In this document: positions 1 through 64,000 of the stretch, one piece after another
Layout: every line of letters begins with the position of its first letter
How positions within the stretch are numbered: position 1 is the stretch's first letter
From: a bacterium (Candidatus Blackallbacteria) CG13_big_fil_rev_8_21_14_2_50_49_14
Lineage (GTDB): Bacteria > Cyanobacteriota > Sericytochromatia > UBA7694
Reading direction: 5' to 3'
Assembly (NCBI GenBank): GCA_002783405.1
Contig: PFGG01000071.1
Span: 1 to 64,000 of the forward strand
DNA length: 64,000 bases
Notes under the pieces: model-generated
What the model saw: only the letters and a program-made list of their open reading frames with translations
What the model was told of the DNA's origin: nothing
The model's database searches: none
Made by a program: the position numbers and the translations under genes

Positions 1-14
1 ATACTATTTTGAGG

Positions 15-59
15 GCGCTGTTGCCAGCGCTACACCTTATATCTCCGGCCTGAAGGCCG
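15..59. repeat. Two adjacent small hairpins at window edge
   Basis: Two perfect short hairpins follow one another. GCGCTG (15-20) pairs with CAGCGC (25-30) around TTGC. CGGCC (46-50) pairs with GGCCG (55-59) around TGAA. They lie just upstream of the first gene, and what precedes them is outside the window. They could be a REP-like intergenic element, the end of a terminator, or part of a 5' leader. The sequence shows the pairing only; the role is unknown. Confidence 0.35.
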
Positions 60-111
60 AAGTTTTACGGTGAGCCCGATAAAGCCAGAGTTTAGCCAGG
101 AAGGTTGCCCC

Positions 112-1530
112 ATGAGCCAAAGTTTCGTGCAAAATTTTCAGACCTTAAGCACTGTTCTCAGCCATTCTGAAGAAACCGACATATTACTGGCTACGCCGCT
201 TAAAAACCCGGGACAAATGGCCCAGTTTTTCAGAGGCCAGGTGCGCTCTCCTCTGCTCTTTCGCAATGCGCTGCTCTGGCTTTCTGAAATTGTCGAATCC
301 CGCTTTTATCGACCGGATCTTTGGCGCTATCTTGACCCCGTGGTGACCTGTGAACCTCAACGTGTGCGTTTGGAATGTTTTTCAAGTTGTGCCAGCGTCT
401 ATGGGCGCGTTGATTTTGAAGCCGATTTTTTCAATGGCTACGCCCTGCAAACCCGTGGCACCACCCATGTCAATTTCAACCCTGCGTTTATCAAAAGTCT
501 GAGTCAACTGCGGCCTGGGCAAAGAGCTGTGCTGGAAGTTGGCGATCAATTTCTGGCCCTGGCGACAGAAACGGCACGTGAAATCGAGGTCAAAGTCACG
601 CTTTCGGAACGTTGGCTGCGGGGCTTTCTTCAGTCACAGGCACTCTTTCGCCGGGCCACCCTGTGGAAAAGCCTGCCGACCCTGGCAGCCCGCCAATTTT
701 TGCTGCAACTCAAAGCCTCAGACACTGGAGAGCGCTGCCTCTGCCTGCGGGGCGCGCAGCTTCAAAGCCTGCCCATTCGCCCCACAGGTCTGCCCGAAGC
801 TGAGCTTTTGGAGGTATCAGGCCTTCACCGCCTCGGGCTCTTTCGCAAACTTATTCCCCATCTGCAAAGCTTGGACATCTATCAAACCCATGCAAACGGC
901 CCTACCCTTTGGGTCGCTCACCTGCCCCAGGCGCGTTTGACACTTGCGCTTTCCAGTACCGTCAAACACGGGTTCTCTGGCGAAGGGGAAGCCCTGCGCA
1001 GTCTCTCTCAAATCGCCCCCCAAGCTGAACTTGACTTTTTAAGAATGCTGGTCGCCGGGCTCGAAAGTTTTACCCTTGAAGAACTCAGCCAACTTGCCGA
1101 GATTTCAATTGAACAGAGTACTGCCTGGGTCGATACCCTGGCCAGCGAAGGCCTGCTGGGTTTCGATAACCACGCAGACCGCTACTTCTACCGGGTTTTG
1201 CCTTTTGTTCAGGCCCGACAGGGGCGGCTGGAAAACTCCCAGGCTTTATTCAGCCAGGAAAAAGTAAGCCTGGAACAGGTTTTGGCTCTACCGGGAGGAC
1301 TGACGGCTCAGGGTTGGATTCAAGGCCAATCAGCCGAATACCATGCCGAACTGGCCCTACAAGGCGGTTATCTCAGCCAAGGAAATTGCACCTGTCGCTG
1401 GATTCAACGTCACGGCTTGCAGCGGGGCCCTTGCAAACATCTCTTGGCACTGCGCTTTGCTGCAGAAGCTCACCTCGCACAAGTATCCCCCCCCGTAGCA
1501 GGAGAACACCATGCACCCCCTCTGGCCTGA
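112..1530 (+). CDS. SWIM zinc-finger protein
   Basis: The protein has 472 residues. The C-terminus (about residues 423-445) carries the SWIM signature CxCx(n)CxH, seen as CTC ... GPCKH, a small zinc-binding fold found in bacterial and eukaryotic proteins and thought to bind nucleic acid or protein. The remaining 400 residues are not recognised. I chose the ATG at 112 because AGGAAGG lies 7 nt before it; an in-frame GTG at 70 has no such site. The last 20 nt overlap the next gene, so the two are probably translated together. Known context: SWIM proteins often sit beside large helical-repeat proteins (DUF6493-like) and MoxR/VWA genes. Only the first partner is present here. The exact function is unknown. 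Confidence 0.75.
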   Translation: MSQSFVQNFQTLSTVLSHSEETDILLATPLKNPGQMAQFFRGQVRSPLLFRNALLWLSEIVESRFYRPDLWRYLDPVVTCEPQRVRLECFSSCASVYGRVDFEADFFNGYALQTRGTTHVNFNPAFIKSLSQLRPGQRAVLEVGDQFLALATETAREIEVKVTLSERWLRGFLQSQALFRRATLWKSLPTLAARQFLLQLKASDTGERCLCLRGAQLQSLPIRPTGLPEAELLEVSGLHRLGLFRKLIPHLQSLDIYQTHANGPTLWVAHLPQARLTLALSSTVKHGFSGEGEALRSLSQIAPQAELDFLRMLVAGLESFTLEELSQLAEISIEQSTAWVDTLASEGLLGFDNHADRYFYRVLPFVQARQGRLENSQALFSQEKVSLEQVLALPGGLTAQGWIQGQSAEYHAELALQGGYLSQGNCTCRWIQRHGLQRGPCKHLLALRFAAEAHLAQVSPPVAGEHHAPPLA

Positions 1531-4500
1531 ATTGCTTGAATATCTGGTTCTAAAATCAGCTCCAGAATGCCGTGATTTTCTCAAAACATGGGGCGAGACA
1601 GAGCGTAAAACCTGCTTCAAATTGCACAAAGCCGATTTCAACAGTCTGCGTAAAACCTGTCATTATTCCGAAGACTCCTATTTGCTCATCTCGGGTTCAC
1701 ACGCCTTTGGCTGGAACAGCCAGGCCAAGCCCCGATTTTCTTCTGTCAAAAAAGAAGCCTCTGTTCTGAAAGCCCACGCTGCTGAGCTGAGCGATTATAT
1801 TCAAGCCGAAAAGATTAACTTTTATGCCGCTGAAGACGCCTATGCCCTGGCCCTCAATCTTGAAACGGTCTGGGCTGCGCTCTGCGATCAGCGATCGGCC
1901 TTGGGAATTGCCAAAAATTTACGCAAAGCCCCTGCCATGCCTTATCATCTCTGGGAACAAGAAAAAAATCCATTGCAGTTGAATGGCCCTGAACCCGGTA
2001 TTTTAGCTGTTAGTCTGGCCTTGAGCGAACGTCCAGAAAGCTGGGCGCTTGAAGCGCTGCAAAAACTTTTTGCCGAATACCAGGAAAACTACCCAGGCAT
2101 CGGGTTTTACGCCAGTGTTTCCAAACTGATCGCCTTGCATCCTGCTTGGGAGACTGAACTGCGGGATGCCCTGGGAAAATCCCTGTTTATCGAACTTCAC
2201 CGCTTTCATGACCATCTCAATCAAATTCCCCTGCCCCATCTTCTGATCGGCCTAAGTTGGCGCAATCTCGCCAGTGCTGGCCCCCTGAAAGGACATTCCT
2301 TTCCCCCCTACCTGAACACAGAAATTCTGGGTAAGTTTTTAGCCGAAAAACTTCCAGCATCAACAGAAGAGCTCAAACACCTGCGCTCAGACCTTGTCGA
2401 TCTGATCTTACAAAGACTGCTTGAAAATACCCGCAAAGAAGAAAATCGGGAATGGTTGAAACTTTACGAAGTACTGAAGCTACTTCCTCAAGAAAAACAA
2501 GCAAGGCTGGAAACCTGGTTACAGCTGCTGCAAGCCTCAAGTTCCAATGCCATTCAATTGGCCTTGAAAGAATTCAAGAACCCCGAACTCTTCAAACAAG
2601 CCCCAGAATACCTGCCTGAATTGCTCATTCCGCAACTCAGTCACCCGGTTCAAAAAATTGCCAAAGAAAGCCTAAACCTGCTCAAGAAATGGCTGAAAGC
2701 TTTCCCCGAAAACGAATCTGCGCTCACTCCTTCCTTGCGGCTTCAATTGCTCAGTCCCCACGCTGTGGTACGTCAGGAGCTATTGAAAGAGCTGCAGGAA
2801 AAGGCGCTCTCTTCTGAAAGCCGGGCTGAATTGGAAGCGCTCTATGCTTCAGGTTTGGTGGGCCCCCTTGAGGCCGAAGCACTCACCCAGCTTTTGAAAA
2901 AAGAACCCCGTGCCACCACGCAAGTAAAAACAGAACACGCCTCGGTAGCCGAACGCCTGGCAGCCTGTTTTCCAGCCAAGCCGTCTCATCAGGGACTGTG
3001 GTCAGAGGATCCACTCCTCCCCATCCCCAACAGTCCAGAGGATCTGAGCGCCTGTTTTTTAAAACATTGTCAAACCGTTCCTAACGATACCCAACTTGAA
3101 TGCATGGCCCAAGCCATCCTGAATCAGCCCCTTCCCCCTGAGCCAGAACGGCTGAAGCGTCAGATGAAACCTGTCTTCGCCGAGCTTGAAAGTTTACTCA
3201 AACCCCAACATGAACACAAATTTCAAAATCCACAGCGGGTTTTGCTCGCCCTGCTGCTGCAAGCCTGGCTCGAACCAACGCAAATCTCCAAAATTCCTGA
3301 GCAGGTTTGGCAAAGCTTGGATTTATACCAAAGCCCTTTCCGTCTGGAGCTCAGAGAAACCCTCCGGGCCCGCCAGGCAGCTCTGCCTTTTCGCCTTTCA
3401 CAACCCGAATACCTCACCGGCTGGATCCGTCTGCCAAGCTTTCTACAGCGTCTGGAAAAAATTCCACCCTCCTGCCTGAGCGACACAATGCTCAGCAAAA
3501 GCTTGGCCCGTCTTACCCCCGATGGCCATGAAGCACACTGGGAAAAGCTCAAAACACAGATGCCCAAACTGCCTGAATCCTGGCCCCAAATCCTGACCCT
3601 GGCCCTTGGGCCAGAAGAAGAAGCTCTGCTTCTGATCAAGCTTTTTCAAAAAAAATGGCTCCACCAGCCACCTGATGATATTTTGCTGGAGCAACAATTT
3701 TCCCCCTCCCCACGGCCCAGAAAAGATTCAACAGAAAACCTCGAACTGCGTCGTTTCATGTTGGCTCTTCACGTCCGCCGCAGGGCAGAGCGCCTCAGTC
3801 CCGCTCTGCTTACCGAACTCAAAACACTGCCACTGCACCATCTGCGCCTGGATCTGGGCCTGGATTTTTCTGGAAATCTCTTGGAAAGCACTCTCTCCTC
3901 AAGTGAGACAGACAACTTACTCGATACCCTCTGGGGTGGTTTGAGTCAAGTATGGTCTCAATTCACAACAAAGGCCTCTGAACATGAGCCTTCAGATACT
4001 CCCCTTGAAGATTTGGCTAGCCCCCTGCAGAATCAACTCAAACATCTTATGCAACCCTTTTCAGAATACTCTCATCTGTATCTTTCGCTAAGCAAACTCA
4101 CATCAGAATTGAGAGCTGAACTGCTTGCGGTTCTCTGGGGGCAACCCCAATGGGAAAAACTTCAAACGCTCAAACTCCCCGGACAAACCCGAAATTTTGA
4201 GTTTAGCCATCAGAACTGGCCCCAACTCTGGCCTCTGGCTATCTGTTTAAACCCACATTACCGCAATCTTTGGGAGAGTCTCAATCCAGACATTCACCTC
4301 TATCCACGCCTGCGACTCTGCCCGGATATGGCAGAGTCGCTCTTTGAGGTCGCCACTTTAAAATTACGCTGGAAACAGGGAGAGTTTGGGGGTATTTCAC
4401 AAGAAGCATACAGCCGTTTGCGTCAGGATCTCTGGAAAAACAAGCGCGAAGAGCTCAAATCAAGTGAATTGCCTGATCTCAACGAAGTTATTCTTCCGCT

Positions 4501-5008
4501 CGATAAACATGATTTTCTGCTCTTATTACTCCAAGCAGGCCATTTACCACGCATCCCGCTGGCTCCGGCCCTAAAATCCCTGGCCTGGCTGCTGAGTCAA
4601 AAACATCCCCAGCAGCGCCAACCCGCAATCGATCTAATCTGGGCAGGCTTAGAAGATGGGCGTTTACAGAGCGAAGCCGTCGCACAGGCGATCGCTCAAG
4701 GGGGTTGCAGACAAAGCAAAGGATTGAATTATCTCTTAGACGCGCTGCAAATTTTCGAACTCAAAGGAGAAAAGGGACTGCTTCTCAATCTGCGTATCCT
4801 GGAATGCTGTTTCGCAAACACTGAAATCCCCACCAAAAATCTCTCTGCCCTGCTCGAACTCGCTTTCAAACTCTTGCCTCTGGCAGGAAACCCCTGCTTG
4901 GCAGAAGCCAGTCTGGCAGGCTTAAAACAACTGGCTCAAGCCCCCAAAAAAACAGTCTGTCGGGACAAAGCGCAGGTACTCTTGAAAACCCTCAAAACCC
5001 AGACTTAA
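1511..5008 (+). CDS. Large helical-repeat protein, SWIM partner
   Basis: A 1165-residue protein with no signal peptide or membrane segment. It is rich in Leu, Glu, Lys and Gln, and long stretches look like amphipathic helix pairs (for example around residues 340-470, with repeated motifs such as LLIPQLSHPVQKIAKESL), which suggests HEAT-like repeats and a scaffold role. Its size and its position directly after a SWIM protein fit the DUF6493-type partner families, but I cannot confirm the family by eye. AGGAGA lies 6 nt before the ATG, inside the end of the SWIM gene. The 3' end overlaps the convergent gene on the other strand by 17 nt. Confidence 0.7.
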   Translation: MHPLWPELLEYLVLKSAPECRDFLKTWGETERKTCFKLHKADFNSLRKTCHYSEDSYLLISGSHAFGWNSQAKPRFSSVKKEASVLKAHAAELSDYIQAEKINFYAAEDAYALALNLETVWAALCDQRSALGIAKNLRKAPAMPYHLWEQEKNPLQLNGPEPGILAVSLALSERPESWALEALQKLFAEYQENYPGIGFYASVSKLIALHPAWETELRDALGKSLFIELHRFHDHLNQIPLPHLLIGLSWRNLASAGPLKGHSFPPYLNTEILGKFLAEKLPASTEELKHLRSDLVDLILQRLLENTRKEENREWLKLYEVLKLLPQEKQARLETWLQLLQASSSNAIQLALKEFKNPELFKQAPEYLPELLIPQLSHPVQKIAKESLNLLKKWLKAFPENESALTPSLRLQLLSPHAVVRQELLKELQEKALSSESRAELEALYASGLVGPLEAEALTQLLKKEPRATTQVKTEHASVAERLAACFPAKPSHQGLWSEDPLLPIPNSPEDLSACFLKHCQTVPNDTQLECMAQAILNQPLPPEPERLKRQMKPVFAELESLLKPQHEHKFQNPQRVLLALLLQAWLEPTQISKIPEQVWQSLDLYQSPFRLELRETLRARQAALPFRLSQPEYLTGWIRLPSFLQRLEKIPPSCLSDTMLSKSLARLTPDGHEAHWEKLKTQMPKLPESWPQILTLALGPEEEALLLIKLFQKKWLHQPPDDILLEQQFSPSPRPRKDSTENLELRRFMLALHVRRRAERLSPALLTELKTLPLHHLRLDLGLDFSGNLLESTLSSSETDNLLDTLWGGLSQVWSQFTTKASEHEPSDTPLEDLASPLQNQLKHLMQPFSEYSHLYLSLSKLTSELRAELLAVLWGQPQWEKLQTLKLPGQTRNFEFSHQNWPQLWPLAICLNPHYRNLWESLNPDIHLYPRLRLCPDMAESLFEVATLKLRWKQGEFGGISQEAYSRLRQDLWKNKREELKSSELPDLNEVILPLDKHDFLLLLLQAGHLPRIPLAPALKSLAWLLSQKHPQQRQPAIDLIWAGLEDGRLQSEAVAQAIAQGGCRQSKGLNYLLDALQIFELKGEKGLLLNLRILECCFANTEIPTKNLSALLELAFKLLPLAGNPCLAEASLAGLKQLAQAPKKTVCRDKAQVLLKTLKTQT

Positions 5009-6287
5009 ATCGCGACTCACGGCTTTTGAAGGGGACAGGCGCACGGGTCAAATCAAAGCTCAGCAATTTTTCGGCCTCCTCCAAACAGGCTTCTGCACTT
5101 TTTTGAGGAAAACCATGGGTTTCAAGCCAAAGATAACTCTGAAGCAATTGCCCCTCAATCAGATTGACCGCCTGCCCCAATAAACGGGCATCAATCGGAA
5201 CAGCTCTTAACTCGCGATAGGCCAGTAACTGGGCTTGAATCAAGGTTGGAAAGGCCGCAAACAAAAGATATTGCTGAAAAAAATTAACCCGCTGGGTAAA
5301 CCATTGGTGGCAGGAAAGCAGCTTTCGGGCCAAATAATTGTGAAGAAAGGTTTTGATCAAGGCATATTCCTGCTCTGCCAACATCGGCAGTTGGCGCTTT
5401 CCCTGCAAAACCTCAGTATAAAAGGCATGGATCGACTCGCCCATCACGGTTCGCGGCATATGCACCAAAAACCACTCTAGCGCATAGGCCTGGCGTAAAG
5501 GCAAGGCCGAAGAGCTTTGCCCCAGCCACGTCAAGTCTTGCTGGTATAGGTTTTCAATTTCAGCAGGGCTCACGACATAGCTGGTTGTTTCAGGCGAAGC
5601 CAGACTTAATAATCGGCGCAAAACAGGGGTGAATCCACGTAAATTCTGCAAAGGAGAACGCTTTTCAGATTCAAAAAGCAGATGGTCCAATAAAAACCCA
5701 AGCCAAAGATACAGGCTTTCTCTTGAAAAAGCCAGGCCTGAGGTCACCAGCAAAGGAAACAAAGGCCCCCCAGCGCTTTGAGCTTCTTCGGCAGGAATCA
5801 GGCGGTAACTCAGTTCACCTGCGCTGAGCAGATAACTTGGCGCAAGATAACAACTCTGCATCAAGTGGGAAATCTGCAAAGGCCCGCCCACACGTTGCCA
5901 GAGATAGGGATAAAGCTGACAGGCCTGGGGTTTGGCTTCTTTGCCAAAATGCTTCTGCGCCAGACAGAGATTGTCCTGATCCAATAAAACACAGCGGGTC
6001 GATCCCGCTTGCTTGCGCAAATGGGCCATATGCCCCGAAGGGCTGTCAGGGGCCTGGGCTTCAAAAATATCATGGAAACGGGGATCTTCGTGGGCTTCAA
6101 AAACAGGCTTCCAACGTTGTATATAGGCTTCTGAAGCCCCCACAGACCATGGCAGACTGCAACATTGGGCACAGCGGGAACAGGCAAAATCATCCACTTC
6201 CTTAAAATGCAGGGCCAAGAGATGATCGGGATGCGCTTCAAGATGACGATTGAGCGCGTAAAAAAAGCTGAAAAAATCAGCGGTCAT
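4992..6287 (-). CDS. YkgJ-type cysteine-cluster protein
   Basis: A 431-residue protein whose N-terminal part has the CxxCxxCC cluster (CSRCAQCC, near residue 35) followed by more conserved cysteines (RCVLLDQDNLC and ACQLYPY). This is the pattern of the YkgJ/UPF0153 family, thought to bind a metal or an Fe-S cluster. The C-terminal 250 residues are helical and not recognised, so the protein is much longer than small YkgJ proteins. It is the last gene of a three-gene operon, 3 nt after the methyltransferase-like gene. Its 3' end overlaps the convergent helical-repeat gene. The substrate is unknown. Confidence 0.75.
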   Translation of the reverse strand: MTADFFSFFYALNRHLEAHPDHLLALHFKEVDDFACSRCAQCCSLPWSVGASEAYIQRWKPVFEAHEDPRFHDIFEAQAPDSPSGHMAHLRKQAGSTRCVLLDQDNLCLAQKHFGKEAKPQACQLYPYLWQRVGGPLQISHLMQSCYLAPSYLLSAGELSYRLIPAEEAQSAGGPLFPLLVTSGLAFSRESLYLWLGFLLDHLLFESEKRSPLQNLRGFTPVLRRLLSLASPETTSYVVSPAEIENLYQQDLTWLGQSSSALPLRQAYALEWFLVHMPRTVMGESIHAFYTEVLQGKRQLPMLAEQEYALIKTFLHNYLARKLLSCHQWFTQRVNFFQQYLLFAAFPTLIQAQLLAYRELRAVPIDARLLGQAVNLIEGQLLQSYLWLETHGFPQKSAEACLEEAEKLLSFDLTRAPVPFKSRESRFKSGF

Positions 6288-6290
6288 GCA

Positions 6291-7526
6291 TCAACTGAGA
6301 AAACCACCACTCAAAAAACCATCTGTTTCTTGAGCTGACTCTTCCATTTCAAGGGTTCCAAGTGCCGAAAATCCCATAATATCCAATTCTGAAATCACAG
6401 CACGCCAATTTTCAGGCAAATGATTATCCAGCAGAGGGCGAATCTGCTCAAACTGGGCTTGAAGCTCACCCAACTGCAGACGGGTAGGCACCACTTGAAA
6501 ATGGATGCCCAAAAACTCAAACAGCTTTTCCAGGCTGCGCTGGCTGAAGAGTTTCAAAATCCGGTAGTCACTCTGGCTAGGATTAATATTATCAAAACGA
6601 TTGCCCAAAAGTCGAATCAATGTGGGCATCGAGGCCAGATTATAGCTGAAGAAAACCCATTCTGTGGTGGGACGGGTATATTTTTGTAATAAAAGCAGTT
6701 CTTTTTTGGGATCCCGCATGGCTTCCAGCCCCTGGTAGAAAACAACCGCATCAAAGGTTTTCCCCAAAGACTGCAAATAGGCATGATCCAATTGATGCTG
6801 AGGCAGTGCTTTCAGGGTCACCTTCCAAGGATAAGGCTGGCGCGGCATCTCGCGAAAAAAAGGCTCGTTGGCATAGGGGTTAATTTCAAGAATTGTTTTC
6901 ACATGATGGGATAAGCGGGTACGCAAAAATTCATAGAAGGCAAGATAAATCTGCTCATTGAATCGTTTCTGAAAATACTGAGCGCTGAAGGTTTCTGCAC
7001 TCAAACGACTGAGGCGGTCAAAACGCCTGGCGATCACGGGATCGACAAACAAAGTGGGAAGATAATCCAAGGAATACCAACCACACCATTCCTGCAAAAG
7101 AAAATACAGGGCCTGAAGTTTCGCCAGAGAAGCTTCTTCACCTGGCGTTTGAAACAAACGGAACTGAACCTGAATTCGCAGTTGGCGCGTTTCGCGCAGA
7201 ATCATCGCCAAATGCTCAAGCTCGGGCGCATCGATCGCGACAGGCAGTTTTAGTTCCGTAAAATGCAGTTTTTGTAAACTTTCAAGGGTATCAAGAGAAA
7301 GCCCTTCGGGCAAAACTTCTGCTGCAAAACTAAATTTTTCCTGAAATTTTTCATAGCCCAGGGAGGTACGCAAAGCATGCAAAAAATCCCTCTCAAGTGA
7401 AAAGGGTTGATTCAAAAAACGGATATGCTGACCGGGAGCCAGACGTGCCAGCTGCTCAGTCAGTTCTTGGGGTGTGTCTGCGGTAACCGTCAGACCTTGC
7501 TGGGGGTGAAGGTATTTCAGGCTCAT
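6291..7526 (-). CDS. Methyltransferase-like protein, degenerate SAM motif
   Basis: A 411-residue protein. Residues about 205-345 resemble class I SAM methyltransferases: ILEINPYANEPFF takes the place of the glycine-rich motif I, FDAVVFYQGLEAMRDP resembles the FDvVv..evLEHl.DP motif, and LFSQRSLEKLFEFLGI resembles the usual end. The glycine-rich SAM loop is missing, so it may not bind SAM in the usual way or may be inactive. The N-terminal 190 residues alternate strands and helices and might be a TIM-barrel-like half; no CxxxCxxC is present. It sits between a glucosaminidase (10 nt upstream) and a YkgJ-type gene (3 nt downstream). Function unknown. Confidence 0.6.
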   Translation of the reverse strand: MSLKYLHPQQGLTVTADTPQELTEQLARLAPGQHIRFLNQPFSLERDFLHALRTSLGYEKFQEKFSFAAEVLPEGLSLDTLESLQKLHFTELKLPVAIDAPELEHLAMILRETRQLRIQVQFRLFQTPGEEASLAKLQALYFLLQEWCGWYSLDYLPTLFVDPVIARRFDRLSRLSAETFSAQYFQKRFNEQIYLAFYEFLRTRLSHHVKTILEINPYANEPFFREMPRQPYPWKVTLKALPQHQLDHAYLQSLGKTFDAVVFYQGLEAMRDPKKELLLLQKYTRPTTEWVFFSYNLASMPTLIRLLGNRFDNINPSQSDYRILKLFSQRSLEKLFEFLGIHFQVVPTRLQLGELQAQFEQIRPLLDNHLPENWRAVISELDIMGFSALGTLEMEESAQETDGFLSGGFLS

Positions 7527-7535
7527 AGGGAGCCA

Positions 7536-8354
7536 TTATACCATACCCGCACGATTGACCATATCGCTCAGACCGTAATCCTCAATGATACTTTTTATTT
7601 TTTGAGAATATTTGGGATCTGTCGCGTAAATTCCTTGAATATTGTCGAGAAAACGCAGTGGATTTTTATCTTTGGCGTATTGGTTTACAGCCTTATCATA
7701 ATAGCCATTGTGAAATAGTTTGCCATGGCTGATCACCGCATCATGAAAATTTGAATAGCGGGCAAAATTATCCCGAATCGTGACATAACGGCCATTATAA
7801 AATTCACGGGTTTGAACATTGACGGTTCCCGCACTGCCTGAACCTTTGATGCCAAAAATATTATAGCCCCCAATTGGTGAGCGCGCCCAAGCCGATTCCA
7901 GTGCAGCCTGGGCCAGCGTGACCTCAGCGGGTACCCCATATTGTTTTTCAGATTCAATCGCGGCAGGCAAAAGCGCTTCAAAGAACGCTTTTTTATCTTC
8001 TTGCCCCAGGGTTTTGAGCTCAGAAGGAGGCATGCTCTTCAATTTTTGCACCGAAGACTGATAGCGAAGTTCGCTTAAACCGACAGCAGGCTTCGCTGGT
8101 GCAATAGCCACGGGCGCTTGAACAGCCGGGGCCGATTGCACAGGTTTCTTAAACAAACTCAAAGGATTGAGCAAACCCGCCGACGCAGAGGGGGAACTGA
8201 CCTGAACCTGATCCTGAATTCCCAGCAACGAAGAAACACGGGAAAAACGCCCGGTATCAGGGGCAGAGACAGCAGAAGGCATTGCCGGTAAAGTGGGCAA
8301 AACCGGCCTCAATGCCGAGGGGGGTAGAAGCGTAAAGCTGACGGGTTGATTCAT
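7536..8354 (-). CDS. GH73 glucosaminidase, FlgJ-like
   Basis: A 272-residue protein. Residues about 122-268 match the GH73 endo-beta-N-acetylglucosaminidase domain, which cuts the glycan chain of peptidoglycan: VPAEVTLAQAALESAWARS with the presumed catalytic Glu153, then NIFGIKG, YNGRYVTIRDNFARYSNF and YATDPKYSQKI. The first 120 residues are rich in Ser, Ala and Pro and look unstructured. There is no Sec signal peptide, as in flagellar FlgJ, which leaves the export route open. It is the first gene of a minus-strand operon with the methyltransferase-like and YkgJ-type genes. Family assignment is firm; a flagellar role is only a possibility because no other flagellar genes are nearby. Confidence 0.87.
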   Translation of the reverse strand: MNQPVSFTLLPPSALRPVLPTLPAMPSAVSAPDTGRFSRVSSLLGIQDQVQVSSPSASAGLLNPLSLFKKPVQSAPAVQAPVAIAPAKPAVGLSELRYQSSVQKLKSMPPSELKTLGQEDKKAFFEALLPAAIESEKQYGVPAEVTLAQAALESAWARSPIGGYNIFGIKGSGSAGTVNVQTREFYNGRYVTIRDNFARYSNFHDAVISHGKLFHNGYYDKAVNQYAKDKNPLRFLDNIQGIYATDPKYSQKIKSIIEDYGLSDMVNRAGMV

Positions 8355-8534
8355 ATACTTTCTATCGCCTATCTTAGTCCCGATATGACGTAAAAATCAA
8401 ATTAAACTTTAGTTAATTTCATACGCCCTCTTCAGCGCTTTGAATTAAAAATTGTTAAAACAGGCTTTGAACCCAGATCCACACTTCAGTTCTGACAGTT
8501 TTAAGGCATAATAGTATTAAGAGGAAAAATCACT

Positions 8535-9356
8535 GTGGGCCAAATTCGAATTACAGCACAACAACCCCGGATGACCCTGCGCATCCAGGAGGGTGAATCA
8601 CGGGTTGTCTCACCCCAAACAGACGAAACCAAGCCCAGCCCTCGTCCAGCAAAAGCTGAAGTCCCTGAGCTTCTCAACCCAAATGAAGCCCCCCCCAGCC
8701 CAGATCCCTCCCATTATCTTGAGCGTCTCAGTCCGCCTACCACCCGTCAAACCTTGGGCTCTGATTCTCTCCAATTGGAAGTGGGCTACCAATCGAAAGG
8801 GACGGAATTATTGACCCGCGCTCAGGATCCGGGCCTGGTTGAAAACCTCAAAGCCTTGAATGGCCCCAATCAAGGAACAGGCGCTGAATTCTTACAGGAT
8901 AAAACCCTGATGACGGGTACCGTAATCCGTCCAGACGAAGCCGTTTCTGTCAGGGTCGGTATCGCCTCATCTGTCGATACCAGTCAATTCCAAAATGATC
9001 GGGAACATTGGCTAAAGCAGCTTCCCGCTGCAGCGCGAGCCGGTGTCTACGCCGGAGTCGGCGTGCAGACAGGCCCTGTCGCCTCCAATATTATTGTCGA
9101 TACAGCCCTGGGGCAGCCCCGAATTGGCGCAGGCATGGCCGTCAATATTGCAACAGGTGCCACCGTTGGCGTCAGCTACCTGAATCAACCCAATCCACTC
9201 TCTGGTCAATCAGAAAACACCCTGCGTCTGGGAGCTGAAGTCTTCAGCCAGCAAGACACCGTGATTGGCGCAAATTTAACCCAACCCCTGCAGCGTGACA
9301 GCGCAGATGCCACGCAGACGGCCTTTGGCCTCTACCTGAATACCCGTTTCCACTGA
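8535..9356 (+). CDS. Unknown protein with barrel-like C-terminal half
   Basis: A 273-residue protein starting with GTG, preceded by AGAGGA at a good distance. Residues 1-75 are rich in Pro, Ser and Gln and probably disordered. From about residue 155 alternating hydrophobic/polar strands with glycines appear (AGVYAGVGVQTG, IGAGMAVNIATGATVGVSYL, LRLGAEVF) and the chain ends GLYLNTRFH. That looks like the end of an outer-membrane beta-barrel, but there is no signal peptide to carry it out of the cell. A possible -10 box (CATAAT) lies about 25 nt upstream of the start. It may head a transcription unit with the esterase 2 nt downstream. I do not recognise the family. Confidence 0.6.
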   Translation: MGQIRITAQQPRMTLRIQEGESRVVSPQTDETKPSPRPAKAEVPELLNPNEAPPSPDPSHYLERLSPPTTRQTLGSDSLQLEVGYQSKGTELLTRAQDPGLVENLKALNGPNQGTGAEFLQDKTLMTGTVIRPDEAVSVRVGIASSVDTSQFQNDREHWLKQLPAAARAGVYAGVGVQTGPVASNIIVDTALGQPRIGAGMAVNIATGATVGVSYLNQPNPLSGQSENTLRLGAEVFSQQDTVIGANLTQPLQRDSADATQTAFGLYLNTRFH

Positions 9357-9358
9357 TC

Positions 9359-10273
9359 GTGAATAATTCCCGCATTCCCCGCAGCCGCCGCAAGCGTCCG
9401 ACAGGTCCCTTGTATTATTCACTGAAGCCTGGCGCAGGCCTTCCCTCCCTGGTAGACACCCGCCAAATGGAATTTCGGCATCTTTCCATGCGGGGGCAAC
9501 TAATTTTACATCCCGATCTTCAATCCCGATATATGTCTCACGCCCACCCCATCATGATTTATCTGCCCCCCAGTTATGCTCAATCGCCCCGCCGTCACTA
9601 TCCCGTACTCTATGCCCACGACGGCAATAATCTCTTTGATCCAGCCACAGGGTTTATGGGACGGGAATGGCGTTTGGATGAAGCCTTGGAACGCCTCTTT
9701 GAAACTCAAAAAATTCCTGAAATGATCGTGGTCGGCATTTACAACAGCCCCGACCGCCTGGAAGAGTATACCTGGCACGCCTCTCTCTTTAATGGTTATC
9801 CTTGCGGCGGCAAAGGGGCAAGCTATGCCCGTTTTGTGGTGGAAGAACTCAAACCCTGGGTCAACCAACATTACCGAACCTTGCCTCAAGCCAGTTATAC
9901 CGGCCAAATAGGCTCTTCTCTGGGTGCGATTATCAGCTTTTATATCGCACGTGCCTACCCTGATCAGTTCTCGCGGCTGGCCCTGATGTCACCGACTGTC
10001 TATTGGGCCAATCACCAAATCCTGCGGGATACTGCCAGTTTTCCCACCCATTTTCGTGTCTGGGTAGATATTGGCACTGAAGAGGGACAAGATCCCCACA
10101 CAGAAGAAACCGTTGAAAGCACCCAAGCGTTCGTACATGCGCTTGAAGCCCAGGGGTATACACGCTTTCAAAATTTAGGTTATTACGTAGATTGGTTCGC
10201 GGGCCATGATGAAATGGCCTGGGCTCAGCGGGTACACAAACCCTTACAATTTTTATATGGAGAGCTTGTTTGA
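9359..10273 (+). CDS. Putative esterase, alpha/beta hydrolase (Esterase D-like)
   Basis: A 304-residue alpha/beta hydrolase of the putative-esterase (enterochelin esterase/Esterase D-like) group. Visible: YPVLYAHDGNN, a typical early strand and oxyanion region; the nucleophile elbow GSSLGA (residues about 187-192); and a late GHDE likely to hold the catalytic His. No signal peptide is seen. The start is a GTG 2 nt after the stop of the preceding gene; a later ATG at residue 26 is possible. The MBL hydrolase follows directly (stop and ATG adjacent), so the three genes from 8535 probably form one unit. The natural ester is unknown. Confidence 0.8.
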   Translation: MNNSRIPRSRRKRPTGPLYYSLKPGAGLPSLVDTRQMEFRHLSMRGQLILHPDLQSRYMSHAHPIMIYLPPSYAQSPRRHYPVLYAHDGNNLFDPATGFMGREWRLDEALERLFETQKIPEMIVVGIYNSPDRLEEYTWHASLFNGYPCGGKGASYARFVVEELKPWVNQHYRTLPQASYTGQIGSSLGAIISFYIARAYPDQFSRLALMSPTVYWANHQILRDTASFPTHFRVWVDIGTEEGQDPHTEETVESTQAFVHALEAQGYTRFQNLGYYVDWFAGHDEMAWAQRVHKPLQFLYGELV

Positions 10274-10909
10274 ATGTCTTTGGCAATCGCGACCTTTCCA
10301 GTGGGGCTCTTGCAATGCAACTGCAGCATTGTCAGCGACCCAGAAACACGCGAAGCCTTGATTATTGATCCCGGTGGAGATGCCCCCAAAATTCTCGACT
10401 ATCTCAAAGAAAATCAACTGAAAGCTCGCTATCTCTTGCACACCCATGCCCATTTTGATCATGTTGGCGCCACACGGGAACTCAAAGAAACCCTTGGAGC
10501 AGAAATTCTTTTGCACCCAGAAGATCTCTTTCTCTATGACCAAGTACCCATGCAAGGCGCACTTTTTGGGCTCCAATTGGAAGCGACCACCCCCACAGAT
10601 CGCCCCCTTGAAGATGAAATGGAAATCTGTTTTGGCAAGCAGACAACCCGCATATTACACACACCGGGCCATACCCCAGGCAGCGTTTGCTTCCATTTTG
10701 AAGGCCATGAAAGCCATCTCTTTTCAGGCGATACCCTTTTTAAAGGCGGAATTGGGCGAACCGATCTTTGGGGCGGCTCTCAAGAGACACTGATGCGCTC
10801 CATTCATCGCCGATTGCTCTGTTTAGACGAGAGCACGCAAATCTATCCAGGGCATGGCCCCCAATCCACCCTTTGGCATGAAAAAAAGCAAAACCCTTTT
10901 CTGGTGTGA
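10274..10909 (+). CDS. MBL-fold metallo-hydrolase, glyoxalase II-like
   Basis: A 211-residue metallo-beta-lactamase-fold protein of the short YcbL/glyoxalase II-like class. It has the metal motif HxHxDH (H58, H60, D62, H63 in LLHTHAHFDHVG), then HTPGHTPGSVCF, FSGDTLF with the bridging Asp, and YPGHGP with the last His. Such proteins hydrolyse thioesters or related small molecules with two metal ions. The length is normal for the group. It starts right after the stop of the esterase gene, so the two are likely co-expressed. The substrate cannot be read from sequence. Confidence 0.88.
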   Translation: MSLAIATFPVGLLQCNCSIVSDPETREALIIDPGGDAPKILDYLKENQLKARYLLHTHAHFDHVGATRELKETLGAEILLHPEDLFLYDQVPMQGALFGLQLEATTPTDRPLEDEMEICFGKQTTRILHTPGHTPGSVCFHFEGHESHLFSGDTLFKGGIGRTDLWGGSQETLMRSIHRRLLCLDESTQIYPGHGPQSTLWHEKKQNPFLV

Positions 10910-10994
10910 CACTCTCAATGCCCTTTAAGCACAACCACCCCTTAAGAGAAAGGGAATTCTAAGCGCCTTATTTAAACTTTAAAGACCGAGTCTT

Positions 10995-11003
10995 TGCTAG
11001 AAT
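10995..11003 (+). promoter_or_regulatory. Extended -10 before the Crp/Fnr gene
   Basis: TGC-TAGAAT, an extended -10 element, ends 13 nt before the ATG at 11017. No convincing -35 box is visible. The predicted transcript start would leave an mRNA leader of only about 7 nt. Confidence 0.5.
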
Positions 11004-11016
11004 AGAAAAGAGTTCA

Positions 11017-11757
11017 ATGATCCCGACTGAACGGAAAGCCATGCAAACAGAAATCCCAACACTTGAAAGCCGCACACCTGGCCAAGAAAAATTTTGGCAC
11101 CTCACGCGCCAGGAAATTTTTTTCAAAACAGCAACCAAAGACTTGGAATGGCTGGCCCAGATTTCACATTTTGAAGCGACTCCCAAGGGCAGTATTCTCT
11201 ATTTGCCTGGCGATCTGGCAGAGGATATCTTTATCTTAAAACAAGGTCGGATTCGAATTTCACGTATCTCCAGCGAAGGCAAACAAATCACACTGGCTTT
11301 GCTGGAAGCCCCGACCCTCTTCGGCGAATTGGCCCTGATCAATGACGGCACCCCCCATGAAAGCATGGCAGAAACCCTCGAAGAAACCTATCTTTGCAAA
11401 ATTTCCCGCCAAAATTTTGAAAGCTTTTTGGCTCGACACCCCGAGGTCAATCTGCGTGTCATGAAACTTGTCGGCCAACGCTTGCGACAGATTGAAAACA
11501 AACTTGAAGACTTGGTCTTTATGTCGGTAGAACAACGGCTACAAAAATTGCTGCTCAAACTGGCTTTAGAATATGGACGCAAAACCCAGGAAGGCACCTT
11601 GATCAACCTGAGAATTACCCACGAAGAACTGGGGCATCTGATCAATGCCACACGCCCGACCATTACAGAACTGCTGCGTAAGTTTGAAAATCAAAGTCTG
11701 ATCAAGGTCATTAAACGCAAAATTCTCGTTCTGCCTTCCTTGCTGGAAGCCGCCTGA
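11017..11757 (+). CDS. Crp/Fnr-family transcription regulator
   Basis: A 246-residue regulator. Residues about 45-155 form a cyclic-nucleotide-binding-type beta-roll (YLPGDLAEDIFILKQGRIRI, then LFGELALI). A long dimer helix follows (MKLVGQRLRQIENKLEDLV), and a C-terminal winged helix has LRITHEELGHLINATRPTITELLRKFE as the Crp-type HTH. The FGELAL stretch resembles the cAMP-binding loop, although the usual RxA follow-on is not there, so the ligand is uncertain. No N-terminal Fe-S cysteines of the FNR type are seen. An alternative ATG lies at 11041; I kept 11017 because AAAGAG precedes it. The target genes are unknown. Confidence 0.87.
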   Translation: MIPTERKAMQTEIPTLESRTPGQEKFWHLTRQEIFFKTATKDLEWLAQISHFEATPKGSILYLPGDLAEDIFILKQGRIRISRISSEGKQITLALLEAPTLFGELALINDGTPHESMAETLEETYLCKISRQNFESFLARHPEVNLRVMKLVGQRLRQIENKLEDLVFMSVEQRLQKLLLKLALEYGRKTQEGTLINLRITHEELGHLINATRPTITELLRKFENQSLIKVIKRKILVLPSLLEAA

Positions 11758-11763
11758 GTTCTT

Positions 11764-11772
11764 TGCTACAAT
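11764..11772 (+). promoter_or_regulatory. Extended -10 directly before start codon
   Basis: TGC-TACAAT ends only 7 nt before the ATG at 11780. A transcript starting at the normal distance would begin at or next to the start codon, so the mRNA may be leaderless. No ribosome-binding site is visible. Confidence 0.5.
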
Positions 11773-11779
11773 ACACAAC

Positions 11780-12529
11780 ATGCAAAAACCTTCATCTACC
11801 CGCCAGAAAATTGACCGTGTCTTGCAGTCTAAACTGCTTTTAGACGCCAGCCCGACTTTAACCGACGTCTATACCCTGATCAACCAACTCAGCAGTGATG
11901 TTTTGGATCTTTATCCCCATATTGCCTGCCGTACACAATGCAATACCTGCTGCAAAGGCACCTCCATGCCTGTGGCCAGCCCGGCTGAATGGGCCATTCT
12001 ACACGATTATCTGCTCAGATTTTGGTCTGAGGAGCAACGCGCGGCCTTGGTTCAACGCATTGAAAACCTCTTTCTGCTCCATGCAGAATCCCTTTGGGCT
12101 GTCCACGATACCATTCAGCAAGATGCAGATATGAGCAAGGTTGAAAAATTTGCAGAAATTTTACCACAACTGGCTGATACCCAATGCCCCTTTCTGGTCG
12201 ATGAAACCTGTTCTGCCTATGCTGGGCGCCCCGCCAAATGCCGTGCCCATGGTGGGTTTCTGTTTGTCTTTCAAGAACATGTTCAATTGCATGCCTGCCA
12301 GTCTGAAGTCGAAAAAATGGAAGCCTTCATGGAAAACCAAGGCACACGTAAAGTGGTCATGCCAGTTTGGAACCCCTTTGAGGAAAAAATTGTGCAGGTC
12401 TTCAATGCCCCTGGAGCAACCTCTACGATTCTTGCCATTTGGGTCAAAAGTCATATAGTAGAGGGCAGACTTGCTGAAGAAGCCAATCTGAACCCTGATT
12501 TTCAGGCCCTGCGCAGCTCAAAGCGTTAA
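11780..12529 (+). CDS. YkgJ-type cysteine-cluster protein
   Basis: A 249-residue protein with the YkgJ/UPF0153 cysteine pattern: CRTQCNTCCKG near residues 52-60, then CPFLVDETCSAYAGRPAKCRAHGG near residues 137-160, and one more Cys soon after. These are presumed metal or Fe-S ligands. It has no signal peptide. It has its own extended -10 promoter immediately upstream and is followed 14 nt later by the DUF486 gene. It is a different subgroup from the 431-residue YkgJ-type protein at 5-6.3 kb. The physiological role of the family is not established. Confidence 0.78.
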   Translation: MQKPSSTRQKIDRVLQSKLLLDASPTLTDVYTLINQLSSDVLDLYPHIACRTQCNTCCKGTSMPVASPAEWAILHDYLLRFWSEEQRAALVQRIENLFLLHAESLWAVHDTIQQDADMSKVEKFAEILPQLADTQCPFLVDETCSAYAGRPAKCRAHGGFLFVFQEHVQLHACQSEVEKMEAFMENQGTRKVVMPVWNPFEEKIVQVFNAPGATSTILAIWVKSHIVEGRLAEEANLNPDFQALRSSKR

Positions 12530-12543
12530 ATACCCGATCCGAT

Positions 12544-12912
12544 ATGAAAGCCGTTCAGACAATAGGCCTGCTGATTGCGTCCAATGCCTTCATGACCCTG
12601 GCCTGGTATGGCCACCTCAAATTCAATCAAATCAAGGGACTTCAATCCCTCGGGCTGCTTGCGATTATTCTAGTCAGCTGGGGCATTGCGCTGTTTGAAT
12701 ACTGTTTTCAGGTCCCCGCCAACAGAATTGGATTCAATGGCCATGGGGGCCCTTTTTCCTTGGTTCAACTCAAAGTGCTACAAGAAGTCATTACTCTCAG
12801 TGTTTTTGTGGTTTTTTCGCTCTTGGTTTTTAAGGGGGAACATTTTCGCTTGAACCATCTCTGGGGTTTTTTATGTCTGGTTGCAGCCGTATATTTTATC
12901 TTTAAGCGCTGA
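12544..12912 (+). CDS. DUF486 (DMT-like) small membrane protein
   Basis: A 122-residue protein with four hydrophobic segments (about residues 5-22, 33-50, 78-97 and 103-120), matching the DUF486/DMT-superfamily small transporter-like proteins. Typical features are NAFMTLAWYGHL at the start, the central FEYCFQVPANRIG, and the end AVYFIFKR. Known members are single-domain relatives of drug/metabolite transporters with unproven substrates. It probably shares a transcript with the YkgJ-type gene upstream and is closed by a strong hairpin terminator. Confidence 0.87.
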   Translation: MKAVQTIGLLIASNAFMTLAWYGHLKFNQIKGLQSLGLLAIILVSWGIALFEYCFQVPANRIGFNGHGGPFSLVQLKVLQEVITLSVFVVFSLLVFKGEHFRLNHLWGFLCLVAAVYFIFKR

Positions 12913-12930
12913 TTTCGTTCTCGCCATAAA

Positions 12931-12960
12931 AAAAAGCAGCGTTTTAAACGCTGCTTTTTT
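12931..12960. terminator. Bidirectional terminator
   Basis: The arms AAGCAGCG (from 12934) and CGCTGCTT (to 12956) pair perfectly around TTTTAA. Runs of A on the left and T on the right let it work on both strands. It separates the DUF486 gene from the convergent lipoprotein gene. Confidence 0.88.
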
Positions 12961-12976
12961 CAATCAAAAATCGATC

Positions 12977-14722
12977 TTAGTTCGACAGGAAGGTCAACGA
13001 GTTATAGGTCACACGATAACCTTGCGCAAAATTATTAATCGTCGGATTCAATAATTTAATGCTAAAGGGATCATTTCCTTTTCCGGGTTCGAAATGAATG
13101 GGTTGACTCCAGTCTTTCAGGCCCAAAACATTGAAAGTACCCAGGTCAAAATCACTGGCGACCAACTGAACACGGTAATTATTTCCCAGTTTTAAACTGG
13201 ACGGGTGATCTGTTCCAAAGTCAGGATACTTAATCGAAGTGCCCAAGGTATAGGCTTCCCAGCGGAAAAGCTGCGGTGTCTGCCCTTGCAAATCCACCTG
13301 ATAGCTATTGGCTTCCGTATGGCGGTTCCAGGCAATATCAGGCGTCAAATCACTGGTAATAAAATGGGTTTTATTCAGATCTTTGAAATCTGTTTCACTG
13401 CCAATCCGATTGAAGACCGGAGGCGTCATAAAACTGCGTGAAACCGTATTGTTGAGTTGAATATTGGGAACCACAATATCGCTGCCCTTCAGAGAAGTTC
13501 CACTGTGGGCTTCAAGCGTAAAATTGGTATTGTTCAGCTTAGGCAAGCGAACGGTCTGGGTCACAGAAGCAGAGGTATAGCTGGTGTATTTAGCCACCAA
13601 AACACGTCCACCATCTGGCATATTCATATAAATCTGCATGACCACATTTTTCAAACCACTGTCTGAGGGGGCTGTCAGATTGACATTGATTTGACCAAAG
13701 GCTTCAGGGCTGATCTGGTGATTAAATGAGACCAAGAGGTCAGTGGGTCGAATCGGAGTATAACCAGCACTGGCACTGGGCAAGGGCGTAGGAATCGGTT
13801 GGGGGGGAGGCGTCGGAACCACCACATTGGGACTGTAGCCGTATTGTGTCAATTGCAGAAGACTGCCGATTGACTCAAAGACTCCCGTAAACAGGGTTCC
13901 CTTTGTTGAAGAACGATTTACCTTGACACGAACGCTCATATTATAGCGGCCACTGAATTTATCAGGAGCAGCTGCAGAAGCATTGCTGCCATTGCCATCT
14001 GTAAACACAATGAAAGCATCGCGGCCATTCTGATTCAGATTGGTAACACTTCCACTAAAACCATAACTGTCCTGGCGGAAGAGTGGCCCCTCTTTAAGCG
14101 GAGTTAAGTGAATATCCCGGTTTGTGCCAGGAGGTACATCCGTGACCGAGGATGAAGTATATCCTTCAAAGCCAGCTGAAAGGCTGACAAGCTTGTCAAA
14201 TTCCTGCGTGGTTTCATAAAAACCATTGCTGTCTGTTGTCAATGAAAGGGATTCATCCACTTTTACCTTTGCGCTCGACAGAGGAAGGAACTGTTCCGAT
14301 TTAATATCCCATCCCAAAACGCGCCCCTTAATCACCGACTTCACAACCGGAAGATTGGTTGCCAATTGGCCACTGGCTTGAATCACGGGCAATGGATTGG
14401 CTGAGATCTGGTTGTCAATATTGGGAGCAATATTGGGCAGAAAAGGCGTTGCCGTAGGAGTTGGCAAAGGCCCGTCAATGCCAGGATTGGAAGAAGCGAT
14501 AGCCCCAAAAGGCCCTGAAGGGGAAGGAATGGGTATTGGCCCAGAACTCACACCCGGTTGGGGCAGAAAAACAGGTAAAGTAGACGCCAATGAAGAAGGT
14601 AAAATCACAGGCGAAGACGGATCTGTTGTATTTCGGGTATTTACCAGGAAGGGAACGGTACAGCCGACACTAATGGCCAACCCACAAGATACCAGGACCC
14701 ACTGAATATGTTTTCTGTTCAT
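12977..14722 (-). CDS. Lipoprotein with carboxypeptidase-regulatory-like domain
   Basis: A 581-residue lipoprotein: the signal peptide ends in the lipobox AISVGC (Cys21). Residues about 25-115 are Pro/Ser-rich linker. Residues about 128-210 look like a carboxypeptidase-regulatory or CNA-B-type sandwich (IKGRVLGWDI, SSAKVKVDE, LTTDSNGFYETT). A second Pro-rich linker (PTPPPQPIPTPLPSAS) joins the C-terminal half, which has beta-rich, fibronectin-like stretches (TPDIAWNRHTEANSYQVDL). It is probably surface- or periplasm-anchored. Its ATG overlaps the stop of the propeller lipoprotein upstream (TAATG), so the two are translationally coupled and may act together. The substrate is unknown. Confidence 0.75.
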   Translation of the reverse strand: MNRKHIQWVLVSCGLAISVGCTVPFLVNTRNTTDPSSPVILPSSLASTLPVFLPQPGVSSGPIPIPSPSGPFGAIASSNPGIDGPLPTPTATPFLPNIAPNIDNQISANPLPVIQASGQLATNLPVVKSVIKGRVLGWDIKSEQFLPLSSAKVKVDESLSLTTDSNGFYETTQEFDKLVSLSAGFEGYTSSSVTDVPPGTNRDIHLTPLKEGPLFRQDSYGFSGSVTNLNQNGRDAFIVFTDGNGSNASAAAPDKFSGRYNMSVRVKVNRSSTKGTLFTGVFESIGSLLQLTQYGYSPNVVVPTPPPQPIPTPLPSASAGYTPIRPTDLLVSFNHQISPEAFGQINVNLTAPSDSGLKNVVMQIYMNMPDGGRVLVAKYTSYTSASVTQTVRLPKLNNTNFTLEAHSGTSLKGSDIVVPNIQLNNTVSRSFMTPPVFNRIGSETDFKDLNKTHFITSDLTPDIAWNRHTEANSYQVDLQGQTPQLFRWEAYTLGTSIKYPDFGTDHPSSLKLGNNYRVQLVASDFDLGTFNVLGLKDWSQPIHFEPGKGNDPFSIKLLNPTINNFAQGYRVTYNSLTFLSN

Positions 14723-17235
14723 TACCAGGCCATATCCTTATGCAATTTGTAAACGATTCCATTGCCACCGCCCATGACGACAAAATTAGAAGCTGCTCCC
14801 AAAGGAACAGGGCGGGTTTCTGCCCGCTTGGGCAGCTCACCGGCAGCATTCGGTGCCGAAATTGGGAACACGTCATTGAGACGCTCAAGATTCGCATTCA
14901 AAGGCAGCAACGCACGGTTCAGGAAAATTCCTGTTTTTCCGCTTGGATCAGAATCAACTGTTAAAAGTTTATCATTGGATAAAACCAGCGGCACCGAACG
15001 GGAAAGTGCTGTAAAGGAAAGATTGCTCTGATCGATACGTGCTGCTTGCAAGACCAGATAGTTGCTTTCCTCTTTGAATTTTGTATCACTTGAATAATCC
15101 AGTTCAAACAAAACATTGCCGTGCTGGAGATAGACATGCTGTCCATTGCCTCTCAAAACAGGTGAAGAGAGGATATTGCCATTGGAATAAGCTTGGGTAG
15201 GCAAGACGCGACCATAGGTTGCCGTATTCGGTTCCATGATATCCACCTTGTCACCGGCACCGGGTGCGTCGGTCAGTGCAGAAGTCAGCTTGATTCTGCG
15301 ATTGGTGGTATCCACGCTGGCAACAACACCATACTCAAAGCGTCCACGCAAACTGGTGTTATTATGCGTTACGCGAACGATCTGCCCTGTGGCAAACTCA
15401 GCAACACTGCCCAATTCAAAATCAATCGTAGAATTGGTCACCCCCATCACACGGTTGGTGATTTTTTCAAAGGGTACGAATTTATCCGTATGCAACTTGG
15501 CCTGAACAGCGGCTTTTAATGTGCCACCGGGATCTGGAACTGTTAATTGGTAAACAAACTTCGAGCTGTCTGTTACGACTTTGCCATCATCATCCAAGGC
15601 AACCTCAATGCCCTTGTGACGGTTGGTACCGGTGGCATCCTTGTCACAACTGGCGTTGGTAGACGAACACAGCGTTGCCACAGGGGTATTCGGTAAATTC
15701 GTAAAGATAATCGAATCACCTTCAGCCAGCCCCTCTGGGTTTCCGATTTTAAACTGGAACACCTGGTCTGCACCCGCTGCTGTAGGTGAGGGAGTGGGGC
15801 TAGGCGTTGCAGAAGGCGAAGGAAGCGGGGTAGGACGCACGGCCAGGTTCACAACACTTACACTTTCTCCCCCCAGCAAAGTAGCAGGGTTGGGAGTTGG
15901 GGAAGGCAAGGGGAACAATTTGCTTTCTTTTAAGGTCACAGCCCCTTCAACCGTCACCTGATCCAAGGTGCCATATAGACTCAGACCATCGCGGGTAATA
16001 ATCCGCAGGAAATCTCCTGATTTAAAACCAAAACGTTGATCGATGGAGAAGGTTGTATCTGTGGGCAGTGGCTCACGCAATAAGTTTGTAGAGGGCAAGG
16101 TTCTGTTGACCGTATTGGGCCCCAGCACGCGGCTGGGTTTAAAGGCCGCTAATTCACGAATTTCAAGCAAGGGACTCTGTGCTGCCAAAGACAGATTCGT
16201 GGTATTGGAAGCATCATTCAAACGAACCTTATATAAAAACGATCCGCAAGACACAATTCCCACGTCGAGCGTGGCATCCACGGCAACAGAGGCACTGACC
16301 TGACATCCCGTACTGCGGGGGAGGGTTGTCAGATCAAGGGTAGAAACGATCGCGCCATTGTCTTCACGAATTTTATAAAACTTGCCTTCTTCAGAACCAA
16401 TATAAATATGTTTACCGGCCCCGGTAACAACAGGCGAAGCTTTGAATTTTCCGGTATTCGAACTGCTGACCACTTTGGGACTGTAACTTTGGGTAAAGCT
16501 TGTACCATTGAAGGTGTATTTGTAAATACGCCCTTGTTTACTGCCTGCAACATAAATATTATCAGTGGCTCCAGAAATGACGAAGGGAGAGGAGAACTCA
16601 AACTCTTCGCCAATAATATCTACAAAACTGCGAACAAGCCCTGTAGCGGCATTGATCGCATAAAGCCGACCGGTACTGGAAAGCGCGTAAAGGGTATTCA
16701 CACCGCCTGCCGCACCCAGCCCCGCAGAAGTGCCAATAAACCGCCCGCCATTATCATGCAGGCTGAGATCCCAAATTTTTGAACCGTTGTCATTCAACGC
16801 AAAGACATTGGTAGAGGACAGACTGGAAGTAAGGTAATAAGCATCAGTGCCAATCACGACAGGTGTATTGGGCAAATACTCACTGTTGTCTGAACCCGGA
16901 AGATTTTTTGCAAAATCACTGGTCAAGCCCCCTGAAGAAGTGGCCTCTTTCACCTGTTGTTCAATCGCAGGATCACTCATTGCAGGTTTTACAGAATCAA
17001 CAAAAGCCTGGGTGCGAAAACCTTGGGCACCGAGAATTCGATCAGTCGTCCAATCATAACGATAGAGACTTTGTGGAAGCGGACGCGCCTGAGGCAGTGG
17101 ACCTGATACTGTTTGAGAAACTGAACTGGTAGGAACCAGGGGTTTCTGCTGCAGAAGCTCAGGATTAGAAGCGACACAACCGGCAACAGCCAGTGAAACA
17201 CTCAGAGAAAAAGCAATCAGTGCAGTACTCTGCAT
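14722..17235 (-). CDS. PQQ-like beta-propeller lipoprotein
   Basis: An 837-residue lipoprotein, start placed at the ATG 24 nt inside the longest reading frame because AGAGA lies just before it. The signal peptide ends LAVAGC. Several PQQ-like/YncE-like propeller blades are visible: FALNDNGSKIWDLSLHDN, LYALSSTGRLYAINAATGLV, IYVAGSKQGRIYKYTFNG and IYIGSEEGKFYKIREDNG. A long insertion (about residues 400-600) has Pro-rich linkers and hydrophobic strands before the last blades return. No catalytic quinoprotein dehydrogenase motifs are seen, so a binding or assembly role like BamB is more likely. It is the first of two coupled lipoprotein genes. Confidence 0.8.
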   Translation of the reverse strand: MQSTALIAFSLSVSLAVAGCVASNPELLQQKPLVPTSSVSQTVSGPLPQARPLPQSLYRYDWTTDRILGAQGFRTQAFVDSVKPAMSDPAIEQQVKEATSSGGLTSDFAKNLPGSDNSEYLPNTPVVIGTDAYYLTSSLSSTNVFALNDNGSKIWDLSLHDNGGRFIGTSAGLGAAGGVNTLYALSSTGRLYAINAATGLVRSFVDIIGEEFEFSSPFVISGATDNIYVAGSKQGRIYKYTFNGTSFTQSYSPKVVSSSNTGKFKASPVVTGAGKHIYIGSEEGKFYKIREDNGAIVSTLDLTTLPRSTGCQVSASVAVDATLDVGIVSCGSFLYKVRLNDASNTTNLSLAAQSPLLEIRELAAFKPSRVLGPNTVNRTLPSTNLLREPLPTDTTFSIDQRFGFKSGDFLRIITRDGLSLYGTLDQVTVEGAVTLKESKLFPLPSPTPNPATLLGGESVSVVNLAVRPTPLPSPSATPSPTPSPTAAGADQVFQFKIGNPEGLAEGDSIIFTNLPNTPVATLCSSTNASCDKDATGTNRHKGIEVALDDDGKVVTDSSKFVYQLTVPDPGGTLKAAVQAKLHTDKFVPFEKITNRVMGVTNSTIDFELGSVAEFATGQIVRVTHNNTSLRGRFEYGVVASVDTTNRRIKLTSALTDAPGAGDKVDIMEPNTATYGRVLPTQAYSNGNILSSPVLRGNGQHVYLQHGNVLFELDYSSDTKFKEESNYLVLQAARIDQSNLSFTALSRSVPLVLSNDKLLTVDSDPSGKTGIFLNRALLPLNANLERLNDVFPISAPNAAGELPKRAETRPVPLGAASNFVVMGGGNGIVYKLHKDMAW

Positions 17236-17259
17236 GGGGAGATCTCTCAAACCAACCAT

Positions 17260-17690
17260 TCGTAAATTACCTCAAGTTTGATACCGCTGGTCTGGGGGCA
17301 GACACAGTGCCAGATCTGGAAAATCATGATTTCTGAATCAAGGCCAGATAATTAGCCCATCCATATAACACAACTATACACAATTTGCACCTTAAATCAA
17401 TATAACTAACGCTCCGATTTAATGTAATTTTAAAATTTTTAAAATAGAATCCGACGTATTTAATACTTAATTAAAAGAAATCAAAAACCAATTAAAAACC
17501 AGCTTTTTAAACTAAAAATAAATCAATTAAAAACATAACAAAAACTATTTTTTTATATATACGTCTTTATTTCAAATAATATTAAAATACACCCTGAATA
17601 GCAGATAAAAATATTAAATTTATAAATATTTTTGTCACTTCCCCACAGACCTTTGCATTCGTCTTTCAGACAAGTGGTGAAAATCAAAAG
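17260..17690. other. AT-rich intergenic block, no gene seen
   Basis: About 430 nt separate the propeller lipoprotein from the 6S-like RNA. The stretch 17380-17640 is strongly AT-rich, with many A and T tracts, unlike the rest of the window. I find no convincing reading frame, DnaA-box cluster or inverted repeat. It may carry the minus-strand promoter and act as an upstream (UP-type) element for the RNA gene. Confidence 0.5.
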
Positions 17691-17695
17691 GCCTG

Positions 17696-17704
17696 TGCTA
17701 GGAT
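17696..17704 (+). promoter_or_regulatory. Extended -10 for the 6S-like RNA
   Basis: TGC-TAGGAT (with overlapping GATAAT at 17702-17707) lies 7-10 nt before the predicted RNA 5' end at about 17712-17714. No clear -35; the AT-rich block upstream may help polymerase binding. Confidence 0.55.
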
Positions 17705-17713
17705 AATAAACAG

Positions 17714-17898
17714 AGTACCCTGCGCATTGATGCGGAATTCTAGTGTTTTGAGCCTAACCCTTCTAAAGGTTGAAACCGTCTTCTGGCATGGCCGTATACC
17801 TCTGCGTTGAGGAAACCTAAAATGTTGGAGAGGTTTCTGTTGTTGTTTGGAGCACTTGCTTCAAAAACATCTGGTTCTGCACTGTGCAGGGTACTTTT
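17714..17898 (+). ncRNA. ssrS: 6S RNA-like small RNA
   Basis: The ends form a 12-bp closing stem: AGTACCCTGCGC (17714-17725) pairs with GTGCAGGGTACT (17884-17895) and a short T run follows. Inside, a terminal hairpin is made by AGGAAACCT (17810-17818) and AGGTTTCT around a 12-nt loop, and the region between, including TTTTGAGCCTAACCC, could form the large bubble. Total length of about 182 nt, one long rod with a central bubble, and a TTGAGCC segment all fit bacterial 6S RNA, which binds the housekeeping RNA polymerase and mimics an open promoter. A -10 box lies at the right distance. Other structured RNAs cannot be excluded. Confidence 0.68.
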
Positions 17899-17945
17899 CA
17901 AGCTCAAAGCAAACACAACTCTGTAAAATTAAAACGAAACCTCAA

Positions 17946-18443
17946 ATGCCTGTTTTAAATCTCACCCTTGCTTCAGCCCAGGAGACCCAAAACTTGGGGG
18001 CTCTCTTGGCTCAATTTAAGTCTGAATTGCCTTCGGTCTGGCTTTTACAAGGGGATTTAGGCAGTGGCAAAACAACCTTCAGTCAGGGCTTGGCCAAAGG
18101 TTTAGGAATCAAAGAACACCTCACCAGCCCAACCTTCAGTCTGGTAAATGAATACCACTTTGCCAACGGTCAAACCCTGTTTCATTTTGATTTATACCGC
18201 TTGGGCTCCCTTGAAGAACTTTATGAAATCGGCATTGAAGACTATCTTAGAGACCCCCAGGCCTTTTCTTTGATTGAATGGCCTGAGCATTTTCTGGAGG
18301 CATTTCCTCCTCCTTATTTACACCTCTTTTTTCATCACGCAGAGCAAGGCCGTCAAGCTGAGATTCATTTACCAGAGGCCTATGCTATGCTGGAAATACC
18401 TCTTAGGAAGGCATTGAAAACACTGCATGTCACCATCTTCTGA
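17946..18443 (+). CDS. tsaE: tRNA threonylcarbamoyladenosine ATPase TsaE
   Basis: TsaE is the ATPase of the TsaB-TsaD-TsaE complex that makes t6A37 in tRNAs reading ANN codons. The 165-residue product has the P-loop GDLGSGKTTFSQGLAKGLG, then LTSPTFSLVNEY and the FHFDLYRLGS and EDYL/LIEWPEHF motifs typical of the family. I placed the start at the ATG at 17946, giving the usual family length. The frame stays open further upstream but that part lies inside the 6S-like RNA. No clear ribosome-binding site precedes it. The next gene overlaps by 17 nt. Confidence 0.92.
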   Translation: MPVLNLTLASAQETQNLGALLAQFKSELPSVWLLQGDLGSGKTTFSQGLAKGLGIKEHLTSPTFSLVNEYHFANGQTLFHFDLYRLGSLEELYEIGIEDYLRDPQAFSLIEWPEHFLEAFPPPYLHLFFHHAEQGRQAEIHLPEAYAMLEIPLRKALKTLHVTIF

Positions 18444-18906
18444 TGCTTCGAAACTACCCGATCCACAGGCCTACCAACAATTGATGAACGGAGCTGCAGC
18501 CCCCCTTTCAAAGGCGTTTGAACTTGCAGCACAGGGAGTATCAAGCCATATTCACAGTTTAAATGAGAATGTGACCTTTATTCTCGACAATTCAGAAGAA
18601 GTCACTTTACGCGTGATTGAAATTGATATCGAACACGCTGAAGGAAAAGCCTTGGCACTTCGAATTCAAGCCCGTACAGACTTTAAAAACGTACTCGTAC
18701 TCGCGAAAAAACTCAATATGAAAATCGGCGCATTCAGTACTTACTTTACGGTGATTCTCAATGCAGATCCCGAGTTCATGGAACTCTATAATGACCAAAT
18801 CGTCACTTTGGACCAGCCCGCTAAATTTTTTGAAACCCTCGATGAAATCAAGCGTCCCATTTTTCTGAATCTCAATCATTACGTCATTGCACGCATTTCA
18901 GACTAA
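18427..18906 (+). CDS. Conserved-looking unknown protein after tsaE
   Basis: A 159-residue soluble protein with no signal peptide or transmembrane segment. It has an N-terminal helical part (AAAPLSKAFELAAQGVSSHI) and alternating strands later (VTFILDNSEEVTLRVIEIDIEH, IGAFSTYFTVILNADPEF). I do not recognise it. It begins inside tsaE (17-nt overlap) and ends 4 nt before the LptA-like gene, so the three are almost surely one operon. That places it next to tRNA modification and envelope functions without telling its job. Confidence 0.65.
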   Translation: MSPSSDASKLPDPQAYQQLMNGAAAPLSKAFELAAQGVSSHIHSLNENVTFILDNSEEVTLRVIEIDIEHAEGKALALRIQARTDFKNVLVLAKKLNMKIGAFSTYFTVILNADPEFMELYNDQIVTLDQPAKFFETLDEIKRPIFLNLNHYVIARISD

Positions 18907-18910
18907 AGCC

Positions 18911-19309
18911 ATGAAACTCAAGCTTGGGATCGGGGCGATATTCTGTTTGCTCTGCTTCACCTTCTCTTCGGATCTTTCTCCCGTTCTGGCAACCCCCAAA
19001 CGGGCCATTGAAATTCTGGCCGATGAAGTCGAAATGGAGTTGGACAGTGGTCTGACGCGCTTTCATCGGAATGTCAGAATCACCCTCAATCAATACCGAA
19101 TTCAGTGCCAGACGGCAACCGTCAAATTAGATCCCAAAACCCGTCAGCTACAGGAAATCACCATGAGCGGTTCTGTTATAATACAAGGGAACGATGGCCT
19201 GATTCGCGGAAAAAAAGTCATCTTTTCAGCCCGCACCAATAAGTTAAAGCTTGAGGGAGCGGTTTATACGCGGATTCAAGTCGAACTGCCTGCAGAGTTT
19301 AATCCCTGA
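18911..19309 (+). CDS. LptA/OstA-like periplasmic protein
   Basis: A 132-residue exported protein. The start at 18911 gives a clean signal peptide (MKLKLGIGAIFCLLCFTFSS ... LA). The mature part has the OstA/LptA pattern: IEILADEVEMELDSGLTRFHRNVRI, then YRIQCQTATVKLDPKTRQLQEI and GSVIIQGNDGLIRGKKVIFSARTNKLKLEG. In diderms LptA forms the beta-jellyroll bridge that carries lipopolysaccharide across the periplasm. No other lpt genes are nearby, so a related role (LptC-like or a lineage-specific OstA protein) is possible. Confidence 0.75.
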   Translation: MKLKLGIGAIFCLLCFTFSSDLSPVLATPKRAIEILADEVEMELDSGLTRFHRNVRITLNQYRIQCQTATVKLDPKTRQLQEITMSGSVIIQGNDGLIRGKKVIFSARTNKLKLEGAVYTRIQVELPAEFNP

Positions 19310-19396
19310 TTGATCAGAATTTAAGGCAGAGATAAGCATGTTTTCCAAAAAATCCGCGATAAGGATTTTGTAAAGGTCTGAGAAAGGGTATCTGAC

Positions 19397-21193
19397 ATGA
19401 CATATACAAGCGGTTATCAGTCCCAGGTGCCAGGCACCAGTGTATACAGCCCCTTCAATAGGAATGGCGCTGGCACCCCTGCTCCTGCTGGTAACTATCC
19501 AGGATATTCTCCGACAGGCCCTGCTTCTGCTCCAGCGATGGGTTCAGATGCTTTTGTACCTGTTTCTTCCCCTGAAGATATGGATCGCGTGGTCTCGAGT
19601 ATCGATGATAAAATCGCCCGTATTCGTCAGGCCTTCAGTCAGCCCAGCCCAGCTCCCGGCATGCCCACAGGTGCCCCCCAAGCTCCGGCAGTGCCACAGG
19701 TCAGCCAAGATGAAATTCAATGGGCCCTGCAACTTGAACAAAAAGTAAAAGGTGGACAACAACCCACCGCCCAAGAAACCGCCCGTTATGAAGACATTGC
19801 CAAACGACTTGCCGCTGCTCAACAGGCCCCCGCAGCGCCTACTGCGCCTCAAGCTCCGGCGGCACCTCAGGTCAGCCAAGATGAAATTCAATGGGCTCTG
19901 CAACTTGAACAAAAAGTAAAAGGTGGACAACAACCCACCGCCCAAGAAACTGCCCGTTATGAAGATATCGCCAAACGGCTGGCAGCTGCTCAACAGGCTC
20001 CTGCCGCTGCCCCAAGCGCACCCCAGGCTCCCGCTGCACCTCAGGTCAGCCAAGATGAAATTCAATGGGCCCTGCAACTTGAACAAAAAGTAAAAGGGGG
20101 TCAGCAACCCACCGCCCAAGAAACTGCCCGTTATGAAGACATTGCCAAGCGACTGGCGGCGGCCCAACAAGCTCCTGCTACGGCACCCACTGCCCCCAAT
20201 GGCAATCGCGATTGGAGCAATTGGAGCAAACCCTTTGCTCCTCCTGCAGCTTCAGCCATGCCTTTGCCCATTGCCGCTCCCGGCAGTGGCCAACCCGTGG
20301 TAACCGTGCCCACCAGTTTGCGTGGAGCCCCCCAAACCCCTCCGGCTGTCGCAATGACTCAGCCTGTACCCGCCAGTCTGACACCCGCCCCCATGATGCC
20401 TCAGGCGGCAACAGCTCCTCAACAGCCTCCAACAGGAAATGTCAGCCAACAGGAAATTCAATGGGCCCTGCAACTTGAACAAAGAGTCAATCAACAGAAA
20501 TACCAGCCAACAGCCCAAGAAACGGCTGCCTACCAAAATATCGCCCAACGCTTGAGCGCAGCTCAGTCACAGCCCCAAACGGCTCCTGTTCAGCCTGCGC
20601 CTCAGTTTCAGCCGCAGACGGCTCCGCCTGCAGCGCAACCCTTTCAGCCTCAAACATTGCCACCGGCTTCCCAACCCATGATGCCTCAGGCAGCAACAGC
20701 TCCCCAACAGCCCGCTCAAGCCCCGTCACAAATGGGCAATGCCAGCCAACAGGAAATTCAATGGGCCCTGCAACTTGAACAAAGAGTCAAACAGCAAGGT
20801 TATCAACCTTCGGCCCAAGAAGTCGCAGCCTATGAAAATATTGCTCAGCGCTTAAGTGCGGCTCCGCCGCAACAGGCTGCAGCCCCCCAAATGGCACCCC
20901 AGGGCGTGCCTCAACAGCGCCCAGGAATGCCCCCCCAAGGTCAACAGGTGATGATGCCCCCAACCCCTCAGCAGGTGCCGATCGTACCGCAGCAATATCC
21001 CTATGTGCAGCAGCAGACACCTCAGTATATTGTTCAGCCACAGCCCTTTGTGCCCCCCCAGCCACAAGCACAAATGGCACCTCCCGGTTATCAACAGCAA
21101 CAGGTAGCAGGCATGCCACAGGTTCCCCCACCCGGACAGAAACCAGGTTTTGCAGATCGCATGAAAAATGCCTGGAACGCCCTCTGGGGTTAA
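19397..21193 (+). CDS. Pro/Ala/Gln-rich protein with tandem helical repeats
   Basis: A 598-residue protein with no signal peptide. Five copies of a helical-hairpin unit are seen: three nearly identical ones (starting at residues 101, 158 and 216, core SQDEIQWALQLEQKVKGG then PTAQETARYEDIAKRLAAA) and two diverged ones (from about 348 and 448, SQQEIQWALQLEQRV). They are joined by Pro/Ala/Gln linkers containing MMPQAATAPQQP repeats. The C-terminus is a long Pro/Gln tail ending in an amphipathic helix (GFADRMKNAWNALWG). GAAAGGG lies before the ATG. It could be a scaffold or spacer protein; I know no family for the unit. A hairpin terminator follows. Confidence 0.75.
   Translation: MTYTSGYQSQVPGTSVYSPFNRNGAGTPAPAGNYPGYSPTGPASAPAMGSDAFVPVSSPEDMDRVVSSIDDKIARIRQAFSQPSPAPGMPTGAPQAPAVPQVSQDEIQWALQLEQKVKGGQQPTAQETARYEDIAKRLAAAQQAPAAPTAPQAPAAPQVSQDEIQWALQLEQKVKGGQQPTAQETARYEDIAKRLAAAQQAPAAAPSAPQAPAAPQVSQDEIQWALQLEQKVKGGQQPTAQETARYEDIAKRLAAAQQAPATAPTAPNGNRDWSNWSKPFAPPAASAMPLPIAAPGSGQPVVTVPTSLRGAPQTPPAVAMTQPVPASLTPAPMMPQAATAPQQPPTGNVSQQEIQWALQLEQRVNQQKYQPTAQETAAYQNIAQRLSAAQSQPQTAPVQPAPQFQPQTAPPAAQPFQPQTLPPASQPMMPQAATAPQQPAQAPSQMGNASQQEIQWALQLEQRVKQQGYQPSAQEVAAYENIAQRLSAAPPQQAAAPQMAPQGVPQQRPGMPPQGQQVMMPPTPQQVPIVPQQYPYVQQQTPQYIVQPQPFVPPQPQAQMAPPGYQQQQVAGMPQVPPPGQKPGFADRMKNAWNALWG
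19697..20866 (+). repeat. Five coding tandem repeats of about 171 bp
   Basis: Units start at about 19697, 19868, 20042, 20438 and 20738. The first three are almost identical in DNA (shared blocks such as GTCAGCCAAGATGAAATTCA), which points to recent duplication. The last two form a second, diverged subtype with a different spacer. Confidence 0.85.
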
Positions 21194-21207
21194 ACAAACA
21201 GATACTG

Positions 21208-21240
21208 AAAAAGCCCTCTGAATATTCAGGGGGCTTTTTT
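21208..21240. terminator. Terminator overlapping the end of the SDR gene
   Basis: AGCCCTCTGAAT and ATTCAGGGGGCT pair around the centre, with A and T runs outside, so it can work on both strands. The minus-strand SDR gene has its stop codon (21226-21228) inside the hairpin, so its last codons are also the stem. Confidence 0.82.
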
Positions 21241-22170
21241 CATCTTGGCAATTCCCATGGTCCTCAAAACCTGCTGCAAAGAAGCATGTTCAGAAAAAAG
21301 CCCCAAGCGGGCAGGATAAAAAGCCGAATACTCTAAATTCCTGGCACGCAGGGAATAGCGATCCCAATCATTCATCTGCCCAGATAAAAGAGCTGTCAGC
21401 AAAGGTAAAAAAGGTTCCAAGGGCACTTGATAAACAGGGGCTAAATCACAATAGGCGCTCAGCTCAGCCAAAACCTCACCAACCGTTTGCGCTGGATTGC
21501 CCAAGACCATTTCAGTTCCTGCTGTTCCCTGCTTCAGCCAATACACCAACATTTGCGCAATATCTGCAGCATGAATCCAGTGAAAAAGACCCTGAATCCG
21601 CAAAAATCTCAGCCAAGGCATCCATTCAGGCAAGTCTTTCAGCCCTTGACCGGCGGCACTGAAGGTATGATTTGAATCTCCACCTAGAATGACAGTAGGA
21701 TAGAGCACTGATAAGGGGGGGAGAGCGGTTGTCTCTTGCAGATAGCAATGCAGAGCTGCTTTGCTGCGAATATAATCCGTTCCTGCAAAAAAACAACGAG
21801 GAAAAAACCTCTGCTGTGCCCCCAAAAGACTGGCTGTTGAAAAATAAAAAATTCGCCGACAGATCAAGGGATTCAAAGATTCAAATAAAAGCCGTGTCTG
21901 CTTAAAATTCAGCGCATAGGCTGCACTTTCGCCCCAGGCCACAGCAGTATGAATCAGATATTCCGCTTCTTTGAGTTCTTTTTCAAAAGCATTTAAATCC
22001 GCAAGGTCTCCCTTGAGGATCTTTAAACGAGAATGCCCTCGCAAATCTGCAGGTATTTTTTCAGGAGTACGTACCAAAGCTTGAATTTGAAAATCCGAAT
22101 CGGCCAGCAAGGAACTTAAAACATAGCTGCCAACGCATCCTGTCGCCCCTGTTAAAAAAATTTTGGTCAT
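21226..22170 (-). CDS. NAD-dependent epimerase/dehydratase (extended SDR)
   Basis: A 314-residue extended short-chain dehydrogenase/reductase. The N-terminal Rossmann motif is TGATGCVGSYVL, then RLKILKGDLADL and LIHTAVAWGES. The active-site part is weak: YFSTASLLGA supplies Ser, and YIRSKAALHCYL holds a YxxxK-type Tyr-Lys pair. The C-terminal half fits the substrate domain (YPTVILGGDSN, WIHAADIAQMLVYWL). The start at 22170 is preceded by GAGGG; an earlier TTG is less likely. It stands alone on the minus strand. The substrate, perhaps a sugar nucleotide or a small carbonyl compound, is unknown. Confidence 0.82.
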   Translation of the reverse strand: MTKIFLTGATGCVGSYVLSSLLADSDFQIQALVRTPEKIPADLRGHSRLKILKGDLADLNAFEKELKEAEYLIHTAVAWGESAAYALNFKQTRLLFESLNPLICRRIFYFSTASLLGAQQRFFPRCFFAGTDYIRSKAALHCYLQETTALPPLSVLYPTVILGGDSNHTFSAAGQGLKDLPEWMPWLRFLRIQGLFHWIHAADIAQMLVYWLKQGTAGTEMVLGNPAQTVGEVLAELSAYCDLAPVYQVPLEPFLPLLTALLSGQMNDWDRYSLRARNLEYSAFYPARLGLFSEHASLQQVLRTMGIAKMKKAP

Positions 22171-22263
22171 ATTCACAGCCCTCAAGATTAACCATTTCTT
22201 AAATAAAACACTAATTCAAATTAAGAAAGTTTTGTGCTTCAGTTCCAGATAACTACAGTGTGG

Positions 22264-22284
22264 CCAGAATAGCTTTCATTCTGG
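22264..22284. promoter_or_regulatory. Inverted repeat in leader of Gly/Tyr lipoprotein gene
   Basis: CCAGAAT (22264-22270) and ATTCTGG (22278-22284) form perfect 7-bp arms around a 7-nt loop, about 110 nt before the start codon. It could be an operator or an mRNA hairpin; no T run follows, so a terminator is unlikely. Confidence 0.4.
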
Positions 22285-22394
22285 AAGAGTGTAGAGAACG
22301 TAACATCATAGCATTCCATGATTTAAAAAACGTCTTTCCTCTTCAGAAACAGAGCAACTGGCAGAAAAGTAAAGAATTAAAGAGGGATAAGTTC

Positions 22395-22901
22395 ATGATG
22401 AAGGCACTGAAATTTCTGGTAATCTCCGCCCTGGCTGCAGTTAGTTTTACAGCCTGTGGCGCACAGCAATACCCCATGAATCCTTATGGAACAGGCAGTG
22501 CCTACGGCGCTGGTTATGGTTCCAGCTACGGAACAGGTTATGGTTCCACCTATGGCACCGGCAGCACCTACGGTACAGGTTACGGTTCTACCTACGGAAC
22601 AGGCTATGGCACCGGCAGCACCTACGGAACAGGATACGGTTCTACCTACGGCACCGGCTATGCTGATCCCTACGGTTCAGCTTATGGCACCGGCAGCACC
22701 TACGGCACCGGCTATGGCACCACACCTGGCTACGGTTCTACCTACGGCACCGGCTATGGCACCACGCCTGGCTACGGCACTACGCCTGGCTACGGCACTA
22801 CGCCTGGCTATGGTACTGGCTATGGTACTGGCTATGGCGCCACCCCCTATGGCACCTACAGTGCTCCCAAAACAACCAAAACGGCCACACCTGCCCGCTA
22901 A
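22395..22901 (+). CDS. Gly/Tyr-repeat lipoprotein 1
   Basis: A 168-residue lipoprotein. The start ATG at 22395 has GAGGG before it. The signal peptide MMKALKFLVISALAAVSFTAC ends with a lipobox Cys. Nearly everything after it is built from short units of the type YGTGYGST and YGTTPG, giving a chain of Tyr, Gly, Thr and Ser almost without charge, and a short tail with Lys and Thr. No known domain. Such sequences tend to be flexible and sticky (adhesion, matrix or cell-surface coat), which is inference. A close paralog follows 172 nt downstream with its own terminator between them. Confidence 0.8.
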   Translation: MMKALKFLVISALAAVSFTACGAQQYPMNPYGTGSAYGAGYGSSYGTGYGSTYGTGSTYGTGYGSTYGTGYGTGSTYGTGYGSTYGTGYADPYGSAYGTGSTYGTGYGTTPGYGSTYGTGYGTTPGYGTTPGYGTTPGYGTGYGTGYGATPYGTYSAPKTTKTATPAR

Positions 22902-22942
22902 GCTTTAATACCCTCTCTTTAACTTATCCCCGTTTTTTTAAA

Positions 22943-22977
22943 TCTCCACTTTTGAATTCTCGAAAGTGGAGATTTTT
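22943..22977 (+). terminator. Terminator after Gly/Tyr lipoprotein 1
   Basis: CTCCACTTT (22945-22953) pairs with AAAGTGGAG (22963-22971), followed by ATTTTT. Confidence 0.88.
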
Positions 22978-23073
22978 CATTAAAAATGCAAAATTCAGGA
23001 TCAAAACGCTTTACAAAGCCACAAAAATAAGTTAAATTAAGATTATGGATAATTCAAAATGAGGTTCAGCCCT

Positions 23074-23700
23074 ATGTTAAAGAAAATCAAACTCTTGGTT
23101 TTTTCTGCTTTCTTAGCAGGTAGCTTTACGGCCTGCGGCTATCAACAGCCGATGGGCTATCAAAATCCCTATGGCACAGGCTATGGTACTGGCTACGGCA
23201 CGGGCTACGGTACCGGTTACGGTACAGGAACGGGTTATGGTACCGGCTACGGAACAACCCCCAGCTATGGCGGAGGCTATGGCTATACAGACCCTTATAA
23301 TACAGGTTCTGGCTACGGCACGGGCTACGGTACCGGTTACGGTACAGGAACAGGTTATGGTACTGGCTATGGCACAGGTTATGGTACAGGAACCGGCTAC
23401 GGTACGGGTTATGGCACGGGCTACAGCGATCCCTATGGCACGGGTTATGGTACAGGAACTGGCTACGGTACGGGTTATGGCACAGGCACAGGTTATGGTA
23501 CTGGCTATGGCACAGGTTATGGTACAGGAACCGGCTACGGCACGGGTTACGGCACGGGTTACGGTACAGGAACTGGCTATGGCACGGGCTACAGCAGTAA
23601 CCCCTATGGCACTTACAGTGCGGGCCAAAACACGCAGCAATCCACAGCAAAAACAACAACCCCAGCCACCACGGCTCCGGCCACTACTACTCAGAAATAA
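23074..23700 (+). CDS. Gly/Tyr-repeat lipoprotein 2
   Basis: A 208-residue paralog of the preceding lipoprotein. The start at 23074 follows GAGG at a normal distance; an ATG 15 nt earlier has no site. The signal peptide MLKKIKLLVFSAFLAGSFTAC ends in a lipobox. The body is an almost pure run of GYGTGYGTG with a few breaks (YTDPYNTG, YSDPYG, YSSNPYG), and the C-terminus is Thr/Ala-rich. The shared NPYGTYSA ending of the repeat region ties the two genes together as a duplication. Function unknown; a surface-coat role is a guess. Confidence 0.8.
   Translation: MLKKIKLLVFSAFLAGSFTACGYQQPMGYQNPYGTGYGTGYGTGYGTGYGTGTGYGTGYGTTPSYGGGYGYTDPYNTGSGYGTGYGTGYGTGTGYGTGYGTGYGTGTGYGTGYGTGYSDPYGTGYGTGTGYGTGYGTGTGYGTGYGTGYGTGTGYGTGYGTGYGTGTGYGTGYSSNPYGTYSAGQNTQQSTAKTTTPATTAPATTTQK
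23161..23595 (+). repeat. Gly-Tyr-Gly-Thr microsatellite-like coding repeat
   Basis: The DNA repeats GGCTATGGCACG-type 12-mers and 18-30-mers with synonymous changes (GGYTAYGGYACNGG). Such runs are prone to slippage in whole codons, so length variation between strains is expected. The matching block in the first paralog covers about 22486-22850. Confidence 0.85.
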
Positions 23701-23744
23701 AAAGAATTTTAATCATTTTTCTTTCATTTTGAATTTATCCAATT

Positions 23745-23779
23745 GTCTGTCCTGACCCCTCCAGGGCAGACTTTTTTTT
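23745..23779 (+). terminator. Terminator after Gly/Tyr lipoprotein 2
   Basis: GTCTGTCCTG and CAGGGCAGAC pair (one G-U) around ACCCCTC, followed by eight T. Confidence 0.92.
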
Positions 23780-23842
23780 AGCCTGAAGTCAAGCTGAATC
23801 CAAGAGGGAAGGATCCCGAATACCAATCTAAATCAGGAGATG

Positions 23843-23851
23843 TGATAGAAT
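23843..23851 (+). promoter_or_regulatory. Probable promoter of the RNase E/G operon
   Basis: TGA-TAGAAT is an extended -10 element about 200 nt before the rne start codon. The long leader between holds a possible 8-bp stem (TGCAAATG 23899-23906 with CATTTGCA 23970-23977). Confidence 0.45.
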
Positions 23852-24054
23852 ACTTCTTAAGAGATGTAAAAGTGCTTTAAAAAGCTGTTTTGTCTCTATG
23901 CAAATGTCTTCTTTCAAACAAGTTTTCTCGAGCTTTATCGGGTTTTCTATTGATTAACTCAAAAATATGCATTTGCACCTTGATAATTGAATAAGATTTT
24001 ACTCTCCTCCATAAATGTAGCTATTCTTTAAGAAAAGAGGTAAACAAAAGTATT

Positions 24055-26046
24055 GTGTCAAGGGAAATAGTCGTAAGTGAAGCGGATAAAATCGCTGTTG
24101 TATTAGATAACGGTGTCGTTACAGAGTTTTATCTGAGTGAGGGAGAGCAGTTTGTCGGAGATATCATTCTGGCCTCAGTAGAATCCATAGTTCCCGCCAT
24201 AGAGGCCTCTTTCCTAGATATCGGGCGGGAAAAAAGCGGATTTATTCACGTCTCCGATCTGCCTGCCAGTAAAAAGCAACAAAGTGGCATCCGTCAGTTT
24301 CTTAAACCCCAACAACACTTGCTTGTTCAGGTCACCCGCGAACCTACAGGAAACAAAGGAGCCTGTCTGACTGGATTCATCCAACTGCCCGGTCGCTTTC
24401 TGGTACTCACCCCTTTTGAACGTCGTATCGGACTTTCCAAGCGTATTTACGATGCCCGGGAACGGGCTCGCCTTTCCCGAATCGCAAGAATCATCTGTGG
24501 TTCAGGCTATGGTATTGTATTGCGCCCCGAAGCGGTCGGTCAGTCAGAACAAACTTTGCGTGACGATCTCAAGCTCTTGTTGGCCCGCTGGAAACAGATT
24601 TTGCAACTCTCAGAAAAAGCCACCCCCGGAACGACTCTCTACCGGGATCAGGATATTCTGGAGCGCATTCTGCGTGAAGGCGCCACACATTCGGTCAATC
24701 GAATTGTGGTCGAAGGACAAGGGACCTATGAACGTGCCCTAAAATATCTGAACAATTGGTCTGATACCCAGGCCCGCAATAAATTGCGTGTCTACAACGG
24801 CAGTGTGCCCATCCTGAGTAATTACGGAATTTATCAGCAGCTCGAAACTGCGATTCAACCCGTGGTTCAATTGCCCAGTGGTGGTACGCTTGTCATTCAG
24901 CCCACCGAGGCGCTTACCTCGATAGATATTAATACCAGTTCAATGACCTCAACGGACAATCAGCCAGAAACGATTCTGCGTACCAATTGTGAAGCCGCAG
25001 AAGAGATTGCGCGCCAATTGGTTTTGCGTGACATCGGGGGCGTGATCGTCATTGACTTTATTGATATGGACAACCCACGCGATCAACAGATCGTTTGGCA
25101 AAAACTTTCCGATGCCCTGCACCACGACAAGTCGCAACCTCAGATCAGCTATTTTTCTGAGTTTGGACTGGTGGAAATGACCCGTCGCCGCCAAAGACAG
25201 AGACTCAGCGAAATGTTGACCATGCCCTGCCCAACCTGTCAGGGAATTGGCCGCATCCGCAATCTCTTCTACCGTGCTGATGTGATGACACATGATGGCA
25301 TGAAAATGCGGATTCCGGCGATTACCCCGCCAGAAAAAAGCAGTCGTTTTCGTGGTGGAGCCGAAAAGAGCACAGCGCCGCCTCCTGCTCCCGCGCCTAA
25401 AAACCGGGAAAACGGCCGGAGCAAACCGGCTCCTGTGGTTGAAAAAACGGTCTCAGCACCGCCGCCACCGATGCCCATTCAGGAAACAGCCCCCAAAGAA
25501 AAGCAAATTACGCCCGAACGGCCCGAAGATTTGCTCTTTGATGAGAGCTATTTCACAGGTGAAGTTACGGATGAACGTCTGCAAGAGTTTATTGAGCGTG
25601 AAGACTCCCTCAATGTCTCAGGCAAACTGGCCAATCGTCTGGACGAATTGCTCAGTCAAATCGACAGCGATGGTCTGCTCAGCATTCTGCAAACGCCAGC
25701 CGAAACAGCGCGATCTTTTGAAAATCATGCTGCTGACGACTCAGAACAGGAAGATTCCAGCCCAGAGGAAACCCAAAGTTTCGCTGAGGCCGAAGATCAA
25801 CCTCACACTGAAGATGAAGCAGTGACCGCAGAAGCCTATTCTGAACCCGCTGAAGTTCTTGAGGAAGCGCATGTCGAGCCTCTTGATACAGCTGAAGATG
25901 ACTTTTCTGAAGAACCAGCTGAGGCAAACACAGAAGCCTCTGATGCAAGCGCAGAAGCAGCACCTGAACCCGCTGCCAAAGCCAAACCTGCCAAGAAACT
26001 TCTGACCCGCCGACGGACCATTCGCAGCTTCAAACCTAAAAAGTAG
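24055..26046 (+). CDS. rne: Ribonuclease E/G
   Basis: A 663-residue RNase E/G-family endoribonuclease for mRNA decay and rRNA/tRNA maturation. Residues 1-400 are the catalytic core: an S1 domain ([20 protein letters not shown], then [11 protein letters not shown]), the 5'-sensor/RNase H region, and the DNase I-like part with [19 protein letters not shown] and [11 protein letters not shown], whose Asp residues bind magnesium. CPTCQGIG (about residue 391) is the zinc-link. The C-terminal 240 residues are Pro-rich then very acidic and end in a basic patch ([12 protein letters not shown]) like cyanobacterial RNase E tails. The start is GTG; AAGAGG lies rather far upstream, so a nearby TTG is possible. 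It leads the lipA operon. Confidence 0.92.
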
Positions 26047-26053
26047 ACTGAAG

Positions 26054-26962
26054 ATGCTTACGGATCGTCCCCTCTCTCGTCAGCCCAAACCGCCCTGGCT
26101 CAAGGTTCGCCTTGCCGGAGGAGAAAATTACGCACACCTGAAGCAAATTTTGCGTGAGCGTGAACTCAATACGGTCTGTGAAGAGGCCCGTTGCCCCAAT
26201 ATTGGAGAATGTTGGGGCGGCGGAACGGCCACTTTTATGTTGATGGGAGACACCTGTACCCGAGGTTGTCGTTTTTGCGCCGTCAAAACAGCCAAACGCG
26301 GTCAACCCCTGGATGCAGATGAACCTCAAAAAGTCGCTGAAGCCATCGCGGCCATGGATCTTGACTACGTAGTTTTAACCTCCGTGGATCGCGATGACCT
26401 TCCCGATGGGGGAGCTGGACATTTTGCCCAAACCGTAGAAGCCATTCGACTTGCCCACCCCCGTATTTTAATCGAAGTTTTGATTCCTGATTTTCAGGAA
26501 GATCCTGCCGCTTTGGATCGCTTGATAGCGGCCAAACCCGATGTGATTGCGCATAATCTTGAAACCGTGGCCCGGCTTTCTAAACAGGTGCGTGATGCCA
26601 AAGCGTCTTACCAAGGTTCATTAAACGTACTGGCGTATATCAAACAAAAAGATCCCAGCCGCTATACAAAATCGGCGCTGATGTTGGGCTTGGGTGAAAC
26701 CGATGCAGAAGTTGAACAGGCCCTGAATGATTTGCGTGCCTACCAAACAGATATTCTCACCATCGGTCAATATTTACAACCCACCTCCAAACACCTGCCC
26801 GTACTGGATTTTATTCCCCCAGAAAAATTTGCCGAATGGCAAAAAATATGTGAAGACAAAGGCTTTCTCTATACCGCCTCAGGCCCGCTGGTTCGCAGTT
26901 CTTACCGGGCCGGAGAACTCTTTGTCAAAAACCTGCTGCTGAAGGAGAAAAACGATGATTGA
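26054..26962 (+). CDS. lipA: Lipoyl synthase
   Basis: LipA inserts two sulfurs into octanoyl groups on lipoyl domains. The 302-residue protein has both iron-sulfur sites: the auxiliary cluster cysteines in [12 protein letters not shown] and the radical-SAM CxxxCxxC in CTRGCRFC. Also present are [29 protein letters not shown] and the C-terminal RSSYRAGE with the essential RSSY serine. Length is standard. It lies 7 nt after rne and overlaps the E2 gene by 8 nt, so it is made together with an enzyme that needs its product. Confidence 0.97.
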
Positions 26963-28181
26963 AGTTCGTTTGCCCCCAATTGGCGAAGGCATCGCTGAAG
27001 GTGAGATCGTCAAGTGGAGTGTGGCCCCTGGAGAATCCGTTCAGGCCGAACAAGCCCTGCTAGAAATACTGACAGATAAAGCTTCCGTTGAAATTCCCAC
27101 CCCAGAAAGCGGGGTCGTGGCCGAGCTTTTATTTTCTGAAGGCGATTTGGTACCTGTTGGCAGTGTGATTGCCCGCCTGAAATCAGGTGCAGAAAAAATG
27201 GAAAGCGCTGCGCCCACAACACAAAAACAGCCTTCTGCCACACAGCCTTCGGCAGCTCCCCTGCAAGCGCCCGCCACAAATGACAATGCCATGGCCACTC
27301 CGGCTGTTCGGCAAAAAGCCCGTGAGCGCGGTTTGGATCTTTCGCAAATCAAAGGGTCTGGACCCTTTGGACGGATTTTGCTTGAAGATCTCGCCCAAGC
27401 AGCTCAGCCAGCCCTTCAAGCTCAAATCCCCCAAACAGCCTCCCCAGCGCCCCACCCCCCGGCACAACCCACAGACCCGTCAACAGCAGAGGAACGCATT
27501 CCCTTACGCGGTATTCGGCGCAAAATCGCAGAACAGATGGTGCGCGCAAAATTTACAGCCCCCGATTTTCTCTACGCCGATGAAGCCGATCTAACAGAAT
27601 TGGTCGAATTTCGCAAAGAAGTCGCTCCCCAGCTCAAGCAAGAAGGAATCAAGCTGACCTATCTGCCTTTCGTGATCAAGGCCGTGGCTTCAGCGCTCAA
27701 AGCCCACCCCAGCTTGAATGCTTCTCTGGAAGAAGCCCGCCAGGAGTTGGTTTTGAAAAAATATTACCATTTGGGGATCGCCACCGCTTCTCCCCAAGGT
27801 CTTTTGGTGCCCGTGATCCCCAATGCCGATCAGCTCAGTATCAAGCAATTGGCACTTGAAATTGATCGTTTGAGCAGTGCCGTGCGAGACGGCAAAGCCA
27901 AAGCCGAAGAACTGCGAGGCAGCACCTTTACGATTACCAATATTGGCGCGATTGGGGGCCTGATCTCAGCTCCGATTATCAATTATCCCGAAGTCGCCAT
28001 TCTGGGCTTTAACAAAATCTATCAAAAGCCCGTGGTCTATCAGGGCGAAATTGTCCCCCGCTGGGTTTGTACTTTTTCGCTCTCTGTCGATCATCGCGTG
28101 GTCGATGGCGCAGAAGCCGCTTATTTCATGCGCCATCTGCTGCAGTTGCTTGAAAATCCCAAACGCCTTCTGCTGGAATAA
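26955..28181 (+). CDS. 2-oxo acid dehydrogenase E2 acyltransferase
   Basis: A 408-residue E2 subunit of a 2-oxo acid dehydrogenase complex. Domains: one N-terminal lipoyl domain (residues 1-78; lipoylated Lys42 in [12 protein letters not shown]), a Pro/Ala linker, a peripheral-subunit-binding domain ([28 protein letters not shown]), a second linker and the catalytic domain (from about residue 175) with [13 protein letters not shown] near the end carrying the active His and Asp. It could serve pyruvate or branched-chain keto acids; the sequence does not decide. E1 and E3 genes are not in the window. It lies between lipA and lipB. Confidence 0.93.
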
Positions 28182-28189
28182 TCAGTAAG

Positions 28190-28819
28190 GTGAATCGCCC
28201 CCTGGAAATTCAGGATCTGGGGCTGCGGGATTACGCGGAAATCTGGCAGTTGCAGAAAGAGCTGGTTGAAAAACGGGCCCGTCAGGAAATCCCCGACCAA
28301 CTGCTGCTGGTAGAACATCCCGCCGTTTTCACCTGTGGCCGTCGGCTGCGTGCTGAAACTCTACAAGATCTCCCCGCTTTTCCTCTCTATGAAATAGAAA
28401 GGGGCGGTGAACTCTCTTTTCATGAACCCGGTCAATTGGTAGGGTATCCGATAATCTGGCTCCCCCCTGAAAAACGTGATTTGCGTGCTTTTTTAAGCCG
28501 CTTGGAAAAGACCCTGATTCTCACCCTGAAAGATTTGGATTTTCAAGCCCACAGCCATCCAGAAGCCGGTCATACCGGCGTCTGGCTCAAGGATCGAAAA
28601 ATCGCCTCGATCGGGATTGCGGTCAGACGCTGGGTCACCTGGCATGGTTTTGCTCTGAATATCAATAATTCCCTGACCATGATCCAAGGGCTGAATCCCT
28701 GTGGTTTTCCTGCTGAAGTGATGATCTCACTCAAAGAAGCTGGGCAAAGAGAGTACAATATGGAATATATTAAGGAACGGGTAAAAATTCATTTTCAGGA
28801 ACTTCTGGCAACGTCATGA
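28190..28819 (+). CDS. lipB: Octanoyltransferase LipB
   Basis: LipB moves octanoate from acyl carrier protein to lipoyl domains, the step before LipA. The 209-residue protein has ERGGELSFHEPGQLVGYPI (the RGGxxTxHxPGQ motif, with Glu in place of the usual Gly after His), KIASIGIAVRRWVTWHGFALNI with the conserved Lys, and the catalytic Cys in LNPCGFPAEVMISL. The start is GTG preceded by TAAGG. It lies 8 nt after E2, and its stop overlaps the start of the CheB-like gene (ATGA). Confidence 0.94.
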   Translation: MNRPLEIQDLGLRDYAEIWQLQKELVEKRARQEIPDQLLLVEHPAVFTCGRRLRAETLQDLPAFPLYEIERGGELSFHEPGQLVGYPIIWLPPEKRDLRAFLSRLEKTLILTLKDLDFQAHSHPEAGHTGVWLKDRKIASIGIAVRRWVTWHGFALNINNSLTMIQGLNPCGFPAEVMISLKEAGQREYNMEYIKERVKIHFQELLATS

Positions 28820-29904
28820 GTAAGCAGGCCTCTTATCCAGACGCTATCCGGGTTCTGGTTGTGGATGATTCTGTTTTCGCACAAAGAATTTTGCGTCAAT
28901 TGCTACAAAATGAACCTGGCATAGAAGTACTCGATACACCCGCAAGTGGAATCAATGCCTTACAGCGGGTTAAACATCTGAAACCTGATGTCATCACCCT
29001 TTCTGCTGAAGAGGAAACTCAAATCTTACAAATTCTCACCCAAATTGACAGTGAATGCCCAACGCCTGTGATTGTACTCAGCTCTCAAACAGATCAAACC
29101 CAAGAAGTGGCACGAAAAGCCTTGCAGTTGGGAGCCTATGATCTCTTTCCCCGTCCAAACTCAGACAATGAACTTGAACTACAAAAATTGCGCAGCGAAC
29201 TCATTCGCAAAATTCGCAGCGCAGGTCAGCTTTCTCGTCAATCCAAGCGTTTGGCATTGCAGCGTTCTCGCCCGCGCCTGAAAACCCAAACAACCCTTTC
29301 CCAAAAAGCTCTGGCAAAAATGACCACAGGCGTGGCCAAAGCGGTGGTGATCGGAACCTCCACAGGCGGCCCCCAAGCCCTACACAGCTTATTTTCAGAA
29401 TTGCCCGCCGGCTTTCCCTTGCCCATTCTGGTGGTTCAACATATGCTGCCCAATTTCACCCAATCTCTTGCAGAAAGCCTGCATGCCGTTTCAGCCCTTG
29501 AAATCCGTGAAGCCCGCCAGGGAGATATTCTCATGCCCGGCCGGGTTCTGGTGGCGCCAGCAAACTACCATATGGAATTGGATCGCCGCGGGCGGATTGA
29601 ACTGAATCAAAAGCCACCGCATTGTGGTGTACGCCCAGCTGTCGACATGACCTTGATTTCAGCCAGTCGCTTTTTTCAAGGCAAAGTCTTGGGCGTGATT
29701 TTAACCGGCATGGGCCAAGACGGTCTGGAAGGCATTCGGGCCTTGCATGAGGCGGGTGGGCGCTGCTTGGCTGAAGAGGCCTCGAGTTGCGTGGTCTACG
29801 GCATGCCCCGCGCAATCATCGAAAACCACCTCGCCGATGAGATCGCGCCCCTGCCCCAAATTGCCCACCGGATTCAATATCTGCTCAGTGAATGGCACGT
29901 CTGA
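28816..29904 (+). CDS. CheB-like methylesterase with degenerate receiver
   Basis: A 362-residue CheB-type protein. The C-terminal methylesterase domain (about residues 172-362) is complete: Ser182 in IGTSTGGPQ, His209 in VVQHML and Asp302 in GMGQDG form the catalytic triad that removes methyl or amide groups from chemoreceptors. The N-terminal receiver (residues 10-130) keeps the acidic pair VDDS but lacks the phosphorylation site: KPDVITLSAEEE has Ser63 where CheB has Asp, and the KP near the end is RP. It therefore probably cannot be switched by CheA in the normal way. No other chemotaxis genes are in the window; it is coupled to lipB by ATGA. Confidence 0.88.
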   Translation: MSKQASYPDAIRVLVVDDSVFAQRILRQLLQNEPGIEVLDTPASGINALQRVKHLKPDVITLSAEEETQILQILTQIDSECPTPVIVLSSQTDQTQEVARKALQLGAYDLFPRPNSDNELELQKLRSELIRKIRSAGQLSRQSKRLALQRSRPRLKTQTTLSQKALAKMTTGVAKAVVIGTSTGGPQALHSLFSELPAGFPLPILVVQHMLPNFTQSLAESLHAVSALEIREARQGDILMPGRVLVAPANYHMELDRRGRIELNQKPPHCGVRPAVDMTLISASRFFQGKVLGVILTGMGQDGLEGIRALHEAGGRCLAEEASSCVVYGMPRAIIENHLADEIAPLPQIAHRIQYLLSEWHV

Positions 29905-30786
29905 CTATTGCTGGCAATGGGCACAGAAATGCGTTCCTCTTTGCGCCACCACTGTTTTTTCGAGCAGCTGTCCACACCGCAGGCAAGGCATTTTTCCGCG
30001 CCCATACACCTTTAACTCTTCCTGGTGCTCTCCGCCTTTTCCATCGGGGTGCAGATAGTCTTTCAGTGTTGTGCCGCCACTGGCAATCGCTTTCTCAAGA
30101 ATTTTGGGAATGGCGGCAAACAGGCGCTTGGCCTCTGCAGGCCGCAGACTGGCCACCGGCCGTTGGGGGCGAATGCCAGCTTCAAAAAGAGCTTCATCCA
30201 CATAAATATTGCCCAAGCCCGCAATCCGGGTCTGATCAAGTAAAAAAGCCTTGATCGCCCGCTGCCCCTGTAAAAGGCCTTGAAAATGTTTCCAGGTATA
30301 TTCAGACCCCAAGGGTTCAACCCCCAACTTGGCCAAACCAGGGTGTTCCGTCAAAGCCTCTGGCAAGAGTTTCTCTACGCGCCCAAATTTGCGGATATCT
30401 CTGAAATACAGCTGGATCCCCCCTGAAAAACCCAGGCGCAGATGGGTATGTTTATCAGGCAAATCAAGCACAGGCTTGCGGTAATAGGTAAAAGGCAGCA
30501 CCAAGGCCTCGCGCGGTTCAGCCTGAGGGCTTTGGTTGGCTTGCAGGAGCATCTGTCCCGTCATACGCAGATGTACCAGCAGACAATCCTGACTCAAACG
30601 CAGAATCAGATACTTGGCCCGGCGTTCCAGGGCCATGAGTTTTTGTCCTGTCAATGCCTCAGACCAGCTCTCTGGATCCGGCTGGGTAATATGGGGGGTA
30701 TAGATCTCGACCCCTTCAATCTGCTTGTGCAGAAGTTGGGCTTCGAGGCCTTGACGAACAACTTCAACTTCGGGCAATTCAGGCAT
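29905..30786 (-). CDS. mutM: Formamidopyrimidine-DNA glycosylase
   Basis: Fpg/MutM removes 8-oxoguanine and other oxidised purines and nicks the strand. The 293-residue protein starts PELPEVEVVRQGL, with the essential N-terminal Pro and Glu, has the H2TH region (GLGNIYVDEALFEAGI) and a C-terminal zinc finger with four cysteines (CLRCG ... FCAHC). GGAGGA lies before the start codon. It converges on the CheB-like gene with the two stop codons side by side, so there is no room for a terminator between them. Confidence 0.96.
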   Translation of the reverse strand: MPELPEVEVVRQGLEAQLLHKQIEGVEIYTPHITQPDPESWSEALTGQKLMALERRAKYLILRLSQDCLLVHLRMTGQMLLQANQSPQAEPREALVLPFTYYRKPVLDLPDKHTHLRLGFSGGIQLYFRDIRKFGRVEKLLPEALTEHPGLAKLGVEPLGSEYTWKHFQGLLQGQRAIKAFLLDQTRIAGLGNIYVDEALFEAGIRPQRPVASLRPAEAKRLFAAIPKILEKAIASGGTTLKDYLHPDGKGGEHQEELKVYGRGKMPCLRCGQLLEKTVVAQRGTHFCAHCQQ

Positions 30787-30844
30787 GGCAATTTCCTCCG
30801 CTGGTTTTGTAGCACAGGTTTAAGTCTCAAGCACAGGGGCAAGC

Positions 30845-31537
30845 TTAAATCTTTAAACCCGCCTGACGCAGTTGATTGACATAGCTATTAGCCTGGCGCG
30901 TGGTTTCTGGCTGGCGATAGCGTTCACTCAAACGCAAAATCCAATCACAGGCCGTTTCAAGGCTGATACGGTGGCCCACAGAAACATAAACCGGGCGAAT
31001 AGCGGGCTGGGTACGCAAGGCCACACCCACAGTCTCTCCGTTCAATTGTACTGGGCTGCGTGCGCCACGCTCTGGGCCTGGCTCATACTCAGGTTTGAGC
31101 AAAGGCGTTTTGCCGCAGCCTATCGTAGGAATATCCAGCAAAAGCCCCAGATGCGAGGCCAGGCCAAAACGGCGAGGATGCGCCCGACCATGGCCATCAC
31201 AAACAATCAGATCGGGCAAACAGGAAAGCTGCTCTAACGCTTTTAACAAAGGGGGCACTTCTCGAAAAGAGAAAAGCCCCGGCTGATAGGGAAAAACTGA
31301 ATTCCCTACATAATACGCTTTTTCAAGCACTTCCAGCGTCTGCGCATGGAGCACCACCCCCCCCGCAATCAAGAGTTCAGAATCCTTTGCATAGGCAATA
31401 TCAACCCCTGCAACCGTCTGAATTTCAGAAAAAGCATCGCTTAGACAGACTTTTTCTGCCCCATCAGACTGAAAAGCCAAGGCCTCTTCAAGACTGAGAT
31501 TCCAGTCAGGATTCAGGTGAAACTTCAATTCGGGCAT
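30845..31537 (-). CDS. nfi: Endonuclease V
   Basis: Endonuclease V nicks DNA next to deoxyinosine. The 230-residue product has VAGVDIAYAKD with the metal Asp, FPYQPGLFSFREVPPLLKAL with the conserved Glu, LIVCDGHGRAHPRRFGLASHLG, CGKTPLL, and VYVSVGHRISLETA near the end. The ATG at 31537 is used; an in-frame TTG 15 nt upstream is possible. It is upstream of mutM with 58 nt between them, so two base-damage repair genes sit together. Confidence 0.95.
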   Translation of the reverse strand: MPELKFHLNPDWNLSLEEALAFQSDGAEKVCLSDAFSEIQTVAGVDIAYAKDSELLIAGGVVLHAQTLEVLEKAYYVGNSVFPYQPGLFSFREVPPLLKALEQLSCLPDLIVCDGHGRAHPRRFGLASHLGLLLDIPTIGCGKTPLLKPEYEPGPERGARSPVQLNGETVGVALRTQPAIRPVYVSVGHRISLETACDWILRLSERYRQPETTRQANSYVNQLRQAGLKI

Positions 31538-31659
31538 GAGAAAGAAAGGCAACTCCAGCTTGAATTTTTATCTGACTATAGTATCTCACCCAATAGCAGT
31601 ACAACAAAGCCCTTCAGGGCTTGCGAAAAAGCCGCAGAATAAGAGAAGGAAACTATTTT

Positions 31660-31668
31660 TGCTAAACT
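31660..31668 (+). promoter_or_regulatory. Extended -10 directly before start codon
   Basis: TGC-TAAACT ends 6 nt before the ATG at 31675, so the transcript may begin at the start codon. No ribosome-binding site is visible. Confidence 0.45.
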
Positions 31669-31674
31669 GTGGTC

Positions 31675-32712
31675 ATGCCCATTCTTCACCATCTTTCCAG
31701 CAGCGGACACCGTTTCCTACAAATCGCAGACAATTCTGCTGAGTTCAGTACTTTTTCACCCTATGTGGCAACCCTCAATGCCCAAGCAGAGGTTGTCTTT
31801 CAAGCCCGCCTGCGCCAAGGAGGGAGTGGTCTGTTCCTGGGTTCTGGCCAAAAGATTCTCTCACTGGCCCAAACGGATCTTCAATTTCAAGAGTTTGTCA
31901 GCCACCCTGTGGTCAGCGAAACAGGTCAGGTCGCTGGGTTTGCCCATTGTCAGGAGGGTTCTGAAGGCTTGTTTTTATTCGAATCAGGGCAAACACAGGT
32001 CTTGGCACAAACCAATTCAGAAACGAGCAAAATGGGCCCCTTAGGCCCCGTCATCAGTCCCAACGGAGCTATCGCCTTCAGAACCCAGTTGCACTCAGGT
32101 CAGGAAACCCTTGAAGTCTTTACCCCCCAAAAACAAACCCGAATAGCCTGCACCGGAAAAGATTTCAGAGCGTTTCAAGGCTTGCCCCAATTTACACCCC
32201 AAGGGGGGCTCTTGTTTCGTGCCGAAACCCAGTCGGGCAAAGCAGGCTATTATTGTTTTGAATCAGGTCAAATCAGCCCTTGGATTGAAACCGGCTCGGG
32301 CTTTGAAAGCTTGGGGTTGTTTCCTGCACTCAATCAGAGTGGCTGCCTGGTTTTCGCTGCCAGCGAAAAAGAACAAGCTGGTATCTATAGCTGGAACAAG
32401 GGCAAGATCACACGCCATTACAGCACAGCGCAAGGGTTTGAGAGTTTTCGGGGAGGGTTACCTTGGAGGGCCCAACTCGGCCTGTTTTACGCCACCCCAG
32501 TAGGAGGAAATTTGGGCCTCTATCGCCCCACAGAGAGCGGTTATCAATGCATTCTGGCGATCGGAGAAGCCTTTGCCGATTCCAAAATCACAGAATTTGC
32601 ACTCAACCCTGTTTCGCTCAACCCCCAGGGAGACCTTGCCCTGCGTCTCAAACTTCGCAATCGACGCGAGATGATTCTGGCTTATTCACTTAAAAAAAAT
32701 CAATCTAATTAA
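31675..32712 (+). CDS. NxxGxxAF-repeat (DUF7453-like) protein
   Basis: A 345-residue protein with about seven repeats of roughly 45 residues that match the 'NxxGxxAF' tandem-repeat type (DUF7453): PVISPNGAIAFRTQL, PQFTPQGGLLFRAET, PALNQSGCLVFAAS and NPVSLNPQGDLALRL. These probably build a beta-propeller. Unlike many members, it has no signal peptide or anchor. The ATG at 31675 is 6 nt after an extended -10 box; an in-frame GTG lies at 31669. Function unknown. Confidence 0.72.
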   Translation: MPILHHLSSSGHRFLQIADNSAEFSTFSPYVATLNAQAEVVFQARLRQGGSGLFLGSGQKILSLAQTDLQFQEFVSHPVVSETGQVAGFAHCQEGSEGLFLFESGQTQVLAQTNSETSKMGPLGPVISPNGAIAFRTQLHSGQETLEVFTPQKQTRIACTGKDFRAFQGLPQFTPQGGLLFRAETQSGKAGYYCFESGQISPWIETGSGFESLGLFPALNQSGCLVFAASEKEQAGIYSWNKGKITRHYSTAQGFESFRGGLPWRAQLGLFYATPVGGNLGLYRPTESGYQCILAIGEAFADSKITEFALNPVSLNPQGDLALRLKLRNRREMILAYSLKKNQSN

Positions 32713-32796
32713 AATATCTGATTTTTTATTTTAAAAATAAAAGTTTTTAATTAAAAACCGTTAAGTTTCAGCAGAAGTCAAATCAAGTGTAAAAAC

Positions 32797-32805
32797 TGCT
32801 ATAAT
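32797..32805 (+). promoter_or_regulatory. Extended -10 for the OmpR-type regulator gene
   Basis: TGC-TATAAT in an AT-rich stretch, 29 nt before the ATG. A consensus -10 with the extended TGC. Confidence 0.6.
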
Positions 32806-32834
32806 TTATAAATAAAATAAAAAATAGTGTTTCC

Positions 32835-33560
32835 ATGCATATGCCCAAATCCCATCATCCGATCATCCTGCTCATCGATGATGATCCTCAAATCCTGAAA
32901 ACTGTTCAAGAGGTTTTGAGTCTGGATCTCTATCAAGTTCACACGGCAGCAAATGGACAAGAGGGTATTCAAGCCTATGAAACACTCAAACCTGATTTGG
33001 TTCTTTGCGATGTCATGCTGCCAGATATTCTGGGCCTGGATATCTGCCGTACAATTAAACAAAAAAACCCCTGTCAACTTTTTGTCTTTATGACCAGTCT
33101 GGGAGATGAAACCGATCAGGTAGTGGGCCTGGAACTGGGAGCCGATGACTATCTTGTAAAACCCTTTAAAATCAAAACATTTCGCGCAAAGATCCATTCA
33201 CTGCTGCGTCGTTTGAAACAGATCTCCGCTCCCTCACAACAGATTCATTCTCCCCCCATTATCCAAAACAACCTGAGAATAGATACTTCAAGTTATAAGG
33301 CCTGCCTCTCAGGTCAAGAACTCAGCCTCACCCATAAAGAATTTGAAGTGCTGGCTTGGTTGGCAGCACACCCAGGTCAGCTCTTTACCCGCCAGCAACT
33401 GCTTGAACAACTCTGGCAGGAAGACCTCGATGTCAATGACAGAGCGGTTGATGCCTTAATCAGACGTCTGCGCGAAAAGCTTGGCGACTCGGTCTCTGAG
33501 GTACAGTTTATTGAAACGGTACGTGGCATGGGCTATCGTTTTAAGCAAAACCAGCTTTAG
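32835..33560 (+). CDS. OmpR/PhoB-type response regulator
   Basis: A 241-residue two-component response regulator. The receiver (residues about 8-125) keeps all key residues: Asp15-17 region (LIDDDP), phosphorylated Asp59 (LCDVMLP), Thr/Ser in FMTS, and Lys109 in DDYLVKPF. The C-terminal winged helix (residues about 145-238) has LSLTHKEFEVLAWLAAHPGQLFTRQQLLEQLW and the DNA-reading helix NDRAVDALIRRLREKL. No sensor kinase is adjacent, so it is an orphan; the hybrid kinases near 50-56 kb carry their own receivers. Targets unknown, although the lipoprotein genes just downstream are candidates by position. Confidence 0.93.
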   Translation: MHMPKSHHPIILLIDDDPQILKTVQEVLSLDLYQVHTAANGQEGIQAYETLKPDLVLCDVMLPDILGLDICRTIKQKNPCQLFVFMTSLGDETDQVVGLELGADDYLVKPFKIKTFRAKIHSLLRRLKQISAPSQQIHSPPIIQNNLRIDTSSYKACLSGQELSLTHKEFEVLAWLAAHPGQLFTRQQLLEQLWQEDLDVNDRAVDALIRRLREKLGDSVSEVQFIETVRGMGYRFKQNQL

Positions 33561-33749
33561 TCAAGGCTTTCAGCCCTTCCTGACACTTACTCAAAATCTA
33601 TTTAAAAAATCATCCTTTTATCACAGGTCTATCACCATCCAGGCATCAGTCTGTCATTTTGGAGTTTTAAACTAAAAGCATAAAGAAAGAGACCAAGAGC
33701 CCAAATCCCTCAAGGCCCCTTCCCAAAACAGACCAAGGAGAATCGAAAA

Positions 33750-34472
33750 ATGAAAGCTTCAACCCCTCTTAAAACTCTCGCGACATCCTTCTTTGCCTTG
33801 AGCTTGGTTGTGGCCTGTGCTACACCCACCCCAGCCCCTGTTTCAGTTTCATCCGTACTGCAACAAGGGATACAAGAAACCAGCATGAACGTACAGAAAG
33901 CCTTGGCCCAACCTACGATCATTGATGTAGGCCGTGGCCAGATCAAAACGCCAGCCTCATTCAAGCTCACAATCAAAGCTGCTGACGGTGGCTTTGCAGT
34001 TAAAGCCAGCAGCAGTGGGACACGTAACAGCGTGGCAGCAGATATCAGCAGTTTTGATGTCTATCTGATCGACTCTGTCGCTGCTCCTTCAGGCGCAATT
34101 ACGGCAGCCCATGGCCCATTCAATGTGACTGCAAGTTTAGTCACTGGGCAACAGACCATTACCTTTAACAACGTCACGACTTCTACCAATAATTACTATG
34201 TCGCCATTAAAGCAAAGGATTCTGGCGGTGGTAATATCACCAATCTCGGTTCGGGCATTACCATTGGCGGCGCCAATGTCTATGTTTCAACCACAGGCGG
34301 AGGTGGCGCAGGTGAAGTAGGCGTCGGTGCTGCCCCAACCTATACGGTCAGCAGTACCACCCAATTGGGCGTAGGCCTGACACTTTTAGATGCTTTGGGT
34401 GCCACGATTGATTCCAAGGTCACGGTAACCGATGGTTCGACAGCACCGGCCGACCCTGTTTCAGCCTCTTAA
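33750..34472 (+). CDS. Lipoprotein with one copy of a beta-rich unit
   Basis: A 240-residue lipoprotein with lipobox LSLVVAC and AAGGAGA before the start. The mature part contains one roughly 150-residue beta-rich unit (SFDVYLIDS, AHGPFNVTASLVTGQQTITFNN, YYVAIKAKDSGGGNITNLG, APTYTVSSTTQLGVGLTLLDALG). The same unit occurs twice in the next protein. The unit resembles carbohydrate- or fibronectin-type sandwiches but I cannot name the family. The last 41 nt overlap the next gene in another frame. Confidence 0.75.
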   Translation: MKASTPLKTLATSFFALSLVVACATPTPAPVSVSSVLQQGIQETSMNVQKALAQPTIIDVGRGQIKTPASFKLTIKAADGGFAVKASSSGTRNSVAADISSFDVYLIDSVAAPSGAITAAHGPFNVTASLVTGQQTITFNNVTTSTNNYYVAIKAKDSGGGNITNLGSGITIGGANVYVSTTGGGGAGEVGVGAAPTYTVSSTTQLGVGLTLLDALGATIDSKVTVTDGSTAPADPVSAS

Positions 34473-35472
34473 ACTCTGGTCTGTGCTTCTGTTGGGGGGG
34501 CTGATAGGACTAACTTCCTGTCAGCCCCCCTCTTTGCTGAATCTGGCACCCTTCAGCCCCATTACAGAAACACAGTATGAAACAGCTCCGTCCCCTTCGG
34601 AAATGCAAATTGATACAAAAATGGCAGAGACAAGCTCAGCCCAGTTAAAGCTATTGATCAAAACGCCTTCCAAAACTTGGCAAACGCAGTCCAATACAAG
34701 TGGCAGCCCGAACGCGATGGCCTCCGAAATCGCCAGTTTTAAACTCTATCTGGTCGATTCAGGCTCAACACCCAACGGGCCGCTCACCGCCAGTTACGGC
34801 CCTTTTCAAATCTCTGCGAATTTAACCGCTGGCCAACAAAATCTTGTCTTCAATCATTTAAGAAGCTCCAACCAAGCCTATTATGTTGCCATTCTGGCCC
34901 TCGACAGTCAGGGCCAAAACCTCACCCAACTCAATTCGGCTTGCAGTATCAATGGAGAAAACGTATCGGTTTCTACTCAGGGCGGCAACGGACAAGGCCA
35001 ATTGGTGGTAGGCAGTGCCCCCACGTATACTGTCAGCAGCAGTGCGGCCTTGGAAGTTTCCCTGAACCTGCGTGATGCCATAGGGGCCAGTCTGGACACT
35101 CAGTTAAGTGTCATTGATGGCAGCAGCTATCAGGCAAATGATATAGCCTATTTTCGAGCCTATCTCGTCGACAGCAATACAGGCACTCCTCAGATCAGTT
35201 ATGGTCCCTTCAGTATCAATGCCAACCTTTATAACAATACACAGAGCATCAGTATTCTCAATCTTATGCCTGGCAGCTACTATGTGGCTCTGGCAGCGTT
35301 TAATGCCCAAGATACCAACCTGACAAATTCCAGTTTGCTCGTCAACGGACAAGCTGCAGCCGTCTCAACTGATGGGGGAGACGCTCCCGTTGACCCTGGA
35401 AAAATCACCATTGGCAGTGACTACAGTGTGAGCAACAGCGCTGCTCTTCAGGTTCAACTGAATTTACTTTAA
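34432..35472 (+). CDS. Lipoprotein with two copies of a beta-rich unit
   Basis: A 346-residue lipoprotein paralogous to the one before it. The signal peptide ends in lipobox IGLTSC. Two units follow: one at about 60-220 (SFKLYLVDSGSTPNGPLTA, YGPFQISANLTAGQQNLVFN, APTYTVSSSAALEVSLNLRDAIG) and one at about 230-346 (YFRAYLVDSNTGTPQISYGPFSINANL), both ending at a YxVSxxAALxVxLNL strand. The start lies 41 nt inside the preceding gene, an unusually long overlap that could mean strong coupling or a later start codon. Probably surface exposed; function unknown. Confidence 0.72.
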   Translation: MVRQHRPTLFQPLKLWSVLLLGGLIGLTSCQPPSLLNLAPFSPITETQYETAPSPSEMQIDTKMAETSSAQLKLLIKTPSKTWQTQSNTSGSPNAMASEIASFKLYLVDSGSTPNGPLTASYGPFQISANLTAGQQNLVFNHLRSSNQAYYVAILALDSQGQNLTQLNSACSINGENVSVSTQGGNGQGQLVVGSAPTYTVSSSAALEVSLNLRDAIGASLDTQLSVIDGSSYQANDIAYFRAYLVDSNTGTPQISYGPFSINANLYNNTQSISILNLMPGSYYVALAAFNAQDTNLTNSSLLVNGQAAAVSTDGGDAPVDPGKITIGSDYSVSNSAALQVQLNLL

Positions 35473-35485
35473 AAAACCAATCCAG

Positions 35486-35515
35486 TTGACAGTCTTCAGG
35501 CTTGCATCGGATAAT
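35486..35515 (+). promoter_or_regulatory. trp operon promoter
   Basis: TTGACA (35486-35491) and GATAAT (35510-35515) with an 18-bp spacer, the best promoter match in the window. The -10 ends 7 nt before the leader-peptide ATG, so transcription should start at or within 2 nt of that ATG. Confidence 0.8.
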
Positions 35516-35522
35516 AAAGCGT

Positions 35523-35621
35523 ATGAAATACACAGCCCAGACTTCAAACATTTCTAACTGGCGCTGGTGGTGGAGCTCCACTGCCAGTGGCAATTCGTGT
35601 TTGGGCGAAACCACAACTTGA
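35523..35621 (+). CDS. trpL: trp leader peptide
   Basis: An open frame of 32 codons just downstream of the promoter and upstream of the attenuator. Residues 13-17 are Trp-Arg-Trp-Trp-Trp (codons at 35559-35573), a density not expected by chance. When tryptophan is scarce a ribosome should stall here and change the folding of the RNA behind it. The ATG lies at the predicted transcript start, so the leader peptide may be translated from a leaderless end. It is too short to be an enzyme; its job is sensing. Confidence 0.86.
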   Translation: MKYTAQTSNISNWRWWWSSTASGNSCLGETTT

Positions 35622-35695
35622 TTTAGTCACCCCTTTTCAAGTTTTCCCCTCTCAGCCGCCACTGTGCCCCCCCACAGTGGCGGCTTTACTTTTTG
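35564..35695 (+). promoter_or_regulatory. trp attenuator (leader RNA switch)
   Basis: Three alternative pairings are visible. 1:2 is CTGGTGGTGG (35564-35573, the Trp codons themselves) with CCACTGCCAG (35578-35587). 2:3 is CAGTGGC (35585-35591) with GCCACTG (35658-35664). 3:4 is the 13-bp terminator AGCCGCCACTGTG (35654-35666) with CACAGTGGCGGCT (35673-35685), followed by a T-rich run. A ribosome stalled on the Trp codons would block 1:2, free segment 2 for 2:3 and prevent the terminator, letting RNA polymerase continue into trpE. This is the order used in enteric trp operons. Confidence 0.82.
35654..35695 (+). terminator. Attenuator terminator hairpin
   Basis: A 13-bp perfect stem, 6-nt C-rich loop and TTTACTTTTT after it, 35 nt before the trpE start. 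It ends transcription when tryptophan is plentiful. Confidence 0.85.
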
Positions 35696-35729
35696 GTCTG
35701 AAACATCAATAAAATGGAGAAAAAACGCA

Positions 35730-37181
35730 ATGCAGCTTCAGCGCCTGACCCGCGAAATCCCAATGGATACCCTCACGCCGCTTTCTGCCTGGCTGCGCCT
35801 GCGCCAAACCGCCCAACCCGGTTTTCTGTTTGAAAGCGCAGGCTCAGACCTGAGCCAGGCCCGTTACAGCATTTTGGGATTTGCACCAGATGAAATTCTT
35901 ACCCTGCAGGCAGGTGTTTTAAGTCGCCAAACCACCCAAGGCAGAGAAATTCTGCCCGGCCACCCGCTGGAAACCCTCAAAGCCAAACTGCAAGCTGAAA
36001 AAATGCTGACAGACCCCAGCCTGCCACCCTTTACAGGGGGCTATGTGGGCTATCTGGGCTATGACTGTGTCCAATACCTTGAAAAAATCCCTTTGCCCGC
36101 AGAGGCTTCTCCCCTGCCCGAAGCCTGTCTAATGCGTTTCGCACGCGTGCTGGTCTTTGATCATCTCAAGCGTAAAATCCTCTTGGTGGCTCACCTGCCC
36201 CTTGAAGCCAGTGCAGCCGAACTCAACCGCGCCCAGACCGATCTGCAGATTTTACAGGCCCAATTGCGCCATCCCGTGGCCGCCGAAGCCCTGCTTGAAC
36301 TGCCCGACCCGCCCCCGGCAGAGCCCCCCTTGGGGCGCATGGGTGAAGCCGCCTTCTGCGAAAAAGTCAGCCAGCTTCAGGAAGCGATTGCAGAAGGTGA
36401 AATTTTTCAGGCTGTTCTCTCAGAACAATTTCGCACCCCCCTGGAAGGAGACCCCTTCACTCTCTACCGCATTCTGCGCAGTTTGAACCCCTCGCCCTAT
36501 CTCTACTATTTGGATATGGGCGGCCCCGTCTTATTGGGCACCTCCCCCGAAATGCTGGTAAAATCCAACGGCAGCGAAGCTGCCACCTGCCCGATTGCAG
36601 GCACCCGCCGCCGAGGCCATACCCCCGCTGAAGACCAAGCCCTGGCACAGGAATTAATCGCCGATGAAAAAGAGCGGGCCGAACACCTGATGCTGGTCGA
36701 TTTGGGCCGCAACGATCTGGGCCGGGTTTCTCAGCCTGGCAGCGTAGAAGTCAGTCGCTATATGGAACTTGAGTATTTTTCCCATGTCATGCATTTGGTC
36801 TCGCTGGTCGAAGGCCAACTGGCCGAAGGCAAAACAGCCCTGGATGCACTTTTTGCCTGTTTTCCGGCAGGCACCCTTTCTGGCGCCCCCAAAATTCGGG
36901 CCATGGAACTGCTCGGCCAACTGGAACCCGTGCGCCGGGGTTGGTATGGGGGAGCCGTCTTTTATCACGGCTTTGAAGGACAACTCGATGCCTGCATCAC
37001 GATTCGCAGTCTGGCCATTCACCAGGGAGAAGCCATTCTCCAGGCGGGTGCGGGCGTGGTCGCAGATTCCATTCCCCGCCAGGAATATTTAGAAGTGCGC
37101 AACAAAGCCCGTGTCCTCTTTCAGGCCCTGCAAAGCGCCAATGCCCTGGCCACTCAAACCCCCACAGGAGCTATGGCATGA
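35730..37181 (+). CDS. trpE: Anthranilate synthase component I
   Basis: TrpE makes anthranilate from chorismate with ammonia from TrpG, the first step of tryptophan synthesis. The start at 35730 has GGAGA upstream and gives 483 residues, the normal size. Visible: the tryptophan feedback region (FLFESAGSDLSQARYSILG), and the chorismate domain with LGTSPEMLVKS, PIAGTRRRGHT, LMLVDLGRNDLGRV and AGTLSGAPKIRAMEL. The stop overlaps trpG by ATGA. It could in principle be aminodeoxychorismate synthase, but the trp context argues strongly against that. Confidence 0.97.
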   Translation: MQLQRLTREIPMDTLTPLSAWLRLRQTAQPGFLFESAGSDLSQARYSILGFAPDEILTLQAGVLSRQTTQGREILPGHPLETLKAKLQAEKMLTDPSLPPFTGGYVGYLGYDCVQYLEKIPLPAEASPLPEACLMRFARVLVFDHLKRKILLVAHLPLEASAAELNRAQTDLQILQAQLRHPVAAEALLELPDPPPAEPPLGRMGEAAFCEKVSQLQEAIAEGEIFQAVLSEQFRTPLEGDPFTLYRILRSLNPSPYLYYLDMGGPVLLGTSPEMLVKSNGSEAATCPIAGTRRRGHTPAEDQALAQELIADEKERAEHLMLVDLGRNDLGRVSQPGSVEVSRYMELEYFSHVMHLVSLVEGQLAEGKTALDALFACFPAGTLSGAPKIRAMELLGQLEPVRRGWYGGAVFYHGFEGQLDACITIRSLAIHQGEAILQAGAGVVADSIPRQEYLEVRNKARVLFQALQSANALATQTPTGAMA

Positions 37182-37753
37182 TTCTGATCATCGACAACTA
37201 TGACTCTTTTGTATATAACCTTTACCAAGCCCTGGCGGGTGCAGGCGCAGACTGTCAGGTTGTGCGCAACGACGCCCTGCGTGTAACAGAAGTTCTTGAA
37301 CTGGCTCCCCAGGCCGTGGTGCTTTCCCCCGGCCCCGGCCGGCCGGAGCAGGCCGGCATTTGCCTGGAGCTGATCACGGCCATAGCAGGACGTTTTCCCC
37401 TGCTCGGTGTCTGTTTAGGCCACCAATCCATCGCCCAGGCCTTTGGCGGAAAAATTGTACGCACCCAAGCCCTGCATGGCAAAACCTCAGCCATTCAGCA
37501 CCAGCAGCAGGGGCTTTTCGCGGGCCTTCCTTCTCCCATGCAGGTTGCCCGCTACCACTCTCTGATGGCTGAGCGCGAAAGTCTGCCTGACTGCCTCGAA
37601 ATTACCGCAGAAAGCGAAGAGGGCCTGATCATGGGCTTGCGCCACCGCAGCCTGCCGATTGAAGGGGTACAGTTTCACCCCGAATCGATCGCCACGCCGG
37701 AAGGCCCCCGCCTGTTGAAAAATTTTCTCAAAACTTTGGAGGTTTTGGTATGA
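37178..37753 (+). CDS. trpG: Anthranilate synthase component II
   Basis: A 191-residue class I glutamine amidotransferase that supplies ammonia to TrpE. Catalytic Cys is in LLGVCLGHQ and the His-Glu pair in VQFHPES. NYDSFVYNL at the start and LSPGPGRPEQAG are typical. It overlaps trpE and trpD by 4 nt each (ATGA), so the subunits are made in matched amounts. In some bacteria this subunit also serves folate synthesis; that cannot be judged here. Confidence 0.95.
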   Translation: MILIIDNYDSFVYNLYQALAGAGADCQVVRNDALRVTEVLELAPQAVVLSPGPGRPEQAGICLELITAIAGRFPLLGVCLGHQSIAQAFGGKIVRTQALHGKTSAIQHQQQGLFAGLPSPMQVARYHSLMAERESLPDCLEITAESEEGLIMGLRHRSLPIEGVQFHPESIATPEGPRLLKNFLKTLEVLV

Positions 37754-38751
37754 AAACAGTACTGGAAACGCTTTTTGCAGGAGCCCCCCTGGGCGTCAAT
37801 GAAGCAGAAGCGGTACTCGACCGGATTCTCAATGGGGAGGTGCCGGCTGAAGTCACAGGCGCACTCTTGGCGGCGCTGCGTATGCGTGGCGAAACACCGG
37901 CTGAAATTACAGGCTTTGCACGGGCCTTGCGGGCCCGGATGCAAAGAGTCGAAACCCATGAAGAATTGACACTGGACACCTGCGGAACAGGGGGCGACGG
38001 CGGGCTGACCTTCAATGTTTCCACAGCCGTCAGCCTGCTTCTGGCCAGTTTGGACGTCCCCGTAGTCAAACATGGCAATCGGGCGGTCTCCAGTCGCAGT
38101 GGCAGTGCCGATGTGCTCGAGGCCCTGGGCATTCCCCTCCAGAACAGCGCCGAGGGCGTGCGTCAGGCACTGGAAACCAGTCATTTCGGTTTCTGTTTTG
38201 CTCCTGCCTTTCACCCCATTCTCAAAGAACTGGCTCCTTTGCGCCGCAATCTGGGGGTGCGCACGATTTTTAATCTGCTCGGCCCGCTCTGTAACCCCGC
38301 CGAGGTCAGCCACCAGCTCTTGGGGGTCTATGATCGCAAACTCACCCCCGTTCTGGCCGAAGTTCTGCGTCAGTTGGGCACCCGTGAAGCCCTGGTCGTT
38401 GCCTCCTACGATGGTTTGGATGAACTCAGTCTGGCAGCCCCTACGCAGGTCTCACACCTCAAAGCAGGTCAAATTACCCACTTTGAACTCAGCCCTGAAG
38501 AGGCAGGTCTGAAACGACAACCCCTGACCGATCTTGAGGGCGGATCAGCCCAAGAAAACGCGTTGATTCTGGAGCGGATTTTTCAAGGCCAAAAGGGAGC
38601 CGCCCGTGATCTGGTCTGTTATAACGCTGCCGCTGCGCTCTGGATTACCGGCAAGGCCCCTACCTTGCGTGAAGGTGTCCACTTGGCTGCAGAGGCCCTC
38701 GATCAGGGCAAAGTATTGAAAACTCTTGAACTTCTGCGGAGGCCCCTATGA
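37750..38751 (+). CDS. trpD: Anthranilate phosphoribosyltransferase
   Basis: TrpD joins anthranilate to phosphoribosyl pyrophosphate. The 333-residue protein has the PRPP loop DTCGTGGDGGLTFNVST and KHGNRAVSSRSGSADVLEALG, and the second metal/substrate part HPILKELAPLRRNLGVRTIFNLLGPLCNP. Length and motif order are standard. It overlaps trpG upstream and trpC downstream by 4 nt. Confidence 0.97.
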   Translation: MKTVLETLFAGAPLGVNEAEAVLDRILNGEVPAEVTGALLAALRMRGETPAEITGFARALRARMQRVETHEELTLDTCGTGGDGGLTFNVSTAVSLLLASLDVPVVKHGNRAVSSRSGSADVLEALGIPLQNSAEGVRQALETSHFGFCFAPAFHPILKELAPLRRNLGVRTIFNLLGPLCNPAEVSHQLLGVYDRKLTPVLAEVLRQLGTREALVVASYDGLDELSLAAPTQVSHLKAGQITHFELSPEEAGLKRQPLTDLEGGSAQENALILERIFQGQKGAARDLVCYNAAAALWITGKAPTLREGVHLAAEALDQGKVLKTLELLRRPL

Positions 38752-39539
38752 GTGTCTTGACAAAAATCGCCACGGCCACCCGTGCACGTATCGCCCATGA
38801 AAAAACCCTACTGCCCCTGGCAGAGCTGCAGGCCCGTCTCTCAGAAACACGTCAGCCCCAAGATTTTGCCGCTCATTTTAGCCAACCCGGCTTTCAGGTC
38901 ATTGCCGAAGTCAAACTGGCAAGCCCCTCACAGGGAGACATTGCTCCCCAACTGTCTCCTACAGAGGTAGCGGCCGATTATCTCAGGCATGGCGCCACAG
39001 CCCTTTCCGTTCTGACCGAACCTGAATTTTTTAAAGGCCAACTGGACTACCTCAGCACCATCAGAGCCGCCCAGCCCCAAGCACCGCTGCTGATGAAGGA
39101 TTTTATCCTGGACCCCTACCAACTCTATCAAGCGCGCATCGCAGGTGCCGATGCCTGTCTTCTGATTGTGGCCATGCTCGAAAGTTCTGTTTTAAAAGAA
39201 CTGCATGCCCAGGCCCTGGCGTTGGGCCTGACCCCCCTGGTCGAAGTGCACAATGCCGAGGAACTGACCCAGGCCGCCAGCCTCAAACCGCGTCTACTCG
39301 GCGTGAATAACCGCGATCTCAAAACCCTCAAAACCCGCCTGGAAACCTCAAAGGAACTGGCCCCACTGGCTCCAGCGGGGGTTCCCCTGATCTGCGAAAG
39401 TGGCCTGGTAACGGGTCAGGATCTCAAACAGGCACAAAGCTGGGGCTATCACGGTTTTTTAATTGGCACCTCGCTGATGCGTACGGGGCAACCTGGGCAG
39501 GCCCTGGCCCACTTGCTGAAAGAGGCCCACCATGCTTGA
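38748..39539 (+). CDS. trpC: Indole-3-glycerol-phosphate synthase
   Basis: A 263-residue TIM-barrel enzyme that closes the indole ring. Motifs: VIAEVKLASPSQGDI (the usual second Lys of VKKASPS is Leu here; the first, catalytic one is kept), LMKDFILDPYQLYQARIAGADACLLI, LVEVHNAEEL, LGVNNRDLKTL and ICESGLVTGQDL. It is a separate gene, not fused to trpF, which starts 8 nt before it ends. Confidence 0.96.
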   Translation: MSVLTKIATATRARIAHEKTLLPLAELQARLSETRQPQDFAAHFSQPGFQVIAEVKLASPSQGDIAPQLSPTEVAADYLRHGATALSVLTEPEFFKGQLDYLSTIRAAQPQAPLLMKDFILDPYQLYQARIAGADACLLIVAMLESSVLKELHAQALALGLTPLVEVHNAEELTQAASLKPRLLGVNNRDLKTLKTRLETSKELAPLAPAGVPLICESGLVTGQDLKQAQSWGYHGFLIGTSLMRTGQPGQALAHLLKEAHHA

Positions 39540-40188
39540 AAAGATCCGCGTTAAAATCTGTGGGCTGACCCGCCTGGAGGACGCCCAAGAGGCCGCTGAA
39601 CTGGGTGCTTTTGCGCTGGGCTTTGTTTTTTACCCCCCCAGTCCACGGGCTATCGCCCCCGAAGCCGCAGCCAGCATCATCTCGGCCTTGCCCACTGCAC
39701 CTTGGAAAGTAGGTGTTTTTGTCAATCAAGACTTCGAAACCCTGGCCCGGACAGCTTCAAACACAGGGCTCAGCCATCTGCAATTGCACGGCCATGAATC
39801 CCCTGAACTCTGTGAAAAACTTCAGGCCGAAGGCTTTCAAATTATCAAGGCCTTGCGCCCCCGTTCAGAAGCAGATTGGGCTCCCTGGCTGGACTTCCCT
39901 TTTCTGCTTTTGCTGGATACCGCCATCCCCGGCGTTTGGGGCGGCAGCGGCCAAACCGGAGATTGGGATCTGGCGGCCCAGATCGCACGACAAAGACCGA
40001 TTCTCTTAGCCGGAGGGCTCACGCCCGAAAATAGCCTGGCCGCTCAAGCAACCGTTCAACCTTGGGCCCTGGATCTTTCCAGCGGGGTAGAAGCCCGTCC
40101 AGGCGAAAAAGATCCCGCCAAACTGCAGGCCCTGTTTCAAACCCTCAACACTTCTGTATTTGCAAGCGAAAGGAATCCTTCACCATGA
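39532..40188 (+). CDS. trpF: Phosphoribosylanthranilate isomerase
   Basis: A 218-residue TIM-barrel isomerase. [21 protein letters not shown] carries the catalytic Cys, [20 protein letters not shown] the catalytic Asp and the phosphate-binding region, and AGGLTPENS then [16 protein letters not shown] the C-terminal phosphate site. It overlaps trpC by 8 nt and trpB by 4 nt (ATGA). Confidence 0.96.
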
Positions 40189-41396
40189 GCAACCCGCTTC
40201 TGCCCGCCTTCGAACCCCTCAAAACCGGAGGTTATTTCGGCCATTTTGGCGGACAATATATCCCAGAAACCCTGATGGCGCCCATTCAGGAACTCGAAAA
40301 AGCCTGGAACGAAGCCCGGCAAGACCCAGCCTTTCAAGCCGAATTGGCCGATTTACTGCGCCATTATGTAGGCCGCCCCACCCCTGTTTATGAAGCCCGC
40401 AATCTCAGCCAGGCCCTTGGGGGCGCACGGATTTTTCTCAAGCGGGAAGATCTCAACCATACCGGTGCCCACAAGATCAACAATTCCTTGGGCCAGGCCC
40501 TGCTCGCCAAACGCATGGGCAAAACCCGTATCATCGCAGAGACAGGCGCGGGCCAGCACGGGGTGGCCAGTGCCACGGTAGCGGCTTTGCTGGGTCTGAA
40601 CTGCCGTGTGTATATGGGGTCGGTCGATATGGCCCGCCAGGCCTTGAATGTTTACCGCATGCGTTTATTGGGGGCCGAAGTCTTTGCCGTAGACAGCGGA
40701 ACCGCCACACTGAAGGATGCGATCAATGAGGCCATGCGCGATTGGGTCAGCCATGTCGAAGACACCTTTTATCTGCTCGGATCCGCTCTTGGCCCCCATC
40801 CTTATCCAGATATGGTCGCCACCTTTCAATCCGTGATTGGCCGCGAAGCCCGCGCCCAAATCCTTGAGCAGACAGGCAAACTTCCCGATGAAGTGGTGGC
40901 CTGCGTAGGCGGCGGCAGCAACGCCATCGGCATTTTCAGAGGATTTTTGCAAGATGCAGAGGTTCAACTGACAGGCATCGAAGCCGGTGGCCGCAGTCTG
41001 GAACCCGGTCAACATGCCGCCCGCTTCAGTGGGGGCAGCCCAGGGGTATTACACGGCAGTGAGACCTTCGTGCTCCAGAACCCAGATGGCCAAATTCTGG
41101 AGACCCACAGTGTCTCTGCGGGTTTAGACTATCCTGCCGTCGGGCCGGAACACGCAGATTTACAGGAACGGGGAAGAGCCCGCTATTTTTCAGCCAGTGA
41201 CGCCGAAGCACTCGAAGCCTTTCATCGTCTCGCCCGCAGCGAAGGCATCCTGCCCGCACTCGAAAGTTCACATGCTCTGGCCTATGTGCTTAAACAAGCT
41301 CCCACCCTGCGCCCCGATCAAATCCTGCTCGTCAATCTCTCAGGCCGGGGAGACAAGGACGTGCACCAACTCTACCAACAGGAGCAAAACGCATGA
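40185..41396 (+). CDS. trpB: Tryptophan synthase beta chain
   Basis: TrpB joins indole and serine with pyridoxal phosphate. The start at 40185 has AAGGAAT before it and gives 403 residues, the normal size. PLP Lys lies in [21 protein letters not shown]; the family motifs [32 protein letters not shown] (PLP phosphate loop) and NLSGRGDKD are all present. This is the classical TrpB1 type that works with TrpA. It overlaps trpA by 4 nt. Confidence 0.98.
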
Positions 41397-42196
41397 AAAC
41401 CATACACCAAACCCTGATGGCCTGCCGTGCCGAAGGCCGCAGCGCGCTGATCCCCTACCTGACAGCAGGGGTGCCTGATCTGAAAACCAGTGCCCGACTG
41501 CTTCACGCCCTGGCCAAAAGTGGTGCCGACCTGATTGAACTGGGCGTGCCTTTTTCAGACCCCGTGGCCGATGGCCCCGTGATTCAAAAAGCCTCCGAAA
41601 AAGCCCTGGCCCAAGGCGTCAACCTCAGCCAAATCCTGGATTTGGTTGCCCAAGTGCGAAGCGAGGGGCTTGATACCCCACTGATTCTCTTCAGCTACTA
41701 CAACCCGATCTACCACCTGGGCCTTGAAAACTTTGTCAAACGCGCCCAAGAAGCGGGGGTCAGTGGCACCCTGATCGTCGATTTGCTGCCCGAAACCGCA
41801 GGACGCTATTTACACGCTCTGGAAGGAAGCGCTCTGGAAACCGTTTTTCTGGCTGCCCCCACCACAGCCCCGGAACGGCTGGCAGCCATTGACCAGGCCT
41901 CAAGTGCCTGCATTTATTATGTTTCCCGTACCGGAGTTACCGGTACCCGCGAACAGGTTCATACGGATTTACCCGCCACCCTGGCAACCCTCAAAAACCA
42001 GGTCAAAAACCCGATCATCGTGGGCTTTGGAATTTCCAAGCCCGAACACGTGGCCACGCTCAAGGGCGCGGCCGAAGGAATTGTCGTCGGCAGTGCCCTG
42101 ATGGCCGCCCTGGATACGGCAAAAGGCCCGGATCAGGCCGTAGAAATAGCCTCTGCATTGATCCGCTCACTCAAACACCCCCTGGAGGAAAATTAA
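41393..42196 (+). CDS. trpA: Tryptophan synthase alpha chain
   Basis: TrpA splits indole-3-glycerol phosphate and passes indole through a tunnel to TrpB. The 267-residue protein has [11 protein letters not shown], the catalytic Glu in [22 protein letters not shown], the catalytic Asp in LIVDLLPE, and the phosphate site [10 protein letters not shown] with VVGSALM. The DAHP synthase gene begins right after its stop. Confidence 0.97.
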
Positions 42197-43213
42197 ATGT
42201 TGGTCATGATGCGTAAAAACCACAGCCCCGAAGAACTGAATGGACTGCTGAAAAAAATTGAAAAGCTGGGCTATACCGCCCATGTACTTCCTGGCGAACA
42301 CAGCCTGGCAGTCGGCATTACCGGCAATCACAGCAGTGTGGATCGCGAAATTCTCAATCAAATGCCCGGAGTACGTGAAGTGATCCCTGTTTCCAGCCCC
42401 TATAAACTGGCAGGACGCAGTTTTCACCCCGAAGACAGTATCTTTGAGATTGGCCCTGCCCGCTTTGGCAGTTCTGAATGCGTGATCATGGCGGGCCCCT
42501 GCGCCGTTGAAAGTGAAGAACAGACCGTGCGTTTGGCCCATGCGGTGAAAGCAGGCGGTGCTCAAATTTTACGGGGAGGGGCCTATAAACCCCGCACCTC
42601 ACCCTACGCCTTTCAGGGTTTGGGCATTGATGGGCTCAAAATCTTAGCCACCGCCCGAGCAGAAACAGGATTGCCTGTGATCAGCGAAGCTTTGGATTTG
42701 CCCAGCCTGGAAGCCGTTTATGAATACGCCGACATTATTCAGATTGGCACCCGCAATATGCAGAATTTTTCCCTGCTCAAGGCTGCCAGTCAGCTCGACA
42801 AACCGGTACTGCTCAAGCGTGGACTTTCTGCCACGATCGATGAATGGCTCATGGCCGCAGAATATCTCCTGGCCGGAGGCAATGAACGCGTGATTCTCTG
42901 CGAGCGGGGTCTGCGTCACTATGATCCCCATACCCGCAATTTACTCGATTTGGGTGCCGTTCTGGCCGTGCGCAAACTCAGTCATTTGCCGATTGTGGTT
43001 GATCCCAGCCACTCATTGGGCCACAAAAGCATGGTGGTTCCTGCCTCGCGTGCAGCAGTCGCAATCGGGGCGCATGGTTTGCTGGTCGATGTGCATGATC
43101 GGCCCCAAGAAGCCCTCTGTGATGGCCCACAGGCCATTTCTCCCGAGATGTTCAGCGCCATGGTCAAAACCTTGCGTCAGATTGAGGCGGTTTTACAGAC
43201 ACCTGAAGGGTAA
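42197..43213 (+). CDS. aroF: DAHP synthase, AroA-beta/Thermotoga type
   Basis: It catalyses the first step of the shikimate pathway (phosphoenolpyruvate plus erythrose 4-phosphate). The 338-residue protein has an N-terminal ferredoxin-like regulatory domain (residues 1-75, MLVMMRKNHSPEELNGLL, the type that binds Tyr or Phe in Thermotoga) and a barrel with AGPCAVESEEQ, LRGGAYKPRTSPYAFQG, IIQIGTRNMQNF, PVLLKRG, and VDPSHSLGHK. Placing it last in the trp operon means supply of the pathway is raised when tryptophan is short, through the same attenuator. Confidence 0.95.
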   Translation: MLVMMRKNHSPEELNGLLKKIEKLGYTAHVLPGEHSLAVGITGNHSSVDREILNQMPGVREVIPVSSPYKLAGRSFHPEDSIFEIGPARFGSSECVIMAGPCAVESEEQTVRLAHAVKAGGAQILRGGAYKPRTSPYAFQGLGIDGLKILATARAETGLPVISEALDLPSLEAVYEYADIIQIGTRNMQNFSLLKAASQLDKPVLLKRGLSATIDEWLMAAEYLLAGGNERVILCERGLRHYDPHTRNLLDLGAVLAVRKLSHLPIVVDPSHSLGHKSMVVPASRAAVAIGAHGLLVDVHDRPQEALCDGPQAISPEMFSAMVKTLRQIEAVLQTPEG

Positions 43214-43218
43214 ACCTC

Positions 43219-43256
43219 AAAAGCGTGCTCTCACTATTTGAGAGAGCACGCTTTCA
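43219..43256 (+). terminator. Terminator of the trp operon
   Basis: AAAGCGTGCTCTC (43220-43232) and GAGAGCACGCTTT (43242-43254) form a perfect 13-bp stem, then TTTCATTGC and a longer T run at 43262. Confidence 0.85.
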
Positions 43257-43266
43257 TTGCATTTTT

Positions 43267-43296
43267 TTGCATTTCATAGCCTAAAATAAGTATAAT
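43267..43296 (+). promoter_or_regulatory. Promoter for the small glycine-rich protein
   Basis: TTGCAT (43267-43272), 18-bp spacer, TATAAT (43291-43296); start codon 25 nt downstream. Confidence 0.65.
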
Positions 43297-43321
43297 AAAA
43301 ATAAAAAGAGAGCTTTCAAGC

Positions 43322-43807
43322 ATGTCTGTCATTCAATCCGTTCAGCCCATTCAACCCCCAAGCCAAATCTCTCCTTCAACGCCCAAACCAGTTAGCAGCG
43401 AAAGTACACAAACGCCCCCCTCTTCTGGCTTGGAGCAGGATCATATCAACGTGAAAGTCAAGACGGGCCTTCTTCCCAGTACCAAAGGGTTTTTGGCGGG
43501 TGCCGCTCCCTCGGCAGTAATTGGCGCAGGTGTAGGAGCAGCCTTGGGACTGCTCTTTGGACAAGTCAAAATGGGTGCCGCTCTGGGGGGGATCTCGGGT
43601 TCCTTGGCGGGTGGTGTGGCAGGAGCCATTTCTGCCAATATGAGTCCTGAAGAGCTTAAAAATGGCGGGCAAAAGAAAATCTTCAATGCAGGACTGGGAA
43701 CAGGCGCGGTTTCATCCTTTGTTTTGGGCATGACCGTATCCCTCTTTACAACCCCTGTGGGTATCGCAGCTGGTCAGGCTGTCGCAGAACCCCTTCCTTT
43801 AAAATAA
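43322..43807 (+). CDS. Small glycine-zipper-like protein
   Basis: A 161-residue protein. Residues 1-45 are Pro/Ser/Gln-rich with no signal peptide. Residues about 58-105 are a Gly/Ala-rich hydrophobic stretch (AVIGAGVGAALGLLFG, ALGGISGSLAGGVAGAI) typical of glycine-zipper membrane segments, followed by a third hydrophobic segment (SSFVLGMTVSLFTTPVGIAAG). It is flanked by its own promoter and terminator, so it is a single-gene unit. I do not recognise it; insertion into a membrane is likely, the role is unknown. Confidence 0.6.
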   Translation: MSVIQSVQPIQPPSQISPSTPKPVSSESTQTPPSSGLEQDHINVKVKTGLLPSTKGFLAGAAPSAVIGAGVGAALGLLFGQVKMGAALGGISGSLAGGVAGAISANMSPEELKNGGQKKIFNAGLGTGAVSSFVLGMTVSLFTTPVGIAAGQAVAEPLPLK

Positions 43808-43827
43808 ATCTCCGCAGATCATTTTCA

Positions 43828-43860
43828 AAAGAGCGGTCTAAAAAAGACTGCTCTTTATTT
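43828..43860 (+). terminator. Terminator after the glycine-zipper protein
   Basis: AAAGAGCGGTCT (43828-43839) and AGACTGCTCTTT (43845-43856) pair with one G-U, followed by ATTTATTT. Confidence 0.8.
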
Positions 43861-43960
43861 ATTTGAAATACTCCCCCAAAACAAAATATGGCAAGCCCTC
43901 AAGCCCCTTATCACCCCCTTTTTTTCCTCAAGCAATACCCTGTACAATATCTTGGCAGCC

Positions 43961-43969
43961 TGCTAGAAT
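43961..43969 (+). promoter_or_regulatory. Extended -10 close to start codon
   Basis: TGC-TAGAAT ends 10 nt before the ATG at 43980; TGTACA 17 bp upstream could be a weak -35. The mRNA leader would be at most a few nt. Confidence 0.5.
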
Positions 43970-43979
43970 CATTTTCAGT

Positions 43980-44411
43980 ATGTGCAATGATTTTTATTCC
44001 CTGATCCGAAAACTGGGCCTCTTGCTGTGCATGTTGGCTTACGTGATCATTCCCCATCAGGGGGATTTTCTCGATAGTATCAGTTTGAGCACATCACTCC
44101 CCAACCAATCCGCTTTGGTTGAGGCCCAGCAGCAAAGCTTAACCCCTTTTCAAGCGGTTTTAAGAGGGCTGAAAATCACCCCCGAATCAGGCGGACATGC
44201 CCATACCCTGGCCAATCAAGGCATCAGTCATCCTGAAAGTTTTGTAACGGCCCAAACTCCTGAATTTAAAACCATTCAAGTGATCACCCAAGAGGTCAAT
44301 ACCGCTGTTCGGATCTCGTTCCCCCAAGCACCTCTGCCTGTCTATCAGGAATCACATCCCCTTCCCCCCCCTCTTTCTGCACACATCGCCTCGACTGTTC
44401 TGTTGATTTGA
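43980..44411 (+). CDS. Small exported protein upstream of efflux genes
   Basis: A 143-residue protein, start chosen at the ATG 10 nt after the extended -10 box. Residues about 11-25 are hydrophobic (LGLLLCMLAYVII), a signal anchor or signal peptide. The rest has several His and Gln residues (SGGHAHTLANQGISH) and a Pro-rich end. Position 58 nt before the CzcB-like gene suggests a link with metal efflux, and the His residues could bind metal, but this is inference. No family recognised. Confidence 0.5.
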   Translation: MCNDFYSLIRKLGLLLCMLAYVIIPHQGDFLDSISLSTSLPNQSALVEAQQQSLTPFQAVLRGLKITPESGGHAHTLANQGISHPESFVTAQTPEFKTIQVITQEVNTAVRISFPQAPLPVYQESHPLPPPLSAHIASTVLLI

Positions 44412-44453
44412 AGCGTTCGCCGGCTCACCCGGTTTTGAGACGCTTTAAAATTT
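44411..44453 (+). terminator. Weak hairpin before the efflux operon
   Basis: AAGCGT (44411-44416) pairs with ACGCTT (44440-44445), with an inner CCGG/CCGG pairing, then TAAAATTT. It could be a partial terminator between the small gene and the efflux genes. Confidence 0.45.
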
Positions 44454-44469
44454 ACAGAATGGAAAACCT

Positions 44470-45873
44470 ATGAAAGATCAATTTCGAAAAACACTACTGC
44501 TGGCCTGCTCTCTTCTCGTGCTGAGCGCCTGTCCCCAGGAGAAGCCAAAAGCTGAAGAGCAGACCGCCCCCCCCCAAAAAACACAGGGACAAGAACTCAA
44601 ACTTTCGGCCCAGGCCATAGCCAACGCCAAACTGGAACTGCTTCAGGCCGGGCCCAAAACCCTGCGCCAGATTCGCGATTTTCCTGGCAAAATCGCCCTG
44701 GATGAACACCGGGTTCAGGCCATTTCTTCACGGGTCAGCGGGGTTGCTGAACTAACCGATAAACATATTGGCCAACGGATTCGCCAAGGCGATCTGCTGG
44801 CCGTGATCGAAAGCAGAGAACTGGCTGATTTGCGTTTGGATTATCTCAACCAGCAAAAGCAGACCGAGCAAGCCAAAAAACTTCTTCAGCGTGAAGAAAA
44901 TCTGGGCAAACGCATTCAACAATTGATTCAGGCCCTGCGCAAAGGGGGCCAACCCGAAAGTATTCACCAGGCCGTACTGGGCTTGCAGATTGGCAGCAGC
45001 AAAAGCCAGTTATTGACCCATTATTCACGCCTGCGTCTGGCCCAAACCAGTTTTGAGCGCGAAAATAAATTGGCCCAAGACCAGCTCTCCACCTCGCAGG
45101 AATTGCAACAGGCCCGCCAGGAACTCGAAGCCGCCAAAGCCCAGTATATTGGTGCCTTGGAAGATCTCACCTGGCAACGTGAAAACACCCTGCTGGAGCA
45201 TCGCCAAACCCTGCGTCTGGCCCAGTCAGCCCTGGAGTCAGCTCAAGCCAAACTGCAAACCTTTGGGCCGGGTGGCCTGACCCACCTCAGCCCCAACCAA
45301 ATGACCCGCTATGAAATCCGCTCTCCCCTGAGTGGCGTGGTGGTTGAAAAAAATGTCACGGAAGGTCAGGGTGTCATGCCCGATGCTCCCCTTTACAAGG
45401 TGGCTGATCTTTCTGAAGTCTGGGCCGAAATTCAAATCTATGAAAGTGAATTGGATCATATCCGCCTTGGCCAGCAGGTCATGGTACGTGCCGATGGCCT
45501 CAAGCAAAGTGCGCCGGGTCAAATCACCCATGTTAAACCCCTGGTGGATGAAGTCTCACGCTCCGCAGAAGCCCATGCCCATATTGCCAACCCAGGTCTG
45601 ATCTGGCGACCGGGAATGTATGTCACGATTCAGGTCACTGAAGGCACCTGGCAAGTTCCCCTGGCTGTCAAACGCCAGGCCCTTCAACAGCTGGAAGGCA
45701 AAACCGTGATTTTTATCAAGCAGGGCGAACGTTTTCTACCCCGTGAAATAAAAACCGGAAGAGAAGACGGTCAATCGATAGAAATTCTGGCAGGTCTCAA
45801 AGCTGGGGATATCTATGTGGGTAAAAACAGCTTTGTCTTAAAATCCGCCTTGCTCACCGCGCAGGAGGAATAA
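44470..45873 (+). CDS. RND efflux periplasmic adaptor (CzcB/CusB type), lipoprotein
   Basis: A 467-residue membrane-fusion protein that links the inner-membrane pump to the outer-membrane channel. Lipobox LVLSAC gives a lipid anchor. Visible: the barrel-sandwich half-motifs (IRDFPGKIALDEHRVQAISSR and YEIRSPLSGVVVEKNVTEGQGV), long coiled-coil helices between them (residues about 125-270, rich in Gln/Glu/Lys), and a C-terminal domain (PLAVKRQALQQLEGKTVIFI). No N-terminal His/Met metal-binding stretch is seen. It is the first gene of a three-gene set, 3 nt before the pump gene. Confidence 0.88.
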   Translation: MKDQFRKTLLLACSLLVLSACPQEKPKAEEQTAPPQKTQGQELKLSAQAIANAKLELLQAGPKTLRQIRDFPGKIALDEHRVQAISSRVSGVAELTDKHIGQRIRQGDLLAVIESRELADLRLDYLNQQKQTEQAKKLLQREENLGKRIQQLIQALRKGGQPESIHQAVLGLQIGSSKSQLLTHYSRLRLAQTSFERENKLAQDQLSTSQELQQARQELEAAKAQYIGALEDLTWQRENTLLEHRQTLRLAQSALESAQAKLQTFGPGGLTHLSPNQMTRYEIRSPLSGVVVEKNVTEGQGVMPDAPLYKVADLSEVWAEIQIYESELDHIRLGQQVMVRADGLKQSAPGQITHVKPLVDEVSRSAEAHAHIANPGLIWRPGMYVTIQVTEGTWQVPLAVKRQALQQLEGKTVIFIKQGERFLPREIKTGREDGQSIEILAGLKAGDIYVGKNSFVLKSALLTAQEE

Positions 45874-45876
45874 GCC

Positions 45877-48800
45877 ATGTTGACACGTTTGATACGCTTT
45901 TCAATTGAACAGCGCTGGCTGGTCATGATCTTTACCCTGGCTGTGCTGATTCTGGGTATTTTCAGTTTTCAACACTTGCCCATCGATGCCGTACCCGATA
46001 TTACCAATGTACAGGTTCAGATCAATACTTCTGCCCCTGGCTATTCCCCCTTGGAGTCTGAACAGAGAATTACCTTTCCGATCGAAACCTTGATGGCAGG
46101 CATTCCCCATCTCAAACAGACCCGCTCCCTGTCTAAATATGGCCTGTCTCAGGTCACGGTTGTCTTTGAAGATGGCACAGATATTTACTTTGCGCGCCAA
46201 CAGGTCGGAGAAAAGCTGCAAACAGCAGCCAACCGTCTACCTCCAGGCATTTCGCCTGAAATGGGGCCAATCTCCACCGGCTTGGGCGAAATCTTTATGT
46301 GGACGGTAGAAGCCGAACCCAATGCCCGCAAAGAAGATGGCAGCGCCTATACGCCCATGGATCTGCGCACGCTGCAGGACTGGCTGATTCGCCCCCAATT
46401 GCGCAGTGTCAAAGGGGTCACCGATGTCAATTCCATGGGGGGCTTCCAGAAACAGTTTCACGTCACCCCTTTTCCTGAAAAACTGCTGGCCAATGGACTC
46501 TCTCTGCATGACCTTGTCATGGCCCTGGAACGCAACAATGCCAATGTCGGCGCCGGTTATATCGAACGCAATGGTGAACAATATCTGATTCGCGTACCGG
46601 GCCAGGCCCAAACCGAAACGGATATCGGCAATATTATTGTCGATTACCATGCGGGGTTCCCAATTCGTATCCGGCAATTGGCAGATGTCAGCCTGGGCAA
46701 GGAATTGCGAACAGGGGCAGCCACCCGAGGAGGCCACGAAACCGTTTTGGGAACAGCCGTCATGCTGCTGGGATCCAATAGCCGTGAAGTCGCAGAAGCT
46801 GTCGGCCAAAAACTCGAAGAGGTCAATAAAAGCCTCCCCGCTGGTGTACATGCGACCGCCGTCTATGACCGCACCGAACTGGTCGACAAAGCCATTCATA
46901 CCGTTGAGAAAAATCTCAGCGAAGGGGCCTTACTGGTAGTTGTGATCCTCTTTCTCTTTCTCGGCAATATTCGGGCGGCGCTGATCACCGCCATGATTAT
47001 TCCGGTAGCAATGTGCTTTACCCTCAGTGGCATGGTGGCAGGCAAACTCTCCGCCAATCTGATGAGCCTGGGCGCGCTGGATTTCGGGATTATTGTAGAT
47101 GGCGCAGTGGTGATTGTCGAAAACAGCATTCGCCGCCTCGCGATTTTTCAACACGCCCAAAATCGCGCACCCGAAGCCGCCGAGCGCCGCGAAGTGGTCT
47201 TTGAGGCCTCACGAGAGGCCAGCAAAGAAATTCTTTTTGGCCAATTGATCATCATGATCGTCTACCTGCCAATTCTGACCCTCACGGGTGTAGAAGGCAA
47301 AATGTTTATCCCCATGGCCCTGACCGTAGTCATGGCCCTGCTGGGCGCGATGGTTCTCAGTTTTACCTTTGTACCAGCTGCTGTCGCTCTCTTCGTCAGT
47401 GGCAAGGTTTCTGAAAAAGAAAATTTCCTCTTGCAGGTGATTAAACGGGGCTATGTGCCCAGCTTAAAACTGGCCCTCAGACACAGGGGATTGGTGGTCA
47501 GTGCCACCCTGCTTCTGCTGGGTTTTTGCACCTGGCTGGCAATCGGCCTGGGCAAAGAGTTTGTTCCCAGCCTGAATGAAGGAGATGTGGTCGTACAACC
47601 GGTACGCATTCCAGGCACCAGCCTGAGTCAATCGGTCGAAATGCAACACAGCCTCGATGCAGCCCTTGAAAAATTGCCCGAAGTCAAACTGGTCTTTTCA
47701 CGCATTGGGACGGCTGAAATAGCCTCAGACCCCATGTCCCCCAATGAGGTCGATACCTTTGTCATGCTCAAGGAAAAGAACCAATGGCCCAATCCCAACC
47801 TCAGCAAAGAGGACGTGATCGCCAAAATGGAGGCCGTGCTCAAAGAGCAACCAGGCAGTATCTATGAGTTTACCCAACCGATTGAAATGCGTTTCAACGA
47901 ACTGATTGCCGGGGTGCGTGCCGATGTGGCTGTTAAAGTCTTTGGCGATGACCGCGAAATTCTACTCAGCCAGGGTGAACAAATCGCGAAAATCATCGAA
48001 AAAGTACCCGGTGCAGCAGACGTCAAACTTGAGCAGATTGATGGCCTGCCCATGATGACCGTGGCCCTCAAACGCAATCAGCTCAGCCGCTACGGCTTGA
48101 ACGTCGCCGATGTGCAGGAGCTGATCGAAATCGCGATTGGCGGCAAAGCAGTGGGTGAAATCTTTGAAGGAGACCGGCGCTTCAGCTTGGTGGTACGCTT
48201 GCCAGAAAACCTGCGCAACGATTTAGATCGCATCAGACGCCTGCCCGTGCCGATTCATGCCAGCAGTCAGACCCACCCCAGTTTTATTCCCCTTTCAGCC
48301 GTGGCTGAATTTAAATTGGCCCCCGGCCCCAACCAGATCAGCCGCGAACAGGGCAAACGCCGAATTGTGATCACCGCCAATGTACGGGGACGCGATATGG
48401 GCTCTTTTGTGGAAGAAGCCGAAAGCCAAATTCAAGCCAAGGTCAAGCTGCCCAGCGGCTATTGGATGGCTTGGGGAGGGCAATTCCAACAGATGATCTC
48501 TGCCGCCCAACGCCTGCAATTGGTCGTGCCGATCGCTCTCTTCCTGATTCTGGGGCTGCTGTTTATGAGTTTTGGCAACCTCAAAGATGCATTGCTGGTA
48601 TTCAGTGGGGTACCGCTGGCCCTGACGGGTGGTGTGCTCGCGCTTTGGATCCGCCAGATTCCGCTCTCAATTTCTGCGGGGGTGGGTTTTATTGCGCTCT
48701 CTGGGGTCGCGGTTCTAAATGGGCTGGTCTTGGTTTCGTTTATCAAGCACCTACAAGCCGATGGCAAAGATCTGCACACGGCAGTGACCGAAGGCGCTTT

Positions 48801-49014
48801 GGTGCGCCTGCGCCCCGTGCTCATGACAGCCCTGGTCGCCTCTTTGGGTTTCGTACCCATGGCCCTGGCCCATGGAACCGGTGCAGAGGTACAAAAACCC
48901 TTGGCCACAGTCGTCATCGGGGGAATTCTCTCCTCGACCCTGCTGACTTTGGTGGTTTTGCCAGTGCTCTATCTGATCTTCAATCGCCCGCAACGCAAGG
49001 AGGCCCAATCATGA
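45877..49014 (+). CDS. Heavy-metal efflux RND pump (CzcA/CusA type)
   Basis: A 1045-residue inner-membrane proton antiporter of the HME-RND class. It has the N-terminal segment QRWLVMIFTLAVLILGI, the motif DAVPDITNVQVQINT, and in transmembrane helix 4 LGALDFGIIVDGAVVIVEN, with the Asp-Gly-Ala-Val and Glu typical of the CzcA/CusA class. The pattern of 12 membrane helices with two large periplasmic loops fits. The metal cannot be assigned from these motifs alone. GGAGGAATAAGCC precedes the start. It overlaps the TolC-like gene by ATGA. Confidence 0.92.
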   Translation: MLTRLIRFSIEQRWLVMIFTLAVLILGIFSFQHLPIDAVPDITNVQVQINTSAPGYSPLESEQRITFPIETLMAGIPHLKQTRSLSKYGLSQVTVVFEDGTDIYFARQQVGEKLQTAANRLPPGISPEMGPISTGLGEIFMWTVEAEPNARKEDGSAYTPMDLRTLQDWLIRPQLRSVKGVTDVNSMGGFQKQFHVTPFPEKLLANGLSLHDLVMALERNNANVGAGYIERNGEQYLIRVPGQAQTETDIGNIIVDYHAGFPIRIRQLADVSLGKELRTGAATRGGHETVLGTAVMLLGSNSREVAEAVGQKLEEVNKSLPAGVHATAVYDRTELVDKAIHTVEKNLSEGALLVVVILFLFLGNIRAALITAMIIPVAMCFTLSGMVAGKLSANLMSLGALDFGIIVDGAVVIVENSIRRLAIFQHAQNRAPEAAERREVVFEASREASKEILFGQLIIMIVYLPILTLTGVEGKMFIPMALTVVMALLGAMVLSFTFVPAAVALFVSGKVSEKENFLLQVIKRGYVPSLKLALRHRGLVVSATLLLLGFCTWLAIGLGKEFVPSLNEGDVVVQPVRIPGTSLSQSVEMQHSLDAALEKLPEVKLVFSRIGTAEIASDPMSPNEVDTFVMLKEKNQWPNPNLSKEDVIAKMEAVLKEQPGSIYEFTQPIEMRFNELIAGVRADVAVKVFGDDREILLSQGEQIAKIIEKVPGAADVKLEQIDGLPMMTVALKRNQLSRYGLNVADVQELIEIAIGGKAVGEIFEGDRRFSLVVRLPENLRNDLDRIRRLPVPIHASSQTHPSFIPLSAVAEFKLAPGPNQISREQGKRRIVITANVRGRDMGSFVEEAESQIQAKVKLPSGYWMAWGGQFQQMISAAQRLQLVVPIALFLILGLLFMSFGNLKDALLVFSGVPLALTGGVLALWIRQIPLSISAGVGFIALSGVAVLNGLVLVSFIKHLQADGKDLHTAVTEGALVRLRPVLMTALVASLGFVPMALAHGTGAEVQKPLATVVIGGILSSTLLTLVVLPVLYLIFNRPQRKEAQS

Positions 49015-50240
49015 AACGTCTTATTTTGGCACTCAGCCTCAATCTGGCCTTGTTCTCACTCCCTCTGGCCCAGGTCAGGGCCCAATCCCCCCTGACCCTT
49101 CAAGAAATTTTAAACGAGGTTCACAGGAGTCACCCCGATCTGCTGGCCTGCAAGCAGGAAATCAGGCAGTTTGAAAGCCAGATTGCCGAAGCCGGTTTGC
49201 TGGAAAACCCGAGAATTGAAGCCATGGGAGAAGATTTTCTCGGCAGTGCATCGGTCTCTGATCAGGATTATATGCAGTTTACTTTTTCAGCCAGTCAAAA
49301 TATTCCTTTGAGTGGGCGTCTGAATGCACAGCAAGCGGTGTTCAAACTGGCACAGGAAGTTCAAAAAAACCAATGCATGCTCCGTCAAAGACAGCTCGAT
49401 CAGGAGGTCAGTAAACACTACCTTGAGGTTTTGCTCTGGCAAGAGAACCTGTCTCAACTTAAAGAAATGCAGGTTTTGGCAGAAAAACTACTGGGTCAGA
49501 CCGAAAAACTGATTGCACGGGGGCGTTTGAATATTCTCGAGCGCACCTTGCCCAGTGCAGAAGCTGAACGTTTGGGGCTGGAAATTGCGCAAAGCGAACT
49601 GCAATTAAAATTAAGCCGTCAAACACTCTTCAGTTATGGCACCGCCACCTCAGAGACACGGGTTGGAGAACTGGCCAGTCTGATTCCGCTGGTGCCTCCC
49701 ACCGAAAAACCCGAACAGATTCAAGCCAGACACCCTCTCTACCTGGTGCAGCAACTGCGACTGGATCAGGCAAAACTGGAAGTAGAGCTGCAAAAATCGC
49801 GCAGCTTCCCCGATCTCAATTTGGGCAGTGCCCTGCGTTGGCACCCTCAAAGCCAGGATCTGGGCATCAATCTGGTCTTAGCAGCGCCCCTCCAGCTCTT
49901 TAACCAGAATCAACATGGCATTGCCCTTGCGCAAAGCCAGTTGGAACAAAGCCGCCTGGAGCTTGAGCGTTTGCGTCAAAACCAACTACGCGAATTGCAC
50001 CAGCTCATGGCCCGACTGAAACAAGCACACCAACGGGCAAGTGCTTATCAGAAGAGTCTCTTGCCCTTGACACGGGATCACCTTGAAAAATTGCGTGTGG
50101 GCCTGGATGCAGGCAAGTTCAATGTGATGCATGTTTTACAGGCCCAGCAGCAGCTCTTAAAATTGGAGCAGGAAGCCCTGAACGCGCGTCAAGAAGTAGC
50201 CCGACTGGAACTTGAATTCAAACTCTGGTTATCCTCCTAA
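49011..50240 (+). CDS. TolC-family outer-membrane efflux protein (CzcC-like)
   Basis: A 409-residue outer-membrane factor. The ATG at 49011 follows AAGGAGG and gives a signal peptide (MKRLILALSLNLALFSLPLA). Two TolC-type halves are visible with long helices: LTLQEILNEVHRSHPDLLACKQEI starts the first, HPLYLVQQLRLDQAKLEVELQKSRSFPDLNLG the second. The same frame is open far upstream but that part is only the shadow of the pump gene. It completes the efflux triad. Confidence 0.88.
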   Translation: MKRLILALSLNLALFSLPLAQVRAQSPLTLQEILNEVHRSHPDLLACKQEIRQFESQIAEAGLLENPRIEAMGEDFLGSASVSDQDYMQFTFSASQNIPLSGRLNAQQAVFKLAQEVQKNQCMLRQRQLDQEVSKHYLEVLLWQENLSQLKEMQVLAEKLLGQTEKLIARGRLNILERTLPSAEAERLGLEIAQSELQLKLSRQTLFSYGTATSETRVGELASLIPLVPPTEKPEQIQARHPLYLVQQLRLDQAKLEVELQKSRSFPDLNLGSALRWHPQSQDLGINLVLAAPLQLFNQNQHGIALAQSQLEQSRLELERLRQNQLRELHQLMARLKQAHQRASAYQKSLLPLTRDHLEKLRVGLDAGKFNVMHVLQAQQQLLKLEQEALNARQEVARLELEFKLWLSS

Positions 50241-50283
50241 AAAACAGGCAGAGACCTGCGTGAATCCGCGCAGGTCTCTGCTA
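50241..50283 (-). terminator. Terminator of the minus-strand kinase gene
   Basis: GCAGAGACCTGCG (50248-50260) and CGCAGGTCTCTGC (50269-50281) form a perfect 13-bp stem. Read on the minus strand it is followed by CTGTTTTTT, a good terminator; on the plus strand no T run follows, though the stem may still slow polymerase after the efflux genes. It touches the stop codon of the kinase. Confidence 0.85.
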
Positions 50284-52251
50284 AGGTTTACACAAGGTTT
50301 GCACAATTTGTGGAAATTCACCTAATAATACATGAACCTGATCCAATTCAAAGGCTTGAAGCCGGGCCTCCAACTGAGATGAAAAATGCTGTAAGGTCGG
50401 GCAGGAATAGGCGTTTGAAAGCTCTTTCAAACGCTGATTAAACTCATCCAACTCATTTAAGATCAGTGAGTTCTTGACCTTTAGCCAAAACGGCATCAAT
50501 TCAGATTGCAAAATCTGAGTCAATGAAAGCCTATCGATTGCCGACAATTCCAAGGAACGCTCTTCAGCGGGCATGGAAACTGCCAAAGTTTGGTAGGGCA
50601 GATACTTTTTCATATTTTGAATTAAATATTTAAATTCAATTGGTTTGCGCAGATAATCTTGAAAGCCAGCTTCTAAAAGTGTCTGTTCTTCTTCACGCAG
50701 GCCAGAAGCTGTTAAAGCTACCACAGGAATCACTTGGGTCAGCGGATTTGCTTTCAAAATCCGCATGGCTTCAATCCCGTCCATCACGGGCATTTTAATG
50801 TCCATCAGAATCAAATCCGGCAGGTATTTTCGGGCCAAATCACAGGCCTCCTGACCATTCTTGGCAAAACTCAGTTCAAAGGGAAAATCTAAAAGCTGAC
50901 TTTCCAATAAAAGCAGATTGCTTTCAAGATCGTCCACCAATAAAAGACGGGCCGGTTGAAATTGGATATTTTGCCAATTCTCGGCGGTCGTTTCAGGAGC
51001 GAGAACCGTTTCAACCCTTGGAAAAACCAGGGTAAAAACAGAGCCCTTCTGCTCTTCACTTTTCAAATGGATTTCTCCCCCCATCAACTGCACCAACTGC
51101 CGACTGATGGCCAGACCCAAACCTGTGCCCACAATATCTTTGAGATAGGATTGATGAATTTGTTCAAAGGCATGAAAAATCCGTTTTTGATTGGCTTCTG
51201 AAATCCCAATTCCCGTATCACTGACGGCAATCTGAAGTCGCCCCCAATCAGCTGATTCTGGCTGATAAAAAACAGAAACCGCCACTTCTCCATGGGTGGT
51301 AAACTTCAAGGCATTGCCCAATAAATTGGTCAAAATCTGTTTGAGGCGCAGAGGATCCAAGGCCAAAGCAGCAGGCAATTCCGGCGCAACAGAGAAACTC
51401 AATCTCAAGCCCTTATTTTCAAAAGACAGCCCCATCGAAAGGAGCAAATCCTGAAAGACTTGCTTGAGATTCACAGGCTGTAATTCAACAGTCATCTTGC
51501 CTGCTTCAATTTTAGACAGGTCAAGAATATCGTTGATCAAACCCAGTAAATTTTGACCACTGCTGTAAATCGCCTGCAGATATTTTTGCCAGCGGGGCTC
51601 CTGAATCTGCTGCTGCAGTAATTGGCTGAACCCCAAAATGGCATTCATGGGCGTGCGAATCTCATGCGACATATTGGCAAGGAAAAGACTCTTGGCCTGA
51701 TTTGCCGCTTTTAGCTCTTGGGTACGCTTCTCAACCAGTAGCTCAAGCTCAGCATTCAGATCATAGAGGGCTTGAGAACTTTCCCAACAGGGATTGGGAT
51801 CTTCAATCATCCAAAGCTTGCCCTCTGCTTGCCCCATCGCATTCAAAACCAAGCTGCGGGTGATTTGTGCTTTGGTTTGCGTTTCGGAGAAACGCTTCAA
51901 CTCCCATTGAGGAAGCAAAACCGTTGCATGCGTCTGCTCTTGGGCCAAGGCCATCAGCTGAATTTCTAATTCTGAAGGCTGCCAGGCAATGGGTTCAAAA
52001 AGTCGCTCGATCGGTTGGTACAAATAAGCGTCCAATTCCGCACCCCATTGAGCTTCAAAGGCCTGATTCCAAAATAGAATTTTGTTTTCCAATGAAGAAT
52101 AAACAGCTGGCACAGGCAAGGCATTCAAAATACGCTGCTGACAACCCGCTTCTTGCGTAAGATTCAGTGGAGAACTCGCCTCATTCTGAGACATTTTCTC
52201 ATCCACGGCATGTATATCCTCTATGCTTAGAGCAAGACTCAATGCATTCAT
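50281..52251 (-). CDS. Cytoplasmic hybrid histidine kinase
   Basis: A 656-residue soluble kinase without membrane segments. A PAS-like domain (about residues 35-150, PAVYSSLENKILFWNQAFE) leads through a coiled coil to HisKA (phosphorylated His in LFLANMSHEIRTPMNAILGFS), then HATPase (LTNLLGNALKFTT, DTGIGIS, VGTGLGLAISRQLV), then a receiver with Asp in LPDLILMDIKMPVMDG. The C-terminal 90 residues are helical, similar to the larger kinase upstream, and lack an HPt His motif. The signal and the output partner are unknown. It converges on the efflux operon. Confidence 0.92.
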   Translation of the reverse strand: MNALSLALSIEDIHAVDEKMSQNEASSPLNLTQEAGCQQRILNALPVPAVYSSLENKILFWNQAFEAQWGAELDAYLYQPIERLFEPIAWQPSELEIQLMALAQEQTHATVLLPQWELKRFSETQTKAQITRSLVLNAMGQAEGKLWMIEDPNPCWESSQALYDLNAELELLVEKRTQELKAANQAKSLFLANMSHEIRTPMNAILGFSQLLQQQIQEPRWQKYLQAIYSSGQNLLGLINDILDLSKIEAGKMTVELQPVNLKQVFQDLLLSMGLSFENKGLRLSFSVAPELPAALALDPLRLKQILTNLLGNALKFTTHGEVAVSVFYQPESADWGRLQIAVSDTGIGISEANQKRIFHAFEQIHQSYLKDIVGTGLGLAISRQLVQLMGGEIHLKSEEQKGSVFTLVFPRVETVLAPETTAENWQNIQFQPARLLLVDDLESNLLLLESQLLDFPFELSFAKNGQEACDLARKYLPDLILMDIKMPVMDGIEAMRILKANPLTQVIPVVALTASGLREEEQTLLEAGFQDYLRKPIEFKYLIQNMKKYLPYQTLAVSMPAEERSLELSAIDRLSLTQILQSELMPFWLKVKNSLILNELDEFNQRLKELSNAYSCPTLQHFSSQLEARLQAFELDQVHVLLGEFPQIVQTLCKP

Positions 52252-52303
52252 TGTCCGGATTTCTCGCTGGAATTAGATTAACAAAAAAAATAAAGTCTTT
52301 ACC

Positions 52304-52320
52304 ATCCCCCAATGGGGGAT
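52304..52320. promoter_or_regulatory. 17-bp palindrome between two kinase genes
   Basis: ATCCCCC-AAT-GGGGGAT is a perfect 7-bp inverted repeat with a 3-nt centre, about 55 nt before the shorter kinase start. There is no T run after it on either strand in the right place, so an operator is as likely as a terminator. Confidence 0.4.
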
Positions 52321-52383
52321 TGACAAATAAAAAAAAATATGAAGCCCTTACTGTGCCTCAAAAATAACGTCAAATAAATTTAT

Positions 52384-55300
52384 TTAATTTTTAAAAAGAA
52401 TGGGAAATTGTGCAAGAACTGCTTGTGCCCCCACCAAATCAAAACGCTCCAAAGCCTGATCAAAACGTATCCGATAGGCGTTTAAATTCGGATCAGGATA
52501 CTGCTCTGCAAGCTGATTTAAAAGCACAGCAAAGCTCTCTAATTCATCAAGAACCCAAGAGTCCTTCACTTTTTCCCAGGCAGGCAGAAGGCGTTGGTTC
52601 AAAGCCTTTTGAAACGCAAGCCTTTCTTCCGCAGTGCGCTCAAGTGGGTTAGAGGCAGACACAAAGGGCTGAGGCAGTGATTCTATTTGCTTCTGAGGCA
52701 AAAATCTTTCAAGACAGCGGCTCAATTTTTCAAATTCTACGGGTTTGCGCAAATAATCTTGAAAGCCATGCTCTAAGAGATCACTTTCTTCTTCCTGAAG
52801 GCTAAAAGCCGTTAAAGCAATCACGGGAATATGCTGAATCAAAGGATCTTGCTTCAGTTCAAGAAAAGCAGCCACCCCATCCATCACGGGCATTTTAATA
52901 TCCATCAAAATCAAATCTGGCAAGGTTTTCCGTGCTTTTTCAAGAGCCTCCAGGCCATTTTCAGCCATGACCAGCTCAAAGGGATAGCTCTCCAGAAAGC
53001 TGCCCAGTAAAAGGCGATTGGTTTCAACATCATCGGCAATTAAAAGTCTGGCAGGTAAAAATTGAAGGGGTACTCCCTTGGCCTCCGTCACCTCAGGCAG
53101 AGCGCTTCCCTCTGTCTTTTCCAGGCCAGGTAGAAAAAGTGTGAAAATTGAGCCTTGATTCACTCGGCTGCTGAGGCTCAGACTCCCGCCCATTTTTTCA
53201 GCCAAATTGCGAGAAATCGCCAATCCCAGGCCTGTGCCTGCAGTGGCCTGACGATAGCTGTCTTTTTCCTGCTCAAAGGCCGAAAAAAGTCGTGCCTGGG
53301 CCTCTTCTGGAATACCTAACCCAGTATCGGCTACTTTCAGAGACAAAGTTCCCTGCTGGGCATCCTGTTCCTGCCAGGCTATCTCCAAAAGCACCTTGCC
53401 CCGTTGTGTAAATTTCAGCGCATTGCTGAGCAAATTTAAAGCAATCTGGCGCAGACGCAAGCCGTCTAAGTGTATGAAAGCAGGCAACTCCGATGCAATC
53501 CGCACTTCAAAATTTAAACCTTTCAGCTGAAATGAGCTCTCCAGTAAATTTTTCAATTCAGATACCAGGACTCTGATATCTGTAGGTTCAGCATGTAATT
53601 CAAGTTTGCCTGCTTCAATCTTGGAAAGGTCAAGAATATCATTGATCAAATGCAGAAGCGCTTCACCACTGCTGTTAATCGCCTCTAAATATTTTTGCCA
53701 GCGGGGCTCGTGAAGCTGCTCTTTGAGCAAACGGCTGAAGCCCAGAATCGCATTCATCGGTGTACGAATTTCATGGGACATATTCGACAAGAACATACTT
53801 TTGGAGCGCGAAGCTTTTTCAGCAGCCTCTTTGGCCTGGCGTAAATGTTCTTCAATTTGTTTTTGACGGGTAATATTCCGCAAAATGCCTTCCACCCCGG
53901 CAATATTGCCCTGAAGGTCCAGGGCTGGAGCTTCGGTGATCTCAAGCATAAAGGTTTCTGCCCCCTGTCGAAACCCTACTTCAAAAGGAGGCGGACTTTC
54001 ACCTGCCAAAGCCCGAAGGAACACTTCTTTCCCTCTTTCCAGACTCTCCGTATCCCAGGCAACCAATTCTGTCCAGGGCTTTTCAAAGATCTGCTCAGCC
54101 GGAACCCCCACCAAGGTATCAATACTGGGGCTGATATAGCGCACCAATCCCTGGGGATCAATAGAAAAGAAGGCATAATCCTGCTGAATACCCTCTACCA
54201 GACGCTGAAAACGCTGGGCACTACTTTTAAACCGGGTTTCAGCCTTCTGACGGGCCAAAATCTCACGGCGCAAACGCCAATTCCAAATCAAAACAGCCAG
54301 AATCAAAAGCAAAGCCGCCCCCACCACCTGGCTGATCAGCCTGTAATCGGGTTTGAATTTTTTGGGAAAAAGCAGCCATTTTTGTGCGATTGTCTGTTTT
54401 TCTTCTTCCTGAATACTGGCCAAGGCTTTGTTGAGAAGGTGCTGCAAAACAGGCAAGTCTTTACGCACCCCCAACCCTCGCCCTGGTATCACATAATTCA
54501 CAGGGGCGACAAATTCGAGGTTGTTCAACTGATGGGCATTGATCAAATAGGCTGCCACCGGCAGAATCTCAACAACGGCCTCAATTTGTCCTGAAGCCAA
54601 GGCCTTCAGACCCTCAAGGCTAGAAGCAAAAAAATGGGGCTGAATTTTGGGATAGCGACGAATCAAATCTTCGGTACTGCGTCGACCCTTGATCAAGCCC
54701 ACGGATTTTCCCGCAAAGTTTTCAAGCCCTACAATCAAGTCCTGACGGGATCGCGTCACCAAAACCAAATCATAGTGAATAAAAGCACTTGTACGTAAAA
54801 GTTGCCCAGAATAATCCTGAGAATCATGTATCAAGCCCACAAGATCAACTTGATGGGCTTGAATTTTTTCTAAAGCGGCTTCCCAACTGGAGCTGGAAAC
54901 CATCTCAAATGAGATCCCCAAGCGCGTTTCAATCAGTTTCAAATAATCCTGCGTCATGCCAGCATAATGGCCCTCTGAATCCTCAAAATCAAAGGGCGGA
55001 AAATCAGGGTGATAACTAACCCGCAAACGGGAATGACTGCTTAACCATTTTTTTTCAGCAGGGGTCAGACTTAAAGAATGCGTTCTTTCATGTAGATGGG
55101 GTGAAATCCACTTTGCATCAAGATAACTTAAATCTTCATGCTTCAACTCCTGACGGGCTTTTTCAAGAATCGGCATCAAAACTTGCCAATCCTTGCGCAC
55201 GCCAATATGCAGATGCTGATTGCGCAAAGCAGAAAATTTTGCTTCGGCACGAAGATCCAAATTCGTCAGGGCAAGCGAATGAATCAGGGCATCGGCCAAG

Positions 55301-56646
55301 AGCATGTCTGTTACGGTTGCATCGACTTGCCCCGTTGCAACCGCATTGAAAATATCGCGAAAATTATTGAAATAGCTGAATTCTGCACCCGGAACCAATT
55401 GCTTGACCGCATTGACCAGAGAGTCCCCCTGAAGCAAAGCCACTTTTTTTCCAGCCAAATCTTCTATCCGCTGAATTTTTGCCCGGTTTTCACGTCGGGT
55501 CACAAGCGCTGTCAAAACCTCGCGGTAGGGAGCCGTAAAGTTTAAAAAGCTTTCCCGCGAAGGGGGAAACCGAAAGATGGCAGGCAAAATATCTATATCT
55601 TTGTTCTGGCTCTGCTTGAGTAAATCCGCCCAAGCACCTGAAACAAAATCCAATTCAATACCCAAATTCTGTGTTAAAAGACGCAGATAATCTATCGCAT
55701 AGCCAGCAGGCTTGCCTTGAAGCTGAAAATCCAAAGGGGGGTAGTCCAGCACATTGCCTACCCGCCAACGGGGGTGCGCAGCCAGCCAGCGCTGCTCATC
55801 AGGCGTGAGTGAAGGCATCAGAACAGGAAACGAAGCTGACCTACTCAAATATTTGTCTTTCATCTGATAATAAACTGAATTGGACTCCTGCTTCAGCTGG
55901 CGCAGCTTCTTATCCAAGCGGGCCAGCAGATCCGCATTCCGGCCACGGGGAGCAGCAAAGAAAAGTTTGACAGGAAAAAGCAAATGCTGCGTTTCCTGCA
56001 CATGGTAGCGCGAAAGCATCTGGTCGCCAAACCACTGATTGAGCACCGCAGCAGATACAGTGCCTTGCTCCAAGCGTTTCATGGCCTGCTCCAAGCTGTC
56101 CACGCTGACCACAACAAGCTTCACCTCGATTTGTCGCGCCAAAGCCCTCAGTTCAGTTTCCTGTTGAGATCCCTTGAGTACCGCCACCTGCCTCTGATCC
56201 AAATCCAGCAGCGTTTGAATCTGACTTCCTGGCGCGACATATAAACGTGACCAGCCCACCAAAACCGTCTCATGGTTAAATTGAAAACGCTGCAAACGTT
56301 CTGGGGTCCGTGCCATGTCGGGCATTAAATCAAGCTGACCGGCTTCAAGTTGCTGCAGACACTGCTGCCAGACACAGGGAATATACTCCAAGCGCCAATT
56401 TTCTGCTTGAGCCATCGTAGCCAGCAGTTCAGAAAAAAAACCAGACGCCTCTCGATTGAGGTTTTGATAGACTTTGGGGGGATTGTGGTAAATACCCACC
56501 CGCAGTACTTTGGGCTGGGCCTCAACTCCTTGGGACCAAAACAGGCCAGACGCCAATACAAGCAAAGCAAAAATATGCCCAAGCTTAAAAGAAAAGGGTT
56601 TCAAGCGGCCTGATGCAGCTGCCCAAACCTTTTCAAAAAGCAACAT
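52384..56646 (-). CDS. Hybrid histidine kinase with three solute-binding domains
   Basis: A 1420-residue BvgS-like sensor. After a hydrophobic N-terminal segment (about residues 27-43) come three type-3 solute-binding domains in the periplasm, beginning at VLRVGIYHNPPKVYQ (about 47), WRVGNVLDYPPLDFQ (about 290) and LRVSYHPDFPPFDFE (about 535). A transmembrane helix follows (VVGAALLLILAVLIWNW, about 765-785), then PAS (about 815-930), HisKA (MFLSNMSHEIRTPMNAILGFS), HATPase (LNLLSNALKFTQ, DTGLGIPE, GTGLGLAISRNLA), a receiver (LPDLILMDIKMPVMDG) and a helical tail. The ligands are probably amino acids or small carboxylates. It starts 6 nt after the HTH-like gene. Confidence 0.93.
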   Translation of the reverse strand: MLLFEKVWAAASGRLKPFSFKLGHIFALLVLASGLFWSQGVEAQPKVLRVGIYHNPPKVYQNLNREASGFFSELLATMAQAENWRLEYIPCVWQQCLQQLEAGQLDLMPDMARTPERLQRFQFNHETVLVGWSRLYVAPGSQIQTLLDLDQRQVAVLKGSQQETELRALARQIEVKLVVVSVDSLEQAMKRLEQGTVSAAVLNQWFGDQMLSRYHVQETQHLLFPVKLFFAAPRGRNADLLARLDKKLRQLKQESNSVYYQMKDKYLSRSASFPVLMPSLTPDEQRWLAAHPRWRVGNVLDYPPLDFQLQGKPAGYAIDYLRLLTQNLGIELDFVSGAWADLLKQSQNKDIDILPAIFRFPPSRESFLNFTAPYREVLTALVTRRENRAKIQRIEDLAGKKVALLQGDSLVNAVKQLVPGAEFSYFNNFRDIFNAVATGQVDATVTDMLLADALIHSLALTNLDLRAEAKFSALRNQHLHIGVRKDWQVLMPILEKARQELKHEDLSYLDAKWISPHLHERTHSLSLTPAEKKWLSSHSRLRVSYHPDFPPFDFEDSEGHYAGMTQDYLKLIETRLGISFEMVSSSSWEAALEKIQAHQVDLVGLIHDSQDYSGQLLRTSAFIHYDLVLVTRSRQDLIVGLENFAGKSVGLIKGRRSTEDLIRRYPKIQPHFFASSLEGLKALASGQIEAVVEILPVAAYLINAHQLNNLEFVAPVNYVIPGRGLGVRKDLPVLQHLLNKALASIQEEEKQTIAQKWLLFPKKFKPDYRLISQVVGAALLLILAVLIWNWRLRREILARQKAETRFKSSAQRFQRLVEGIQQDYAFFSIDPQGLVRYISPSIDTLVGVPAEQIFEKPWTELVAWDTESLERGKEVFLRALAGESPPPFEVGFRQGAETFMLEITEAPALDLQGNIAGVEGILRNITRQKQIEEHLRQAKEAAEKASRSKSMFLSNMSHEIRTPMNAILGFSRLLKEQLHEPRWQKYLEAINSSGEALLHLINDILDLSKIEAGKLELHAEPTDIRVLVSELKNLLESSFQLKGLNFEVRIASELPAFIHLDGLRLRQIALNLLSNALKFTQRGKVLLEIAWQEQDAQQGTLSLKVADTGLGIPEEAQARLFSAFEQEKDSYRQATAGTGLGLAISRNLAEKMGGSLSLSSRVNQGSIFTLFLPGLEKTEGSALPEVTEAKGVPLQFLPARLLIADDVETNRLLLGSFLESYPFELVMAENGLEALEKARKTLPDLILMDIKMPVMDGVAAFLELKQDPLIQHIPVIALTAFSLQEEESDLLEHGFQDYLRKPVEFEKLSRCLERFLPQKQIESLPQPFVSASNPLERTAEERLAFQKALNQRLLPAWEKVKDSWVLDELESFAVLLNQLAEQYPDPNLNAYRIRFDQALERFDLVGAQAVLAQFPILFKN

Positions 56647-56652
56647 GCCTGG

Positions 56653-57510
56653 CTACTCCGGAAAACCGCAGCGCAAGACAGGCAGCCCACCCGGTAAAGC
56701 ATCGCTGGGCACGGCATGGGTCTCAAAGGGATGAAGCGAGGCCAAGCGGAATTCAGCCCCTCCCTGCCCAAAAAAGGTTTCAAGCACAAAATGCCCCTGT
56801 GCCTGTTCAGACACAGAGGCTCTTTGCAACATGCCCGAAAGATGTAAAAGCACCCATTCCCCCTGATAAAGATAGACAATCGCATAAGGCCGCCAAAACG
56901 AACGGGGTTCAGGGTGTCCAGTGGCATAGCTCATATCGCGGAAAGCCAGATACCAGAGTTGGGGGTTTCGCGGCCCGTCTACAGAACCGTCTTCGCGATA
57001 AAACACATCACTGTGAATTTCAAGCGGCTGATAATAATTCCGGCCCTGACGCGGATCATGCTGTAAATGCGCGGTATACCACTGCCCGTCAAAAAGTGCG
57101 CAAATCTCCTCTGGAGGCCAGTCGGTTTCGGTTAAACGAAACAATTCATTGAGAAAGGCCAGAGATTTATGCACGCTGCCCCAGGCCAAATTCCACGAGG
57201 CCTTGCGACAGCATTCCATCAATAAATCCAAATCAATATCCAGCAGCATAAAGGGATCGACATCCAAAGCCTGGGCAAGCGCCAAGAGACGTTTGGCACC
57301 CTTGGGCAGACTTAAATCCTCCTGAGAGGCCCAGCGCAAAATGGTTTTGCGATGGGGGAGATCTGCCAATTCCAGGCTGCGACCAAAGGCCGCAAGATTG
57401 CCCTGAAACTCGCGCTGAATAAAGTTCTGAATCAAATCTTTACGCAGCTGAATCCGGTTTTCAAGCATTTCGCGCAGTGCATCAGGCTGCTCACTGGCCA
57501 GAGAAGACAT
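56653..57510 (-). CDS. HTH-like regulator upstream of the sensor kinase
   Basis: A 285-residue protein. Residues about 40-100 resemble an XRE-type helix-turn-helix region (GNLAAFGRSLEL, KTILRWASQED, KGAKRLLALAQALDVDPFMLLDI). The C-terminal 180 residues are an unrecognised beta-rich domain (WYTAHLQHDPRQGRNYYQPLE, WRPYAIVYLYQGEWVLLHLSG). The ATG at 57510 follows AGGGG; a TTG two codons earlier is possible. It is co-transcribed with the large kinase, so it may be its output or a second sensor. DNA binding is likely but not shown. Confidence 0.65.
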   Translation of the reverse strand: MSSLASEQPDALREMLENRIQLRKDLIQNFIQREFQGNLAAFGRSLELADLPHRKTILRWASQEDLSLPKGAKRLLALAQALDVDPFMLLDIDLDLLMECCRKASWNLAWGSVHKSLAFLNELFRLTETDWPPEEICALFDGQWYTAHLQHDPRQGRNYYQPLEIHSDVFYREDGSVDGPRNPQLWYLAFRDMSYATGHPEPRSFWRPYAIVYLYQGEWVLLHLSGMLQRASVSEQAQGHFVLETFFGQGGAEFRLASLHPFETHAVPSDALPGGLPVLRCGFPE

Positions 57511-57620
57511 GGGCAATCCCCTGTTTCATTGTGAATTTTCAGAGTGCATCCAAAAGCTGATGCCTGCAGATAGCATAAAGGCAAAAGCAGAATGCTTCAA
57601 GAGCAAAAGGAGATCCCCCC

Positions 57621-57779
57621 ATGAAAAACAGAGTCTACAGCCTGGTCTTTCTCTCTGCCCTGATCCTGACCGCCGTTCTGGCCTTGAAAATGCCTGCTCT
57701 GGAAGCCTTTTCACAAACCAGACTGCTGGCCAACCTGCCCCAACCCAACCTGAATCAACTCTTCAAGTTGCCCCAATAA
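57621..57779 (+). CDS. 52-residue membrane or exported peptide
   Basis: A small gene preceded by AAGGAGA, a strong ribosome-binding site. The 52-residue product has an N-terminal charged start (MKNR) and a hydrophobic segment (residues 6-22, LVFLSALILTAVLALKM), then a polar tail (SQTRLLANLPQPNLNQLF). Its TAA overlaps the ATG of the hydrolase (TAATG), so the hydrolase is probably translated by coupling from this peptide. A signal anchor is likely. No family is recognised. Confidence 0.68.
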   Translation: MKNRVYSLVFLSALILTAVLALKMPALEAFSQTRLLANLPQPNLNQLFKLPQ

Positions 57780-58531
57780 TGCGAAAATTCACCGCTTTCA
57801 TGTTCTGGGCGCGCGAGCTCTTTGAACTGCTGAAATTTATCGTTCTGATTCCCTTCAGTTGGTTCTGGCAGGCACCGCAAGTAAAAAAAAGCTTCTCAAA
57901 CCGGGCACAGATCGTCTTGGTACCCGGATTTTTAGGACGCGGCCTAGAGTTTCTGCCCCTAAAACGCAAACTTGAAAAAGCCGGATTTGAAGTTTTTATT
58001 GCACAGTTGGGCTTTCAAGCAAGTCAAATTCAAACCAAAGGGCAAAGACTTGCCGAATTTCTGGAGGCTGAGCAGATTGAAAACGCCACCCTGCTCGGCT
58101 ATTCTTTGGGTGGCTGGATCAGTTTGCAATTGCCTGAAAAAGCACGCTGGCGCGTCAAAACGCTGATCACCCTGGGAGTCGCTTTTCGAGGTACTCCCAT
58201 GGCGATTCTTTTGAGCCCTTTAAAAGCAGCCCGTCAACTCATACCCGGCTCCAGCTTTCTCAAACAGGCCCATTCCCCTTGGCTTCATTTTCCCAACCAT
58301 TTCAATTTTTACGCCCAAAGAGATGAAATTACAGCCTCTCAGCGCACCTCTCAGCTGAAAGGTATCCAAGAACACGTATTGCCTGTACAAGGCCATCTCA
58401 ACCTGATTTGCCACCCACTGGCCCAAAAGGAACTGGTCGCTCAGCTCATACAAACAGAAACAGCTCTGAACAGGGGAGGTAACTGTTCAGAGCTGAAATC
58501 AAGCAGAGACAAAATCCTTGCCAGAAGCTAA
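57779..58531 (+). CDS. Alpha/beta hydrolase (lipase-like)
   Basis: A 250-residue alpha/beta hydrolase. VLVPGFLGRGLEFLPLKRKL is the early oxyanion loop, LLGYSLGGW the nucleophile elbow (Ser in GYSLGG), and VQGHLNLICHP probably holds the catalytic His. A hydrophobic N-terminal segment (LFELLKFIVLIPFSWFW) could attach it to the membrane. The length and motifs resemble PGAP1-like or triacylglycerol lipase-like enzymes. It has no good ribosome-binding site of its own and relies on the 52-residue peptide upstream (TAATG). It ends 3 nt before the convergent hppD gene. Confidence 0.8.
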   Translation: MRKFTAFMFWARELFELLKFIVLIPFSWFWQAPQVKKSFSNRAQIVLVPGFLGRGLEFLPLKRKLEKAGFEVFIAQLGFQASQIQTKGQRLAEFLEAEQIENATLLGYSLGGWISLQLPEKARWRVKTLITLGVAFRGTPMAILLSPLKAARQLIPGSSFLKQAHSPWLHFPNHFNFYAQRDEITASQRTSQLKGIQEHVLPVQGHLNLICHPLAQKELVAQLIQTETALNRGGNCSELKSSRDKILARS

Positions 58532-58534
58532 AGT

Positions 58535-59578
58535 CTAAATCACGCCCCGGCGGGCCTGATCCCGTTCAATTGAATCAAACAAAGCCTGAAAATTGCCTTC
58601 GCCAAAGCCCTTTTCGCCTTCACGCTGAATCATTTCAATAAAAATGGGGCCAAACAGGTTCTGGGTAAAAATTTGCAAAAGATAGGTATTTTCAGCTTGA
58701 GAATCCACCAGAATCTGCAATTGCTTGATCTTTTCTTTATCTTCTTTTACAAAGGGGACCCGTTCAAAGATCGTGGCATAGTAATCGTCGCCAATATCCA
58801 GGGTTGAAATTTTCTGCGGATCAAGTGCTTCACAAGAGGCCACCAGATCTTTGCAGAGAAAAGCCAAATGCTGAACCCCCGGCCCCTTATAGATCTGCAG
58901 ATATTCATCAATCTGGTTGTTGTTATTGTCTTTGCCTTCATTGATGGGAATGCAGAAAGTGCCACAGGGGCTTTGCAAAGCATAGGAAACCAAGCCGGTC
59001 TTGGCGCCCCGGATATCAAAATAGCGCACCTCGGTAAAGCCAAAGATCTCTTTGTAAAAATTGGCCCAATACTCCATTGTGCCCTTAAAAACATTATTGG
59101 TCAGGTGGTCAATCGCCAAGAACCCCTTATCAGCTACCATTTGAGGGTTTTCCAGGTCTTCAAAATCCGACGCCCAGATCGTGTTCTCCCCCTCGTAGCG
59201 GTCAATAAAATAGATCAAACTGTCGCCTATCCCATAGATCGCAGGATAGGGCAGGTCCTTGTGACTGTCTTCAGCAGGTTTCGCTCCCCGCTCCAAGGCT
59301 GTCTGATAGGCAAAGGCTGCATCCTTAACCCGCCACCCCATCGAGGCAATCGCCGGGCCATGCGCTTTGACAAATTCAGCCGTAAATCCAGCTTTTTCAT
59401 CGTTGAGCAGAAAATGGATCCCATTCTGACGGTAATAGACAATCTGCTTGCCCTTGAACCGTTTCAGCTTTGAAAAACCAAATTCAATAAAAACATCGTG
59501 CATCATGCTCTCTTCAGGGGCTGCGAATTCTGTAAATTCAATGCCTGTCAAGCCAAGCGGATTCATCTTCTCATTCAT
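58535..59578 (-). CDS. hppD: 4-hydroxyphenylpyruvate dioxygenase
   Basis: HppD converts 4-hydroxyphenylpyruvate to homogentisate in tyrosine breakdown. The 347-residue protein has two vicinal-oxygen-chelate domains and the Fe(II) ligands: His in LAIDHLTNNVFKGTM, His in GPGVQHLAFLC, and Glu in GPIFIEMIQREGEKGFGEGNF. The last stretch is the typical C-terminal helix. It lies 4 nt after hmgA and acts directly before it in the pathway. Confidence 0.96.
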   Translation of the reverse strand: MNEKMNPLGLTGIEFTEFAAPEESMMHDVFIEFGFSKLKRFKGKQIVYYRQNGIHFLLNDEKAGFTAEFVKAHGPAIASMGWRVKDAAFAYQTALERGAKPAEDSHKDLPYPAIYGIGDSLIYFIDRYEGENTIWASDFEDLENPQMVADKGFLAIDHLTNNVFKGTMEYWANFYKEIFGFTEVRYFDIRGAKTGLVSYALQSPCGTFCIPINEGKDNNNNQIDEYLQIYKGPGVQHLAFLCKDLVASCEALDPQKISTLDIGDDYYATIFERVPFVKEDKEKIKQLQILVDSQAENTYLLQIFTQNLFGPIFIEMIQREGEKGFGEGNFQALFDSIERDQARRGVI

Positions 59579-59582
59579 TTGT

Positions 59583-60758
59583 TTACTCCTCTGTGGTGCT
59601 AGGTTCCAGCCAGCTCTGGTTATAGTCTTCTTCCCTGCACTGGCGGAAATGTTCGGTCATTTCAAGGGGGGCAAAGGTGTCCACCATGACCGCGTATTCG
59701 TAGGTTTCTTTCTGACCGATCGAGGCTTCGGTCTTGCCGGGCTGTGGCCCATGGGGCAGGCCCTTGCGGTGAAAGGTCAGCGAACCGGGTTCGATTCCAG
59801 TCCTGCTCATAAAATTGCCCTCTACGTAATACAGCACCTCATCACTGTCCACATTGGAATGGTAATAGGGGGCCGGAATGGACTGGGGATGAAAATCATA
59901 GAGCCGGGGTACAAAATTGCAAATCACCAATTGCGGGGTGCTCAGCAGCAAATGCACCGAGGGGGGCAGGTGAATCTTGCCCACCAAAGGCGCAAACTCC
60001 TGAATATTGATTGTCCAGGGATAAACCGCACCATCCCAGCCCACCAGGTCGAAGGGGTGCCACTCTAAAAAGCTGCGCTGATAATGCTCGCCATATTTGA
60101 CCACCACCGGAAAAGCACCCTTTTCAACAATCGGTTCAGTAAACGCGGGCCTTTGAATATCCCGTTCGCAATAGGGCGCGGTTTCGAGCAATTGGCCGGC
60201 TTCATTGCGGTAATGGCGGGGAACCCCCACCATGCCATAGGTTTCAATCACAAAAAGATGCACAGGGCCCGGCTGCTCAAACTCAAGTTGATAGGTGGTT
60301 CCTCGGGGAATCACCACATAATCCCAACGCTTGACCTGCAGCTTGCCATACTCAGAAAAAAGCGTGCCCTGCCCCTCATGCACAAAGATCACCTCATCGG
60401 CATAGGCATTGCGATAAAACTCGGTACAGGGTTCAGTCACCTGCGCGGTATACAATGCGCAATCGCGGTTAAACAAGAGTTTCTGGCGGGCCGAATAAAA
60501 ATTCCCCCCGCCTTTGAGCCGCCAACTGTGCGCCTTATAATTCTGTAAAAGCGGGTCGACCCAGGTTTGCCCATGGTTCAGGCTGAGCTTTTCATCCCTG
60601 AGCACCTTGGTAGGCATATGGTGATGGTATTTATTGGAATAAATATTCGAAAAGCCCTGGGTCGAAAAGAGTTCTTCCCGGTAAAGCTCCCCATTGGGCT
60701 TGGCAAAGGCAATATGCCGTTTGGGCGGAATTTCTCCGCGTTGAATATAAAATGGCAT
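59583..60758 (-). CDS. hmgA: Homogentisate 1,2-dioxygenase
   Basis: It opens the ring of homogentisate to maleylacetoacetate. The 391-residue protein is the shorter bacterial type; the cupin fold shows YYHSNVDSDEVLYYVEGNFM (metal His and Glu) and FHRKGLPHGPQPG (third ligand His). An earlier part with WDYVVIPRGTTYQLEF forms the first cupin half. It is the middle gene of an operon between the xdhA-like gene and hppD, each 4 nt apart. The next steps (isomerase, fumarylacetoacetase) are not in the window. Confidence 0.94.
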   Translation of the reverse strand: MPFYIQRGEIPPKRHIAFAKPNGELYREELFSTQGFSNIYSNKYHHHMPTKVLRDEKLSLNHGQTWVDPLLQNYKAHSWRLKGGGNFYSARQKLLFNRDCALYTAQVTEPCTEFYRNAYADEVIFVHEGQGTLFSEYGKLQVKRWDYVVIPRGTTYQLEFEQPGPVHLFVIETYGMVGVPRHYRNEAGQLLETAPYCERDIQRPAFTEPIVEKGAFPVVVKYGEHYQRSFLEWHPFDLVGWDGAVYPWTINIQEFAPLVGKIHLPPSVHLLLSTPQLVICNFVPRLYDFHPQSIPAPYYHSNVDSDEVLYYVEGNFMSRTGIEPGSLTFHRKGLPHGPQPGKTEASIGQKETYEYAVMVDTFAPLEMTEHFRQCREEDYNQSWLEPSTTEE

Positions 60759-60762
60759 GCAA

Positions 60763-62220
60763 TCAAACTCCTACCGCATCGGGCTGCATTTCATGGTAAA
60801 ACTTCAAAAATAAATTTTCAGCCACCTGCAGACGGTATTCCGCCGAGGCACGCACGTCAGAAATCGGGCTGATTTCAGTGCAGGCCAAAACCCCTGCCTG
60901 CTGACAGACTTCCTGATTCAAGGGCTTGCCCATTAAAAAAGCCTCGGTTTTGGGCAGGCGCACCACGGTCGCCGCCACGCCCCCATAGGCTATCGCCACC
61001 TGTTCAATCTGCCCGGCATTCACTTTCAGACGAAAGGCCGCTGTCAGGGTGGAGATATCCAGATCTTTGCGATTGGAAACCTTGTAAAGACGAATAATAT
61101 CCTGGGCTGCGGGCACAGGAATCAAGACCTTGGAAATCAACTCATCCTGACGCATATCCAGCTGTTTATAACCTGTGTAAAAGCGGTTAATATTCACACG
61201 GCGCGCGCCTTGCAACCCCATCAGTTCCACTTCAGCATCGGCCACCATCAAAAAGGGCAGGGTATCTGCAATCGGGGAGGCATTGGCAATATTCCCCACC
61301 AGGGTGCCTTTGTTTTTAATTTGCGGCGAAGCAAAAATTTTGAGCAGGCGCGAAAATTCAGGAATCCGATCGCGTAAAAAATGCTCAAGTTCATTGAGGG
61401 TCACCCTGGGCCCGACCTGAATCACGCCCTCTTCTTCGCTCAGGGCATGTGCACCGGGGGTCAGGTTCAGGCTGCAAATCACAGTCGGATTGCTGCGCTC
61501 CTTGTTGATCAGCACCCCCATATCGGTCGCTGAAGAAAAAATCCGCGCTTCGCGTTCCTGTTTAAACCGAATCGCTTCTTCAAGCAAAGTGGGCGCATAA
61601 AACTGCAGGTGATCGGCCTGAATATTCACGCCAATCTGGCGATGTTGCTTGAGTTCAGCCACCATTTCGGGTGTATCATAACGTTTTTGCAGGGGGGTAA
61701 ACTGGGTCAAATCCACTTTTTTACCGGCTTCAATAATCGGGGCATAGCCTGTACAGCGGCAGAGATTGCCGGTCAAAGCATTGCGCACCTGTTTTTCATC
61801 GAGGTATTGCTGGCCCTTGGGGTTCTGATAAGCCTGGTGATTGACCAAATCGGTCATGGCACAAATAAAACCAGGGGTGCAGAAACCACACTGTGCGCCA
61901 TAATTTTCGACCATCGCGGTTTGCACCGGGCTGAGGGCATCGTCTTCTTTGAGGCCCTCCACGGTAATCACGTGGGTACAGTCCATCAAATGCACAAAGG
62001 TAATACAGGCGTTGATCGTGCTGTAGCGCAGCTCAGACTGATCGGGCAGGGTTTCACCACGCAACACACTGCAAGCCCCACAATCCCCTTCTGCACAGAC
62101 AATCTTGGTGCCCGTCAAACCCCGCTCATAACGCAAATATTCTGCCAGGGTCATAAAAGCCTGTTCGCCACGAATTTTATGACGCTTGCCATTGAGATAG
62201 AGCAGAATATAATCGCGCAT
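60763..62220 (-). CDS. Xanthine dehydrogenase small-subunit-like [2Fe-2S]/FAD protein
   Basis: A 485-residue protein. The start at 62220 follows GAGGAAT and lies downstream of an extended -10 box. N-terminal [2Fe-2S] domain: CAEGDCGACSVL; second cluster domain: AQCGFCTPGFICAM ... NLCRCTGYAPI; then an FAD domain (FSSATDMGVLINK, KNKGTLVGNIANASP) and the CO-dehydrogenase flavoprotein C-terminal domain. This is the XdhA architecture. The molybdenum subunit (XdhB) is missing from the window. It heads the tyrosine-degradation operon, so it may act on an aromatic intermediate or pass electrons; that is inference. Confidence 0.88.
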   Translation of the reverse strand: MRDYILLYLNGKRHKIRGEQAFMTLAEYLRYERGLTGTKIVCAEGDCGACSVLRGETLPDQSELRYSTINACITFVHLMDCTHVITVEGLKEDDALSPVQTAMVENYGAQCGFCTPGFICAMTDLVNHQAYQNPKGQQYLDEKQVRNALTGNLCRCTGYAPIIEAGKKVDLTQFTPLQKRYDTPEMVAELKQHRQIGVNIQADHLQFYAPTLLEEAIRFKQEREARIFSSATDMGVLINKERSNPTVICSLNLTPGAHALSEEEGVIQVGPRVTLNELEHFLRDRIPEFSRLLKIFASPQIKNKGTLVGNIANASPIADTLPFLMVADAEVELMGLQGARRVNINRFYTGYKQLDMRQDELISKVLIPVPAAQDIIRLYKVSNRKDLDISTLTAAFRLKVNAGQIEQVAIAYGGVAATVVRLPKTEAFLMGKPLNQEVCQQAGVLACTEISPISDVRASAEYRLQVAENLFLKFYHEMQPDAVGV

Positions 62221-62251
62221 ACCGGATTCCTCATGTCTGAATTTGGCTTCT

Positions 62252-62260
62252 ATTATAGCA
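62252..62260 (-). promoter_or_regulatory. Promoter of the tyrosine-degradation operon
   Basis: Read on the minus strand: TGC-TATAAT, an extended consensus -10, 31 nt before the ATG at 62220 with GAGGAAT between. Confidence 0.65.
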
Positions 62261-62389
62261 TTGCTCACGAGTTCAGCCTTAGGCAATTGACTTTTCAGCA
62301 AGCCAGCCTGTGGTACAATGGCCCTCACACAGGCTCTGAAGACCTCGCATTCTCCAGACCCGAATGACCCGCAGGAAACACAGCCAACC

Positions 62390-63283
62390 ATGAAATTCGT
62401 GCTTGTGGCCGGAGCCACAGGTTATCTCGGCAAACACGTAGTACATGAACTGAAACGCCAGGGCCACCGTGTGCGCGCACTGGTACGCAACCGTGAAAAG
62501 CTCTGGAAACGCGGCCCCTTTTTAGAGCCCGCCGTAGGCCCCGAAGTCGATGAAATCGTGGTGGCCGATCTCACCCGGCCCGAAACCCTGAGAGGCATTT
62601 GCCGGGACATTGAATACGTGATTTCGTGTGTCGGTCTGACCCGTGACGCAGGTAAACAAACCTTTGCAGATGTCGATTACCAGGGCAACCACCATCTTTT
62701 GCTGGAAGCACAACAAAGCCCTGAATTGAAAAAATTTATCTATGTCTCGCTTTTGACCCAAGCCCTCGATCCCAATCTTGAAGTCATTCAGGCCAAAGAG
62801 CGTTTTGTACGTGAGTTACAGGAATCGCCCACCACCTCTTGCATTATTCGCCCCACTGGCTATTTTTCAGACATGACCGAATATCTCAAAATGGCAAAAC
62901 GGGGCAGAGCCTATGTTTTGGGCCACGGTGAAAGCACCATCAACCCGATTCATGGGGCCGATCTGGCCCAGGTCTGCGTCAAAGCCATGATTGCCAAAGA
63001 AAAAGAATGGGCAGTCGGGGGGCCCCAAACCCTGACCCAAAAGCAAATTGCACAACTGGCCTTTGAAGTGCTGGGCAAACCCGCCAAGATCAGCCACCTG
63101 CCCCCAGGTCTCGTCGGCTTGGTCACGGGTTTCACACGGCTTTATAGCCGCCAAAAAGCAGATACCTTGGCTTTTATTGCCGAAGCAGCACAAAAAGGAG
63201 GGGTGGCCCCCGCCCAAGGCCAGGAACTGCTGCAGGACTATTTCAAAGAATTTATAGCCTCTCCCTTTTTTCGCGAAAGCTAG
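62390..63283 (+). CDS. NAD(P)-binding SDR (NmrA-like / atypical SDR)
   Basis: A 297-residue Rossmann protein. VLVAGATGYLGKHVVHELKRQGHRVRALVR is the atypical-SDR dinucleotide site, IVVADLTRPETLRGI and VISCVGLT follow, and the C-terminal half has RPTGYFSDMTEYLKMAKRGRAYVLGHGE and NPIHGADLAQVCVKAM. Such proteins resemble complex-I-associated or NmrA-like proteins of plastids and cyanobacteria. The ATG at 62390 follows AGGAAA; a longer frame starting at 62318 overlaps the likely -10 box (TGGTACAAT). Function unknown. Confidence 0.82.
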   Translation: MKFVLVAGATGYLGKHVVHELKRQGHRVRALVRNREKLWKRGPFLEPAVGPEVDEIVVADLTRPETLRGICRDIEYVISCVGLTRDAGKQTFADVDYQGNHHLLLEAQQSPELKKFIYVSLLTQALDPNLEVIQAKERFVRELQESPTTSCIIRPTGYFSDMTEYLKMAKRGRAYVLGHGESTINPIHGADLAQVCVKAMIAKEKEWAVGGPQTLTQKQIAQLAFEVLGKPAKISHLPPGLVGLVTGFTRLYSRQKADTLAFIAEAAQKGGVAPAQGQELLQDYFKEFIASPFFRES

Positions 63284-63397
63284 ATCCCAAAATTTCTTTC
63301 AGCTCAAATCCTGTGTCTGCGAGAGGTTAAGCCCAGAGCCTTGTCGTGATTAAGAAAAGATTTTAAGAAAAAAAAACTATCCTTAAGAGATATCCTG

Positions 63398-63425
63398 TTG
63401 CGGTCAGAAAAGCTTATGCTATAAT
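63398..63425 (+). promoter_or_regulatory. Promoter of the tRNA genes
   Basis: TTGCGG (63398-63403), 16-bp spacer, then TGC-TATAAT (63417-63425), about 14 nt before tRNA-Phe. Confidence 0.7.
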
Positions 63426-63438
63426 TCTTCTTCGAAGG

Positions 63439-63511
63439 GCCCAGATAGCTCAGTCGGTAGAGCAGTGGACTGAAAATCCGCGTGTCGACGGTTCGATTCC
63501 GCCTCTGGGCA
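63439..63511 (+). tRNA. tRNA-Phe (GAA)
   Basis: Acceptor GCCCAGA pairs with TCTGGGC; anticodon stem GTGGA/TCCGC holds loop CTGAAAA with anticodon GAA; T-arm GGTTCGATTCC is present. Discriminator base A at 63511; no CCA is encoded. Confidence 0.96.
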
Positions 63512-63580
63512 CTCTTCATGGATCTCAGAAGACCCGCCAATGCACCCCTCTTTTACAGCCAGGGTCTTCTGAACCTCCCC

Positions 63581-63663
63581 GGGGACGTGGTGAAATGGCA
63601 GACACACTATCTTGAGGGGGTAGCGCGCGAAAGCGCATGAGGGTTCAACTCCCTCCGTCCCCA
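63581..63663 (+). tRNA. tRNA-Leu (GAG)
   Basis: Type II tRNA with acceptor GGGGACG/CGTCCCC. Anticodon stem CTATC/GGTAG holds loop TTGAGGG, anticodon GAG (reads CUC and CUU). A long variable arm (GCGCGCGAAAGCGC) and a T-arm GGGTTCAACTCCC are visible. Discriminator A; CCA is not fully encoded. Confidence 0.95.
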
Positions 63664-63690
63664 CCTTCTTCCTGCCGGAAACTTTAACGA

Positions 63691-64000
63691 ATGACGCGTG
63701 TACTTATTACCGGAGCAGCCGGTTTTATTGGTTCCAATTTCGTGGATTATGCGTTGCGCACGCATCCCGATTGGCAGCTGACCAACCTCGATCTTCTCAC
63801 TTATGCAGGCTTTCCTGCCAATATCGAACCCTTTCAAAACTCAGAACGCTATCGCTTTGTGCAGGGCAATGTCTGCGATCCCCAACAGGTCAATCCCCTG
63901 GTCGCCGAACACGATCTGCTGATTCACTTTGCCGCTGAAAGCAATGTCGATCTTTCGATAGTCGCCAGTGGCGAATTTATCCGCACCAATATTGAAGGCA
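63691..64000 (+). CDS. RmlB-like sugar-nucleotide 4,6-dehydratase, 5' part
   Basis: The start of an extended SDR cut by the window edge; 103 codons are visible. VLITGAAGFIGSNFVDYAL is the NAD site, LTNLDLLTYAGFPANIE the typical RmlB stretch, and IHFAAESNVDLSIVASGEFIRTNIEG the next motif. In dTDP-glucose 4,6-dehydratases this reads HxAAESHVDRSI, so His is Asn and Arg is Leu here. It probably acts in cell-surface sugar synthesis, but the substrate may differ from dTDP-glucose. The catalytic YxxxK lies beyond the window. Confidence 0.82.
   Translation, partial: MTRVLITGAAGFIGSNFVDYALRTHPDWQLTNLDLLTYAGFPANIEPFQNSERYRFVQGNVCDPQQVNPLVAEHDLLIHFAAESNVDLSIVASGEFIRTNIEG

Follow-up and report, generated by a model that had tools for sequence, protein, structure and literature searches.

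The trp operon and its upstream region

The DNA analyzed here (the window) is a stretch of 64,000 nt from Candidatus Blackallbacteria CG13_big_fil_rev_8_21_14_2_50_49_14 (contig PFGG01000071.1), whose genome of 5.65 Mb lies in 84 contigs and is about 96% complete. Its forward strand carries eight genes in the order trpEGDCFBA-aroF, each of which abuts its neighbor or shares a few bases with it. Family models identify them as trpE (anthranilate synthase component I, 35730-37181; TIGR00564, 506 bits, slightly below the curated cut-off), trpG (anthranilate synthase component II, 37178-37753; TIGR00566), trpD (anthranilate phosphoribosyltransferase, 37750-38751; TIGR01245), trpC (indole-3-glycerol-phosphate synthase, 38748-39539; NF001377), trpF (phosphoribosylanthranilate isomerase, 39532-40188; NF002298), trpB (tryptophan synthase beta, 40185-41396; TIGR00263), trpA (tryptophan synthase alpha, 41393-42196; TIGR00262), and an aroF-type DAHP synthase of the DAHP_synth_Bsub family (42197-43213; NF006421, TIGR01361), in agreement with the eight genes, DAHP synthase included, that the original prediction had placed under control of the leader. 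The start of trpB was set at the ATG at 40185; the mechanically called open reading frame begins with a TTG at 40062. Directly after the DAHP synthase gene comes a strong hairpin with a T run behind it, the likely operon terminator, read directly from the forward strand (AAAGCGTGCTCTCAC...GAGAGAGCACGCTTT; 43220-43269). A sub-threshold Rfam match to the Listeria RNA rli40 on the opposite strand is spurious and corresponds to this same hairpin, and no other Rfam riboswitch or known leader was matched at the trp locus. Upstream of the trp promoter, between 33750 and 35472, lie two adjacent lipoprotein-like reading frames of 240 and 346 amino acids, both of which contain similar GPF...LTAGQQ...YYVAI segments; the second, 346 amino acid product has no NCBIfam match.

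A sigma-70-type promoter on the forward strand (TTGACA-18 nt-GATAAT, 35486-35515) matches the consensus at 11 of 12 bases, against 0.3 sites expected in shuffled sequence. Just downstream lies a reading frame of 32 codons plus a TGA stop codon (35523-35621, forward strand), here called trpL, which encodes the putative leader peptide MKYTAQTSNISNWRWWWSSTASGNSCLGETTT and is predicted to be leaderless. Its codons 13, 15, 16, and 17 are TGG, and the resulting TGG CGC TGG TGG TGG run (35559-35573) encodes Trp-Arg-Trp-Trp-Trp; a strong promoter followed by exactly such a frame had been described in the original prediction. Four TGG codons within five in-frame codons occur once in the 64 kb, both strands considered, where a first-order Markov model leads one to expect 0.07 occurrences.

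The regulatory Trp codons double as the 5′ arm of a hairpin (1:2, the anti-antiterminator; 35562-35589) with a 12 bp core (CGCTGGTGGTGG / CCACTGCCAGTG) and a 4 nt loop, to which two further pairs reaching 35559-35592 can be added; it is part of the minimum-energy fold when no ribosome is present. Segment 2 of the antiterminator (CAGTGGC, 35585-35591) is complementary to segment 3 (GCCACTG, 35658-35664), and segment 3 can pair instead with segment 4 in an intrinsic terminator, whose 13 bp stem (35654-35685; 10-12 bp in relatives) is followed by a T-rich tail that ends at 35694. All of these features lie on the forward strand, and the three pairings fall at the very bases given for them in the original prediction. 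The region 35523-35700 folds with an energy z-score of -5.9, and none of 200 shuffled sequences folded as well. Because the leader stop codon is located 28 nt beyond segment 2, segments 1 and 2 both stay free to pair when a ribosome is positioned on it.

Conservation and folding of the leader in the family

Relatives were found through their TrpE proteins, and the DNA upstream of trpE was then read. The family comprises five genomes (G000, that of the window, through G004), and the leader is present in four of them, that is, in every one in which the region upstream of trpE is assembled; G002, whose contig begins inside trpE, was left out. TrpE identity to the window protein is 79% in G001, 64% in G004, and 42% in G003. 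The leader frame is open over 28-35 codons and Trp-rich in all four genomes, and its Trp run is WRWWW in G000, in G001 (MKPNASLKISASNWRWWWPSTASGNWRLGKKEILF), and in G004 (MTQNIYLATLNQSWRWWWISTAGGEMSLGSFT), and is permuted to WWWRW in G003 (MYTHASSSWWWRWQVNASGRSRACIWVT); the rest of the peptide, segment 2 excepted, shows little conservation. The G003 trpE gene (L113, bp 3-860) is the most divergent in the family and still keeps the attenuator. Operon gene order in G001 and G004 is that of the window, DAHP synthase included, with the G004 operon split over two contigs. DNA upstream of the promoter varies between members, so conservation of the leader is not mere synteny, and a binning artifact is unlikely, given that each family member is an assembly of its own. 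Six other genomes of the same class were examined and have a trpE without such a leader; in the DNA examined, no further trp gene lies beside it, except a DAHP synthase gene in one. The original prediction had named a lack of conservation of the leader frame or of the competing pairing in close relatives as grounds for its rejection; both are kept in the three other family genomes that have the region, and this attempt at refutation from sequence failed.

The 2:3 pairing is possible in 24 of 24 cells of the four-genome alignment, compared with 20-61% when the segments are slid against one another, and two of its pairs survive one-sided changes to G-U. The 1:2 and 3:4 pairings taken together are formed in 96% of cells, and only 2 to 43 of 2000 shuffled sequences reach the duplex energy of 2:3. 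In G003, segments 3 and 4 are both altered; 3:4 is retained and 2:3 is extended to nine pairs. No compensatory double changes (both sides of a pair) occur in the four-sequence alignment used. Of the covarying arms for which a search among relatives had been recommended, the competing pairings are indeed kept, but the four sequences give little true covariation.

Constrained folding, of the kind recommended in the original prediction, was applied to each of the four leaders with an approximate ribosome footprint blocked. When a ribosome is placed at any of the clustered Trp codons and the transcript is truncated ahead of segment 4, every one of the four leaders folds best as the 2:3 antiterminator; when no ribosome is present, every one folds best as 1:2 plus the terminator. 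When the ribosome is placed at the stop codon, the nascent fold retains 1:2 in three of the four. The exception is G003, whose nascent minimum-energy fold is then 2:3, so that its off state relies on 1:2 forming first. The terminator is favored in every full-length fold, and the choice of antitermination must therefore be kinetic, as is assumed for E. coli.

Other known regulators of trp genes were sought as well. TrpR was not found in four family genomes (controls positive), nor was TRAP (PF02081; Bacillus subtilis control positive); Rfam gave no T-box match over 30000-48000 (E<=1), and RF00513 (Trp_leader) had no match over the same interval at this threshold or in the whole genome, although its E. 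coli control was positive. No leader with a comparable Trp-codon run was seen at trpS of the five family genomes. T-box and TRAP-like leaders control trp genes in Firmicutes, and a tRNA-sensing or protein-binding leader of this sort might be imagined here; given that neither a T-box in the 30000-48000 interval nor a PF02081 protein in the genomes was detected, we consider it extremely improbable. It is also conceivable that the terminator, which is strong (13 bp) and conserved, acts constitutively, at a fixed rate or modulated by Rho, a protein, or a ligand, and that the W-rich frame before it is fortuitous. Such a terminator would not explain why four genomes maintain four in-frame TGG codons out of five, one of them in permuted order, nor why segment 2 is conserved and complementary both to the Trp codons and to segment 3; with TrpR and TRAP not found in the genomes either, this account is very unlikely to be correct.

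Predicted leaderless start and mechanism of attenuation

The promoter elements are placed alike in the four genomes: TTGACA is found 36-37 nt upstream of the leader start codon, and a hexamer resembling the -10 box (four to five of the six TATAAT positions) ends exactly 7 nt before that codon. A -10 box is usually separated from the start of transcription by just this distance. The 5′ end of the RNA should accordingly be the A of the ATG or a neighboring base, which leaves no space for a 5′ UTR or a Shine-Dalgarno sequence. With its start site thus predicted, trpL is probably translated from a leaderless RNA, a feature that is new relative to the first description of this leader.

Leaderless trp attenuators are known elsewhere. 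In Sinorhizobium meliloti, the 5′ end of the trpL RNA is the ATG of trpL (PMC7298713), and, as is probably also the case for the operon of the window, there is no transcriptional repression; the S. meliloti leader (rnTrpL/peTrpL), however, encodes a 14-residue peptide in front of trpE(G) alone, whereas that of the window encodes 32 residues in front of a complete eight-gene operon in another phylum. The Streptomyces lividans trpL1 leader (MFAHSTRNWWWTAHPAAH) is also leaderless and has a Trp triplet and probably a Rho-independent terminator (PMC8079986). More generally, the Streptomyces and Corynebacterium trp attenuators share with the window leader UGG runs and three mutually complementary segments (PMC1262725), but differ in segment sequences and in phylum, and the S. 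lividans trpE is monocistronic. The similarity in predicted architecture to S. meliloti, down to the RNA 5′ end at the trpL ATG (PMC7298713), raises the question of whether the attenuated RNA (about 170 nt) and the peptide might also act in trans, like rnTrpL and peTrpL; such activity would add to a cis-acting attenuator and the two are not mutually exclusive. By analogy it may be entertained, but the low conservation of the peptide beyond the Trp run and segment 2 offers no hint of a conserved peptide target, and we regard a role in trans as improbable.

By its anatomy and conservation, then, this leader appears to be a classical ribosome-mediated transcription attenuator of the trp operon, a reading to which we assign a probability of about 93% and which bears out, at the level of sequence, the central claim of the original prediction: leader frame, Trp run, competing pairings, and terminator are all conserved in the family. 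From this anatomy we infer the start site, ribosome stalling, and read-through as follows. Transcription would start with the A of the trpL ATG or right beside it, and a ribosome would load on the leaderless RNA. When charged tRNA-Trp is scarce, it should stall at the W-R-W-W-W codons and cover segment 1, whereupon segment 2 would pair with segment 3 and the polymerase would read through into trpEGDCFBA-aroF. When charged tRNA-Trp is plentiful, the ribosome would proceed to the stop codon beyond segment 2; 1:2 could then re-form behind it, segment 3 would pair with segment 4, and transcription would terminate before trpE.

The parallels with the E. coli trp leader (RF00513) are a leader peptide with tandem Trp codons, mutually exclusive 1:2, 2:3, and 3:4 pairings, and an intrinsic terminator right before trpE. 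On the other hand, there is no sequence or covariance-model match between the two; the window leader is predicted to be leaderless, while that of E. coli is Shine-Dalgarno-led; and the window leader has four Trp codons among 32 residues in a genome with no TrpR found. The geometry differs as well, since the E. coli leader stop codon lies between segments 1 and 2 and that of the window well beyond segment 2.

Range and possible origin of trp attenuation

The host belongs to a non-photosynthetic class of Cyanobacteriota, outside Proteobacteria and Actinobacteria. Six genomes of the same phylum carry PsaA/PsaB, which among the control genomes occur in Synechococcus alone and so identify the phylum; photosystem I genes were found neither in the host, G001, G003, and G004 nor in one other member of the class, which is probably Sericytochromatia or a neighbor of it. 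The proviso of the original prediction, that the known range of this control would be widened if the host lay outside Proteobacteria and Actinobacteria, thus applies to this member of the Cyanobacteriota without photosystem I.

A covariance model was built from the four family leaders; it is close to its members and would miss leaders of different sequence, and when run against the 18 genomes of the class and against 386 sampled from the phylum it gave strong hits in the four known members only, with none elsewhere in the class or in about 370 further genomes of the phylum. Weaker hits, of 15-29 bits, were attributed to chance, on a reading of two of them: one in G002 (L138) has no Trp run, and one in G273 (L143) has no comparable W-rich leader. 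A scan for a short tandem-Trp reading frame plus terminator at 123 strand-loci with trp genes found, upstream of trpE, only the family leaders and one other, in a KSB1 metagenome-assembled genome (contig JAFGEC010000657.1, L016). This leader (296-370, MNITFSNTNSNWWWWLIDSAPPAE) precedes trpE-G-D-C-F, and its fold switches between 1:2 and 2:3 with ribosome position, a complete switch of its own. It resembles the window leader in its Trp-rich peptide, in a 13 bp terminator before trpE, and in that switch, but has a Shine-Dalgarno sequence and a 5′ UTR, a TTG start, a stop codon beside segment 2, and an unrelated sequence. Over 296-432 of the contig, the NWWWW leader with its Shine-Dalgarno sequence and terminator is directly followed by a second hairpin and T run. 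An unrelated trp attenuator in KSB1 implies that attenuators of this kind reach beyond the two classical phyla.

Before a Firmicutes case was reported in 2010 (PMC2965389), leader-peptide systems had been known from no phyla other than Proteobacteria and Actinobacteria, and reading frames rich in branched-chain amino acid codons have been described upstream of ilvB in various phyla (PMC10272879). The claimed widening of range is therefore fair in that the host is a member of the Cyanobacteriota, but its extent is only moderate, given these cases and KSB1. We regard it as a real range extension of a known kind of attenuator; such a leader may have been predicted earlier in some unusual phylum. 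A comparative study stated in 2016 that reliable data on attenuation in cyanobacteria were lacking (PMC4833913), and the leader described here is a well-supported candidate in that phylum. Trp attenuators of this sort are missed by the Rfam model, and beyond the classical phyla their annotation is likely incomplete.

Whether the lineage makes general use of attenuation was addressed through HisG and LeuA, and neither offered a locus to compare: HisG was found in none of the five family genomes (positive in 13 of 14 controls), and in the same five no LeuA scored above the cut-off or was convincing. Gene content thus suggests histidine and probably leucine auxotrophy in a family that has kept a full trp operon. 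We tentatively propose, at somewhat less than even odds, that classical trp attenuation arose independently in this family of Cyanobacteriota when its trp genes joined one operon, and again in KSB1; a leaderless trpL, which is also known from alphaproteobacteria and from Streptomyces, would in that case be a convergent way of coupling the first ribosome to the polymerase. The recurrence of the leaderless arrangement in such distant groups offers a testable idea of how the leader ribosome may be synchronized with the polymerase.
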